Below are positions 1 through 39,906 of a stretch of 39,906 bases of DNA, piece after piece. The notes beneath the pieces were generated by a model. That model searched no databases. It was not told the DNA's origin and saw only the letters and a list, made by a program, of their open reading frames with translations. The stretch's first letter is position 1, and every line of letters begins with the position of its first letter. The position numbers and the translations under genes are program-made. The stretch is from a virus. The stretch is taken from IMG/VR virus record IMGVR_UViG_3300043431_000047, positions 1 through 39,906 of that record; one strand, given 5' to 3'.

Positions 1-10
1 ATACACTTAT

Positions 11-48
11 AGTCTTATATAAGACTTCTATATATTACTTAAGTAATA
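11..48. repeat. Two perfect 16-bp palindromes
   Basis: AGTCTTATATAAGACT at 11-26 and TATTACTTAAGTAATA at 33-48 each equal their own reverse complement. Six bases separate them. They could bind dimeric proteins or extrude as small cruciforms. The nine-base core TTAAGTAAT recurs at 39888-39896 near the other end of the window. Function is unknown. Confidence 0.75.
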
Positions 49-74
49 GGTTATGTATGGACATTACTATCGAA

Positions 75-88
75 GGGGGGTGGGGGGG
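75..88 (+). other. Double G-run (G6-T-G7)
   Basis: Six G, one T and seven G in a row stand out in an AT-rich stretch. A further six-G run lies at 208-213. It could be a weak quadruplex or a protein site, or partly an assembly error, since long homopolymers are often miscounted. Confidence 0.5.
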
Positions 89-214
89 AAAACTCATGCT
101 TCTCTATTTATACGAGTCAAGACATGACAAAATTCAATATACTTTTGAGTTTTTACCTTTTTAAGCCCTACAATCGATTTGTTTTACTTTAGACATACCA
201 GCATATAGGGGGGA

Positions 215-313
215 ATGATTAAAGCGATTCTAGGGGCCTTCTTTGCAGTCCTGGGGGTATATCTGATATCGACGTATCGCTCCTTTCCTGCGGAAACTCG
301 CGGGCGTAGCTGA
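215..313 (+). CDS. Possible 32-residue single-span membrane peptide
   Basis: An ATG at 215 opens 32 codons ending in TGA at 311. Residues about 4-19 are strongly hydrophobic (ILGAFFAVLGVYLI) and are followed by a polar, basic tail (YRSFPAETRGRS), as in small phage or bacterial membrane peptides. A purine-rich AGGGGGGA stretch lies immediately before the ATG; its first AGG is at a usable Shine-Dalgarno distance. The stretch is clearly richer in G and C than its surroundings, which fits coding or structured RNA. No homologue is recognised. It may be a chance ORF. Confidence 0.35.
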   Translation: MIKAILGAFFAVLGVYLISTYRSFPAETRGRS

Positions 314-333
314 GGGTTACACTACGTAGTATA

Positions 334-378
334 ATTATAGTTACTCATATATACTTCGTATATATTCATAACTATAAT
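334..378. repeat. AT-rich long inverted repeat
   Basis: The left arm contains TATAGTTACTCATATATAC (336-354) and the right arm GTATATATTCATAACTATA (358-376), separated by TTC. The arms pair over two blocks of eight or more bases around a three-base mismatch, and two more A-T pairs extend the stem outward. It sits in a stretch that is almost only A and T (314-503). It would lie in the leader of the leftward transcript. It may be an unwinding element, an RNA hairpin or a protein site. Confidence 0.6.
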
Positions 379-504
379 ATAATACTAAATAAAAAACTAT
401 ACATAAAATATAAAAACATATACTCATAAATATATAAATATATTTACTCGTATATATATATTTTATATATAGCTTTTTATTAAGTATTATAATATACTAT
501 ATAG

Positions 505-533
505 AGGGTAACATAAAACATCCTCTTTGTCAA
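505..533 (-). promoter_or_regulatory. Candidate leftward sigma-70 promoter
   Basis: On the - strand a perfect -35 box TTGACA (533-528) is followed, after 17 bases, by TACCCT (510-505). This keeps the key T, A and final T of the -10 box but not the middle. Transcription would run towards position 1 and off the window. In a circular or permuted genome it would enter the leftward replication block at 39872. The -35 match and spacing are seen directly; activity is inferred. Confidence 0.5.
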
Positions 534-582
534 GGGCCTTTAGGCCCACTCGGTGCTCCGCACATAATACCCCTAAAGGGGT
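534..582. other. Two small GC-rich hairpins between the divergent promoters
   Basis: GGGCC-TTTA-GGCCC lies at 534-547 and ACCCC-TAAA-GGGGT, with a stem of four to five pairs, at 569-582. Neither is followed by a clear T-run in the + direction. They sit between the -35 boxes of the leftward and rightward promoters and may be weak terminators or regulatory structures. Confidence 0.45.
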
Positions 583-587
583 CCCTT

Positions 588-637
588 CCTTTGTTGATAA
601 ACACAGTACCTTTGTTTATTAAACACAGTATCTTTGT
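588..637. repeat. 22-bp direct repeats upstream of the rightward promoter
   Basis: AAACACAGTACCTTTGT at 599-615 recurs as AAACACAGTATCTTTGT at 621-637 with one mismatch and a 22-base period. A third partial copy, CCTTTGTTGATAAACACAGTA at 588-608, overlaps the first. The array ends about ten bases before the -35 box. Two turns of helix per repeat fits an operator or activator site on one DNA face; origin iterons are an alternative. Confidence 0.6.
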
Positions 638-646
638 CCAAAACAC

Positions 647-675
647 TTGACAATTGATTTTTTTTATGGTATAAT
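647..675 (+). promoter_or_regulatory. Consensus sigma-70 promoter for the rightward block
   Basis: TTGACA at 647-652 and TATAAT at 670-675 are separated by exactly 17 bases, a perfect match to the consensus of the bacterial housekeeping promoter. The start of transcription should be near 682, about 45 bases before the first gene of the late block. It indicates use of host RNA polymerase, in keeping with the lack of a phage RNA polymerase gene. Confidence 0.85.
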
Positions 676-726
676 CTTTATATAGAGTGTTATTTTTTAA
701 TAACCATTCAGTTTAAGGATATTTGT

Positions 727-1359
727 ATGGAGAATACATCAAAACAAAGTAACAGAGGTAGATTGGTTTATGTGCGCGCTAAGGGCAAGACCTCTGCGAA
801 CAAGACCGGCCACTGGGCAGACAAGATCAAAATGCGCGCCGTCGAGTTGGTCATGCAAGGTTTGACTTCACGAGAAGTTAGCCTGGAGCTTAAGGTTCCC
901 ATGAGCACAATCACGATTTGGCGTGGCGAGAAGTGGTTTAAAGAGACCATTAAAGAAATTCAAGAGGACGATGGGTATAAGCTTGACCACAAGCTAACCG
1001 CCCTCATGCACGGCTCGCTGGACGCCATGCAGGATCGCTTGGTCAATGGTGATTTTGTACGTGATGACAAGACAGGCAAAATCGTCAGGGTCCCTGTGAA
1101 GATCCGCGATGCGAACAATGCCTTTAATACGATGATGGACAAGCGCCAGCTCCTACGCAAGCAACCAACAAAGATTACAGATAATGCATCTGTTAACCAA
1201 CAACTACACCTACTCGCTAATGAGTTCAAGAAGTTTCTTGGCAAGCGGGTAGACGATACGCAAGTAACCAACATTATTGAAGGCGACCATGTGTTCATCA
1301 ATGAGGATGGTACAGGTGATTGGGTAGATCCAGAGGAGAATATAAATGGCGAAGTTTAG
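727..1359 (+). CDS. Terminase small subunit (probable)
   Basis: The 210-residue protein is the first gene of the late block and is probably the DNA-recognition subunit of the packaging motor. Residues about 38-66 look like a helix-turn-helix (VELVMQGLTSREVSLELKVP), the usual N-terminal module of terminase small subunits. The middle is helical and charged, as in the oligomerisation region, and the C-terminus is acidic. AAGGA lies seven bases before the ATG. It overlaps the muramidase gene by 14 bases. The large subunit lies only 1.7 kb downstream, separated by lysis and HNH genes. The assignment rests on fold pattern, size and position; a regulator with the same domain is a less likely alternative. 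Confidence 0.65.
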   Translation: MENTSKQSNRGRLVYVRAKGKTSANKTGHWADKIKMRAVELVMQGLTSREVSLELKVPMSTITIWRGEKWFKETIKEIQEDDGYKLDHKLTALMHGSLDAMQDRLVNGDFVRDDKTGKIVRVPVKIRDANNAFNTMMDKRQLLRKQPTKITDNASVNQQLHLLANEFKKFLGKRVDDTQVTNIIEGDHVFINEDGTGDWVDPEENINGEV

Positions 1360-1849
1360 TCCTGCTTTTGATAGCATGATCATTAGTGAAGGTGGATATC
1401 TTCTAACAAACATCCCAGGTGATACCGGTGGTCAGACATATGCCGGAATCAGCAGACGCCATTGGCCTAACTGGCCAGGCTGGCTCTATGTGGATCGTAA
1501 GGAAACACCTCCCACACAGCTTGTGCGCGACTTCTACAAAGAACAGTTCTGGGATGTTATCAAAGGTGATGAACTAAATGACCAACGTATGGCTGAGTCT
1601 ATCTTCAGCTTTGCTGTTAATACCGGTACTAAGGTAGCAGTCAAACTCGCTCAGATCGTAGTAGGTACTGCTCCAGATGGTGTGCTAGAATCTAAAACAG
1701 TGTCTGCTTTAAACACCATCTCACCACATATTTTTATGCCTTCATACACAGTAGCCAAAATCGCTCGGTACCGTGATATTGTCATGAAGAATCGATCACA
1801 ATCCAAGTTCTTGCTTGGTTGGATCAATCGCACTTTGAAGGATGCCTAA
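1346..1849 (+). CDS. Endolysin, GH108 N-acetylmuramidase
   Basis: This 167-residue protein should cleave the glycan backbone of peptidoglycan to release progeny. The N-terminus carries the glycoside hydrolase family 108 signature SEGGY, with the likely catalytic Glu15, followed by DTGGQTYAGI at 26-35. The C-terminal half matches the small peptidoglycan-binding domain that usually follows (FSFAVNTG near residue 90). There is no signal peptide, so export depends on the holin encoded next. GAGGAG lies seven bases before the ATG, which is inside the end of the preceding gene. Length is normal for the family. Confidence 0.88.
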   Translation: MAKFSPAFDSMIISEGGYLLTNIPGDTGGQTYAGISRRHWPNWPGWLYVDRKETPPTQLVRDFYKEQFWDVIKGDELNDQRMAESIFSFAVNTGTKVAVKLAQIVVGTAPDGVLESKTVSALNTISPHIFMPSYTVAKIARYRDIVMKNRSQSKFLLGWINRTLKDA

Positions 1850-2271
1850 TGAATCCAATATTAACTATGGGTCTTGGTAGTATTGTAGAGACAGTTGGTA
1901 AAGTTGCTGATGATTTGTTTACGAGTGATGAGGAGCGCATCAAAGCCGAACTGGAGGCATACACAGCAGAGACAGATCGCGCTGCCCTCCAAACTGAAGT
2001 AAATAAAGTAGAAGCCTCCCACTCTTCAATCTTTGTAGCTGGCTGGCGTCCTGCGATTGGCTGGATTGGTGCCGGGGCTATGGGGTATCAGTTTATTGTT
2101 TACCCATTCCTTACTTGGGGTTGGGCGATAATGCAGGCTAATGAGTGGATTCCACTAACATTGACAGCACCACCGATTCTACCAACAGACGCTTTGTGGA
2201 TCATACTTACAGGCATTCTGGGTCTAGGCGCAGCACGCTCCTTTGATAAAAAGATTGGTACTGCTAAATGA
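1849..2271 (+). CDS. Holin, 3TM family
   Basis: The 140-residue protein probably forms inner-membrane holes that let the muramidase reach the wall. A charged helical N-terminal region precedes hydrophobic segments in the second half: AIGWIGAGAMGYQFIVYPFL, a second near WGWAIM, and ALWIILTGILGLGAA. The SIFVAGWRPAIGW motif and the C-terminal basic tail fit the three-span holin family first described for gene transfer agents. The start is the ATG of TAATG at the muramidase stop, with AAGGA six bases upstream. An in-frame TTG at 1819 is less likely. Confidence 0.82.
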   Translation: MNPILTMGLGSIVETVGKVADDLFTSDEERIKAELEAYTAETDRAALQTEVNKVEASHSSIFVAGWRPAIGWIGAGAMGYQFIVYPFLTWGWAIMQANEWIPLTLTAPPILPTDALWIILTGILGLGAARSFDKKIGTAK

Positions 2272-2304
2272 CTATCACAGATAAACAATCTAAGGGGAAC
2301 AAAA

Positions 2305-2760
2305 TTGCCATACATGACCAAGAAACCTCATGGAAACCTAGGAAGGAAAAATCCTCATGGCACGGTGGAGTACGGCAAGCTGACCCGCGAGGAGCAGTTG
2401 GCATATCACCGAGAGAAGAATAAAGCATATTATTTGAAACGTGTCGGGGCGCTTAAGCGGATTAGTCCTTTGGAAAACACACCAGAACGTATTGCACAAC
2501 GTGCACGAGATAAAGCAAATCTGCGAGCCACCCGTGCGAAACAAGCTAGATTTTATGACGAACTAACCGAGTTGGTTGTCAAAGAAGCCCATGCGCTTCG
2601 CAAGCTACGCAACGAAAAAACTGGGATTGAATGGCATGTGGATCACATAGTACCTTTGAGGGGTAGCGGGGTTTGTGGTCTTCATATTTGGAGTAATCTT
2701 GCAGTGATCCCCAAAGGTGATAATCTGCGTAAGGGGAACTATCATTCCGTACATGACTAA
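2305..2760 (+). CDS. HNH endonuclease, free-standing (first copy)
   Basis: The product is about 151 residues, with a basic helical N-terminal half and a C-terminal HNH nuclease domain: WHVDHIVPL with D113-H114, N131 in the middle, and PKGDNLRKGN at 136-145. Such free-standing HNH proteins act as homing endonucleases in phages. The start is uncertain: AAGGGG at 2292-2297 is seven bases from TTG 2305 but sixteen from ATG 2314. Positions 2292-2322 resemble 2731-2761, the ribosome binding site and start of the next gene, so this gene seems to carry a copy of its neighbour's start. Its K-G-N codons AAG GGG AAC form that neighbour's Shine-Dalgarno site. Confidence 0.85.
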   Translation: MPYMTKKPHGNLGRKNPHGTVEYGKLTREEQLAYHREKNKAYYLKRVGALKRISPLENTPERIAQRARDKANLRATRAKQARFYDELTELVVKEAHALRKLRNEKTGIEWHVDHIVPLRGSGVCGLHIWSNLAVIPKGDNLRKGNYHSVHD

Positions 2761-3052
2761 TGGAAGACGTGATTATAAAAAAGAAGAGGCTCGGTATGAA
2801 AAGAAACACCCAGAACGTGATGGTGCCAGAGCCCAGCGTAACCGAGCACGCGGACTTGTCGCAAAGAAAAAAGGCGTGAAACGTACAGCTATTGTCGGAG
2901 ATGTTGGGCATCGTAAGGCAGTAAGCAAGGGTGGGGCTAATGGCCTAGCTAACTTGTTTGTACAAAATCCAGGTCAGAATAGAAGCTTTTCCCGAAATAA
3001 AGATGGGAGCATGAAGAGTGAGCGAAGTAAACGAGAGTCCCGTAGAAAGTAA
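2753..3052 (+). CDS. Small HNH-like protein next to the terminase
   Basis: The 99-residue, very basic protein starts inside the last codons of the HNH gene. Its C-terminal half, GHRKAVSKGGANGLANLFV followed by QNRSFSRN, resembles small HNH-fold proteins found beside phage terminase genes, with the basic N-terminal part typical of that group. The first Asp-His pair expected of an active HNH is not intact here (VGHRK), so activity is doubtful. It may help packaging or be a decayed nuclease. The ATG at 2753 is sixteen bases from AAGGGG; an ATT at 2744 has the better spacing. The large terminase starts within its 3' end. Confidence 0.6.
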   Translation: MTNGRRDYKKEEARYEKKHPERDGARAQRNRARGLVAKKKGVKRTAIVGDVGHRKAVSKGGANGLANLFVQNPGQNRSFSRNKDGSMKSERSKRESRRK

Positions 3053-4571
3053 AGTAACACTAGATAAACACATTGTTGAGGGTTTCGTCGGTTCTTGTCT
3101 TACACCTTACTTCGACAACCCTGTTCCTTTTAAAGATTTTCATAGGGAGCTTTGGGAACTATGCACAGGCCCGGACCAGTTCGTAGCAGTGTGTGCTCCA
3201 CGGAGACACAGCAAGTCAACAACGGTTACAGTAAGTTATACGATGGCCGCTGCTTTGTTTCGCCAGGCGAAGTTTGTAATCATTGTGTCGGACACCGTAG
3301 CCCAGTCTGTGTTGTTCCTGGGTCAGATCAAACAGATCTTGGAGGACTCGAAACAAATTCAGTCACTATTTGGTTTGCCAGTGGATGAAAAGGGTTTAAT
3401 CTACGAGAAGTGTACAGAAGACGACATTATTGTAAAGTTTAATGATGGTCATAAGTTCCGCGTTATGGCCAAAGGTGCAGAGCAAAAGTTGCGCGGCTTA
3501 CTCTTCGAGGGTGCTCGTCCAGATTTGATTATATGTGACGACATACTCAACGAAGAGCTGGTTGCCAATAAAGATCGCCGTGAAAAGCTACGTAGATGGT
3601 TCTACGGTTCGCTGGTTCCGTGCAGATCCAAGGATGGTAGGTTGATTCTTGTGGGTACTCCAATGAATTTGGATGATATTCTAGAATCACTTATGCCATC
3701 AGAGAGAGCAAAGACAACTCATGTAGAAGACCTTAAGATCTGGTCAGAAAAGAAGTCTGGTATGTGGCGTACTATGAAGTATCGTGCACATAACGCTGAC
3801 TTTAGTAGGATCTTATGGCCAGAAATGCATAGCAAAGAGTCACTACAAGAACTTAGAACAGAGCTAACTGAACAGGGTATACCTGAAGTTTATTCCTGTG
3901 AAATGCTGTGTAATCCTGTGGATGACTCTATCCGCTACTTCCGCAAAACGGACTTCCTACCAATGACGGAGGAAGACAAGAAAAAGAATTTAACATACTA
4001 CATAACCGCTGACTTAGCGATTTCTGAGAAGGATCGTGCTGACTATACCGCAATTGTGGTAGGTGGTATGGACCATAACGGACAGTTACACATCGTACAT
4101 GTGATCAGGGATCGTATTGCCGGTGATGCTATCGTCGAAACGCTCCTTGCCCTACAAAAAACCTATGATCCACAGGCTGTGGGTATTGAGGATACACAGA
4201 TTTCCAAGGCCATTGGCCCATATCTCAACAGAGCTATGATGGAATCAGGCATTTATCTAAACATTGTACTACTTAAGCCACACCGCCAAGACAAAATCCA
4301 GCGTGCTCGTTCTATTCAAGCTAGAATGCGTGCGGGTCAGGTCAAATTTGACAAGGATGCTGATTGGTGGGACATTTTCTTTGATGAATGCCTGTCTTTT
4401 CCACGTGCTAAACACGATGACGTGGTTGATGCACTGTCTTATCAGGGTATATTGATTGATTATATGTCTGAAGGTATGACAAAAGAAGAAATAGACGACG
4501 AAGAATATGAAGACACTTACAATAAATCTGGCCATAGCGACTTAGGCCGTGACTCTTGCACAGGATACTGA
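3018..4571 (+). CDS. Terminase large subunit
   Basis: The 517-residue motor protein packages DNA into the prohead by ATP hydrolysis and cuts the concatemer. The N-terminal ATPase has a Walker A variant CAPRRHSKST at 59-68 and a Walker B, LIICDD, at 170-175. The C-terminal RNase H-like nuclease shows Asp332 in ITADLAIS, an acidic GIEDTQ near 390, and KHDDVVDAL with D467, D468 and D471. Length and order are normal. The start is a GTG with GGGAG eight bases upstream, 35 bases inside the preceding gene. The portal gene follows two bases after the stop. Headful packaging is plausible given the P22-like portal, but not shown. Confidence 0.93.
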   Translation: MSEVNESPVESKVTLDKHIVEGFVGSCLTPYFDNPVPFKDFHRELWELCTGPDQFVAVCAPRRHSKSTTVTVSYTMAAALFRQAKFVIIVSDTVAQSVLFLGQIKQILEDSKQIQSLFGLPVDEKGLIYEKCTEDDIIVKFNDGHKFRVMAKGAEQKLRGLLFEGARPDLIICDDILNEELVANKDRREKLRRWFYGSLVPCRSKDGRLILVGTPMNLDDILESLMPSERAKTTHVEDLKIWSEKKSGMWRTMKYRAHNADFSRILWPEMHSKESLQELRTELTEQGIPEVYSCEMLCNPVDDSIRYFRKTDFLPMTEEDKKKNLTYYITADLAISEKDRADYTAIVVGGMDHNGQLHIVHVIRDRIAGDAIVETLLALQKTYDPQAVGIEDTQISKAIGPYLNRAMMESGIYLNIVLLKPHRQDKIQRARSIQARMRAGQVKFDKDADWWDIFFDECLSFPRAKHDDVVDALSYQGILIDYMSEGMTKEEIDDEEYEDTYNKSGHSDLGRDSCTGY

Positions 4572-4573
4572 CT

Positions 4574-6628
4574 ATGGTTGAATTTAAATTGAAGTTGGAC
4601 AAGATTATGTCCTCTAATAACATCGCGGATTCTCTTGATGAAGACCAACTGATTTACATTGGTAATCAAGTATCTGTTGGTTATGAAAATGATCTAGCTT
4701 CACGTAAGGACTGGGAAAAAGATCTAACTAATTGGACAGAGCTAGCCCTACAAATATCCAATGACAAGACATATCCTTGGCCGAATGCTGCAAATATCAA
4801 ATACCCACTACTAGCTACGGCTGCAATGCAGTTCGCAGCAAGAGCCTATCCAACCTTGGTACCATCTAACGGTAAAATCGTTAAAGTCAAGATTGTTGGT
4901 TCTGATCCTCAGGGGGAGAAAGCTGCTAGAGCCAAGCGTGTATCCACACACATGTCTTACCAACTAATTGATGAGATGTCTGATTGGGAAGAGGATATGG
5001 ACAAGCTCCTTATCACACTACCAATCGCTGGTACCTGCTTCAAGAAGACCTACTGGGACCCTAACAAGCAACGTAACTGTTCTAAGTTGGTTCTACCAAA
5101 GACATTGGTTGTTAATTACTGGACTCGCAATATCGAGGATGCTGAACGCATCACAGAAATTTTCTACCTATCCAAGCGGAAAGTTACTGAGCGTATTAAT
5201 CAAGGTATCTATATTGATGCAGAACTTGGTGATCCACAACAGTCTGTTGATGATCCTACCACCTCAGTAAATAAAGCATTTCAACGGAATACTTCAGACG
5301 ATGATGCCACACCCTACCTCATTCTGGAACAGCATACCTATTTCGATCTTGATGGTGATGGTTATCCTGAACCTTACATCGTTACTGTAGAAGAAGCAAC
5401 TAAAAAGGTTCTTCGTATTGTTCCACGATTCTCTGAATCAGGAGTAATGGTTAATGACAAAAATAAGATTATGGCCATCGAAGCCACACAGTACTATACA
5501 AAGTATGGCTTTATTCCCAACCCAGATGGCGGCTTTTACGACATCGGTTTTGGGCGTCTTTTGGGGCCTCTCAACAACAGTGCTAACACAATCATTAACC
5601 AACTGGTTGATGCTGGATCACTAAGTAATCTACAAGCAGGCTTTATTGGTAAAGGTCTGCGTATCAAGATGGGTGAATCTAGGTTCCAGCCTGGTGAATG
5701 GAAAGCTGTCAACGCCGTTGGCGACGATCTTAAGAAGCAGATCTTCCCGCTTCCTGTTCGTGAGCCATCTCAAGTCCTATTCAACCTACTTGATCTATTG
5801 CTCAAGTCAGGTAAAGAATTGGCCTCCGTCGCAGAAATCTTTGTTGGCAAGATGCCTGGCCAGAACACTCCGGCCACGACTACGATGGCGACTATCGAGC
5901 AAGGCATGAAGGTATTTACTGCTGTCTATAAGCGTATATATCGTAGCCTCACTAAAGAGTTCCGCAAGATCTATGCACTCAATCGAGAGTATATGAATCA
6001 CGAGGAGTATGTATCCGTACTTGATGAACCTGTACCACAGTCTGATTATCAAGGACCGGAAGATGATATTATCCCCGGTGCTGATCCTACGGCTGTTTCT
6101 TCACAAGAGAAACAAGCCAAGCTTCAGTCCGTAATGCAGATCATGCAAATGGGTACTATTGATCCTATGTGGTTTACCCAACAGTATCTAGAAGCACATG
6201 AGATTCCTAACGCTGAAAAAGCTTTGAAGCAACCTAGCCCACCGCCCCCAGATCCTAAGATGGAAGCACTGAAGGCTAAGGCACAGGTTGATCAACAGAA
6301 GGCACAGATGGACATGCAGATGGCCTCTGCCAAGCTACAGATGGAAGGTGCCGCTAAGGAACAAGAAGCTCGCATGAAAGCTGAGATGCTACGTGAGCAG
6401 CTTAAAGGTAAACAAATGGAAGCTGTCCTTAAGGGTAAAGCAGCGATCCAAGACATGCAGATTAAGGGTGCTCAGGCACAACAGAATATGGCCACACAGG
6501 CCATGCAACACCACCAGAGCTTGGTGCAACAACATCAAACTGGTCAACAAACGCTCCGACTAAAAGAGCAACAAGCCAAACAACAATCCAAAGGGGATGT
6601 AAAGAATGAGTCTAGTAAGTCTAGGTGA
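4574..6628 (+). CDS. Portal protein, P22-like
   Basis: The 684-residue protein forms the dodecameric ring at the head vertex through which DNA enters and leaves. Size and N-terminal pattern, including the WPNAANIKYPL segment and the following helix, fit the large podovirus portals of the P22 type. From about residue 555 the chain becomes a long Gln-, Met- and Lys-rich helix after a proline stretch (PSPPPPDPK), which matches the C-terminal barrel extension of P22-like portals. AGGATACTGACT precedes the ATG at 4574; an in-frame TTG at 4556 overlaps the terminase and is less likely. The end overlaps the next small gene by 23 bases. Confidence 0.88.
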   Translation: MVEFKLKLDKIMSSNNIADSLDEDQLIYIGNQVSVGYENDLASRKDWEKDLTNWTELALQISNDKTYPWPNAANIKYPLLATAAMQFAARAYPTLVPSNGKIVKVKIVGSDPQGEKAARAKRVSTHMSYQLIDEMSDWEEDMDKLLITLPIAGTCFKKTYWDPNKQRNCSKLVLPKTLVVNYWTRNIEDAERITEIFYLSKRKVTERINQGIYIDAELGDPQQSVDDPTTSVNKAFQRNTSDDDATPYLILEQHTYFDLDGDGYPEPYIVTVEEATKKVLRIVPRFSESGVMVNDKNKIMAIEATQYYTKYGFIPNPDGGFYDIGFGRLLGPLNNSANTIINQLVDAGSLSNLQAGFIGKGLRIKMGESRFQPGEWKAVNAVGDDLKKQIFPLPVREPSQVLFNLLDLLLKSGKELASVAEIFVGKMPGQNTPATTTMATIEQGMKVFTAVYKRIYRSLTKEFRKIYALNREYMNHEEYVSVLDEPVPQSDYQGPEDDIIPGADPTAVSSQEKQAKLQSVMQIMQMGTIDPMWFTQQYLEAHEIPNAEKALKQPSPPPPDPKMEALKAKAQVDQQKAQMDMQMASAKLQMEGAAKEQEARMKAEMLREQLKGKQMEAVLKGKAAIQDMQIKGAQAQQNMATQAMQHHQSLVQQHQTGQQTLRLKEQQAKQQSKGDVKNESSKSR

Positions 6629-6830
6629 GTTTCAAGAGTGGAAACAAAACGTAGTTACCAAGGCGTTTATGCAGGCAGCACAGGAGCGTATCTATGACGC
6701 CATGCAGGTGCTCTCTGTACAAGCCGGGATGGATAGTGTACAAGATAACTATCTTCGTGGCCTGATTACAGCCTACAGGGAACTGGCGGATTTTCGTATT
6801 GATGATCTCGTTAATATGGAGGCCGAATGA
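6606..6830 (+). CDS. Small conserved-looking protein between portal and co-chaperonin
   Basis: This is a 74-residue, helical and acidic protein. The pattern (DNYLRGLITAYRELADFRID) resembles small phage proteins that often follow portal genes, but I cannot name a function. AAGGGG lies about nine bases before the ATG, inside the portal reading frame. The stop overlaps the ATG of the GroES-like gene, which suggests translational coupling. Confidence 0.7.
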   Translation: MSLVSLGEFQEWKQNVVTKAFMQAAQERIYDAMQVLSVQAGMDSVQDNYLRGLITAYRELADFRIDDLVNMEAE

Positions 6831-7138
6831 TTATCCCTCTATTGCATGGCATTCTAATTAAACCAGATAATGTCGAGAAGAAGACTGATGGTGGTATTAT
6901 TATCCCAGATATGGTAACAGAAAAAGAGCGTAAGGCTGTTGAATACGGCACCGTAGTACGTACAGGTCCACAAGCATTTATTGATTATGGTAGATCACCA
7001 GATATCCTTAGTGCCGGAGATCGAGTTTCTTTTGCTAGGTATGCTGGCAAAGAAGTGCGTGATACAGATGATGCTGTATATCTTTTAGTAAACGATGTAG
7101 ATATTTTATGTCTAGTGACGGAGAATGTAGATGAGTGA
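6827..7138 (+). CDS. GroES-like co-chaperonin
   Basis: The 103-residue protein is about the length of bacterial GroES. It shows the Cpn10 pattern: a start with LLHGILIKPD, a mobile-loop region EKKTDGGIIIPD in which III stands where the GroEL-binding IVL tripeptide lies, GTVVRTGP, and the GDRVSFARYAGKEV strand near the end. It should cap host GroEL and widen or retune the cage for folding the capsid protein, as gp31 does in phage T4. It is coupled to the small gene before it, has GGAGG just upstream, and runs directly into the scaffold gene, which supports a head-assembly role. Confidence 0.88.
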   Translation: MIIPLLHGILIKPDNVEKKTDGGIIIPDMVTEKERKAVEYGTVVRTGPQAFIDYGRSPDILSAGDRVSFARYAGKEVRDTDDAVYLLVNDVDILCLVTENVDE

Positions 7139-7940
7139 AGAAAACACCCAAGTTCAGGTAGAAGAACAAGTTGATGCACCCGCAGTAGAACAACAGGAAC
7201 AACAATCAGCACCAGCGGATTCCCATGAGGAACAAGCTCGTGAACAAGGTTGGCGTCCAAAAGAAGAGTGGGATGGCGATCCAGAGAAATGGCGTCCTGC
7301 TAAGGAGTTTGTTGAGCGAGGTGAGCTTTTTGGTAAGATTGATTCCATGGGCAAAGAACTTAAAGAGACCCGCAAGGCTCTTAAGATGCTACAGGATCAC
7401 CATACTAAAGTAAAAGAAACCGAGTACAATCGAGCCGTAGTTGAATTGAAGGCTCTGCAAAAGAAGCATCTAGAAGAAGGCAACTCAGATGGTTATCTAG
7501 AAACCTCAGAGCTTCTCACAGATCTTAAGGCAGAGCAGAAAGCTCGTGAAGTTGCAGCAGAGATGACACCACAACAGCCACACCCAGACTTTGTTAGTTG
7601 GGTCAATAGCAATAAGTGGTACACCGCTGATGTAGAAATGCACGATTATGCCGATGCAGTGGGCCAACGATATGCCAGCAATAATCCTGGTATTGACCCC
7701 AACGCAGTTCTCAACTTTGTTTCAAAACAAGTTCGTAATCGGTTTAAAGAAAAGTTTCAGAACCCCAATAGGGGGAAGCCTTCACCAGTAGAAGGGTCAA
7801 ACGACACAAGACAACCCAAACAGGACTCTTTTAAGATGTCTGATGAGGAACGTAAGGTAATGAATACCTTTGTTCGTACAGGTGTTATGACAGCAGATGA
7901 CTATATTACACAAGTAAAAGCCATGAGAGGTGTTAAATGA
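7131..7940 (+). CDS. Scaffolding protein (probable)
   Basis: The 269-residue protein is highly charged, with a Glu/Gln-rich disordered start, a conserved-looking GWRPKEEWDGDPEKWRPA segment near 40-57, and coiled-coil helices around 70-145. The second half is mixed and polar with a basic end. This composition and its place between portal and capsid genes are typical of podovirus scaffolding proteins, which shape the prohead and then leave. It overlaps both neighbours by a few bases. No protease motif is visible. The assignment is by pattern and position. Confidence 0.75.
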   Translation: MSEENTQVQVEEQVDAPAVEQQEQQSAPADSHEEQAREQGWRPKEEWDGDPEKWRPAKEFVERGELFGKIDSMGKELKETRKALKMLQDHHTKVKETEYNRAVVELKALQKKHLEEGNSDGYLETSELLTDLKAEQKAREVAAEMTPQQPHPDFVSWVNSNKWYTADVEMHDYADAVGQRYASNNPGIDPNAVLNFVSKQVRNRFKEKFQNPNRGKPSPVEGSNDTRQPKQDSFKMSDEERKVMNTFVRTGVMTADDYITQVKAMRGVK

Positions 7941-8326
7941 GTAGAGTACAAGAAAAGCGTGTAGCACGCAAGCCAATGTTTCAACGGGGTCCACAGAGTA
8001 TCACTGGCGATAAGGACCCAGATTTCGAGTACCGCTTTGTTAACGATACCGGTAGTCGAGTAACCAACTTCCAATCCGCTGGTTATGAACTCGTCCAAGA
8101 TGAGTCCATTGTGGTTGGAGATTCTCGTGTTTTTGACCCCTCGGATTTGGGATCTGCTAAATGTGTTACCAGTAATGATGGAACTAAATCATACCTAATG
8201 CGTATTAAAAAGGAATGGTACAAGGAAGATCAGACTGCGAAACAATCACAGATCGACGAAACTGAGAAGGCAATGAAAACCGATGCCTCCCGTGCTTCTG
8301 ATTACGGTTCATTTAAGGTGAACTAA
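7937..8326 (+). CDS. Unknown head-region protein
   Basis: The 129-residue protein begins with a basic stretch and contains FEYRFVNDTGSRVTNFQSAGYELV, a pattern seen in small phage proteins encoded upstream of capsid genes. The C-terminal third is a charged helix. It is coupled to the scaffold gene by ATGA. The function is unknown; a minor head or assembly role is inferred from position only. Confidence 0.65.
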   Translation: MSRVQEKRVARKPMFQRGPQSITGDKDPDFEYRFVNDTGSRVTNFQSAGYELVQDESIVVGDSRVFDPSDLGSAKCVTSNDGTKSYLMRIKKEWYKEDQTAKQSQIDETEKAMKTDASRASDYGSFKVN

Positions 8327-8378
8327 TAACAACTAAACACGGGGAGCATCTCAATAATTCTGAAAGGAAATAAAGAGT

Positions 8379-8954
8379 ATGGCTAACATCTCTAAAATCG
8401 CTGGCTTTAAGCCAGTAAAGCATATTAGTGGCTCCCCCTATTCTGGTCAAGCTAACATTTATGCCGTAGTCAGTGGTACTAAACTAGTCCCTGGTGACTT
8501 GGTTAAACTGACTGGTGCTGCATCACAGAATGGTATCGCAGAAGTCTCTGCCGCTACTAATGATGCCGCCGTTCTTGGTGCTGTTGTTGGTGTTGTTCCA
8601 GCAAAGATGGACCCTGTAACTGGTCGTATGTCTGGTGGTTCTATTTCACTTGACACTCCTGTATCCGTTACTGGTGGCGCAACTGCTGCGTATGTACTCG
8701 TTGCAGATGCACCAGACATTGTTTATGAGGCCCAGAAAGCTACCTTCTCCGCCGCTGATGTAGGAACCACTGGTGGTTTCGACTTCACTGGTACTGTTGG
8801 TGGTGATGCAACTACTGGCACCTCGTCTTTCGCTATTACTGACACCGCCACTGGCGTTGTTCAGGTTCTCGGCCTAGTTCAGCGTGTTGATAATGAGTCC
8901 GGCGCATATGCCAAGGTACTCTGCCGCATCACCAATAACAACTTCGCCCTATAA
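8379..8954 (+). CDS. Probable head decoration or stabilisation protein
   Basis: The 191-residue protein is rich in Gly, Ala, Thr and Val, with beta-strand pattern and few charged residues in the middle, as in capsid-binding proteins. The start, MANISKIAGFKPVKHISGSPY, resembles proteins encoded just before major capsid genes in several podoviruses. AAAGGA precedes the ATG. It sits 17 bases before the capsid gene in the same strand. Decoration is the best guess. Confidence 0.6.
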   Translation: MANISKIAGFKPVKHISGSPYSGQANIYAVVSGTKLVPGDLVKLTGAASQNGIAEVSAATNDAAVLGAVVGVVPAKMDPVTGRMSGGSISLDTPVSVTGGATAAYVLVADAPDIVYEAQKATFSAADVGTTGGFDFTGTVGGDATTGTSSFAITDTATGVVQVLGLVQRVDNESGAYAKVLCRITNNNFAL

Positions 8955-8971
8955 TTAGGAAAGGATAAATA

Positions 8972-9886
8972 ATGTCAGGCATTATCACTTCTAGCTCGTT
9001 TGCTAAACTTCTCTGGCCAGGTCTTAACTCCATCTACGGTAAGGAGTATGCAGACTATCCCGTTGAATGGGACAAGCTCTTCGAGAAGAATTCCTCTGAT
9101 CGTGCATACGAAGAGGATCTCGGTCTAAGCTCATTCGGTCTTGCTTCAGTCAAGAACGAGGGCGCTCCAATCACTTATGACTCAGAGCGTCAAGGCTTCA
9201 CCTCACGGTACAACCATGTTGTGTATGCACTTGGTTTTATCATCACCCGCGAAATGTATGAAGATGACCAGTACGGTAAAGTCGGTGCCCAAAAGGCAAA
9301 GGCTCTTGCCCGTTCTATGCGTCATACTAAGGAAATCGTTGGTGCTAACATTTATAACCGTGCCTTCGCTGGTTCTGGTTTCCTAGGTGGCGATGGCAAG
9401 ACCCTGCTTGCTTCCGATCACCCCAATGTTGCTGGTGGTTCTTTCTCCAACGTCATTGGCACTGCTGCTGACCTGTCCGAAGCTGCTCTTGAACAAGCCG
9501 TTATCGACATCGCGGGTTTCCGTGATGATCGTGGTCTGCTCATCGCTGCTAAGCCAGAGAAGCTCGTCATTCCTTACCAACTCCAGTTTGAAGCTAAGCG
9601 GATTCTTGGTTCTGATGGTCGTGTCGGTACTGATCTAAATGATCCTAACGTCCTCAAGGATATGGGTATCTTTAGTAATGTCATTACCAACCACTACCTC
9701 ACCGATGCAGATGCTTGGTTCATTCTAACTAGCGTTAAGGATGGTCTCAAGTACTTTGAGCGTCGTGGTGATCAGTTCGAGATGGACAATGACTTCGATA
9801 CCGAGAACGCTAAGTACAAGGCTACTGCTCGTTACTCCTTTGGCTGGAGCGATCCACGCGCAATCTATGGTTCGGCTGGTGCCTAA
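8972..9886 (+). CDS. Major capsid protein
   Basis: The 304-residue protein is probably the main shell subunit with an HK97-type fold. It has the expected order: a helical N-terminal arm, an E-loop-like segment (GAPITYDSERQGFTSRYNH), a long spine helix region (GKVGAQKAKALARSMRHTKE), and a C-terminal beta-rich end with RYSFGWSDPRAIYG, like other Mu-type capsid subunits. It has a strong Shine-Dalgarno site (AAAGGA), dense common-codon usage, and a hairpin directly after it, all fitting high expression. It lies between scaffold and decoration genes. Confidence 0.85.
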   Translation: MSGIITSSSFAKLLWPGLNSIYGKEYADYPVEWDKLFEKNSSDRAYEEDLGLSSFGLASVKNEGAPITYDSERQGFTSRYNHVVYALGFIITREMYEDDQYGKVGAQKAKALARSMRHTKEIVGANIYNRAFAGSGFLGGDGKTLLASDHPNVAGGSFSNVIGTAADLSEAALEQAVIDIAGFRDDRGLLIAAKPEKLVIPYQLQFEAKRILGSDGRVGTDLNDPNVLKDMGIFSNVITNHYLTDADAWFILTSVKDGLKYFERRGDQFEMDNDFDTENAKYKATARYSFGWSDPRAIYGSAGA

Positions 9887-9894
9887 TTAACTCA

Positions 9895-9914
9895 ATAGGG
9901 GCTTCGGCCCCTAT
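9895..9914 (+). terminator. Perfect hairpin with UUCG loop after the capsid gene
   Basis: ATAGGGGC-TTCG-GCCCCTAT is an eight-pair stem with an extra-stable UUCG tetraloop, nine bases after the capsid stop codon. No T-run follows, so it is more likely an mRNA-stabilising element or a partial attenuator than a full terminator. Confidence 0.75.
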
Positions 9915-9931
9915 ATAGAAAGGAATTAATT

Positions 9932-10339
9932 ATGGCAGCTTATGGTATTGGTCCAGCAGGTGTAACTACAATTACACCAGCAGCACGGGACCCGTATGTA
10001 AAGATGGGTGTTCTAGAAGTAGCAGACGGTTCTACCGGATTCGCCGCTTTCGGTCTACCTAAGTACGCTGTGGTTGTTGGTGTCTACGCAATCTCAGCAG
10101 GTGCAAATACAACCCAAACCATTAACGTCGGTTTCACAAATGGTGGTGTTGAACTTGTTGATACTTATGCACCGAACTCCACAGGTTATGCCGCGATTGG
10201 CGGTACTGATACTGGAGCATCTGTAGGTGTTCAACTAACATCAGATAAGACTGTGTATCTCAAGGCTAGCGCAACGCTAACCAGTCGGGTTATTGTCAAG
10301 GTGGAATACATCATCCCACCACAAGGTCTGAGTCTGTAG
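9932..10339 (+). CDS. Probable capsid-associated or decoration protein
   Basis: The 135-residue protein has a beta-rich, low-charge composition (Gly, Ala, Thr, Val). It follows the major capsid gene and precedes a strong terminator, so its transcript level should match that of the capsid. AAAGGA lies seven bases before the ATG. No fold is recognised; it may be a head fibre base, decoration protein or small virion protein. Confidence 0.6.
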   Translation: MAAYGIGPAGVTTITPAARDPYVKMGVLEVADGSTGFAAFGLPKYAVVVGVYAISAGANTTQTINVGFTNGGVELVDTYAPNSTGYAAIGGTDTGASVGVQLTSDKTVYLKASATLTSRVIVKVEYIIPPQGLSL

Positions 10340-10346
10340 TAAACCC

Positions 10347-10390
10347 ATAGGGGGTAGATTGTGTAACAGCAGTTTACCCCCTATTTTTTT
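10347..10390 (+). terminator. Rho-independent terminator after the capsid genes
   Basis: ATAGGGGGTA at 10347-10356 pairs perfectly with TACCCCCTAT at 10375-10384, with an 18-base loop, and runs into seven T (10384-10390). It sits eight bases after a stop codon. I see no promoter between it and the next gene at 10402, so downstream genes need read-through. It probably sets a lower expression level for them than for the capsid. Confidence 0.88.
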
Positions 10391-10401
10391 GAGGAAAAAT
10401 A

Positions 10402-10710
10402 ATGCGTCCACAAGTAATAAGCAAGACAGGTACAGGAACAACGGCGTGGATTCCAGTAGACTATAAACAAAGTCCATTCAATGTCGGACTCGGCGTTGTT
10501 GTTGATGGCACGATCACCTATAATATCGAACACACGTTTGATGATGTGTTTGATACTACTGTAACACCCACAGCTTTCATCCACTCAGTTCTTACAGCAC
10601 AGACTGCAAATAAGGATGGGAACTATGCTTTCCCAGTGCGCGCTGTGCGTATTAACAACACCGCTGGTACTGGTAGCACAACACTTACTCTCCTACAAGG
10701 ACTCCGATAA
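10402..10710 (+). CDS. Small virion-region protein
   Basis: The 102-residue protein has beta-strand pattern with many Thr, Val and Gly, and few charges. GAGGA lies six bases before the ATG and directly after the terminator T-run. It may be a structural protein of the virion surface; similar short proteins follow capsid genes in many phages. Function unknown. Confidence 0.6.
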   Translation: MRPQVISKTGTGTTAWIPVDYKQSPFNVGLGVVVDGTITYNIEHTFDDVFDTTVTPTAFIHSVLTAQTANKDGNYAFPVRAVRINNTAGTGSTTLTLLQGLR

Positions 10711-11183
10711 TGAACCTACAAGACATTGCTGATTTTATTGATCTTGTTAAAAATCCAGCCAAGTATGAAACAGTACTTAAGCGATTTCAAGATGAACAGG
10801 GTAGGCTAAATGCTGCTATCGAGACTGTTGGAAAAGCCTCTGAGCTAGACAAACTACGCAAGTCCGTTGAAAAGGAAGCTGAAAAAAATGAAGCTGCTTA
10901 TGTTGAGAAAGTAAAGGCTGCAGAAGCTCGTTTAGAAGCCCAATTTGTTATCGCTGCCGCAGCACAAGCCACTGCTGATGAAGCCAATGAAACTGCCAGG
11001 GCTCTCCTGTCGGAAGCCCAGGTTACCAAAGAGGATGCACTGAAACTACAAGCATCCTTTGAGGGTCGTGATAAATCCTTGAGTAAATCAGAAGAGTCCC
11101 TCAAACAACGACAAGCAAAAGCAGAATCACTTATCGTTGAATACAACGAAAAGCTTGCTAAGCTACGCTCAGTAATGGGTTAA
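10710..11183 (+). CDS. Coiled-coil protein of unknown role
   Basis: The 157-residue protein is nearly all helix, rich in Ala, Glu and Lys, with heptad-like spacing from about residue 20 to the end. It has no membrane segment. It is coupled to the gene before it (TAATG). Such proteins in this position are usually small virion or assembly proteins. Confidence 0.6.
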   Translation: MNLQDIADFIDLVKNPAKYETVLKRFQDEQGRLNAAIETVGKASELDKLRKSVEKEAEKNEAAYVEKVKAAEARLEAQFVIAAAAQATADEANETARALLSEAQVTKEDALKLQASFEGRDKSLSKSEESLKQRQAKAESLIVEYNEKLAKLRSVMG

Positions 11184-11184
11184 T

Positions 11185-11424
11185 ATGAGTGTCTCTATCT
11201 ACCATCGTAATGATTCTAATGTGGATCTACGTTTGGATGAAGCTAGTGCCACAATCACATACTTAGGAGTGGCTGCCATAGACTCATTAGAATCAGCCCC
11301 AGTATGGCAGATCAGGAAGTTTGACCTTACTGGTGGTATTAGCGTTCGATGGGCTGATGGAAATGCTAACTTTGATAATGTCTGGGATGACCGGGCAACA
11401 ATCACATATACAAGAGGAACATAA
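11185..11424 (+). CDS. Small virion-region protein
   Basis: The 79-residue protein has alternating strand pattern and aromatic residues (VWQIRKFDLTGGISVRWADG). It starts one base after the preceding stop and ends directly before the next ATG. Similar short proteins occur before tail fibre modules in other phages. Function unknown. Confidence 0.65.
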   Translation: MSVSIYHRNDSNVDLRLDEASATITYLGVAAIDSLESAPVWQIRKFDLTGGISVRWADGNANFDNVWDDRATITYTRGT

Positions 11425-11859
11425 ATGCCTACAGCTTCATATGTAAAAATCACATCTGCTAACGAAGACCTAGCAGAAGGTATCAATTGCGGTACGGATA
11501 CTTGGGCTATTGCCCTAACCAACACTGTACCTGGTTCTAAAGTCTTCACATCAGGTACTACTGACCTAGCAACCTCAGGTGGTTATACCGCTGGCGGGGC
11601 TACTGTATCAGTTACTTCTTCTGGTATGAACGCCTCAGACTTTGTACTTGTCCTAGCCGATCCGGCAGTCTGGACTGGTTCTGGAGGTGGCTTCACTTTC
11701 CGCTACGCAATCTTGGTTAATAAGACTGTACTTCAGGGTGCTCAGGGTACTAACGTAGCTTACTGGGATTATGGTTCAAGTCAGGCTGTTGCTGCTGGCG
11801 AGACTGTTACAGTAGACCTAGATCAAACTGCTTCAGTGGGTGTGTTTAAGATTACCTAA
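11425..11859 (+). CDS. Small virion protein with beta-rich composition
   Basis: The 144-residue protein is rich in Thr, Ser, Ala, Gly and Val, with a GGYTAGGATVSVTSSGM stretch and an ending of DLDQTASVGVFKIT. This pattern is common in phage surface proteins encoded near fibres. It starts immediately after the preceding stop. Codon use here is still that of the phage's AT-leaning genes, unlike the next gene. Specific function unknown. Confidence 0.6.
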   Translation: MPTASYVKITSANEDLAEGINCGTDTWAIALTNTVPGSKVFTSGTTDLATSGGYTAGGATVSVTSSGMNASDFVLVLADPAVWTGSGGGFTFRYAILVNKTVLQGAQGTNVAYWDYGSSQAVAAGETVTVDLDQTASVGVFKIT

Positions 11860-11867
11860 GGATTTCT

Positions 11868-12719
11868 ATGGGACTTTATGTACCTTCAGCAGGCGACTTC
11901 AAGTGGTGGGCCAGCAATGGGGCATCACGCCCTGCTGCGACCTACGGAACCGCGCTGACACCGGGCACTGCACCGACATTCGGTAGCTGGACTCAGTTGA
12001 TGAGCGGGGCGACGGTTGCTCAAGATGTCTTTGGCATTACGATCAACTTCAACTCGTTCTCTACCTCGGCGACCACGCGCAACGTGCTGGTCGATATTGG
12101 GGTTGATAACGCAGGCGGAACAAGCTACCGGACGGTGATCCCGTACCTGATTGGTGGCCACGCCGCGCCCTATACCGTCGGTTCCGGTGGTCAGTGGTAC
12201 TACTTCCCGCTGTTCATCAAGGCGGGTTCCAGCATCGCAGCACGCGCCATGGGCAACGTGGTCACGGCGGGTCGTTGCATGATTACCGTATTCGGCCAGC
12301 CAAAGCGGCCTGATTCGGTACGTGTCGGCAGCCGGGTGTTTTCCTTCGGCGAAGATACGACGAATGCTATAGGCACTGCCGTTACGCTTGGAACAACAGG
12401 CGACGGTGCTTGGGCGCAAGCAGGATCGGCAACACCGATGCCGTTGTGGTGGTGGCAAACAGGCTACACCTGCGCCGATACCACGATGACTGCCGCGATG
12501 ATTCACCTGGATTGCAGCGCGGGAGATGCAACGAACAAAAAAATTCTCATTCAGGACAGCCCGCTGGTCACCACCTCCGCAGAGCAGATCAGCAACCTGC
12601 CAACGACAGTGGGTTGCGTGGCGAACGTGGCGGCTGGACAAAATGTGTATGTGCGTGGGCAGTCAAGCGCCACGGCGGATTCAACCCCGACGATGATGGC
12701 ATGGGGGCTTGGAGGGTAA
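11868..12719 (+). CDS. GC-rich virion-surface protein of unknown role
   Basis: The 283-residue protein is beta-rich and low in charge, with many Thr, Gly, Ala and aromatic residues, as in phage surface or fibre-associated proteins. Its DNA is much richer in G and C than its surroundings; a sample line at 12241-12300 has 38 of 60 GC, against 19 of 60 at 13141-13200. The shift begins a few codons into the gene, so the ribosome binding site and start look native and the rest foreign. A 238-codon antisense ORF here is an effect of this composition. The function is not known. Confidence 0.65.
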   Translation: MGLYVPSAGDFKWWASNGASRPAATYGTALTPGTAPTFGSWTQLMSGATVAQDVFGITINFNSFSTSATTRNVLVDIGVDNAGGTSYRTVIPYLIGGHAAPYTVGSGGQWYYFPLFIKAGSSIAARAMGNVVTAGRCMITVFGQPKRPDSVRVGSRVFSFGEDTTNAIGTAVTLGTTGDGAWAQAGSATPMPLWWWQTGYTCADTTMTAAMIHLDCSAGDATNKKILIQDSPLVTTSAEQISNLPTTVGCVANVAAGQNVYVRGQSSATADSTPTMMAWGLGG

Positions 12720-12720
12720 G

Positions 12721-13065
12721 ATGGCAATCACTGAATACAAAACGGGTTCTGCTTCGATCGGCGCGACCGAATACTCGATCATCACCCCCGGCACAACGCT
12801 GGCCAATGACACCACGGATGGCGTCTTTCAGGTGTTCCTCGACTTCTCCGCGATGGCTGGCGGCGATGAATACCTAATCCAGATTTATGAAAAATGCACT
12901 TCAGGCGGCACAAAGCGAGTAATCTACGCCTCGACGCTGGAAGGTGCACAGTCCGGCCTATGGGTATCTCCATCACTAATTCTGATGCATGGCTGGGATG
13001 TGACCATAGACAAGATTGCTGGTACCGATAGGACGATTGCTTGGTCCGTTAGACAGGTAGCTTAA
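12721..13065 (+). CDS. Small GC-rich virion-region protein
   Basis: The 114-residue protein follows the previous gene by one base, with GGAGG five bases before the ATG at 12721; an in-frame TTG at 12709 is unlikely. It has a strand-rich pattern (KTGSASIGATEYSIITPG, TIAWSVRQVA) resembling small phage proteins encoded beside fibre genes. It belongs to the same GC-rich block, which fades out near its 3' end. It was probably acquired with its neighbour as one cassette. Function unknown. Confidence 0.6.
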   Translation: MAITEYKTGSASIGATEYSIITPGTTLANDTTDGVFQVFLDFSAMAGGDEYLIQIYEKCTSGGTKRVIYASTLEGAQSGLWVSPSLILMHGWDVTIDKIAGTDRTIAWSVRQVA

Positions 13066-13066
13066 T

Positions 13067-14818
13067 ATGTCATGGGCTTTTCAGCCCCTACTGCCTGGGG
13101 GTGCACAGCAGTTAAGTGGCTCCTTGGGAGCATATACATTAACTTGTTTAGGAGGATCATATAGTCTTACTGGTAGTAATGCTAATATAACTTTTGTTGG
13201 TATTAAACCAGAAGTTATTAGTACTACAACACTTGTGCTAGGGACAAGTGCAACGCCAGGTGCACAGGCAATTACGGTTCCTGCTGATGCTCAAGTTGTT
13301 GTTGTTACTTCCCGTAATTACTCTGCGTCAGGTGCAGATTTATCCCTGACAAGCAACTTTACTGGTACTTTTACTACCACACAAGATAGTAACGGTGGCA
13401 CAGAGAGAACGACAGTTTCACATGCTGTTGTTAGTAGTACAGGCTCTAAGACAATAACCCCTGTATGGACAAATGCTCCGGCAGAAGGTCCGTTGTTTTT
13501 TATCACATTCATAAAGAATGTAAATACCAGTGATTATTACAGAGCTTCAGATGCAATAGCATTAGATTCCTCTGGTAGCACTGCTTCAAGGACTGTTGCT
13601 TCAACGGCTAATGATCTTGTACTGGCTCTTGAAAGCCATTATGATGCTGGTCAAGCAATACCTGGAACTGTTTCTGGTTGGACATCAATATCAACTCAGG
13701 GCAATAATTCTGAAGGTGGTAGGTTAAGTACAGCGGACTCGCCTGGTGCAAGCACAACAACCTTCACTGGTGGATCTACAAGTTATGATGGTGTTTCCAT
13801 CATAGCAATTAAACCAAATGTTGGAGGTGCTTATACACTTACCGCACAAGGTGGTTCTTACACATTAACAGGATCTAGTGCTGTACTCAAACGTAGCAAG
13901 TACTTAGCTGCTTCCGGTGGTTCATATACGCTCACAGGTGCGCAGGCTGTAATAACCTATACACCAACGGCTGCTAACTATTCTTTTATTTTGTCTGGTG
14001 GTAGCTACACACTAACTGGAGCTAGCGCAACACTATCTAGGAATAGAAAACTCACGGCTAGTGGTGGTGCCTATACCATAAGCGGTGCTAACGCGACTCT
14101 GTTACGATCCAAGCGCATTACTGCTAATGGCGGTTCTTACACTGTTTCTGGTGCTAGCGCAAACCTGCGCAGGTCTCATTTGTTGGTTGCTCAAGGTGGT
14201 GTTTATACATACACTGGGCAGCAAGTAACAATTACATATACAGCAGGGGCTATTAATTATACCCTGACTTGTAATGGTGGTTCCTATGTAGTAAATGGTG
14301 CTTCTGCCGTACTTAGTCGCAATAGGAAATTAACTGCCTCTAGTGGTTCATACTCTGTAACGGGCGCTTCTGCCATTCTATCTAGAAATAAGAAGCTAAC
14401 AGCAAGTGGTGGTAGTTACACTGTTACTGGTGGTACAGCTACTTTACTTAGGTCTAAGGTACTTACCCTACAAGGTGGCTCATACAACCTCACAGGTGCC
14501 TCTACTACACTACTGAGGAGCAAAGTTCTTGTCGCTTCTGGTGGTGTTTATAGCTTAGCTGGGCAGTCAGCAATCCTTAGTCGTAACCGGATGCTTGTAG
14601 CTCTTAGTGGTTCTTATAGTTACCAAGGATCTAGTGCTATAATAACAAAAACCTCTGCCGGTGGTTATCCAGCAGAAGAAGATGTGTTACTCGGAGTTGT
14701 TTATGGCGCTAGTGGGGAATACACAGGTACTCTAGATATTGGTAAGAAGTTTAGAATTGACATAGCAACAGGGAATATAGTTATGATTATTGATGAAGGT
14801 AAGGTGATGTCGCTATGA
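13067..14818 (+). CDS. Repeat-built surface protein, adhesin-like
   Basis: The 583-residue protein contains about thirteen copies of a unit close to A-S-G-G-S-Y-T-L-T-G-A-S-A-x-L-x-R-x-K-x-L-T. One copy is near residue 28, and twelve run from about residue 258 to 525. Most are 22 residues (66 bp); two are longer, with a YTPTAANYSF-type insertion. Residues about 45-245 form a separate non-repeat domain, and the end (DIGKKFRIDIATGNIVMIID) is another. The regular Gly-Tyr-Thr pattern suggests stacked beta structure on the virion. It lies between the GC-rich pair and an HNH gene, in the fibre region. A host-binding or stalk role is inferred. Confidence 0.6.
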   Translation: MSWAFQPLLPGGAQQLSGSLGAYTLTCLGGSYSLTGSNANITFVGIKPEVISTTTLVLGTSATPGAQAITVPADAQVVVVTSRNYSASGADLSLTSNFTGTFTTTQDSNGGTERTTVSHAVVSSTGSKTITPVWTNAPAEGPLFFITFIKNVNTSDYYRASDAIALDSSGSTASRTVASTANDLVLALESHYDAGQAIPGTVSGWTSISTQGNNSEGGRLSTADSPGASTTTFTGGSTSYDGVSIIAIKPNVGGAYTLTAQGGSYTLTGSSAVLKRSKYLAASGGSYTLTGAQAVITYTPTAANYSFILSGGSYTLTGASATLSRNRKLTASGGAYTISGANATLLRSKRITANGGSYTVSGASANLRRSHLLVAQGGVYTYTGQQVTITYTAGAINYTLTCNGGSYVVNGASAVLSRNRKLTASSGSYSVTGASAILSRNKKLTASGGSYTVTGGTATLLRSKVLTLQGGSYNLTGASTTLLRSKVLVASGGVYSLAGQSAILSRNRMLVALSGSYSYQGSSAIITKTSAGGYPAEEDVLLGVVYGASGEYTGTLDIGKKFRIDIATGNIVMIIDEGKVMSL

Positions 14819-15315
14819 GCAAAAATCATTATGTATCTGGTGATTGGAATATTACCAAGTGCTGTTCTGTTTGTAAAGAAGAAAAGTCTTTAGACAACTT
14901 CTATAAACAGGTGGATGGTAAATGTGGTGTTGCTTCTCGTTGTAAACCCTGTTTATTAGAAGCAAATAAGAAACATATGAAACCAGAAAAACAGAAAGAA
15001 TACACGGAAAACTGGCGAAACAAAGCAAATAATCGAGAGCTGTCTAGACAAAGCACCAGAACATGGAGAAGAAATAATCTACCTTATGATGCTTTTCGTG
15101 CTGCCACATATAGAGCAGAAAAAGCAAAACGTACTCCAAGTTGGTCTGACCTTCCTAAAATAAAAGCTTTGTATTTAGGTTGTCCTATAGGTTTCCATGT
15201 AGATCATGTTATACCTTTACGTGGTAAACTAGTCTCAGGATTGCATGTTGAAAATAATCTTCAGTATCTTCCGGCACAACATAATTTAAGCAAGAGGAAC
15301 ATATACCATGTCTAA
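14815..15315 (+). CDS. HNH endonuclease with zinc finger (second copy)
   Basis: The 166-residue protein has an N-terminal four-Cys zinc finger (C16/C17, C20, C43, C46), a basic helical middle, and an HNH domain: FHVDHVIPLRG with D130-H131, and QHNLSKRN at 155-162. It is a free-standing, probably homing-type nuclease. Its first 14 residues, MSKNHYVSGDWNIT, closely match the start of the next gene (MSKNYYVSGEFNVT), so it appears to carry that gene's original start. Its K-R-N codons, AAG AGG AAC, form the Shine-Dalgarno site of the next gene, whose ATG lies in its last His codon. Confidence 0.85.
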   Translation: MSKNHYVSGDWNITKCCSVCKEEKSLDNFYKQVDGKCGVASRCKPCLLEANKKHMKPEKQKEYTENWRNKANNRELSRQSTRTWRRNNLPYDAFRAATYRAEKAKRTPSWSDLPKIKALYLGCPIGFHVDHVIPLRGKLVSGLHVENNLQYLPAQHNLSKRNIYHV

Positions 15316-15595
15316 GAATTATTACGTTTCCGGCGAATTCAATGTGACATGCGATGTATGTTCTAGGAAGATAAAAGCCTCAGAGTCCAGACAGCGTTGG
15401 GATGGTTTCCGTGTCTGTCTGGATGACTGGGAACCGCGACACGAACAGGACTTTGTGAGGGCTAGACAGGACAAGATCTCAGTACCATTCACAAGACCAA
15501 TCCCAACATATGTTTTTACAACTGTTGATTATATCCTATACTGGGATTCGGGATATTCAGTAAGTGGATATGTAACAGGAGATGATTTACTATGA
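15308..15595 (+). CDS. Small zinc-site protein of the fibre region
   Basis: The 95-residue protein has a likely metal site, CDVC at 15-18, with another Cys at 37 (FRVCLDDWEPRHEQDFVR). The WEPRHxQDFVR pattern is shared by small proteins encoded before tail fibres in many phages. The start, eight bases inside the HNH gene, uses AGAGGA from the HNH coding sequence. The last ATGA is shared with the fibre gene. Function unknown; a virion or fibre-assembly role is likely by position. Confidence 0.7.
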   Translation: MSKNYYVSGEFNVTCDVCSRKIKASESRQRWDGFRVCLDDWEPRHEQDFVRARQDKISVPFTRPIPTYVFTTVDYILYWDSGYSVSGYVTGDDLL

Positions 15596-16491
15596 GTACA
15601 ATTGTAACACGAGCTGGTAAAGGCTTTACACTATCTTGGAATGAGGTAGATGCAAACTTTATTAACCTTAACACTGATAAAGTAGATTCAACTGATATTG
15701 GTGTGTCTATTCAGCCATACTCAGCAAATCTAACAGAGTATGCTGCTGTTAATCCGACTACTGCCGGACTAGCTTTATTAGATGATGTTGATGCAGCAGC
15801 ACAAAGAACTACTCTTGGTTTGGGTAATGTAGATAACACAAGTGATGCAACTAAAGACAGTGCCGTATCTACACTAACAAATAAAACTATAACAGCACCA
15901 AAAATCAAAGCTGGTCAATTTGGTGACTCTGGTACTGCTACTAATAATTTTACCATTACGGCTGAGGCTGCTGATGGTACTATGAAGTTAGCTAGGGGTA
16001 ATGCTGGTGCAACCACACAAGATATTCTGACTGTGGATGCTGCGGGGAAGGTGGCATTCCCTCAGAACACGAAGATCGCTTTCACAGGAAGGCAAGCGGG
16101 GCCGACAAGCGCGGGGTTCGTTATGACTAGTCTGACCGACATCGTTGCAGAAACCAATGTTGGTAACGCATGGAACCCTGCGACCGACAGGTTCTTGCCC
16201 ACTGTGGAAGGTTGGTATCAGTTCAACTTCAGGGTCAATGGTCAAACCTCTGTTGCTGCTAATTACTTCGGTGTGACAATCAGGAAGAACGCTGGCGGCG
16301 CAGGGAATCAGGTTCAGCAGTACGTCGCACCGTATAGTACTTCCCTCTACGGACAACCCGCTATCTCTGGCATCTTCTACATGAATGGAACGACTGATTA
16401 TGTGCAGTTCCTTGTCGATGCTGCTGGCGGTGCAGGAACCCTGAATTGGTCTGACGCAATGGTTAGTGCAGCACTACTGGAGGCCGCATAA
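15592..16491 (+). CDS. Tail fibre protein with C1q-like tip
   Basis: The 299-residue protein begins with a phage fibre pattern (GKGFTLSWNEVDANFINLNTDK) and a collagen-free helical/loop shaft, including the GLGNVDNTSDATKDSAVSTL motif common to tail fibres. The last 150 residues look like a C1q/TNF-type trimeric jelly roll: GWYQFNFRVNGQTSVAANYF and ISGIFYMNGTTDYVQFLV. The tip probably contacts the host receptor. GC content changes abruptly near 16030, from about 35% (15901-15960) to 60% (16081-16140), so the tip appears to have been replaced by recombination while the virion-binding half is native. Confidence 0.8.
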   Translation: MSTIVTRAGKGFTLSWNEVDANFINLNTDKVDSTDIGVSIQPYSANLTEYAAVNPTTAGLALLDDVDAAAQRTTLGLGNVDNTSDATKDSAVSTLTNKTITAPKIKAGQFGDSGTATNNFTITAEAADGTMKLARGNAGATTQDILTVDAAGKVAFPQNTKIAFTGRQAGPTSAGFVMTSLTDIVAETNVGNAWNPATDRFLPTVEGWYQFNFRVNGQTSVAANYFGVTIRKNAGGAGNQVQQYVAPYSTSLYGQPAISGIFYMNGTTDYVQFLVDAAGGAGTLNWSDAMVSAALLEAA

Positions 16492-16718
16492 TGACCGCTA
16501 AAATCTCAGCCTCCCTCGATGGGCTTAAAGTCACTATCGGCAATGCAGCAGAAGATGCACTGGAAATCGACCAGACGGCGAAGACTATCAAGGGGATCAA
16601 TGGATACGCGCTGCTCCCCCTGACCAGTTACGCAGATGACTCGGCTGCCGCCGCTGGTGGCGTTGCTGTAGGTGGCCTGTACCATACGACAGGCACAGTC
16701 AAGGTGCGGCTGGTGTGA
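16491..16718 (+). CDS. Small protein after the fibre tip
   Basis: The 75-residue protein starts in the stop of the fibre gene (TAATG). Its end, GGVAVGGLYHTTGTVKVRLV, resembles the last segment of many fibre or virion-surface proteins encoded in phage fibre modules. It lies wholly inside the second GC-rich block, so it probably travelled with the fibre tip. It could be a fibre chaperone or accessory surface protein. Confidence 0.65.
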   Translation: MTAKISASLDGLKVTIGNAAEDALEIDQTAKTIKGINGYALLPLTSYADDSAAAAGGVAVGGLYHTTGTVKVRLV

Positions 16719-17182
16719 TGCGCTACCTCCTAACACTGGCAGCGTATCTCCCTGTGCAGGTGCTCACGTACATCGTGACACCTGTACTACCTCTTTTTGC
16801 TAAAGAGCGTTACGGTGGTTTAAATAATAATAATGTTTTTGGTATTGGTCCAAGACTACCTACATGGTTGTCTTGGTTTGATACTAGAGATAATAGTTTA
16901 TTAGGTGATGCTAAATGGCATGCTAACCATCCATCAGGTACTTACTGGAATATGGTAGCTTGGTTATATAGAAACTCTCTATATGGGTTTAAGTGGACGG
17001 TGCTATCATTACCAGAAGGGCATCCAGGTGCTTGGCAGTGGCATAAAAAATTTTACTTTAAGACATTCTATTTAGATTTAAATTTTGGGTGGATGCTTGA
17101 TAATATTGAGAATGGTAGAGCAATGTTTCATTTCTCTCCTAGGATAAAGAGGCTTACATGGACCAACTTACAGAACACTTAG
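16718..17182 (+). CDS. Conserved-looking phage protein with N-terminal membrane segment
   Basis: The 154-residue protein begins with a hydrophobic segment (YLLTLAAYLPVQVLTYIVTP) and continues with a conserved-looking LPTWLSWFDTRDNSLLGD motif and WLYRNSLYGF. This combination recurs in phage proteins of unknown function. The ATG overlaps the preceding stop (TGATG). The first 25 codons belong to the GC-rich block and the rest to native AT-rich DNA, so a recombination edge falls inside it. A role near lysis or entry is possible because a holin-like gene follows. Confidence 0.65.
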   Translation: MRYLLTLAAYLPVQVLTYIVTPVLPLFAKERYGGLNNNNVFGIGPRLPTWLSWFDTRDNSLLGDAKWHANHPSGTYWNMVAWLYRNSLYGFKWTVLSLPEGHPGAWQWHKKFYFKTFYLDLNFGWMLDNIENGRAMFHFSPRIKRLTWTNLQNT

Positions 17183-17385
17183 TCTCCGAAGAGAAGCGAC
17201 TACTTCATATGGATAATGCAATTAAAGAAATGCGAACAGAAATTAATCGGTTGTCTATTGATGTCTCCGATCTTGTTTCAGCATGGAAGGCAGCCAATTG
17301 GATTGTTAGTTTGGTCAAGTGGTTTGGTGGTATTGCTATGGCAGTGACAGCTTTTATGGCTCTGGTTAAAGGAATAAAAACATGA
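17158..17385 (+). CDS. Small membrane protein, holin-like or XhlA-like
   Basis: The 75-residue protein has a charged coiled-coil N-terminal part (about 1-45) and one hydrophobic span, IVSLVKWFGGIAMAVTAFMA, before a short basic tail. This topology matches XhlA-type haemolysin/holin accessory proteins. A dedicated 3TM holin is already present at 1849, so this may be a second holin, an antiholin or an entry-related membrane protein. Confidence 0.6.
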   Translation: MDQLTEHLVSEEKRLLHMDNAIKEMRTEINRLSIDVSDLVSAWKAANWIVSLVKWFGGIAMAVTAFMALVKGIKT

Positions 17386-18098
17386 CCACATCAAATTCAA
17401 CAGACTTCTCTGTATCTAGAGATGATATTATCAAGCGAGCTTTGCGCCTATTAGGTGTGTTAGCTCAAGGACAAACACCCAGTACTACACAGATTACAGA
17501 AGCGGCTATTGCTCTTAATGGTTTGGTAAAGGCATGGCAAGCTGACGGTATGCCTTTGTGGGCCATGAAACAGTATGGCATGTCCTTGACAGATGCAACA
17601 AACTCCTATACGGTTGGCACAGGTCTTACTGTAGATATCTCTAAGCCACTAAAGATCTATCAAGCTTGGTTGCATGATAACAGCAATAACATTGATGTAC
17701 CCATGAGGATCTTGACTAGACAAGAGTATAACATTCTTGGTAACAAGACTACATCTGGTATGCCAATACAGATCTTCTACGAGCCTCTCCGCGACTCTGG
17801 TGTTATGCATGTCTTCCCAACACCTACCAGTGTAGAAGCAGCTAACAAGACTTTGTACTTTGTTTATCAACGCCCCTTCGAGGACTTTGATACTTCAACA
17901 GATACACCAGACTTTCCACAAGAATGGTATGATGCTGTGACCTACGGCCTAGCTACACGACTAGCTCCTGAGTATGGCCTACCTGCCGCTGACCGCAAGG
18001 TTCTGTGGCAAGAGGCATCAATCATCAAGCAAGACGCTCTAAACTTTGGCTTGGAAGAGGGTTCTATGTACTTTCAAGCGGATCGACGGGGTTGGTAA
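17382..18098 (+). CDS. Head-tail adaptor, P22 gp4-like
   Basis: The 238-residue protein fits the podovirus tail accessory factor that binds the portal ring and seals the head for the tail hub. The helical start SRDDIIKRALRLLGVLAQGQTP, followed by WQADGMPLWAMKQYG, is the recognisable family pattern, and the C-terminal helix region contains YDAVTYGLATRLAPEYGLP. AAAGGA precedes the ATG, which overlaps the preceding stop. Its place two genes before a gp10-like hub mirrors P22-type gene order. Confidence 0.82.
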   Translation: MTTSNSTDFSVSRDDIIKRALRLLGVLAQGQTPSTTQITEAAIALNGLVKAWQADGMPLWAMKQYGMSLTDATNSYTVGTGLTVDISKPLKIYQAWLHDNSNNIDVPMRILTRQEYNILGNKTTSGMPIQIFYEPLRDSGVMHVFPTPTSVEAANKTLYFVYQRPFEDFDTSTDTPDFPQEWYDAVTYGLATRLAPEYGLPAADRKVLWQEASIIKQDALNFGLEEGSMYFQADRRGW

Positions 18099-19697
18099 AT
18101 GGCAATTCCTGGAATGGATCTCCAATCACAATATAATCAGACACTACAGAATACCTTAGGGCAGAGTCAACAAGAGCGTCTACGCAACCTGCGTAGGGAA
18201 AACTCACAAGACCTTGGCTCAACTGATTGGGCTAAGCGTGGTGTCTCTGGTCAACGCTTTGCTGGGTTCAATGAAGTTGATCCAACAAATATGCCCAGCA
18301 TGGATCAAGATACCCATACCTTTCTAAAACCACTCCTAGGAACTTATCAAGAAGGTGGTAGAGATAGAGAAGGTTATTATGGTGCAACTAATCCATATAC
18401 ATCAGAGGGTGCTCTCAGTTTAACTAAACAAGCGGGATATGATCTAGCGGATAGTTCACTACAAAAGAACTTTGATCAGGTAGGACAGAAGCTACCATCT
18501 GTGTTTGGTCACAAGCTAGCAAACCAATATCAGCGTGATCTAGGTAAGTATGTGGATGACTATAATGCAAATTATCCAAAATATTTAGAACAACAAAAAC
18601 AACAATCACTAGCTAACAGTTTTTCTAAATTACCAGGTGGTGAGTATTACAGTATGGGATTCGTTCCAGGCCAAGATAATGGTGACTGGATTTGGCAAGC
18701 TGGTGCGGGCCCTAGATTGACTAACATGGAACTGGACTATGCTGATGATTTAGATAGACGTATGGCCGAAGAAGCACAGTCTCATTATGGTACTGATGGT
18801 GGTGGAATAGATCCAACATATTATAATAACCAACAACAGCCTGGAGGTGGTGATAATCAGGTTCTTAATCTAGGTCAAAAAACACATCAACAACTAGAAA
18901 AAGAATGGCGAGATGAATATAGATCTTGGATAAGCCCAGAGAATAGTGGGCGATGGACCCATAAGGGTGGTGATCCATATGGTGTACTTGATTATCGTCC
19001 AGAAGGTTCCAAAGCGGCTGGTTATGATTTCCGTAAATGGGAGAAGCCTGGCTTTATGGGAACATATTTCCCAACAGTACTCAATGCAATCTTCTCTGCT
19101 GTTAATCCTATTGCCGGTGCGGTAATGTCAACGGCCCGGTCAGGCTTAAATGGTGGGGATTGGGGCAAGGCTCTTGGACAAGGTGCTCTTAGTTATGCTG
19201 GATCACAGCTTGGTGCAAAATATGGCGGTGATGTTGGTGGAGCTTTAGAGCTTACTGGTGATCTTGCAAAGAACGTCGGAGCAGGTATTATCGGTACTGG
19301 TGTAGGTACTGCTGGTGGCATGTTGAATGGACAATCTTTTGGTGATGCACTTAAGGGCGGTCTTGTTTCTGGTGTGGCCGGTGGCCTTGGTAGTTACTTA
19401 GGCGGACTAACAACGAGTGGTACATCAGATGCCTTAGGGCCAATGGCTGCCAAGATGCTTGGTGGTGGTGTTAAGGGACTCACTGGCGGGGCTCTAAGCG
19501 GTTTGTTTAATGGTGGTGGTATCAACGGTACCGACCTAGCGGTTAAAGCTGCTCTAGGTGCAGCTACGCCAACCTTAGGCACATTGTTTACAGGCTCTAA
19601 TACATCTCCAGATGATAGGAAACTTGCTAACAACATGGCTCAGGCCACAACAAGCACTCTTGGGAACATTTATAGTAATAACACAAGGAAACGATAA
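18099..19697 (+). CDS. Probable internal virion or ejection protein
   Basis: The 532-residue protein starts directly after the adaptor stop. The first two thirds are polar and Gln/Tyr/Asp-rich. The last 190 residues are Gly/Ala-rich with weakly hydrophobic helices (GAGIIGTGVGTAGGML, GGLVSGVAGGLGSYLGGL). Such segments are common in podovirus ejection proteins that cross or line the host envelope. No enzymatic motif is visible. It sits between adaptor and hub genes. The function is inferred from composition and position. Confidence 0.6.
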   Translation: MAIPGMDLQSQYNQTLQNTLGQSQQERLRNLRRENSQDLGSTDWAKRGVSGQRFAGFNEVDPTNMPSMDQDTHTFLKPLLGTYQEGGRDREGYYGATNPYTSEGALSLTKQAGYDLADSSLQKNFDQVGQKLPSVFGHKLANQYQRDLGKYVDDYNANYPKYLEQQKQQSLANSFSKLPGGEYYSMGFVPGQDNGDWIWQAGAGPRLTNMELDYADDLDRRMAEEAQSHYGTDGGGIDPTYYNNQQQPGGGDNQVLNLGQKTHQQLEKEWRDEYRSWISPENSGRWTHKGGDPYGVLDYRPEGSKAAGYDFRKWEKPGFMGTYFPTVLNAIFSAVNPIAGAVMSTARSGLNGGDWGKALGQGALSYAGSQLGAKYGGDVGGALELTGDLAKNVGAGIIGTGVGTAGGMLNGQSFGDALKGGLVSGVAGGLGSYLGGLTTSGTSDALGPMAAKMLGGGVKGLTGGALSGLFNGGGINGTDLAVKAALGAATPTLGTLFTGSNTSPDDRKLANNMAQATTSTLGNIYSNNTRKR

Positions 19698-21163
19698 TGG
19701 CTGAAAAACAGAAAGGTGGACCACAGAAGGTACGCATACCATTGATTGGGGCATACTCAAATCGTGGTTCTGATCCTGCAAAAGATCAGCGATTTGTCAA
19801 TGCCTTTCCAGAGACACGCAAAGTTGAGCAACTAGACAACACTAGAATATATATTAACAAACGGCCCGGACTGGTTGAACTAAAAGATATTGCAGCCAGT
19901 GCAGAAGGGCGTGGGTTAGTTCACTTCCACACATACTTCTATGCTGTGATTGGCAACACTGTATATCGTGTATCTAATACAGGTGCAACAGTAACCAGTA
20001 TTATAACATTACCAACATCAACAGGACCTTGTGGTATCGTTGAGTGTAACTCATCCACCTTAGGTGATTACATTTTTATCTGTGATGGTACTGTCGGTTG
20101 GGTTGTTGAATCTGATGGTACAGCCACGCAGGTAACTGACGTTGACTTCCCAACACCACATATCCCTAGTCCAACATTCATTGACGGTTATGTGATCTTG
20201 GCTAAGGGTAGTGATGTTTATAACTGTGATGTTGATGATCCACTCTCATGGCAGACAGATCAGTACCTATCAGCAGAAATGTTCCCAGATCCAGTACGCG
20301 CTTTGGCTCGACAGAATAACCAAGTAGTTGTCTTTGGTGATAACTCTATTGAGTTCTTCTATGATGCAGCTAACGCCGCTGGTTCACCACTATCGCGTAA
20401 CGACGCAGCGGCTATTCAAATGGGTATTGCTGCACCACAAATTGTTTATCAGAATGAGCAGTTCTGTGTCTTTGTAGCACAGTCAAACTCAGGTGGTCGT
20501 GCCGTATGGCGCATTGATGGTTTCAAAGCTGCCAAGATCTCTGATGAGTATGTCGAGCGAATCTTGGATGCAGAGACCAGCATAACATCTTGCCATGGCT
20601 ATGGCTTTAGAACTAAGGGACATATGTTCTTCCTCATTAATCTTGTATCACAAAACAGAACTCTTGTATATGATATGGATGAGAAGCTATGGCACGAGTG
20701 GGCATCTGGCTTACATAACGGTGTAGTAACTGACCCACCCACACAAAACATCTTTGATTATAATCATGTTGCTGATAACAAGACTGGTAAGATCTACCTA
20801 CTCGGTGCATCTACTGGTGACTTATACTACCTAGATCCTAGCACATACACAGATGAGACAACACCCATTGTTGTTGAGATCCGAACAAACAAGTATGATA
20901 TGGACTCATATAAGCGCAAGTTTGCTAATGCTTTCTTTGTTGTTGGTGACAGGTATGAATATCCCAACTATGTTGACGTGTCGTGGTCAGATGATGACTA
21001 TGAAACTTGGTCTAGTACTCACAGGATTTATCTCAATGATGACTATCCATCACACCCACAACTAGGTGCTTTCAGGCGGAGAGCTTGGCGCATTAAACAT
21101 GATGCTAATTATCCACTAAGACTGGAATCACTTGAAGTAACTTACACAGAGGGCATCTCCTAA
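19697..21163 (+). CDS. Tail hub / DNA stabilisation protein, P22 gp10-like
   Basis: The 488-residue protein matches the packaged-DNA stabilisation family: the start VRIPLIGAYSNRGSDPAKDQRFVNAFPE, the RPGL segment, then a beta-propeller-like series of strands with DNTVY/NTVYRV and ALARQNNQVVVFGDNSIEFFYD. It should form a hexameric hub below the adaptor and bind fibres or the needle. Length is close to that of P22 gp10. It overlaps both neighbours by one base. Confidence 0.85.
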   Translation: MAEKQKGGPQKVRIPLIGAYSNRGSDPAKDQRFVNAFPETRKVEQLDNTRIYINKRPGLVELKDIAASAEGRGLVHFHTYFYAVIGNTVYRVSNTGATVTSIITLPTSTGPCGIVECNSSTLGDYIFICDGTVGWVVESDGTATQVTDVDFPTPHIPSPTFIDGYVILAKGSDVYNCDVDDPLSWQTDQYLSAEMFPDPVRALARQNNQVVVFGDNSIEFFYDAANAAGSPLSRNDAAAIQMGIAAPQIVYQNEQFCVFVAQSNSGGRAVWRIDGFKAAKISDEYVERILDAETSITSCHGYGFRTKGHMFFLINLVSQNRTLVYDMDEKLWHEWASGLHNGVVTDPPTQNIFDYNHVADNKTGKIYLLGASTGDLYYLDPSTYTDETTPIVVEIRTNKYDMDSYKRKFANAFFVVGDRYEYPNYVDVSWSDDDYETWSSTHRIYLNDDYPSHPQLGAFRRRAWRIKHDANYPLRLESLEVTYTEGIS

Positions 21164-21861
21164 TGGCTTCTACAGGATTACCTCCACCACCAATCAACGA
21201 CTCACCTGGTTCTTTTACCTGGCTAGAGTGGTACCGCCAGTTACGTAGTTATATCTCCACATCTGGTTCAGTACCTTGGTATGTTATCGACTTTGCCGGA
21301 TCAAACATAACTGATATTGCTACCCGGTTACACAATAATCTCCAAGGTTTGCAGGGTGGTACGGCTGGTGAGATGTACCACCTAACAGCGGCACAACATA
21401 GTGCCCTAACGGCAGGACCACACAATAGTTTATCAGGATTGCAAGGTGGTACAGCTAGTCAGTATTATCACATGACCGCTGCTGAGTATGATGCACTAAT
21501 AAACTCCACACAAGGTACTTGGACACCAACATTTACAAATCTAACTGTTGTTAATGGAACCGGTAGTGCTGTCTATGCTGGTAGGTATAGCCGTATTGGT
21601 AGGACAGTCTTCTACACAGTCACAATAACTTGTACGGGTACAGCGACTACTAAGAGTACGGCTAATAGTACCTACTTTGACCTACCTATTAGTGCTGTGT
21701 ATGATGATGTTGTATTTACAGCAAATTCGGTGACTAGGCAAGGTAATCATGGTGGATCTAGTGAAACGGGGTATTTAGAAGCATCTACTGATAGAGGATA
21801 TACTCCTGATTGGGGAGCGACAGGTGATAAAATGATAATTTCTGGAAAGTATGAGGTATAA
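21163..21861 (+). CDS. Tail protein with paired GLQGGTA repeats
   Basis: The 232-residue protein has a conserved-looking N-terminal part (PGSFTWLEWYRQLRSYI). Two copies of HNxLxGLQGGTAxxxYHxTAAxxxAL follow at about 57-80 and 87-112, a motif frequent in phage tail fibres. A beta-rich C-terminal domain follows (GTWTPTFTNLTVVNGTGSAV onward). It follows the hub gene, where P22-type phages encode needle or fibre parts. A tail appendage role is likely, but the specific part is uncertain. Confidence 0.7.
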   Translation: MASTGLPPPPINDSPGSFTWLEWYRQLRSYISTSGSVPWYVIDFAGSNITDIATRLHNNLQGLQGGTAGEMYHLTAAQHSALTAGPHNSLSGLQGGTASQYYHMTAAEYDALINSTQGTWTPTFTNLTVVNGTGSAVYAGRYSRIGRTVFYTVTITCTGTATTKSTANSTYFDLPISAVYDDVVFTANSVTRQGNHGGSSETGYLEASTDRGYTPDWGATGDKMIISGKYEV

Positions 21862-21862
21862 T

Positions 21863-22882
21863 ATGGATGATTATGATTATCAAGGTGAGTACGAGAATTT
21901 TGATACAGGTGACTTTGAAGATCTAGGTGATACTACGGACTGGGGTGGTCAATATAACGATGACTATTCATGGAATGGTGGTGACGTGCTTGGTGGTGTT
22001 TCACAGATGCCACAAGCACCGCAAGGCTTTGACTGGTCTGGTTGGGATGCTCAAGCTAATGAGTATCTAAATAGCCCAGACTTCTACAACAACAATCAAC
22101 AGTACGACCCAAACCAGCAATACTTTACTGACATCAATTCAGGAACGCAGTTCTGGAAGAATCAAGATGGTGACTACGCTGGTTATATGGAACAAGGTAG
22201 TCAGTATAATCCCTATGATCAGTCCAGTGCTGGTGGTTGGGATCTTGGTAGTATCTTTAAGGGTGGTCTAGGTGCTATTGGTTCAGCTTTGTCTAAAGGT
22301 ACTGGTGGTACTGGTTCTAGTGGTGCTACTAACCAAATGATGAAAACCTTGATGGGCTTGTATGCTGCCAATCAAGAGAAGAAATCTAACCAGCGAATGT
22401 CCTCAGGGTTACAAGGCAGTGTGGAGCAACAGAACCGATTCAGGTCTCCATTTGACGTAGCTTCTGCCGGTGGTGCTGCTATGGGTGGTTCATCCATGCG
22501 TGATGCCATGCAACAGAAATTAGCTGCGGCAATGAATGATCCATATGGTCAGAAGATTGTGCAGGATCAGGTAGCAAACATTGACAGTATGCAAGCACGC
22601 AAAGATGCTGCCGCTGGTAGGCGTAGCAACATGGCTACCTCTGCACCAGCTATGCTAGCAGCCAAGGCTGACGCTGCACATAAGTATCAACAAGGTCTAA
22701 TGAATGCTGCTGGTGCTAATATCAATCCATATAGTGGTGGCCTAGAGCAACTGGCTAGTGCACTTAAGTATGGTGCACAAGGTAACTCACCATACATGTC
22801 TGCTCTAGGTTATGGCACTACTGCTAATAGCTACGACAGTAACCCAGACATGCAAGCCCTACTCTCTAAACTCTTTGGATAA
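21863..22882 (+). CDS. Probable ejection or internal virion protein
   Basis: The 339-residue protein begins with an acidic, Tyr/Asp/Asn/Gln-rich, low-complexity region (about 1-130). A short Gly/Ser stretch with weak hydrophobicity follows, and then an Ala/Gln/Met-rich helical region. The ATG at 21863 has GAGGT about six bases upstream; an in-frame ATG at 21851 overlaps the preceding gene and is less likely. Composition and order resemble the ejection protein set of P22- or T7-like phages. No motif is recognised. Confidence 0.6.
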   Translation: MDDYDYQGEYENFDTGDFEDLGDTTDWGGQYNDDYSWNGGDVLGGVSQMPQAPQGFDWSGWDAQANEYLNSPDFYNNNQQYDPNQQYFTDINSGTQFWKNQDGDYAGYMEQGSQYNPYDQSSAGGWDLGSIFKGGLGAIGSALSKGTGGTGSSGATNQMMKTLMGLYAANQEKKSNQRMSSGLQGSVEQQNRFRSPFDVASAGGAAMGGSSMRDAMQQKLAAAMNDPYGQKIVQDQVANIDSMQARKDAAAGRRSNMATSAPAMLAAKADAAHKYQQGLMNAAGANINPYSGGLEQLASALKYGAQGNSPYMSALGYGTTANSYDSNPDMQALLSKLFG

Positions 22883-22887
22883 CTACA

Positions 22888-23829
22888 ATGGCTATTGAAC
22901 AGATCTCTACTGGTTATAAACCAGAGTTCGCTCTGGGTGCTTTGTATCATGGTTTCAATGCGGGCAATGCTGATAACGCTTCCAGGCTAGCCAATCTACA
23001 GGCTGAGTGGGAGTTGCAGAAGAGTCAAGCGGAAGACCCATACAAAGTAATGGAAGCCATTCTTGCAGGCAATCGTGCCAATGCTATGAATGATCCAGAG
23101 ATGCTTAAGCTATATACTGATGGCTACGGTGGTCAGATGGAATCACAGATCGCAGCAGGCAAGACAGCCAAAGCGTTACAACCATTTAAACAAGAAGCTG
23201 AAATCGCTGCGGCACAACTAGCTGCTGCTCGTGATCCACTCTTCGCTAACATGTACTCTGGTATTGGTAAGCAACATGATAAATCACTTGACCCAGATAA
23301 GCGTGAAGCTGCTGGTCAAGGAGCATACTTCCTAGCTGATACTCTCTCACAAGTTGATCCAAAGAATATGTTCCAAGAGCGTATGCTAGGTACCAAACTA
23401 GAGGGAGCAGAGGATTTACTAGGTATACGCCTAGCTGCACAGCAGCGTATTGCTGGTCTTAAAGAACGTGCTGTTGCTGGTGACAAAAATGCTCAACAAG
23501 CTTTGGTAACATATCATAGAGATAGATTAAATAAGGGTGAGATTACTCCTGATGAGTATGCTATGGAAATGGCACAGATCTTTAACAGGCTCACTGCACC
23601 GAAGATTCAGCCAGGGCAGATGCTCTCACCAGAGGTTACTGGTAATACTTTTGTACCTAAACCAGAGACCCCACCATACGTTCCTAACGCATCTACCAAC
23701 ACTGCAAAACCAAAACCAGCTACTATGTCTATGACTGATTTTAGAAGTAAGTATCCACAATATGCAGGTAAGTCTGATGACGAGATTCGTAAAGCGTATA
23801 AACAAAAAACAGGAGAAGATTTACAATGA
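22888..23829 (+). CDS. Probable ejection or internal virion protein
   Basis: The 313-residue protein is mostly helical and Ala/Gln-rich (about 20-235), then Pro/Thr-rich (240-280). The last 35 residues form a small motif, MTDFRSKYPQYAGKSDDEI, resembling helical C-terminal caps seen in phage ejection proteins and some of their partners. The stop overlaps the start of the giant gene by four bases, suggesting that the two are made together. No enzymatic motif is seen. Confidence 0.6.
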   Translation: MAIEQISTGYKPEFALGALYHGFNAGNADNASRLANLQAEWELQKSQAEDPYKVMEAILAGNRANAMNDPEMLKLYTDGYGGQMESQIAAGKTAKALQPFKQEAEIAAAQLAAARDPLFANMYSGIGKQHDKSLDPDKREAAGQGAYFLADTLSQVDPKNMFQERMLGTKLEGAEDLLGIRLAAQQRIAGLKERAVAGDKNAQQALVTYHRDRLNKGEITPDEYAMEMAQIFNRLTAPKIQPGQMLSPEVTGNTFVPKPETPPYVPNASTNTAKPKPATMSMTDFRSKYPQYAGKSDDEIRKAYKQKTGEDLQ

Positions 23830-26800
23830 CTGAAAAAGATCCACTAGGGTTGTTTGATGCACAACCAAATAGTCAAGACCCTTTGGGTCTTTTCGGTGAT
23901 GATTCTGATCCTCTTGGTTTGCTAGAAACTAAAACAACTATTGGTGAAGATGTTGGTATTGGTTTTAAGAGTCTTGGACACATGAGTAAAGATGCTCTAG
24001 ACCTGCTTGCCGGTGCCGCTGCAACACATCTAGGTGGTGATCCTGATAGTATCTATGCGGATATGGAAGCACGTAACAAAGCATGGCAGGAAGAGCAAGC
24101 AAAGAAAGAACAAGGATTTAGTGGTAAGGTTGTATCAGGACTAACACAACTAGCTCCTGCCGTAGCCGCTATGCCCTTTGTTGGCCCTGCCCCAGCTATG
24201 GGTGTCTTGTCTGGTATGTCTGCGCTTAGTCAGGGTGGTCGTAACGTACAGTCTGGTGCTGATGCGATGACACAAGCCGTACCTCAAGCTATTGCCGAGG
24301 GAGCCTTAGACATGACAGCCGCTAAGCTCATTCCAGGCGGTAGTGGTATACTTAAAGGCGCTACCTATGGTGCCGGAGGTAATCTAGCAGCTACCGTTGG
24401 ACAAGATTTGATTGCACCAAACCTATTACCAGAGCAGGCACAATCTTTTTATAAACCAGACATGGAGAAGTATGCCGTATCTGGTATCACTGGTGCTCTA
24501 CCAGGTGCAGCTATAGGCCATATTGGTGCTAAGGTACAAGACAATCCATACAACGCACCACCAAAGATAGAGAAGACACCCGGACTAGATGTAGATGCTG
24601 ATATGACACGTAGAGTTAACTCACTACGATCTACAGAACGCGCTATTCGTGATCAACTAGAACGCCAGTCAGATCAAAACTCTGACTACTCACTACAACT
24701 ACGCGAAGAACTGCGTAAAACCACTGGTGATCTAATCCAACTAGAGAAGCTCACCGGTGCTACTGAAATCTCTGTTGGTAAGACCACACAAGATCTAGAT
24801 GCGGCTGCTGCCCTTGAAAGGCAAGCTGCACAGGAGAGAGTGAGGGCTGCTGAACAAGAGATGTCTGCTCTACAGACAGAACACAACACCATTAAAGCTA
24901 AAGGTGCTGCTCTTACTGTGGAGGACAAGGCACGTCTTGCTGTTATTGAATCTCGCTTTGACTCTCTTGCTGATGAAGCTGAGAGGAACGCTGCAAAAGC
25001 TTTTGGTGAAGAGGAGACTCCAAATCAAGACATGTCTGCCATGTTCCAAAAGCAGGCCGCTGCTGACCGCGCTGCTGAGGGTGGAGTGGATGTATCACAG
25101 CCAATAAACAAACCCAATGTAGGCCCCTCTACGTTGCTCCCAGGGCTATCAGAGAAGGCTAACAAGTATCGCTCTGACTTACTTAAGCAATTACAGTGGT
25201 GGGAATGGAAAGCACAAAGCGATCCAAGTACCTATAGTGGTCTTGTTGAAAAAACAAAACAAAAGATTACTGAGATAGAGAACAGTGTTAATCGTCCTGA
25301 GTTTGTACCTGGACGTACTAAGATTGAGGTACATCAGAAGCATAGTGAGATTGATATTCAAGCTATGTCCGATGCTGCACTAGCTCAAGCACTAGCCACA
25401 AAACAAGCCAAGGTAGATAAGGTAGATGCCACACTTGCTAGCCTAGCTGAGAATGGTGGTTCATTAGATAAGGTTATTAGTGTACAACGCTATAGAAACC
25501 TTCTGAATGATGAGGCAGAGGACTTCCGCAGTGAGATTGATCTACGCAAAATGCGTAGTGATGTTGACAAAGCGGAAGGTAACAAGCTAAGTGCCATGCT
25601 GTTCAATGACTATGTTGCTATGACACCATTTATTGCTGGTGCTCGCGGTGCATTGAACGATGGTGGTATTGTTAATGCCTTGTCTTTTATTGGTAACTAC
25701 GGTAAGACACTTGGTAAGGGTGATTACGGTAGGTTCTATGGTGCTTTAGCCAAGACCATCCTTAACAACCCACATGTAGCGAGTATCAAGCATCGTGTAG
25801 ATCCTAGTGCAGTCTATGGTGCACAGTATAACAACCATACTGGTGAGATTATCTTCAAGTCACAAGGAGAGATCACACCGTCAGCTATCTTACATGAGAC
25901 TACACACGCGCTTGTCAACCGAGCCGTTGGTTTCGTGCGTTCTGGTATGGGTCATCATCTAGATCCACGTGCGTTAGCTGCAACACGCAAGCTGTTTAGT
26001 CTACACAATAAAGTTAGAACCAATCGCGCTATTCGTGAACAGTTTGATCAAATCCTTGGTGCTGATAATGCAAAGATTGTCTTGAGTAATGAGCAAGAGT
26101 TTCTAGCTTATGGTTTAACTGATAACAAAGTACAGAATGCTCTGCGTCAAATTAAATCAGATGGTAAATCATTCTGGTCTACACTTAAAGATACACTCAA
26201 AGATTTCTTTGGGGAGTCATCTAATACCCGCACTGCTCTAGATGATGTGCTTGAGTATGGTCAATCATTAATTGACTTATCAACAGCACAACCACCTAAG
26301 GGGTTAATGGGTATTGATCCACAAGTAAAGTTCAGAATTAAGAATACGCCAGAGGCCATGTTACAGAGTATTCGTAATGGTTCTTTGAAAGTATTCTCAC
26401 ATTTGTTTACTGCACAACTACCACAGGTAATGCGTAATGACAAACACTTTAATCAGTGGTCAAAGACAATCAAAGATGTTCAGTGGAAAGCTGAATCGCT
26501 AAAGACAAAGCTACTAGGTGGTGTTAGAGCACCACAAACAAAGGGTTTCTTTTACAATCTAAAGGGCCCAAAGGAAGAAGCGGCTCTTGTACCAACCATC
26601 CATCGTATTGCTAAAGATGCGGATATAGCTGATGTACATGACAAGATGATTGATGGTTATGAGCGTGGTATTGACCATGAACAGACTATCGCTGCACACC
26701 AAGCAGGCTGGACACCAGATCAAGCTGCTCTTGCCAAGGCTCTTGCCAAGAACGTAGACACCTTGTACGAAGAAGCTGTTCGTATGTATGGTCGTACTGA

Positions 26801-29015
26801 TCTTGATCAAGATTTGAAAAAGCGTATTGGTTATATGCTTACATCTCGTGTTGGTGACTATGATGTAGAGATATCTATCCAAGGTGTGCCACTACGCAAG
26901 CAATCTTTCTTGACTGCTGGTGAGGCTAACTACTGGGCTAAGGTTTATACTGACAGTGATCCACGTATTAAGGCTGTACCAAAGGCTAAAGAACGGGACA
27001 TGACACAGAACCTTATTGACTTTATTGAGAGTCTAAGTAATGTAGAACCTGGTGGGTTGCGTGATCATCTAAACAAACAACTACTAGAATTAGAACGAAA
27101 TAACACATCTATTGGTGGTCATACTAACCGGTCTATGCAGTTGCCTGGTTTTGTGGGTGACCAAGCTGGCTTAACTAAAGCGCAGCGTGGTAAACTTCTT
27201 CGTGAAGCTATGCCTAGAGCGTTCAACCAGTACGTAGATAACATTGCTTCAAGAGAAATTCAGAAGAAGTTGATTGAGTTTCATATTGACAACGACGATG
27301 CTATGAAAGGCACTACTCGTGAGTTGGTAGACTTCTATACACGTAGCCAGATCGACAGGCCATACAAAACAGATCGAGTACGCAGTGCTGAGGGTGGGGA
27401 TAAAGCCCATGCTACTACCGTTAGAGAACATCTACATGATCTATCTACAGGTCTGCGTGAACTAACCACCAATGCTTGGGATAAGAATGTTGTTGGCTAT
27501 CACATGCGTGATAAGCATGCTATAGACCGCTTACTTGGTATGTTTAGCTCTGTATTTTATGTTGCTAATATCACAATGAAACCGGCCATTTGGCTAGCAC
27601 AGCCAATGCAAGCACTCATGGCTACCAGAAGTAGCTTCAAGAATCAGGAGTCTGTACGGCAAGCTCTCGCAGCTTTTGGTGAAACGGTTTATAAACTAGC
27701 TGGTCAACGGTGGGCAGAAGATCCTGACTTTGCAGAAGCTTTGCAGAAGGTTAGTGCTGAGCATAACACACTACACCCACAAATGAACAATGAGTTTAAT
27801 AGTATTACTATTGGGCACAACCCAGATTCCATATTAAACAAAACAATTGATCATGGTTTGGGTAGAACTATCTCTGCTGCTGGTGATAAGTTCTCACGGT
27901 TCGCTAGCTTCACATACTTTTATAATCTACACAAACGCTCTGGTCTAACTGGTGATGAGTTGATTAAGAAGTCAGCACAGGACGCTACTGATAATATGAT
28001 TGCCTATGGTTCCAAGAACCTGCCAGCAATCTACCGTGAGTTGGGCATCTTTGGTGAGCAAGCCTCACCACTAATGACCTTCGCTCATGGCCAGCTTGGT
28101 AATATGCTGGTTGATATTAAAGAGTTTGCCAGTAAGCCTAACTTTAGAACCGCAGCACCATTAATCTTAACGTCAGGTATTATGATGATTATGGGTGGGG
28201 CAATATCACTACCCATTCTTGCAGAGTATGAGCTAATCAGACAAGCTGCAATAGCCGCAGGTTTGATCCGTGCTGATAGTTTACCTAGTGTTACTAAGTT
28301 AATGATTGACTATACCCCATCGTGGATATCTCACGGAGCCTTCTCTGGTGCAACTGGTGTAGATATAGATGCATCAATGCGGTACACTTCTTTGTTTAAG
28401 AAGCTAACTGATGTTGAAGAACAAGGTATGATGTCGTTCTTCCCACATCTTAACTGGGGTGCACAAGCTCTGTCCGGTGCTACAACATTAGCTAAGAGTG
28501 CTATAGTAGATACACCAAAAGCTGATGTAGACAGGGCACTGAAACAAGCATTACCTAAAGGGCCTGTATATGGTACTGTTGAGTACTTCCGTAACAAGGA
28601 TACAAGGATGGTACCAATGGGAGCTAAGGGTGGTGCTCTAGTGGAACGCAAGACTCCTGAGTTGTTAGCACCATTTGTTGGATCACGTTCTTTACTAGCA
28701 GCTAAGGACGCAGCACATATTAAACATGCTAAGGACATGAGCAAGTCTCAAAAAGAACTTGAAACTAAGTTCGCTCAATATGCTTCTCAAGGTTATACCG
28801 AGAAGAGTAAGCAAATTATAGACATCCTAATGAATAAGTACTATAAGGGTGATAGTAACCAGCTTAAAGCTCTTATTGAGAAACAAAGTACTGAAGAGAA
28901 TGTTCCAGCACTATGGCGTATGTATGCGGATAAAGAGGGTAACAGTAATCCACAACAACAAAGTAGATTCATGCGTGATAACGCTGGACCATACATACAG
29001 AATAGGGAACGATAA
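23826..29015 (+). CDS. Giant 1729-residue ejection/polyvalent-type protein with HExxH motif
   Basis: The N-terminus has three DPLGLF/L motifs (about 5-10, 19-24, 29-34). A Gly/Ala/Pro-rich, weakly hydrophobic region follows (95-240), and then a long coiled coil (260-400). HETTH at 690-694 sits in the hydrophobic context AILHETTHALV, the zincin metalloprotease signature. A hydrophobic segment occurs near 1440-1480 (APLILTSGIMMIMGGAISLP), and the end is charged. Size, multi-domain build and position fit the large virion proteins that podoviruses inject with DNA, akin to phage polyvalent proteins. A peptidase could process virion or host proteins during entry, but the target is unknown. No lysozyme motif was recognised. 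Confidence 0.7.
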   Translation: MTEKDPLGLFDAQPNSQDPLGLFGDDSDPLGLLETKTTIGEDVGIGFKSLGHMSKDALDLLAGAAATHLGGDPDSIYADMEARNKAWQEEQAKKEQGFSGKVVSGLTQLAPAVAAMPFVGPAPAMGVLSGMSALSQGGRNVQSGADAMTQAVPQAIAEGALDMTAAKLIPGGSGILKGATYGAGGNLAATVGQDLIAPNLLPEQAQSFYKPDMEKYAVSGITGALPGAAIGHIGAKVQDNPYNAPPKIEKTPGLDVDADMTRRVNSLRSTERAIRDQLERQSDQNSDYSLQLREELRKTTGDLIQLEKLTGATEISVGKTTQDLDAAAALERQAAQERVRAAEQEMSALQTEHNTIKAKGAALTVEDKARLAVIESRFDSLADEAERNAAKAFGEEETPNQDMSAMFQKQAAADRAAEGGVDVSQPINKPNVGPSTLLPGLSEKANKYRSDLLKQLQWWEWKAQSDPSTYSGLVEKTKQKITEIENSVNRPEFVPGRTKIEVHQKHSEIDIQAMSDAALAQALATKQAKVDKVDATLASLAENGGSLDKVISVQRYRNLLNDEAEDFRSEIDLRKMRSDVDKAEGNKLSAMLFNDYVAMTPFIAGARGALNDGGIVNALSFIGNYGKTLGKGDYGRFYGALAKTILNNPHVASIKHRVDPSAVYGAQYNNHTGEIIFKSQGEITPSAILHETTHALVNRAVGFVRSGMGHHLDPRALAATRKLFSLHNKVRTNRAIREQFDQILGADNAKIVLSNEQEFLAYGLTDNKVQNALRQIKSDGKSFWSTLKDTLKDFFGESSNTRTALDDVLEYGQSLIDLSTAQPPKGLMGIDPQVKFRIKNTPEAMLQSIRNGSLKVFSHLFTAQLPQVMRNDKHFNQWSKTIKDVQWKAESLKTKLLGGVRAPQTKGFFYNLKGPKEEAALVPTIHRIAKDADIADVHDKMIDGYERGIDHEQTIAAHQAGWTPDQAALAKALAKNVDTLYEEAVRMYGRTDLDQDLKKRIGYMLTSRVGDYDVEISIQGVPLRKQSFLTAGEANYWAKVYTDSDPRIKAVPKAKERDMTQNLIDFIESLSNVEPGGLRDHLNKQLLELERNNTSIGGHTNRSMQLPGFVGDQAGLTKAQRGKLLREAMPRAFNQYVDNIASREIQKKLIEFHIDNDDAMKGTTRELVDFYTRSQIDRPYKTDRVRSAEGGDKAHATTVREHLHDLSTGLRELTTNAWDKNVVGYHMRDKHAIDRLLGMFSSVFYVANITMKPAIWLAQPMQALMATRSSFKNQESVRQALAAFGETVYKLAGQRWAEDPDFAEALQKVSAEHNTLHPQMNNEFNSITIGHNPDSILNKTIDHGLGRTISAAGDKFSRFASFTYFYNLHKRSGLTGDELIKKSAQDATDNMIAYGSKNLPAIYRELGIFGEQASPLMTFAHGQLGNMLVDIKEFASKPNFRTAAPLILTSGIMMIMGGAISLPILAEYELIRQAAIAAGLIRADSLPSVTKLMIDYTPSWISHGAFSGATGVDIDASMRYTSLFKKLTDVEEQGMMSFFPHLNWGAQALSGATTLAKSAIVDTPKADVDRALKQALPKGPVYGTVEYFRNKDTRMVPMGAKGGALVERKTPELLAPFVGSRSLLAAKDAAHIKHAKDMSKSQKELETKFAQYASQGYTEKSKQIIDILMNKYYKGDSNQLKALIEKQSTEENVPALWRMYADKEGNSNPQQQSRFMRDNAGPYIQNRER

Positions 29016-29016
29016 G

Positions 29017-29856
29017 ATGAACATATCACCAATCACTGGTCGTGCTGTTGGTACTGATACTACCGGTAGGGCTGGCCCAACCAGGCAAAAGATGTACGAT
29101 GATTGGGAGTTCAAAGACATGCGTAGGCGGGGGTTAGAGGGTCTCTTTGATACCTTTGCACCTCTAGCCTTGCATTCTACCGATGCCCAAGCTCTTATAC
29201 ACCCATTCTCAGGACTTGCCAAGAAAGCTGTAGCAGAATCAGCAGCCAAAGGATTGTCAAGAGAAGAGATGTTTAATCGACACAAGGCTGTATGGACAGG
29301 TAGGAAATGGGAACAGCTAACACCAGACCAAGTTAACTTACCACAAAAACATCTACGCGATTCTGGTATATCACAACGACTATCCGATGTCATCTCTAAT
29401 CAAGTTGCACCAGACTTAGGCAAGCACCTACGACTTAGGTATGATCCATTACAAGCACCAAACTTGGGGGGTTATGATAGGCCAAACTCCATGATACAAG
29501 TTAGACGTGGTATGCCTGACAATAAAACAAGAGGAACCGTGCAACACGAGTTCCAACATTTGTTTGATGAGTCACAACCAAGTAGATCTATTGGTAGTAC
29601 TCCTAGAGAAATTGGTACTGATCTTCAGGATATATTGAGATCTGTAAAACAAGATCCACAACTCTCATATACAAACCTAGATCATTACTTACACAATCAA
29701 GGTGAGATTCGGGCTAGGTTGAATGAACGGTTGCAACGACCTGACAAGATGTGGCACCAAAACTACTTTGATAATGGTTTACAAAGTGTGTTTGATAGTG
29801 GTAATAGCATGCCTAATAGAACCTTCCATGATGATATGATCTGGGGTGGTGAATAA
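29017..29856 (+). CDS. Virion-region protein with HExxH zincin motif
   Basis: The 279-residue protein is the last gene of the late block. HEFQH at 177-181, in TVQHEFQHLFDE, is a metalloprotease signature. About 55 residues later QGEIRARLNE offers a Glu that could be the third zinc ligand, as in gluzincin-like phage domains. The preceding IQVRRGMPDNKTRGT strand fits the edge strand of such a fold. The ATG at 29017 has AGGGA nine bases upstream; a longer in-frame ORF overlapping the giant gene is unlikely. It may be an injected protease acting with the HETTH protein just before it. Confidence 0.65.
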   Translation: MNISPITGRAVGTDTTGRAGPTRQKMYDDWEFKDMRRRGLEGLFDTFAPLALHSTDAQALIHPFSGLAKKAVAESAAKGLSREEMFNRHKAVWTGRKWEQLTPDQVNLPQKHLRDSGISQRLSDVISNQVAPDLGKHLRLRYDPLQAPNLGGYDRPNSMIQVRRGMPDNKTRGTVQHEFQHLFDESQPSRSIGSTPREIGTDLQDILRSVKQDPQLSYTNLDHYLHNQGEIRARLNERLQRPDKMWHQNYFDNGLQSVFDSGNSMPNRTFHDDMIWGGE

Positions 29857-29890
29857 AAAAGGGTGGTCCTCGCAAGAGGCCACCCTTTTT
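29856..29890. terminator. Bidirectional terminator between convergent blocks
   Basis: AAAAAGGGTGG pairs with CCACCCTTTTT and, inside it, CCTC with GAGG around a GCAA tetraloop; one T is bulged. The stem is flanked by A-runs on one side and T-runs on the other, so it can stop transcription from both directions. It begins at the stop codon of the last + strand gene and lies 12 bases after the end of the last - strand ORF. Confidence 0.92.
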
Positions 29891-29901
29891 CTTTGTCTAA
29901 C

Positions 29902-30006
29902 TTATTCGTCCATCTCTTCCATCACACCTTCATATAGTTCTTGTTGCAACATCATATCGTATTCCCACTGAATCAAAGTCATCATAAAGCGATTATAATT
30001 ATCCAT
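29902..30006 (-). CDS. 34-residue peptide at the end of the leftward block
   Basis: The ORF runs from ATG at 30006 to TAA at 29902-29904. AAAGGA lies seven to eight bases upstream. The peptide is acidic and Met-rich (MDNYNRFMMTLIQWEYDMML) with no membrane span. It overlaps the end of the preceding gene by a few bases and is followed by the terminator, so it sits in a transcribed, well-packed place. Function unknown. Confidence 0.5.
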   Translation of the reverse strand: MDNYNRFMMTLIQWEYDMMLQQELYEGVMEEMDE

Positions 30007-30175
30007 AATTATTTCCTTTCGTATATACAACAGTTACTCGGAAGATCAGTAAGTCTACAGTCATTGCGAACTTGTCTTCTGGTTCTAGATTTTCACCAAA
30101 GTAAAACTCAATACCAGCCATAACACCACTGATAAAGTCAAGCATAAAAATTAGTTTATATTTATCACTGCCCAC
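29999..30175 (-). CDS. 58-residue protein with GTG start after the reductase
   Basis: A GTG at 30175 has AAAGGAGG five bases upstream, the best Shine-Dalgarno site of the region, and that site lies inside the last codons of the reductase. The protein is hydrophobic/acidic (MLDFISGVMAGIEFYFGENLEPEDKFAMTVDLLIFRVTVVY from residue 11; shown here only as a pattern of LDFISGVMAGIEFYFGE and VDLLIFRVTVVY). A longer frame back to 30193 lacks a site. Such small proteins accompany phage metabolic genes, but the role is unknown. Confidence 0.6.
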   Translation of the reverse strand: MGSDKYKLIFMLDFISGVMAGIEFYFGENLEPEDKFAMTVDLLIFRVTVVYTKGNNYG

Positions 30176-31811
30176 ATGAACCTCCTTTACCACCGATCAC
30201 ACAGATGTCGTTCTCCTCATATACTACTCCTTTGTGTTTGATTGCTTCTTCATAAGGTACTTCTGTTAAGGGTTGCCCTCCGCGAGATCCGTCTGGATAA
30301 CACGTAAACCCGCGTAGTCGTGGAGCGTACTTACTAAGCACTTGTGCAAAGTGCTCAACGTCCTCTTCTCGATTCCCTCGACTGCCCCAAGAAGGTAAGT
30401 TAATGGTAGAACTGATTGACATGTCAACGTAATCTTGAATGTCTGCTTGGAATTTGATGCGTCTTTCGTAGTCATGGCTTAGTCCATATGCTGTATCTAT
30501 TTTGCTTGGGTCGAGGCCGTACTCTTTGATGAGCTGGTCTGCGGTAGAGTCAACGACATATTCATACTTCCATTTAGTGCCGTCAGTAAGGTATCTTCGT
30601 TTATAGGCAACCGCAAAAAGTGGTTCAATTCCAGTAGTCGTGCTAGCAAGGATACCAATACTTCCTGTTGGAGCAATAGCGCGATAGGCAACTGGCTTTG
30701 ATACATACAATCGTTCAGCGTGTTCATTAGCTGCTCGCTCGGATTCATCTTTATATACCTTTAACCATTTATGTAGCTCTGGTGTTACCTCGTACCCATA
30801 ACCACGCTTTAGAAGCCACGCATGGATACCCATGAGTCCGAGTCCAAGACGACGGTTCTTTTCTCTGACTGCATAAACCTTGTCGTAGGGGAGGTCTGCT
30901 CGTAGAGTACCGCAGATGAGGAATTTAGAACCGAGTTCAACGATTGACTTGAACTCGTCCAGACTTTCCACATTAGAGAGATTGACGGAACCAAGATTAC
31001 ATACGTCGCTATCATCTTCAGACGTAACCTCTGTACAAGCATTGCGAAGCGTTTCATTTTGTTTAGATCCAAAGTTAAATGAGAAGCCAGGTTCCCCTGT
31101 CATCATTGCTTGTCGAACATTCTCCACAAAAGTATGCAGAGTACTACGACTTGAATTATGAAGCCACTTATCATCATAGTTAATACTTATGTTTGTCATG
31201 TCTAAGTTGGCAGGAAAGTTGAAGTCTTCGTTCTTCAGTGCCTTTACTTTCTCGCTCCAGTTCTTCGCTTGTAAGAAAAGGGGAATGTCTTCGTGCAGCC
31301 AATTGAGACTCGCGTAAATCGCGGATCGTCTTGAGCCACCTTGCATCACTCCGCGACCAACCTCGTTTATCATCTGCATCAGCGGAATCGGACCGCTGGA
31401 CAATCCACCAGTACGAGTCAGCGGCCTGCCTGATGGACGGAGAATAGAATAGTCGATCCCAATGCCACCCCCAGTCATGAGACAACTCACTGCCCTTTGT
31501 GTTACTGCTGCCCATTCTTCTCTCGTATCTTCCTCTGCGCGTAGCAGAAAACAATTGTTAAAATAACTGTTCTTGCGACCAGCATACCATAGGTAACGAC
31601 CACCAGGAATAAACTTCTGTTCTTTAATGTATTCAGCTAGCTGATCCCTATCTTCCTTGGACATAAGGGCACGATCTTGACCCCAACGAGTACCACAAAC
31701 ATCCTCAACAACTCGTTCAGATAGCGCATCCCAGGTATCCTCTGGTCCTTGTGCATACTTATTACGGAAGATGTTCTCTGCTAGGTTATTCTTGAATCTG
31801 TTTATTTGCAT
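30165..31811 (-). CDS. nrdJ: Class II (adenosylcobalamin-dependent) ribonucleotide reductase
   Basis: The 548-residue enzyme should reduce ribonucleotides to deoxyribonucleotides for phage DNA synthesis, using a cobalamin-generated thiyl radical. Visible residues are Cys87 (NNCFLL), the N257-x-C259-x-E261 active site, Cys271 in DVCNLGSVNL, the PTGSIG...TTTGIEP loop at 381-397, and a C-terminal pair Cys537/Cys546. The N-x-C-x-E motif followed closely by CNLGS(I/V)NL is the class II pattern. No small subunit (NrdB) or activase (NrdG) gene lies in the window, which supports class II. AAGGA lies five bases before the ATG. It is shorter than most bacterial NrdJ, as is usual in phages. Confidence 0.87.
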   Translation of the reverse strand: MQINRFKNNLAENIFRNKYAQGPEDTWDALSERVVEDVCGTRWGQDRALMSKEDRDQLAEYIKEQKFIPGGRYLWYAGRKNSYFNNCFLLRAEEDTREEWAAVTQRAVSCLMTGGGIGIDYSILRPSGRPLTRTGGLSSGPIPLMQMINEVGRGVMQGGSRRSAIYASLNWLHEDIPLFLQAKNWSEKVKALKNEDFNFPANLDMTNISINYDDKWLHNSSRSTLHTFVENVRQAMMTGEPGFSFNFGSKQNETLRNACTEVTSEDDSDVCNLGSVNLSNVESLDEFKSIVELGSKFLICGTLRADLPYDKVYAVREKNRRLGLGLMGIHAWLLKRGYGYEVTPELHKWLKVYKDESERAANEHAERLYVSKPVAYRAIAPTGSIGILASTTTGIEPLFAVAYKRRYLTDGTKWKYEYVVDSTADQLIKEYGLDPSKIDTAYGLSHDYERRIKFQADIQDYVDMSISSTINLPSWGSRGNREEDVEHFAQVLSKYAPRLRGFTCYPDGSRGGQPLTEVPYEEAIKHKGVVYEENDICVIGGKGGSCGQ

Positions 31812-31953
31812 TGTATTCCTTTATTGCTTGTCTATGTTCATGCTCTTCTAATTCACGAAGATAACATAGTTTATATTTACGAATCTCGTGCTGTTCCTTG
31901 CGGACAGGGTTAGTAATCTCCTTCTTCCCCGTCCAATTCTTCTTCATCTTCAT
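31786..31953 (-). CDS. Small basic protein before the reductase
   Basis: The frame is open from 32019 to 31786. The ATG at 31953 (or 31947) gives about 55 residues, highly charged and helical (RKYKLCYLRELEEHEHRQAIKEYN). No ATG has a good Shine-Dalgarno site; AAGGAG at 31923-31918 lies after these starts and before an ATT. Its 3' end overlaps the reductase start by 26 bases. The charged, helix-favouring composition supports coding, but the start is uncertain. Confidence 0.45.
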   Translation of the reverse strand: MKMKKNWTGKKEITNPVRKEQHEIRKYKLCYLRELEEHEHRQAIKEYNANKQIQE

Positions 31954-32098
31954 TGTAGTATGCTCGAATCCTATCTTGTTTATCATAGATCTCTGCTTCA
32001 AGTAGATCAACCAATTCAATAGAAGTTAAATCAAGAATCTCAAGGAAGTCTAGCTCTGTCTCTTCTCGTAGCCTATTTTTAAGGTCATCAAAAGTCAT
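31910..32098 (-). CDS. Small acidic protein
   Basis: The 62-residue protein is strongly acidic and helical (RLREETELDFLEILDLTSIELVDLLEAEIYDKQ), with an ending in EEEELDGEEGDY-like acidic residues. The ELVDxLExxIxDK pattern resembles small phage proteins in metabolic operons. It overlaps the 54-residue ORF before it by 11 bases. It could bind a host or phage enzyme; the function is unknown. Confidence 0.6.
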   Translation of the reverse strand: MTFDDLKNRLREETELDFLEILDLTSIELVDLLEAEIYDKQDRIRAYYNEDEEELDGEEGDY

Positions 32099-32252
32099 TG
32101 GTGCGCTCTCTTTCTAATGCTTTGAAAGCTCGTTTTAATTCTACCAATTCTTTTGATAGGTATTTAATTAAGTATAGAGCTTCTTGTAGTTCGAGCTTTA
32201 CCTTTTCGTAATGCTCATTGATTTGTAAGACGGGTTTATCGTTCATCTCCAT
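32088..32252 (-). CDS. 54-residue coiled-coil peptide between MazG and the acidic protein
   Basis: ATG at 32252 (or 32246, two codons later) opens a frame ending in TGA at 32090-32088. Leu and Ile recur at heptad-like spacing (YEKVKLELQEALYLIKYLSK, then ELVELKRAFKALERER), so a short coiled coil is likely. It fills the only gap in this operon and overlaps MazG by 17 bases and the next gene by 11, the same close packing as its neighbours. AAAGG lies upstream. Function unknown. Confidence 0.55.
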   Translation of the reverse strand: MEMNDKPVLQINEHYEKVKLELQEALYLIKYLSKELVELKRAFKALERERTNDF

Positions 32253-32562
32253 TACCTTTAATGGTATCTTTTTCTTTTCGTTTAAGTAGTTTGTTGATAT
32301 TCATCTCCATTACTTCCGAAGGTTTATAACCAATAGCATCACACAGACGAACTAAATACCAAAATACATCTCCCAACTCATAGGCGATTGCCCCTTGATC
32401 ATATACATCATCACGAATTAGTTTCTTAATCTTACCAGCAACCTCACCAGCTTCAGAGGTAAGACCCATAGCTAGGTAGTATAGTTCAATACGTGCACCA
32501 GTACCAGCCTCAGGGTAGATTGCTGTTGCATCTGTTGCATCAAGATATGTGTTTACATTCAT
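32236..32562 (-). CDS. mazG: MazG-type nucleotide pyrophosphohydrolase
   Basis: The 108-residue protein should hydrolyse nucleoside triphosphates to monophosphates and pyrophosphate. The metal-binding pattern E37-x-x-E40 (SEAGEVAGKIKK) with E62-x-x-D65 (YELGDVFWYL) is the MazG/all-alpha NTP pyrophosphatase signature. Phage MazG proteins may recycle host nucleotides or lower alarmone levels; which applies here is unknown. The ATG overlaps the stop of the DUF3310 gene (CTATGA). Confidence 0.87.
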   Translation of the reverse strand: MNVNTYLDATDATAIYPEAGTGARIELYYLAMGLTSEAGEVAGKIKKLIRDDVYDQGAIAYELGDVFWYLVRLCDAIGYKPSEVMEMNINKLLKRKEKDTIKGNGDER

Positions 32563-32807
32563 AGCTTCTCACCTTTGGATAGTAGTCCTTCACTGGCTGA
32601 CACACCAGACCAGACATTGGGTTGTTGTAGCTCGGCATGAGCGATAAGGGCATTAAGATAATCACGAGCTTTAAGAAGATCTTTAATGCCATCTTTGTTT
32701 TGCCAACGAGCGACATATTTACAGATGTTCCCTTCGGCAAAGCCAATGTTATGTGATACAAGATAGTCCATCAACATAGTACTTTTGTAATGGTTAGGTG
32801 GATTCAT
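32559..32807 (-). CDS. DUF3310 family protein
   Basis: The 82-residue protein shows the family pattern: HYKSTMLMDYL at the start, then GFAEGNICKYVARWQNKDGI and DLLKARDYLNALI. Such proteins are widespread in phage nucleotide and replication operons and may be nucleotide kinases or their accessory factors; the activity is not established. GAGGAAG precedes the ATG, which overlaps the phosphoesterase end by 14 bases. Confidence 0.8.
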   Translation of the reverse strand: MNPPNHYKSTMLMDYLVSHNIGFAEGNICKYVARWQNKDGIKDLLKARDYLNALIAHAELQQPNVWSGVSASEGLLSKGEKL

Positions 32808-33558
32808 ACTTCTTCCTCAAGTATTTTAGTGACACGAACATTTCGTCATAGGTACCATTGGTAACTTCGTGTAGCATGACGAGCCCTCTAAAGTGGTTGT
32901 TTGATTGATGGTCCAGGTATCCTTCATTATGTTCATAGCAAGATCCTGCGATGATGCAAGTAATGGTAGACCCATCCGGTCGTTTTCCATATGCAACCTG
33001 CTTGCCTTGCTGATGCCCTGCCACACAAGACATATGCATTTTTGCAACCAACGCTGAAGCGGTAGTAGCAGGGCGACCAAGTACACCTGAAGGAAAATAG
33101 TGACAGTATGCAACTCCGTCAATAAAAACTGGCTTAAGAAAGTCGTGTACCTCCCAAGCTTGGTAAGGTAGATCTTCATATTTGATTAGTCCTTCAAGTT
33201 TTGGATCACTATTGACCGCCCGCATGATGCGTTGCTCATGGTTGCCAAGCGTAAGGACAAGGCGTGGCTTATAAGTTTTCTCCTTATTACGCTTTGCCTT
33301 GGAGTTATATTCCTGAAGCGGTGATAGTAAGACAGACATGGCTTCGTGTGCTGCCTCCAGATCCTTGACATATCGTTTACCCTCAAAGTTCTTTGTGCCT
33401 ACATCATAGCTACTAAGACTTTCCATATCAACAAAGTCACCAAGATGTATTACTACATCCGGTTTCTTGTCTACAATGTACTGGCCCACATGACGTAGAT
33501 AAGTATAGTCTTCACCAAACTTTACCTGAGTATCTGGAATAATTAGGTGTGTTGTCAT
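32794..33558 (-). CDS. Metallophosphoesterase
   Basis: The 254-residue protein has the calcineurin-like metal motifs in order: D9-T-Q (IPDTQVK, with Gln where His is usual), GDFVD at 40-44, LTLGNHEQR with N106-H107-E108, and VAGHQ near the end. It probably cleaves phosphoesters; phage members are proposed to act on nucleotides or nucleic acid ends, but the substrate is unknown. The ATG at 33558 shares ATGA with the methyltransferase stop and has GGAG eight bases upstream; ATG 33564 is too close to that site. Confidence 0.82.
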   Translation of the reverse strand: MTTHLIIPDTQVKFGEDYTYLRHVGQYIVDKKPDVVIHLGDFVDMESLSSYDVGTKNFEGKRYVKDLEAAHEAMSVLLSPLQEYNSKAKRNKEKTYKPRLVLTLGNHEQRIMRAVNSDPKLEGLIKYEDLPYQAWEVHDFLKPVFIDGVAYCHYFPSGVLGRPATTASALVAKMHMSCVAGHQQGKQVAYGKRPDGSTITCIIAGSCYEHNEGYLDHQSNNHFRGLVMLHEVTNGTYDEMFVSLKYLRKKYEST

Positions 33559-34100
33559 CCCCATTGCTCCGCCATAGCATCCGCGATACCTTGATAAGTA
33601 CGACTACGTTCTTTCCAGCGATCAGGACTAGGTGGCATCTTATGCACTCGTTGTTCCCTTCCTTCTACAATATTAGTTGGTGTTAGTTTAGGTAGATTCT
33701 TTAACCACAAACATGTTGCCTTGGTTTCACCGTGGCCGAATTGCCAAGGCTGAATGATTTGATCTGGCTTGCGATAGCGAGATGACATAATACTAATTGG
33801 ATTCTCTACAGCAATCATAGGAATTGGTGCATTGATTAAAGACATAAAAAAGTCAACAGCTTCCGCTTGTTCTTGTTGTTTATCTTTAAACCAACGTGCC
33901 CCGCTAACAGCTAGATGGGTACAAGGTGGATGAGCAATCATTAGATCCCATCCTTGATCAAGAAGATTGAACACATCTCCAATATAATGTAAGCCGGCTT
34001 TTTCTGTTGGTAGTAGATCACAACTAACAGCATGATGTCCTTTAGCTACAAAAGCATCACGGACTACACCACTATATTCACAAGCGATTAGTACATTCAT
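33555..34100 (-). CDS. DNA cytosine-5 methyltransferase-like protein
   Basis: The 181-residue protein has the C5-methyltransferase core: an AdoMet-binding start (NVLIACEYSGVVRDAF), the catalytic HPPC motif with Cys60, and AVENP with E99-N100. It lacks room for the usual target-recognition domain, so it is a short phage form whose target and even activity are uncertain. It may mask phage DNA from restriction or mark it. It starts four bases before the endonuclease I stop. Confidence 0.75.
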   Translation of the reverse strand: MNVLIACEYSGVVRDAFVAKGHHAVSCDLLPTEKAGLHYIGDVFNLLDQGWDLMIAHPPCTHLAVSGARWFKDKQQEQAEAVDFFMSLINAPIPMIAVENPISIMSSRYRKPDQIIQPWQFGHGETKATCLWLKNLPKLTPTNIVEGREQRVHKMPPSPDRWKERSRTYQGIADAMAEQWG

Positions 34101-34477
34101 TCTTTAATCCAATTTAAGATTTGTTCAGTGTCTTTGATGGAGCACCACTTGAATCCGTACTTGTCTGCCCATTTAGCGTGGGACATTTTGGTTCCTCCGC
34201 AGAGTTTATTTGGATTGTCAAATACAAATCGGAGATCGAGTTCAGGATGCTGTTCTTTGAGGAGCACATACTTTCTGCGCTCAGCGTGATCGGAGAGGTA
34301 CCCTTTCGTTTCAATGAGCTTACCATTTAGTACAGTCCAATCGACAGTATAAACATGGTAGGATTCTGGTATTGTATAAGGAATTTTTGTAACTTCATAC
34401 TCATAGATTACTCCAAACTCTTGCAAGATTGTTTCAAAGCGTTCTTCAAGCTTGGACCTTCTTCGTTGGTTTGTCAT
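34097..34477 (-). CDS. Endonuclease I, T7 gp3-like junction resolvase
   Basis: The 126-residue enzyme should resolve branched DNA and help break host DNA. The catalytic set of T7 endonuclease I (E20, D55, E65, K67) is matched here by E11, D46, E56 and K58, with identical spacing (35, 10 and 2). The HPELDLRFVFDNP and WADKYGFKWC segments also fit the family. The N-terminus is nine residues shorter than T7's. Its start lies 32 bases inside the preceding small gene, with only a weak Shine-Dalgarno site. Confidence 0.88.
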   Translation of the reverse strand: MTNQRRRSKLEERFETILQEFGVIYEYEVTKIPYTIPESYHVYTVDWTVLNGKLIETKGYLSDHAERRKYVLLKEQHPELDLRFVFDNPNKLCGGTKMSHAKWADKYGFKWCSIKDTEQILNWIKE

Positions 34478-34673
34478 TAATTAAATCCAATGCTGATTTT
34501 TTACTTGCATAATTGCCTTCCCAGTCCCATTGTACAGGCCACCAAACATCGTCGTCTTGTTCATAGTATGCACCGTTTATATAGACTCCCTCACGGACAT
34601 AATAGATTTCGACAGGCGATCCTGCTCTTGTTGTAATTCGTTTGGTAAAGTCAAGCCCAGATCCTTGTGCCAT
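34446..34673 (-). CDS. 75-residue protein overlapping the exonuclease
   Basis: The protein is Tyr/Trp-rich with strand pattern (SPVEIYYVREGVYINGAYYE, WWPVQWDWEGNY). GAGGAG lies 12 bases before its only ATG. It overlaps the exonuclease end by 97 bases and endonuclease I by 32, an unusually long overlap for this genome. The aromatic, non-shadow-like composition supports coding. Function unknown. Confidence 0.55.
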   Translation of the reverse strand: MAQGSGLDFTKRITTRAGSPVEIYYVREGVYINGAYYEQDDDVWWPVQWDWEGNYASKKSALDLINDKPTKKVQA

Positions 34674-35323
34674 ATGCTATCCATACTCCTCATAATCCAT
34701 AAACAATTTGCGTTAATCAAGAAGCGGTCGTGATCATCATACTTGCTAAGCACTGCTTCCATACACTCTTCATTGGTTTCCAGTGGATCGATAAGCCGCC
34801 CGGCCTTGACAGGCCCAAGCCCGGCTACGCCCTTGATGTTGTCAGACGTATCACCAATCAACATTTGTTTCCAGAAGTGCTTCCATCCCATCTCTTCTGT
34901 GACTACTGTATAGTCACCAAAGATTTGTTTAATCCAGTTAAAATGTTTACCTGGAATCATTAACAGATCTTTGTCAAGAGAAGCGATGATGGTACCATCC
35001 GTTTGGTTGATACCAAGCATGTCATCTGCTTCCATATTGTGAGCAAGTTTCGCTCCATGTTCAGTTACAAGGAACTCGCGTGAGTCTTGTAGATAAACAG
35101 GAGGCACCATATCTTTACGATTGGCTTTATAGTTTGGATTAATTTCTTTACGGAAGTTGTTACTTCCTGTCAACCAAACTTGATACTCCTCACAGTCAGC
35201 CGCCTCGATGATCTCACGTATCAATTTATCTACACGATAAAGAGATACATCTACTGGATCATCTTCCTTACACGTAGCAGCACAGCGGTATGCTACTAAG
35301 TCACCATCAATTAAACATATCAT
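34577..35323 (-). CDS. 5'-3' exonuclease, T7 gp6 / FEN-like
   Basis: The 248-residue protein should remove RNA primers and degrade DNA ends. Acidic metal-binding motifs occur in family order: D6-x-D8 (CLIDGDLVAYR), NMEADDMLG, IASLDKDLL, and GDTSDNIKGVAGLGPVKA, which contains the helix-hairpin-helix. AGGA lies four to five bases before the ATG. Its 3' end overlaps the 75-residue gene. Confidence 0.88.
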   Translation of the reverse strand: MICLIDGDLVAYRCAATCKEDDPVDVSLYRVDKLIREIIEAADCEEYQVWLTGSNNFRKEINPNYKANRKDMVPPVYLQDSREFLVTEHGAKLAHNMEADDMLGINQTDGTIIASLDKDLLMIPGKHFNWIKQIFGDYTVVTEEMGWKHFWKQMLIGDTSDNIKGVAGLGPVKAGRLIDPLETNEECMEAVLSKYDDHDRFLINANCLWIMRSMDSIWHKDLGLTLPNELQQEQDRLSKSIMSVRESI

Positions 35324-35339
35324 ATAGTCCTAACTGCCA

Positions 35340-35354
35340 GCCCCCCAAGGGGGC
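35340..35354 (-). other. GC hairpin between SSB and exonuclease genes
   Basis: GCCCCC and GGGGGC pair with a three-base loop in the short gap after the SSB gene. No T-run follows in the leftward direction, so it may stabilise the mRNA or attenuate transcription slightly. It resembles the hairpin after the capsid gene in placement. Confidence 0.5.
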
Positions 35355-35367
35355 ATAGGCATTATTT

Positions 35368-35910
35368 TTAGTAAGGCACGTCGTCATCAGGTAGTTCAGG
35401 CATGGCTGCCTTAACACCAGATGCGGGTTCAATACCAAAGACGTATCCTTCATAGTGACTAGCTAGTTCTAGCACTTCATCTGGTGTTGGATTCTTTTTA
35501 TCTGTCTTTAGTGTAGCGATAGCAGCGTTGATTGCTGACTGACGCACGATATACACTTGCTTTTTTGCACGCTCCTCTGGAGTTTCATATGTAGACTTAG
35601 GTGATGCCATAGTTTTACCTCCACTCGCTGTACTCGTAGCTGTACCCGCTGGTTCATCATCACCGAGGCTAACCCAATCCCAGTATCCAGCATCATTCTT
35701 GACGCGCTGTACGGTGAATACGGCCCCTTGCGCGGCATGTTTCAATGTATTAAAGACTTCCTTATGGTTGAATGAAACAACCTTCTTTGCTTCTACCTTA
35801 TCTTGGAAGGTGAGGTTCTTATATGTTACCTCTGCAATATCATAGCTACCCTTCTGGGTTTTTTGTGTGGATACTTCTACAGAAATAACTTTAATTTGAA
35901 TTGCGCTCAT
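35368..35910 (-). CDS. Single-stranded DNA-binding protein (probable)
   Basis: The 180-residue protein has a beta-rich N-terminal part (1-85) that could be an OB fold. A Gly/Ser/Thr linker follows, then a helical part, and it ends in the acidic tail PELPDDDVPY. Such a tail, ending in an aromatic residue, is typical of bacterial and phage SSBs and recruits partner proteins. It lies between polymerase and exonuclease genes. AAGGAG lies seven bases before the ATG, the strongest site in the block, which fits a protein needed in quantity. Confidence 0.75.
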   Translation of the reverse strand: MSAIQIKVISVEVSTQKTQKGSYDIAEVTYKNLTFQDKVEAKKVVSFNHKEVFNTLKHAAQGAVFTVQRVKNDAGYWDWVSLGDDEPAGTATSTASGGKTMASPKSTYETPEERAKKQVYIVRQSAINAAIATLKTDKKNPTPDEVLELASHYEGYVFGIEPASGVKAAMPELPDDDVPY

Positions 35911-35932
35911 TAGTAATCTCCTTATATCGAGC

Positions 35933-36649
35933 TTAGTGAATGTCCATGTTTGGACCTACCAGAACCTCTCCCAGCATGGGCAAGTTCCAGTTAATATCGT
36001 ATGCTTGTGACACACGCTTTGGTAATTCCTTAAAAACATCAAGGAAAATCTCTTCTACATTTGCTACCTCCTTCTCAGGACAATCCGCTACTATAGAATC
36101 ATGTACTGTATTAACAAGCAAAGATCGTAGTTTATATTTATCAAACTTTTGTTTGGTAATAATGCGTGCAACTGACATAACATCTGCACCTAATCCTTGG
36201 TTGATATAGTTACAAATGTCTGATTCATTCCAGACTAGCTCACCTCTTTTCTTTTGTGGTTCAAAGTCATATACCCTACCGAGTGGGGAAACTAATTGAC
36301 CTGTCTTCTTAACAGTTTCAATATAATTCAAGTGAGTCTTATGTAATCCTTTGTACTTACTATAGTACCTATCAATAACATCTTGCCAGAAGTCAACCTT
36401 GCGTGAGACACCCATGAAATCTGGATCACGGCTATAGGCAAAGGCAGAACCGCGATAGATCCAACGAAAGAGAAACACCTTAGCTACTAGTCGTGACGGT
36501 AGCTTGAAGGCTGTCTCATTAGCACGATGAATATCATTCTTGCTTGGATCATTAACTACACCATACCATTCTTCAACACCTACAGGATCTTGTGAGAGGA
36601 ATAAGTATGTACACCATTCCAGGCTCTTAGCATCTACCTGCACTATCAT
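35933..36649 (-). CDS. DNA polymerase family A, C-terminal half (palm and fingers)
   Basis: This 238-residue ORF carries the polymerase active site: motif A, VDAKSLEW, with D6 and E11; motif B, R53-x3-K57-x3-F61-x3-Y65; and motif C, VHDS at 182-185, with Ser where Glu is usual. It starts just where motif A begins. It has its own AAGGAG six bases before the ATG and an in-frame TAA directly before it, so it must be translated separately. Together with the ORF before it, it rebuilds a full polymerase. It needs the partner for the exonuclease and thumb. Confidence 0.9.
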   Translation of the reverse strand: MIVQVDAKSLEWCTYLFLSQDPVGVEEWYGVVNDPSKNDIHRANETAFKLPSRLVAKVFLFRWIYRGSAFAYSRDPDFMGVSRKVDFWQDVIDRYYSKYKGLHKTHLNYIETVKKTGQLVSPLGRVYDFEPQKKRGELVWNESDICNYINQGLGADVMSVARIITKQKFDKYKLRSLLVNTVHDSIVADCPEKEVANVEEIFLDVFKELPKRVSQAYDINWNLPMLGEVLVGPNMDIH

Positions 36650-36695
36650 TTAGCTCTCCTTAAGCCGGAATTTTTTTTGCATATTTTTCAGTTTT

Positions 36696-37886
36696 TTAGG
36701 TTTTAAATCTGCTTATACAGAATTGTTTAGCTTGTGCTGGTTGGTTCTGTACGTTTGGTTTGTTACTAGCCAAGCGACCAGATACAACAACACATTGGTT
36801 TAGATTGGAGTGAATAATGTTATCATCCCAATCCATCTCTTTAATTCTCTTTGGTAGACCGGTTAGGTAAGTTGAGTTTAGTTTCTGTAGCTTTACCCTT
36901 TCTTGGTATAGTTTAATGAGTGCCTTAGCAGGGCCACGTGCAGCGAGTTTGCCGAGGGTATCTTCATTGATGGACCATATCCCTTCAGCGGCCATCTCCG
37001 TGCCAGCCAGCGGCTCTACAAGGCGTTCTAAGACGTGCTCTCGTTCAAACTTCTTCATCTTTACTTCACCCTTGCGGAGACCGGTTTTAAATACACCGAT
37101 GGGGGCGGAGAATTCCTCCTTAACAATACCACCATACAATAGTTTTGATATTTGTTGGGGAGAATCAAAGTTAAATGGGAAAGACAGCTTGCCTATTTGG
37201 GTCATCTTGCTATCAATAGCTACTACTTCTTGTGTTAGTTTATCAGCTTCCGCCAGTGATCCCTCTACATCGTACAAGATACCGTTGTATTCCATCTCTT
37301 GTAACACAAGCAAATCGTTACACTGTACCCTAAAAAGCTTGTATTTTGAGGCATGTTTTCCTTCAAAGTCCTTAACTTGGTCAGCGAATAAGGCTAAAGT
37401 ACTTTCACCATCTTGAATTACATACTCTTTTAGGGTCTGAAACGGTATATCCTTGGTGTCAATTCCTTTATCCCAGTATTCTTGCTTGACAATATCAATT
37501 TTTCTTGGTAAACCGCGTTTATGACAGGACTCATCAAGCGAGGGATATCTCCACGTCTGGTTACTGAGTAAAAATTCTCCAAGCTGGCAGTCCCACACGG
37601 ACTTGGGAACCAATCCGAACTCCCGACGAATCCAGTGTATGTCAAATTTGCCATTAAATGTAATCCATAGGTCAGATTTCTCCAATGTTCGTGCTAATTG
37701 TGTAAATGTTTGTGGTAAAAATACTTGACTTTTGTTATCCAGTGTGGTAACAACAGCCATCTCAAGAGTATTGCGTGTACTAAACGGGTGTCCCTTCAAA
37801 TAAATTGATGTTTCGACATCCATTACGACGGGATTCGAGTAGTTCTTCGTCAACGTCGTGACGAGTGATGACTTCATCAAGTCCAT
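36696..37886 (-). CDS. DNA polymerase family A, N-terminal half (exonuclease and thumb)
   Basis: This 396-residue ORF has a complete 3'-5' proofreading domain: Exo I D23-x-E25 (VMDVETS), Exo II FNGKFD with D82, and Exo III Y155-x3-D159. It is followed by the thumb region. It ends after VVSGRLASNKPNVQNQPAQAK and ISRFKT, the conserved stretch just before motif A, where it meets TAA. The start is ATG 37886 with AAGGA six bases upstream; TTG 37892 is less likely. The next ORF continues the polymerase after a 46-base gap. Confidence 0.9.
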   Translation of the reverse strand: MDLMKSSLVTTLTKNYSNPVVMDVETSIYLKGHPFSTRNTLEMAVVTTLDNKSQVFLPQTFTQLARTLEKSDLWITFNGKFDIHWIRREFGLVPKSVWDCQLGEFLLSNQTWRYPSLDESCHKRGLPRKIDIVKQEYWDKGIDTKDIPFQTLKEYVIQDGESTLALFADQVKDFEGKHASKYKLFRVQCNDLLVLQEMEYNGILYDVEGSLAEADKLTQEVVAIDSKMTQIGKLSFPFNFDSPQQISKLLYGGIVKEEFSAPIGVFKTGLRKGEVKMKKFEREHVLERLVEPLAGTEMAAEGIWSINEDTLGKLAARGPAKALIKLYQERVKLQKLNSTYLTGLPKRIKEMDWDDNIIHSNLNQCVVVSGRLASNKPNVQNQPAQAKQFCISRFKT

Positions 37887-37992
37887 ATTCAATCCTTGCT
37901 GTTCTCAAGAACTTCTGCAACTGGAATATCGCATCGTTCTCGTTCTTGGCATAGACATCCATTGATAAGGGAATCGTGTACAAGTGCAGCAT
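37780..37992 (-). CDS. 70-residue protein bridging two genes in another frame
   Basis: The ATG at 37992 has GGAGG about six bases upstream, a strong site. The protein looks genuine: MLHLYTIPLSMDVYAKNEND, then AIFQLQKFLRTARIEYGLDE, a strand-helix pattern like small phage proteins beginning with YTI-type strands. It overlaps the last 104 bases of the preceding gene and the first 107 of the polymerase. A second in-frame Met at residue 11 could also start it. Function unknown. Confidence 0.6.
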   Translation of the reverse strand: MLHLYTIPLSMDVYAKNENDAIFQLQKFLRTARIEYGLDEVITRHDVDEELLESRRNGCRNINLFEGTPV

Positions 37993-38203
37993 ATTTACCC
38001 TCCGAAAGACCCAAACATACGGCCATAAAATTATCTAGATCAAAGTTAAGTACTCGTTTTTTAAAGTATCGTGCAAGAAAAGCAGCAATTAAATCTTTTT
38101 GACCTTTATTTAAGGGACTGTTTCGTAATTCTTTTGCAAGAGTCAGCATGTGTGTATATCTAATATCACCTGCTGCCTTCCTACCTTGTGTGTTTTGTTT
38201 CAT
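37889..38203 (-). CDS. 104-residue protein between helicase and polymerase
   Basis: The protein is helical and basic in its first two thirds (LNKGQKDLIAAFLARYFKKRV, FDLDNFMAVCLGLSEGKY), with four Cys/His-type residues near the end (CLCQERERC). AGGA precedes the ATG, which directly follows the helicase stop (TAAATG). Its place between helicase and polymerase suggests a replication role, perhaps as a loader or accessory factor, but no family is recognised. The end overlaps the 70-residue gene. Confidence 0.65.
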   Translation of the reverse strand: MKQNTQGRKAAGDIRYTHMLTLAKELRNSPLNKGQKDLIAAFLARYFKKRVLNFDLDNFMAVCLGLSEGKYAALVHDSLINGCLCQERERCDIPVAEVLENSKD

Positions 38204-39418
38204 TTAATCCTCATATCTTGCCAACTCAGGCACAATTCGTACAGTCATTTTTCCGTGTCGCAATTCTGGGATGGTATCTGTATCCCCAATTAGTTTATTC
38301 TTTGACAGGTGTAAGAACCTATCATACTGTTCAGAATCCTGAAAAGTGCAACCAATACCTAGAATCCAGTCAGCTTCCGCTTGCTTTGCAGTCTTGGCAT
38401 TAGCTACATTCTCCATGTTTAGCCACTTTTTTCCTTCTCCAGACACATCTGCTTGAGATACGGCAATAACAGGGCAATACTGTTTTGCAAGTTCCCTAGC
38501 CCATACATAAATTCCTCCAAGTCTGAGATCTTCCCGGTCTCCAACGAATCCTTTGACTTTATCAAGTTGATCAAAGACAATAAGGGCAGGGTCGTAGATC
38601 GCACAAAGTTCCTCAACTTGTCGTCGGTGGATGGATGCTGAATCAAATAGTTTGATGTTAGTCCCGCCGAGTTCAATAAACTTTGCATTAGATTCTTCTG
38701 GAAAAGCTCTAAGTTCTGTAAGTGTACATCCAAGAGTAGCTTGGTAAACTCGGAGTTCAACAGCGGCACCATCTTCTTCATTGTTGAACCATAGTATTGG
38801 TCGTTTTGTTTGTTGAGCGAAGTGGGAGATTTCTGATGCAAGGAAGGTTGTTTTCCCTGTTTCTGGTCTTGCGAATATGAATCCAAAGTTACCCTTTCTA
38901 AGCGAACCAAGCATCTGGTTCATTGCGGTTAATCTCCATCGTAACCCCTGTGTTTTGATGGTTCCGTTCAAAAGTGCATCTAGATCATGCGTTACAGGCT
39001 CCATAGAGGGCCCTACGAGGGGCGTGGCTGCATTTAAATGCTCTTGGGTATACCCACGTAGCTCCTCAAAAGAAAAACGGCCCTCAGACGCTTCTAGAGC
39101 TTTTAGTGCAAGATTGTAGGCAACGTGTTTATTATGCATTTCTACAAAAATATCTTGTACAATATCTGATGGGCCGTCTTGTTGGATTTTGTGCAACAAG
39201 TCAGAGAAGACTTCCCGATCTTTTTCAGGTACACGAGAGAGTGTGTATAGACTAAATTCCTCAAAGGTAATATCACGAGAATACTTATCGTGAAGTTCAG
39301 TAATATATTTATATAGTAAATATAGTTCTTTATTATCTTTTTTAATTATATTATATAAACTATCTTTATATTTACTATATATTTCTCTAGATAACAGGCT
39401 ATATATGATGTTAACCAT
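38204..39418 (-). CDS. Replicative helicase, DnaB/RecA-like
   Basis: The 404-residue protein has a helical N-terminal part (1-150) and a RecA-fold motor: Walker A, ARPETGKTT, at 183-191; the acidic NNEED at 212-216; Walker B, LIVFDQLD, at 279-286; and a VIAVSQADVSG sensor motif. This order fits the DnaB-type SF4 helicases that unwind at the fork. No primase domain is fused and none was found elsewhere, so priming may rely on the host or an unrecognised protein. It begins one base after the HNH stop. Confidence 0.83.
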   Translation of the reverse strand: MVNIIYSLLSREIYSKYKDSLYNIIKKDNKELYLLYKYITELHDKYSRDITFEEFSLYTLSRVPEKDREVFSDLLHKIQQDGPSDIVQDIFVEMHNKHVAYNLALKALEASEGRFSFEELRGYTQEHLNAATPLVGPSMEPVTHDLDALLNGTIKTQGLRWRLTAMNQMLGSLRKGNFGFIFARPETGKTTFLASEISHFAQQTKRPILWFNNEEDGAAVELRVYQATLGCTLTELRAFPEESNAKFIELGGTNIKLFDSASIHRRQVEELCAIYDPALIVFDQLDKVKGFVGDREDLRLGGIYVWARELAKQYCPVIAVSQADVSGEGKKWLNMENVANAKTAKQAEADWILGIGCTFQDSEQYDRFLHLSKNKLIGDTDTIPELRHGKMTVRIVPELARYED

Positions 39419-39419
39419 T

Positions 39420-39872
39420 TTATTCTAGGTTAAGAATATTTTTAGCAAATATAAGTAATTCTTGCTGTGTTGCATTTTGTTTCATTATGTTTGCTTTTCT
39501 TGAAATAATTTGAATGTTTCCAGGGATATAGCCTTTTGTAGAATCTATTCTATCTATAGAGGCATTAGACCAAACTACTCCATTATTTCTTGTTTTTGTT
39601 AGTTCAATATTTAGATATGAACAATGTGTTGGTATTATAATATCCGATAGCGTAATTGTGTGTTCTATGCCAAGTTTTCTAGCATGTTGAATACTAGAAT
39701 AAAATAAAATACGTTCAAAATTCTTTTCAGCTTTTATACCTTTATTTAGTTTCGCTAATTTTGTAAGTCCCTTTTCTTTTGCTTTTTTAAGTATGGTTTC
39801 TTTATTTTGAATATAATATTGTTTTCTATACTCCTTTAAGTGCTCTTTGTTGTTATCCTGCCAGATAGTCAT
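39420..39872 (-). CDS. HNH-type endonuclease, free-standing (third copy)
   Basis: The 150-residue protein has a basic helical start (LKEYRKQYYIQNKETILKKA). Its C-terminal pattern ends in ASIDRIDSTKGYIPGNIQII and RKANIMKQNAT, typical of phage HNH proteins that lack the classical zinc ribbon. It is probably a mobile, homing-type nuclease. AGGA lies six bases before the ATG. It is the first gene of the leftward block. Unlike the other two HNH genes, its start does not resemble that of the gene after it. Confidence 0.75.
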   Translation of the reverse strand: MTIWQDNNKEHLKEYRKQYYIQNKETILKKAKEKGLTKLAKLNKGIKAEKNFERILFYSSIQHARKLGIEHTITLSDIIIPTHCSYLNIELTKTRNNGVVWSNASIDRIDSTKGYIPGNIQIISRKANIMKQNATQQELLIFAKNILNLE

Positions 39873-39906
39873 AAGTTATCCTAATAATTAAGTAATGAAT
39901 AAATTA

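Follow-up and report, generated by a model that had tools for sequence, protein, structure and literature searches.

A divergent promoter region with origin-like features and a putative leader RNA in a group of uncultured phages

IMG/VR virus record IMGVR_UViG_3300043431_000047 (39,906 bases, classed as linear; analyzed whole and here called the window) carries near its left end two back-to-back promoters, P_L and P_R. These promoters and their surroundings probably constitute a conserved divergent early/late control region combined with an origin-like region, in which the RNA leading the P_L transcript would be new. Judged from sequence comparison, this control region is common to the whole phage group. 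Rightward genes, from position 727, encode a terminase-small-like protein, endolysin, holin, endonuclease VII, large terminase, and portal, so that the terminase/lysis/structural block lies on the P_R side; leftward genes, from position 39,872, encode endonuclease VII, DnaB helicase, polymerase pieces, exonuclease, and ribonucleotide reductase, the replication block of the P_L side. The preliminary description had taken the region for a switch of both transcription blocks; that the promoters head the two blocks is supported by this layout and by the conservation of the divergent pair. A GroES-like co-chaperonin gene (6827 to 7138, plus strand) lies close downstream of the portal gene, and the DNA polymerase matches (35933 to 37892, minus strand) fall in two adjacent ORFs that correspond to successive parts of one PHROG profile.

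The window starts short of the genes directly after P_L, as comparison with a 13,518-bp contig (L004) shows. L004 has identity over positions 1 to 12,333 of the window, extends 1,185 bp to the left of base 1, and has no match to the right end of the window; in it, a leader of about 1.1 kb precedes the first large leftward ORF. Relatives that look complete are about 46 to 53 kb long. Of the sequenced isolates searched, the one that matches best is Alcaligenes phage vB_Af_QDWS535 (OK172329; 50,121 bp, circular record), for which literature searches gave no match. Its gene order is that of the window, its leftward block begins 1.3 kb to the left of the small terminase (TerS) gene, and, judged against it, the window probably lacks some 10 kb of early genes. 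For comparison, we hand-picked 72 loci with a TerS match and at least some 320 bp of upstream sequence. Near-duplicates (L014/L122 and L151/L154/L157/L158/L159) were kept in the promoter and GCGA/GAGC counts (72 loci each) and dropped in the periodicity, GC-hairpin, C-tract, and GA/GA loop counts. The elements between the two blocks are as follows.

505 to 533, minus strand: P_L, with -35 TTGACA (533 to 528), a 17-bp spacer, -10 TACCCT (510 to 505), and a TG extension; predicted start near 498.
534 to 547, no strand: palindrome GGGCCTTTAGGCCC, with a CCTTTAGG core common to the second palindrome; mostly absent in relatives.
569 to 582, no strand: palindrome ACCCCTAAAGGGGT; mostly absent in relatives.
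588 to 646, plus strand: three phased repeats of about 22 bp with core CTTTGTTnATnAA, copies lying near 590 to 609, 611 to 630, and 633 to 646 (partial).
647 to 675, plus strand: P_R, TTGACA-17-TATAAT with TG before the -10; predicted start near 682.
727 to 1359, plus strand: TerS-like gene, the first rightward gene; weak HTH_23 match, candidate binder of the repeat array.

The perfect rightward promoter claimed in the preliminary description is borne out: P_R, with its TG, is the sole 12/12 sigma-70 match in the window, which has no match with one mismatch; at two or fewer mismatches, there are 9 matches versus 6.3 by chance. The good leftward promoter facing away from it is also present, with a perfect -35, a nonconsensus -10, and 9/12 consensus matches; our first promoter scan missed it because 4/6 was required in the -10. 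The starts expected near 498 and 682 agree with those predicted from P_L and P_R. In the related loci, we searched 450 bp upstream of TerS with a score that counted matches at the 12 consensus positions and gave a small bonus each to TG and to a spacer of 17 bp. The best P_R reaches at least 11.5 in 51/72 loci and the best P_L in 31/72 (shuffled fraction, 0.001 for each), and a divergent pair with both at or above 11.5 recurs upstream of the small-terminase gene in 25/72 (shuffled fraction, 0.0000; 20 shuffles per locus). A good pair is absent in several loci, isolate QDWS535 among them (best P_R, 9.0). About 206 to 128 bp upstream of TerS in L040, a near-perfect palindrome of about 38 bp contains the two -35 boxes of the divergent promoters.

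TTGACA-17-TACCCT, the form of the window, is the best P_L in 7/72 loci and in 7 of the 10 P_L sequences of an independent set, in which L177 and L184 seem to represent a single virus and L182 and L150 are the same contig. The TACCCT -10, usually TATGATACCCT, occurs in the window (505 to 510, minus strand), L010, L012, L019, L026, L031, and L125, and no intermediates between TACCCT and TATAAT were seen by eye. By the counts in these two sets, TACCCT recurs as an alternative -10 of P_L. A 52-locus promoter-gap set (loci with P_R below 10.5 dropped, P_R of L089 placed by hand, 8 loci without P_L) was ranked in a way that favored TACCCT, and the counts were drawn from the other two sets instead.

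The two hairpins and the repeats of about 22 bp that the preliminary description listed between the promoters are all in the window, and their conservation proved to be divided. Such GC hairpins occur in 5/43 promoter gaps (shuffled mean, 1.2; largest, 3) and are not clearly a family feature; the conserved hairpins lie instead in the P_L transcript, to the left of 505. A role of the GC hairpins as terminators was rejected, since they lie outside both predicted transcripts, between back-to-back promoters, and are mostly absent in relatives. The phased repeats did hold up. In the window, the stretches 598 to 615 and 620 to 637 are 94% identical at a spacing of 22, a further partial copy lies at 633 to 646, and the consensus matches nowhere else except at 36104, with 3 mismatches. 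In 37 promoter gaps, self-similarity is raised at lags of 19 to 24 (mean z, 0.41 to 0.75; standard error, about 0.16) and is near 0 at most other lags. By eye, the motif in relatives is CTTGTTAAATA-like with phage-specific variants, the layout being kept while the sequence varies. Because the promoter pair recurs far above shuffles and the gaps share this periodicity, the arrangement of promoters and repeats goes beyond chance.

The array adjoins the -35 of P_R and is a candidate protein-binding array, and it is plausible that the divergent region is a switch. As the preliminary description had it, no repressor gene is recognized: no ORF of at least 50 amino acids lies between the promoters in the window, and the first rightward gene is terminase-like. 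Its idea of a small DNA-binding protein among the other genes fared less evenly. On the one hand, the window TerS has an HTH match (E, 0.0021, below the Pfam cutoff), so that the small terminase is one candidate regulator binding the array; on the other hand, the early proteins scanned for families gave nothing informative, and the ORF to the left of P_L in L004 is without a confident family. The TerS-like protein of the window has no PHROG match, and its homologue in L010 has weak TerS matches.

The same repeats might instead be a pac- or cosB-like packaging site, recognized by the small terminase of the neighboring gene and without regulatory function, which we consider rather unlikely. It would suit the weak HTH match of the adjacent gene product and the repeat sequences that differ among phages within a kept layout, as in a coevolving protein-site pair. 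Many contigs also end 279 to 968 bp upstream of TerS; these distances vary, however, breaks in the assembly at AT-rich or G-tract DNA may account for them, and QDWS535 was deposited as circular. Of the contig starts L006 to L077, 21 lie within that range and only 6 between 1,000 and 2,500 bp, each end being either a genome end or such a break.

On the leftward side, the predicted P_L transcript would take a four-hairpin fold over 278 to 499 (z score, -9.44), and the predicted helices start at the predicted P_L start. Its elements are given in transcript order.

327 to 499, minus strand: closing helix around hairpins 1 and 2 (arms 493 to 499 and 327 to 333), predicted in the window copy only.
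378 to 491, minus strand: hairpin 1, a long AU-rich stem with a tandem G.A internal loop; inner stem at 426 to 447.
334 to 378, minus strand: hairpin 2, with a tandem G.A internal loop.
305 to 326, minus strand: hairpin A, a 6-bp stem with a 10-nucleotide loop, the same in relatives.
278 to 302, minus strand: GCGA-stem-GAGC hairpin; one G.G at the junction in the window copy, which fails the strict descriptor.

Relatives have the same order on the P_L strand (tandem G.A hairpins, then the hairpin with the 10-nucleotide loop, then GCGA-stem-loop-stem-GAGC), and the window copy folds into it independently. A first alignment of 11 hairpin sequences failed structurally, and 4 or 5 closer sequences were used. 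In four sequences, a 15-pair structure has 98.3% of cells paired and compensatory changes in 9/15 pairs (0/500 shuffles); in eight sequences that were fitted to the model, and hence are biased, 10/15 pairs are compensatory. For the two upstream hairpins, 8/41 pairs are compensatory in five sequences. Descriptors for the tandem G.A and GCGA-stem-GAGC elements were composed after the sequences had been viewed. By its descriptor, the GCGA-stem-GAGC hairpin is found at 16/72 loci on the P_L strand versus 0/72 on the opposite strand (shuffled mean, 0.22; maximum, 2). The most frequent type of 2x2 loop on the P_L strand is GA/GA (11/35 in 48 loci, the 11 coming from 8 loci; 0 in 10 rounds of shuffling). 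When a covariance model (R1) was run on 72 sources, five of eight nontraining matches at an E of 5 or less lay immediately upstream of TerS and on the P_L strand (L010, E of 4.5e-6, and, more weakly, L060, L134, L044, and L129) and three lay elsewhere. R1 is correctly placed in only 9/72 sources, 4 of them training sequences, and the window copy matches neither R1 nor the strict GCGA/GAGC descriptor. The RNA is not universal, as an ORF follows P_L directly, after 24 to 94 nucleotides, in L022, L076, and L078.

Another account, which we regard as improbable, would have ordinary divergent early promoters beside AT-rich inverted repeats that are DNA-level features without an RNA role. Both strands indeed fold unusually well (z below -2 in 35/50 minus strands and 31/50 plus strands), and in only 23/50 loci does the P_L strand give the more stable fold, so that it is the G.A loops, the hairpin descriptor, and the promoter that decide the strand. 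Against this account stand the compensatory changes, the GCGA/GAGC hairpins on one strand, and the GA/GA loops. Searches of Rfam 15 at an E of 1 or less gave 0 matches (window 1 to 760, L012 1 to 480, and L112 1 to 1140), and gathering-level Rfam scans of the window and 10 loci gave nothing but two tRNAs in L009. The transcript of P_L appears to contain a folded RNA not described before, beside a probable replication origin. Three other leads were rejected: (i) a hammerhead ribozyme, CTGATGAG on the L009 minus strand, is by eye not kept in L021; (ii) for a tRNA-like sequence in L018, ARAGORN found none; and (iii) a GCGA-loop pattern hit seven viral contigs, of which six lack family genes and look like coding sequence to the eye, so that L168 (the L134 contig) is the one real hit. 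A 32-codon ORF (MIKAILGAFFAVLGVYLISTY...; 215 to 313, plus strand) with a G-rich Shine-Dalgarno-like stretch, possibly encoding a tiny membrane protein, overlaps the P_L RNA on the opposite strand.

Three known systems invite comparison. The lambda immunity region (PL-PR) has divergent strong promoters with repeated sites, as does our locus; unlike it, the window encodes no repressor either between the promoters or next to them. In the case of the HK022 put antiterminator RNA, an early transcript made from a strong divergent promoter begins with hairpins. The P_L leader is likewise predicted to carry 5'-proximal hairpins on an early transcript but has four of them, is AU-rich, and has no demonstrated sequence relation to put; literature searches gave no match for put/HK022. 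GOLLD and ROOL are phage-associated RNAs. One report (PMC12286853) describes them as large structured noncoding RNAs, a likeness to the P_L RNA, which is without an Rfam match in the scans made.

Two further elements lie toward the left end of the window.

121 to 157, minus strand: A/T box, located before the C-tract in relatives; the window copy is divergent.
75 to 88, minus strand: C-tract CCCCCCCACCCCCC on the P_L-transcript strand (a G-tract on the plus strand).

The C-tract is on the P_L-transcript strand in 28/33 loci, versus 0/33 for its mirror (shuffled mean, 2.6). A scan with the C-tract only returned 13 contigs, 11 of them with the TerS family and 10 with P_L 258 to 399 nucleotides upstream. 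A ColE1-like primer RNA ranks low, since the hybrid of a C-rich RNA would be the less favored one. The AT-motif pattern AAAAACATATATAGTTNTTA was also discarded: its seven viral contigs are five known relatives plus L091 and L094 by chance, and its 12 bacterial contigs were counted as background. DnaA boxes (TTAT[CA]CACA) number 25 in 61,460 bases within 1.6 kb upstream of TerS and 10 in 514,629 bases elsewhere, a density about 20-fold higher; in this count, L122, L154, L157, and L158 were dropped and loci needed at least 1,100 bp of upstream sequence to be used. The boxes are present in 11/39 loci; three lie in L004 just to the left of the window, whereas the window itself and L089 have none. 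GC content is 0.30 in positions 1 to 500 of the window and dips to 0.07 to 0.20 in many relatives, the dip adjoining P_L in many loci. The AT-rich tract, the C-tract, and the DnaA boxes of relatives indicate that replication likely starts in this P_L-adjacent region too.

Iteron origins combine helically phased repeats, an A+T-rich region, and DnaA sites (PMC5043065). The locus resembles origins of the lambda ori, P1, and RK2 type in its helically phased direct repeats, in the adjacent A+T-rich region (a candidate unwinding element), and in the DnaA sites of some relatives. It differs in that its repeats lie between two promoters and that no replication initiator family was found among the proteins scanned, about 10 kb of the early block lying outside the window. 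One could take the whole region as a replication origin and nothing else: the repeats would be iterons for an initiator of the phage, the AT-rich DNA an unwinding element, the DnaA boxes sites that recruit DnaA, and the hairpins single-stranded DNA, e.g., for primase or helicase loading, with the promoters incidental or merely origin activating. The iteron-like parts, the DnaA-box enrichment, and the AT-rich dip beside P_L speak for this interpretation, which is nevertheless unlikely, given two near-consensus promoters in a fixed divergent geometry in many loci and repeats that are few (two or three) and packed between those promoters. Moreover, the GA/GA loops and GCGA/GAGC hairpins are confined to the P_L-transcript strand, although single-stranded DNA could form them as well.

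In the combined control and origin region that we favor, host RNA polymerase would start leftward at P_L and reach the replication block through the leader of about 1 kb and would start rightward at P_R toward the terminase, lysis, and structural genes, while a phage-specific DNA-binding protein on the helically phased repeats would set the balance of P_L and P_R. The first 220 nucleotides or so of the P_L transcript would form the conserved RNA (two tandem-G.A hairpins, the 6-bp hairpin, and the GCGA...GAGC hairpin), which would most likely have a cis effect on the polymerase during elongation or on the leader (a first guess is put-like antitermination), and replication would begin near the P_L leader. 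What the sequences themselves show is the promoters, the periodic array, the covariation and strand bias of the RNA, the C-tract, and the enrichment in DnaA boxes; from these we infer the regulator, the transcription, and all functions, that of the RNA included. A bolder proposal, offered tentatively and with more doubt than confidence, is that the leader, a conserved element of four hairpins with sheared tandem G.A pairs, belongs to a new class of early RNAs in phages. It would modify the host polymerase, or prime or time replication at the neighboring origin, and in this way link early transcription with replication throughout the lineage.

QDWS535 resembles the window in its leftward replication block, the gap of about 1.3 kb, the AT-rich tract, the C-tract, and the TerS homologue; its gap holds a 12/12 P_L and several CGTGTT-like repeats. 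It differs in lacking a good P_R in the 450 bp searched, in a TerS identity of 32%, and in having neither a strict GCGA/GAGC hairpin nor, in the 20 kb examined, a DnaA box. Because this isolate has the same layout, the hypothesis is directly testable. The variable repeat arrays of the relatives are a natural set for finding the protein that reads them. If our interpretation is right, the few known phage leader RNAs would be joined by a structured one that Rfam lacks, and the control region of an entire lineage of uncultured phages would be mapped.

Follow-up and report, generated by a model that had tools for sequence, protein, structure and literature searches.

Probable capture of a neighbouring gene's start by a free-standing HNH endonuclease gene in a viral genome

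The seg and mob genes of T4 are free-standing phage homing endonuclease genes that spread by intronless homing; where mob and seg genes overlap a neighbour, it is the upstream gene, and their nucleases cut at a distance of hundreds of bases or more (PMC2988022). In the split-gene insertion of mobE in Aeh1 nrdA, the target becomes two polypeptides (PMC2988022). Fungal mitochondria contain mobile open reading frames (ORFs) with terminal duplications, in Allomyces atp6 and in Glomus atp6, atp9, cox2 and nad3 (PMC3630166). We found no N-terminal version of a duplicated-end mobile ORF in the open-access literature, and start capture at a target's 5′ end is apparently undescribed so far, free-standing homing endonucleases being the closest known kind.

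Here we analysed a window of 39,906 bases (IMG/VR virus record IMGVR_UViG_3300043431_000047, positions 1 to 39,906), in which HNH gene 1 is probably a free-standing homing endonuclease gene at the exact 5′ end of the next gene, g99, having captured g99's start and supplied a new one. Directly visible in the sequences are the start copies, an exact junction, a patchy distribution, a pair of occupied and empty sites (L087/L083) and an instance at another target (HNH gene 2 and T2).

A repeated gene start around HNH gene 1

The neighbourhood consists of a possible small terminase (weak matches), a lysozyme, a holin with three transmembrane segments, HNH gene 1, g99, the large terminase and the portal (Table 1). 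The HNH gene 1 product matched endonuclease VII in PHROG (E = 4e-11) and, weakly, Pfam HNH (E = 0.058, under the Pfam cut-off), and H108, D110, H111, N128, N137 and N142 are invariant in its family (alignment A1). The predicted product thus has the HNH catalytic residues and, as judged from these matches, belongs with the phage endonuclease VII/HNH families. The g99 family is likewise one of small HNH-like proteins: Pfam HNH was matched by 11 of 24 relatives, and an invariant H, N and N are retained. Neither HNH1 nor g99 had a significant match in fold searches, with structure models only moderately confident; against solved structures, the HNH family profile had no match and the g99 profile weak HNH matches only (E about 0.07). 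A third, short HNH-like ORF lies near the right end of the window (39420-39872, minus strand).

Table 1 Features at the two nuclease loci of the window
Feature	Positions	Strand	Remarks
First copy, g99-type start	2292..2322	+	Shine-Dalgarno AAGGGG followed by TTG-CCA-TAC-ATG; at present the start of HNH gene 1
HNH endonuclease gene 1	2305..2760	+	151 codons from TTG 2305, 148 from ATG 2314; first codons copy the g99 start
AAG GGG AAC, conserved K-G-N of HNH tail	2731..2739	+	Putative double role as g99 Shine-Dalgarno
Second start copy	2731..2761	+	Likely g99 start codon ATT 2744-2746; HNH stop TAA 2758-2760 inside g99 start
g99 target gene	2744..3052	+	102 codons from ATT 2744, 99 from ATG 2753; PHROG 4590; before large terminase
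Large terminase subunit	3018..4571	+	Approximate start
HNH endonuclease gene 2	14815..15315	+	First 14 codons (MSKNHYVSGDWNIT) copy the next gene's start
AAG AGG AAC, K-R-N of HNH2 tail	15292..15300	+	Likely Shine-Dalgarno of T2
T2 target gene (MSKNYYVSGEFNVTCDVC...)	15308..15595	+	Start codon overlaps HNH2 stop (CATGTCTAA)

The first-pass annotation had reported two copies of a gene start, at 2292-2322 and 2731-2761, agreeing at about 23 of 31 bases; both are present there, as AAGGGGAACAAAATTGCCATACATGACCAAG and AAGGGGAACTATCATTCCGTACATGACTAAT, with 23/31 bases identical. The pattern AAGGGGAAC-N13-ATGAC has these two sites only in the window, even allowing 2 mismatches, where 0.21 sites are expected with up to 2 mismatches and at least two occurred in 1 of 100 shuffles of the window. 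The best match to the first copy anywhere in the window is the second copy. With distance left free, 23/31 matches are not rare (166 overlapping positions in the window), and the unusual feature of the repeat is its placement on two adjacent gene starts, not the identity itself.

Start copying was counted across 90 HNH genes, 10 directly before g99 and 80 relatives elsewhere. An MP[YF][MQ] start was found in 7 of the 10 versus none of the 80 (p = 1.6e-8); L086 has a further copy, stranded before its HNH gene, and two HNH genes at g99, in L003 and L150, lack the copy. L103 was not counted as adjacent to g99, its supposed g99 match being its own HNH domain. The copy at g99 is short, 4-7 codons (for example, MPFMKNG in L015, MPFMTN in L036 and MPYMKN in L112), and beyond it the HNH genes continue with either of two N-terminal domains that are unrelated to each other. 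Across the loci examined, the g99 type of start was confined, as a real gene start, to g99 and the HNH genes preceding it. As a general rule of the HNH family, start copying was rejected (permutation over 28 HNH/next-gene pairs, p = 0.29 for protein and 0.11 for DNA). A scan of genome contigs for HNH relatives gave 6 loci only.

Two ribosome sites and the HNH K-G-N codons could also have come to look alike by chance, with no insertion at the start. Matches of this quality at any distance are not rare in the window, and AAGGGGAAC in the second copy is coding sequence that, read in the HNH frame, gives K-G-N, a motif common in HNH tails; because of this, convergence rather than duplication may explain the AAGGGGAAC part of the repeat. 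We nevertheless regard convergence of the whole repeat as quite improbable, since the copy extends to the protein level (P-Y-M), is site-specific, and recurs with HNH gene 2 and T2 at 10/14 residues; the L087/L083 pair, described below, also weakens this reading.

Occupied and empty sites

The HNH gene at g99 is optional and patchy, and does not follow the phage tree. On the terminase tree, its presence required 6 changes for 6 HNH-bearing phages, all forced by supported branches, and 7 HNH proteins from g99 sites form one clade (SH-aLRT 95). Scattered presence on the terminase tree, set against the single clade that holds most HNH proteins from g99 sites, indicates that the gene moves. A single initial insertion may lie behind all seven clade members, which therefore do not count as seven independent events. 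The genes upstream of the target differ among occupied sites (holin, small terminase or tail gene), and endonuclease VII-type genes occupy the g99 slot in L021, L022 and L133.

Within a single clade the start could simply be inherited, and MPYK starts occur in other HNH genes (L103, L138 and L203). A start that is a trait of the HNH family, unlinked to g99, is however very improbable: it is missing in the 80 HNH genes elsewhere, and L015 and L087, which lie at g99 and outside the clade, share it with differing nuclease or N-terminal domains. L015 has the N-terminal domain of the window's HNH1 and a different nuclease domain.

The annotation had predicted that HNH-free relatives would carry one AAGGGGAAC start joined directly to g99. 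Single starts joined directly to g99 were indeed found, but AAGGGGAAC as such was not, as their Shine-Dalgarno sequences vary. HNH-free L083 is the sister of HNH-bearing L087 on the terminase tree, and its g99 begins where the HNH gene begins in L087. The DNA before the L087 HNH start matches that before the L083 g99 start at 77% of 146 nt, with the match ending within the start (ATGCCAT). The first ~110 nt of g99 align poorly between the two and the remainder much better. The new g99 5′ end can look foreign, as in L087, rather than a simple copy of the old one.

The first copy overlaps the small terminase end in L036, L143 and L086, as the g99 start does in HNH-free relatives. In L086 it is the old start, stranded as a 14-codon ORF before the HNH gene, and this ORF overlaps the small terminase gene as in HNH-free L041 and L033. 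The L087/L083 pair and the overlap with the small terminase end in L036, L143 and L086 therefore make the first copy the old position and the second start the newer one. The annotation's proposal that the HNH gene inserted at the g99 start, took over the old start and left a second one accordingly agrees with L087/L083, with L086 and with the 7/10 versus 0/80 count; it needs amending in that the new 5′ end can look foreign.

The opposite order would have the HNH gene inserting upstream of an intact g99 start, with the second copy as the native ribosome site plus ATT and the first copy added later by recombination or duplication. The opposite strand of the L087 contig (L115) does have an ATT-type leader, AAGGAGAACTAAAATTCCTTACATG, with no nuclease, and the endonuclease VII-type genes of L021 and L133 end in the same ATT-type leader. 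This order appears unlikely, given that the first copy is at the ancestral position, the small terminase end, in L086, L036, L143 and L087.

Insertion at the start, our preferred reading, extends to the window by comparison: its own empty site is inferred, as the holin relatives included no phage that lacks the HNH gene and has this holin next to g99. A small ORF at 2268-2423 overlaps the holin stop and reads SKGNKIAIHDQ across the first copy; it resembles an HNH tail and could be the relic of an earlier nuclease end. About 600 bases, possibly an intron, interrupt the large terminase reading frame of L017 and L030, and the L017 insert holds a 144-codon ORF.

Predicted start codons and ribosome sites of the target gene

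The start codons first assigned, ATG 2314 and ATG 2753, are probably not those used. Among relatives, g99 starts read ATG/TTG/GTG/ATT-CCN-TAY/TTY-ATG or CAR, and because the corresponding protein start M/I/L-P-(Y/F)-M is conserved, TTG 2305 probably starts HNH gene 1 and ATT 2744 g99, both 9 bases upstream of the assigned codons. ATT with a Shine-Dalgarno sequence at constant spacing precedes g99 in nine contigs, and an ATT g99 start is predicted for the window, L003, L017, L021, L022, L086, L112, L133 and the minus strand of L087; on the L087 plus strand the predicted codon is ATA. Some ATT contigs have only four codons open upstream of the ATT, and the internal ATG is the sole ordinary start there, which further argues for ATT 2744. 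AUU initiation at g99 is thus a prediction from comparison alone, in a phage gene family. AUU is the non-canonical start codon of E. coli infC (PMC5472188); as in infC, the predicted g99 ATT start stands behind a good Shine-Dalgarno sequence. A search with the AUU-start pattern gave 29 matches, 20 of which were rejected as belonging to an unrelated conserved sequence in which the ATT opens no long reading frame. The predicted AUU starts are of a kind that standard gene finders miss.

Non-ATG g99 starts accompany an upstream nuclease: pairs independent of each other on the terminase tree split 6-8 to 0 (median p = 0.016). A weak g99 start may protect the site from the nuclease, or it may trim g99 expression. 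In L202, a tail-fibre-like gene right after an HNH gene also seems to start with ATT (ATT-CCA-ATC-TAT, IPIYRGDGG), where relatives have ATG or TTG.

The conserved protein motif K-G-N may double as a ribosome binding site. In 31 HNH genes ending in K-G-N, the next gene starts 7-8 nt past the KG codons in 11 and at 11 nt in one more; in those 12 the Gly codon is always GGA or GGG, compared with 7 of the remaining 19. Under the first definition of K-G-N as a Shine-Dalgarno sequence, p was 0.026 (0.13 excluding g99 sites); a purine-wobble test of the Gly codon, chosen post hoc, gave p = 0.0004 (0.006 excluding g99 sites). In L137, a Sphingomonadales contig, the HNH gene opens with MTDTLSKTAE and its downstream neighbour with (TTG)TESLTKTAG, the K-G-N codons AAGGGGAAC being the likely Shine-Dalgarno sequence. 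L137 appears to show the HNH gene 1 design at a third target.

A second target, a possible mechanism and known systems

The start of HNH gene 2, MSKNHYVSGDWNIT-KCCSVC, and that of T2, MSKNYYVSGEFNVT-CDVC, are identical at 10 of 14 residues; their N-terminal score is 55, the next best of 4278 start pairs in the window being 19. The HNH2 tail has its K-R-N (AAGAGGAAC) close to the stop. T2 directly follows the tail gene in relatives L241 and L242, and another nuclease lies at the T2 position in L238, L246 and L248. L246 has its old T2 start stranded, as 36 codons ahead of the nuclease, and after the nuclease a full T2 that is a divergent allele. By all these likenesses, the putative nuclease HNH gene 2 repeats the design of HNH gene 1 at another target.

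Under the favoured reading, the first codons of HNH gene 1 would be the old g99 start, translated from g99's original ribosome site, while the K-G-N codons AAG GGG AAC would serve as the new Shine-Dalgarno sequence for g99 and the overlapping ATT-CCG-TAC-ATG in the HNH tail as its second start. The putative nuclease would cut phages that lack the HNH gene close to where g99 begins, with repair then copying in the HNH gene plus the 5′ end of the donor's g99. The brief start copy with which the HNH gene opens could serve as a portable left homology arm; this would account for a junction at the start codon even though the upstream genes differ. More tentatively, and with somewhat less than even confidence, we propose start-site capture as a wider strategy, in which nuclease genes of at least two families, HNH and endonuclease VII-type, home to the start codons of small genes with a left-arm copy, a K-G-N ribosome site and an often weakened target start (ATT, ATA, TTG or GTG) that protects the site or trims expression. 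The locus suggests a way in which a free-standing homing gene can enter a coding gene at its start and leave it active, and a reason why genes of this kind can jump between phages with different upstream genes. It also offers a search rule: a nuclease N-terminus that copies the next gene's N-terminus could reveal homing targets by sequence alone.

Like T4 seg and mob (PMC2988022), HNH gene 1 stands alone between conserved genes, is optional, has overlapping frames and is scattered on the phage tree. Unlike them, it would capture the 5′ end of the downstream gene, with nuclease codons supplying the ribosome site. As with mobE in Aeh1 nrdA (PMC2988022), a nuclease gene lies in a coding region without killing its function, but g99 would stay whole through its second start; splicing, by group I intron or intein, would be unnecessary because g99 has a complete frame and its own start after the insert. 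The closest parallel in logic is with the mitochondrial mobile ORFs (PMC3630166), where the element also brings a replacement for the interrupted end and the target stays usable, the old end is stranded and the brought end looks foreign. There the duplication is C-terminal, whereas here it concerns the N-terminus and a new start, in DNA phages. The HNH/g99 design, as read from these sequences, is a mirror image of the mitochondrial C-terminal type, working alike without being classed as one with it.
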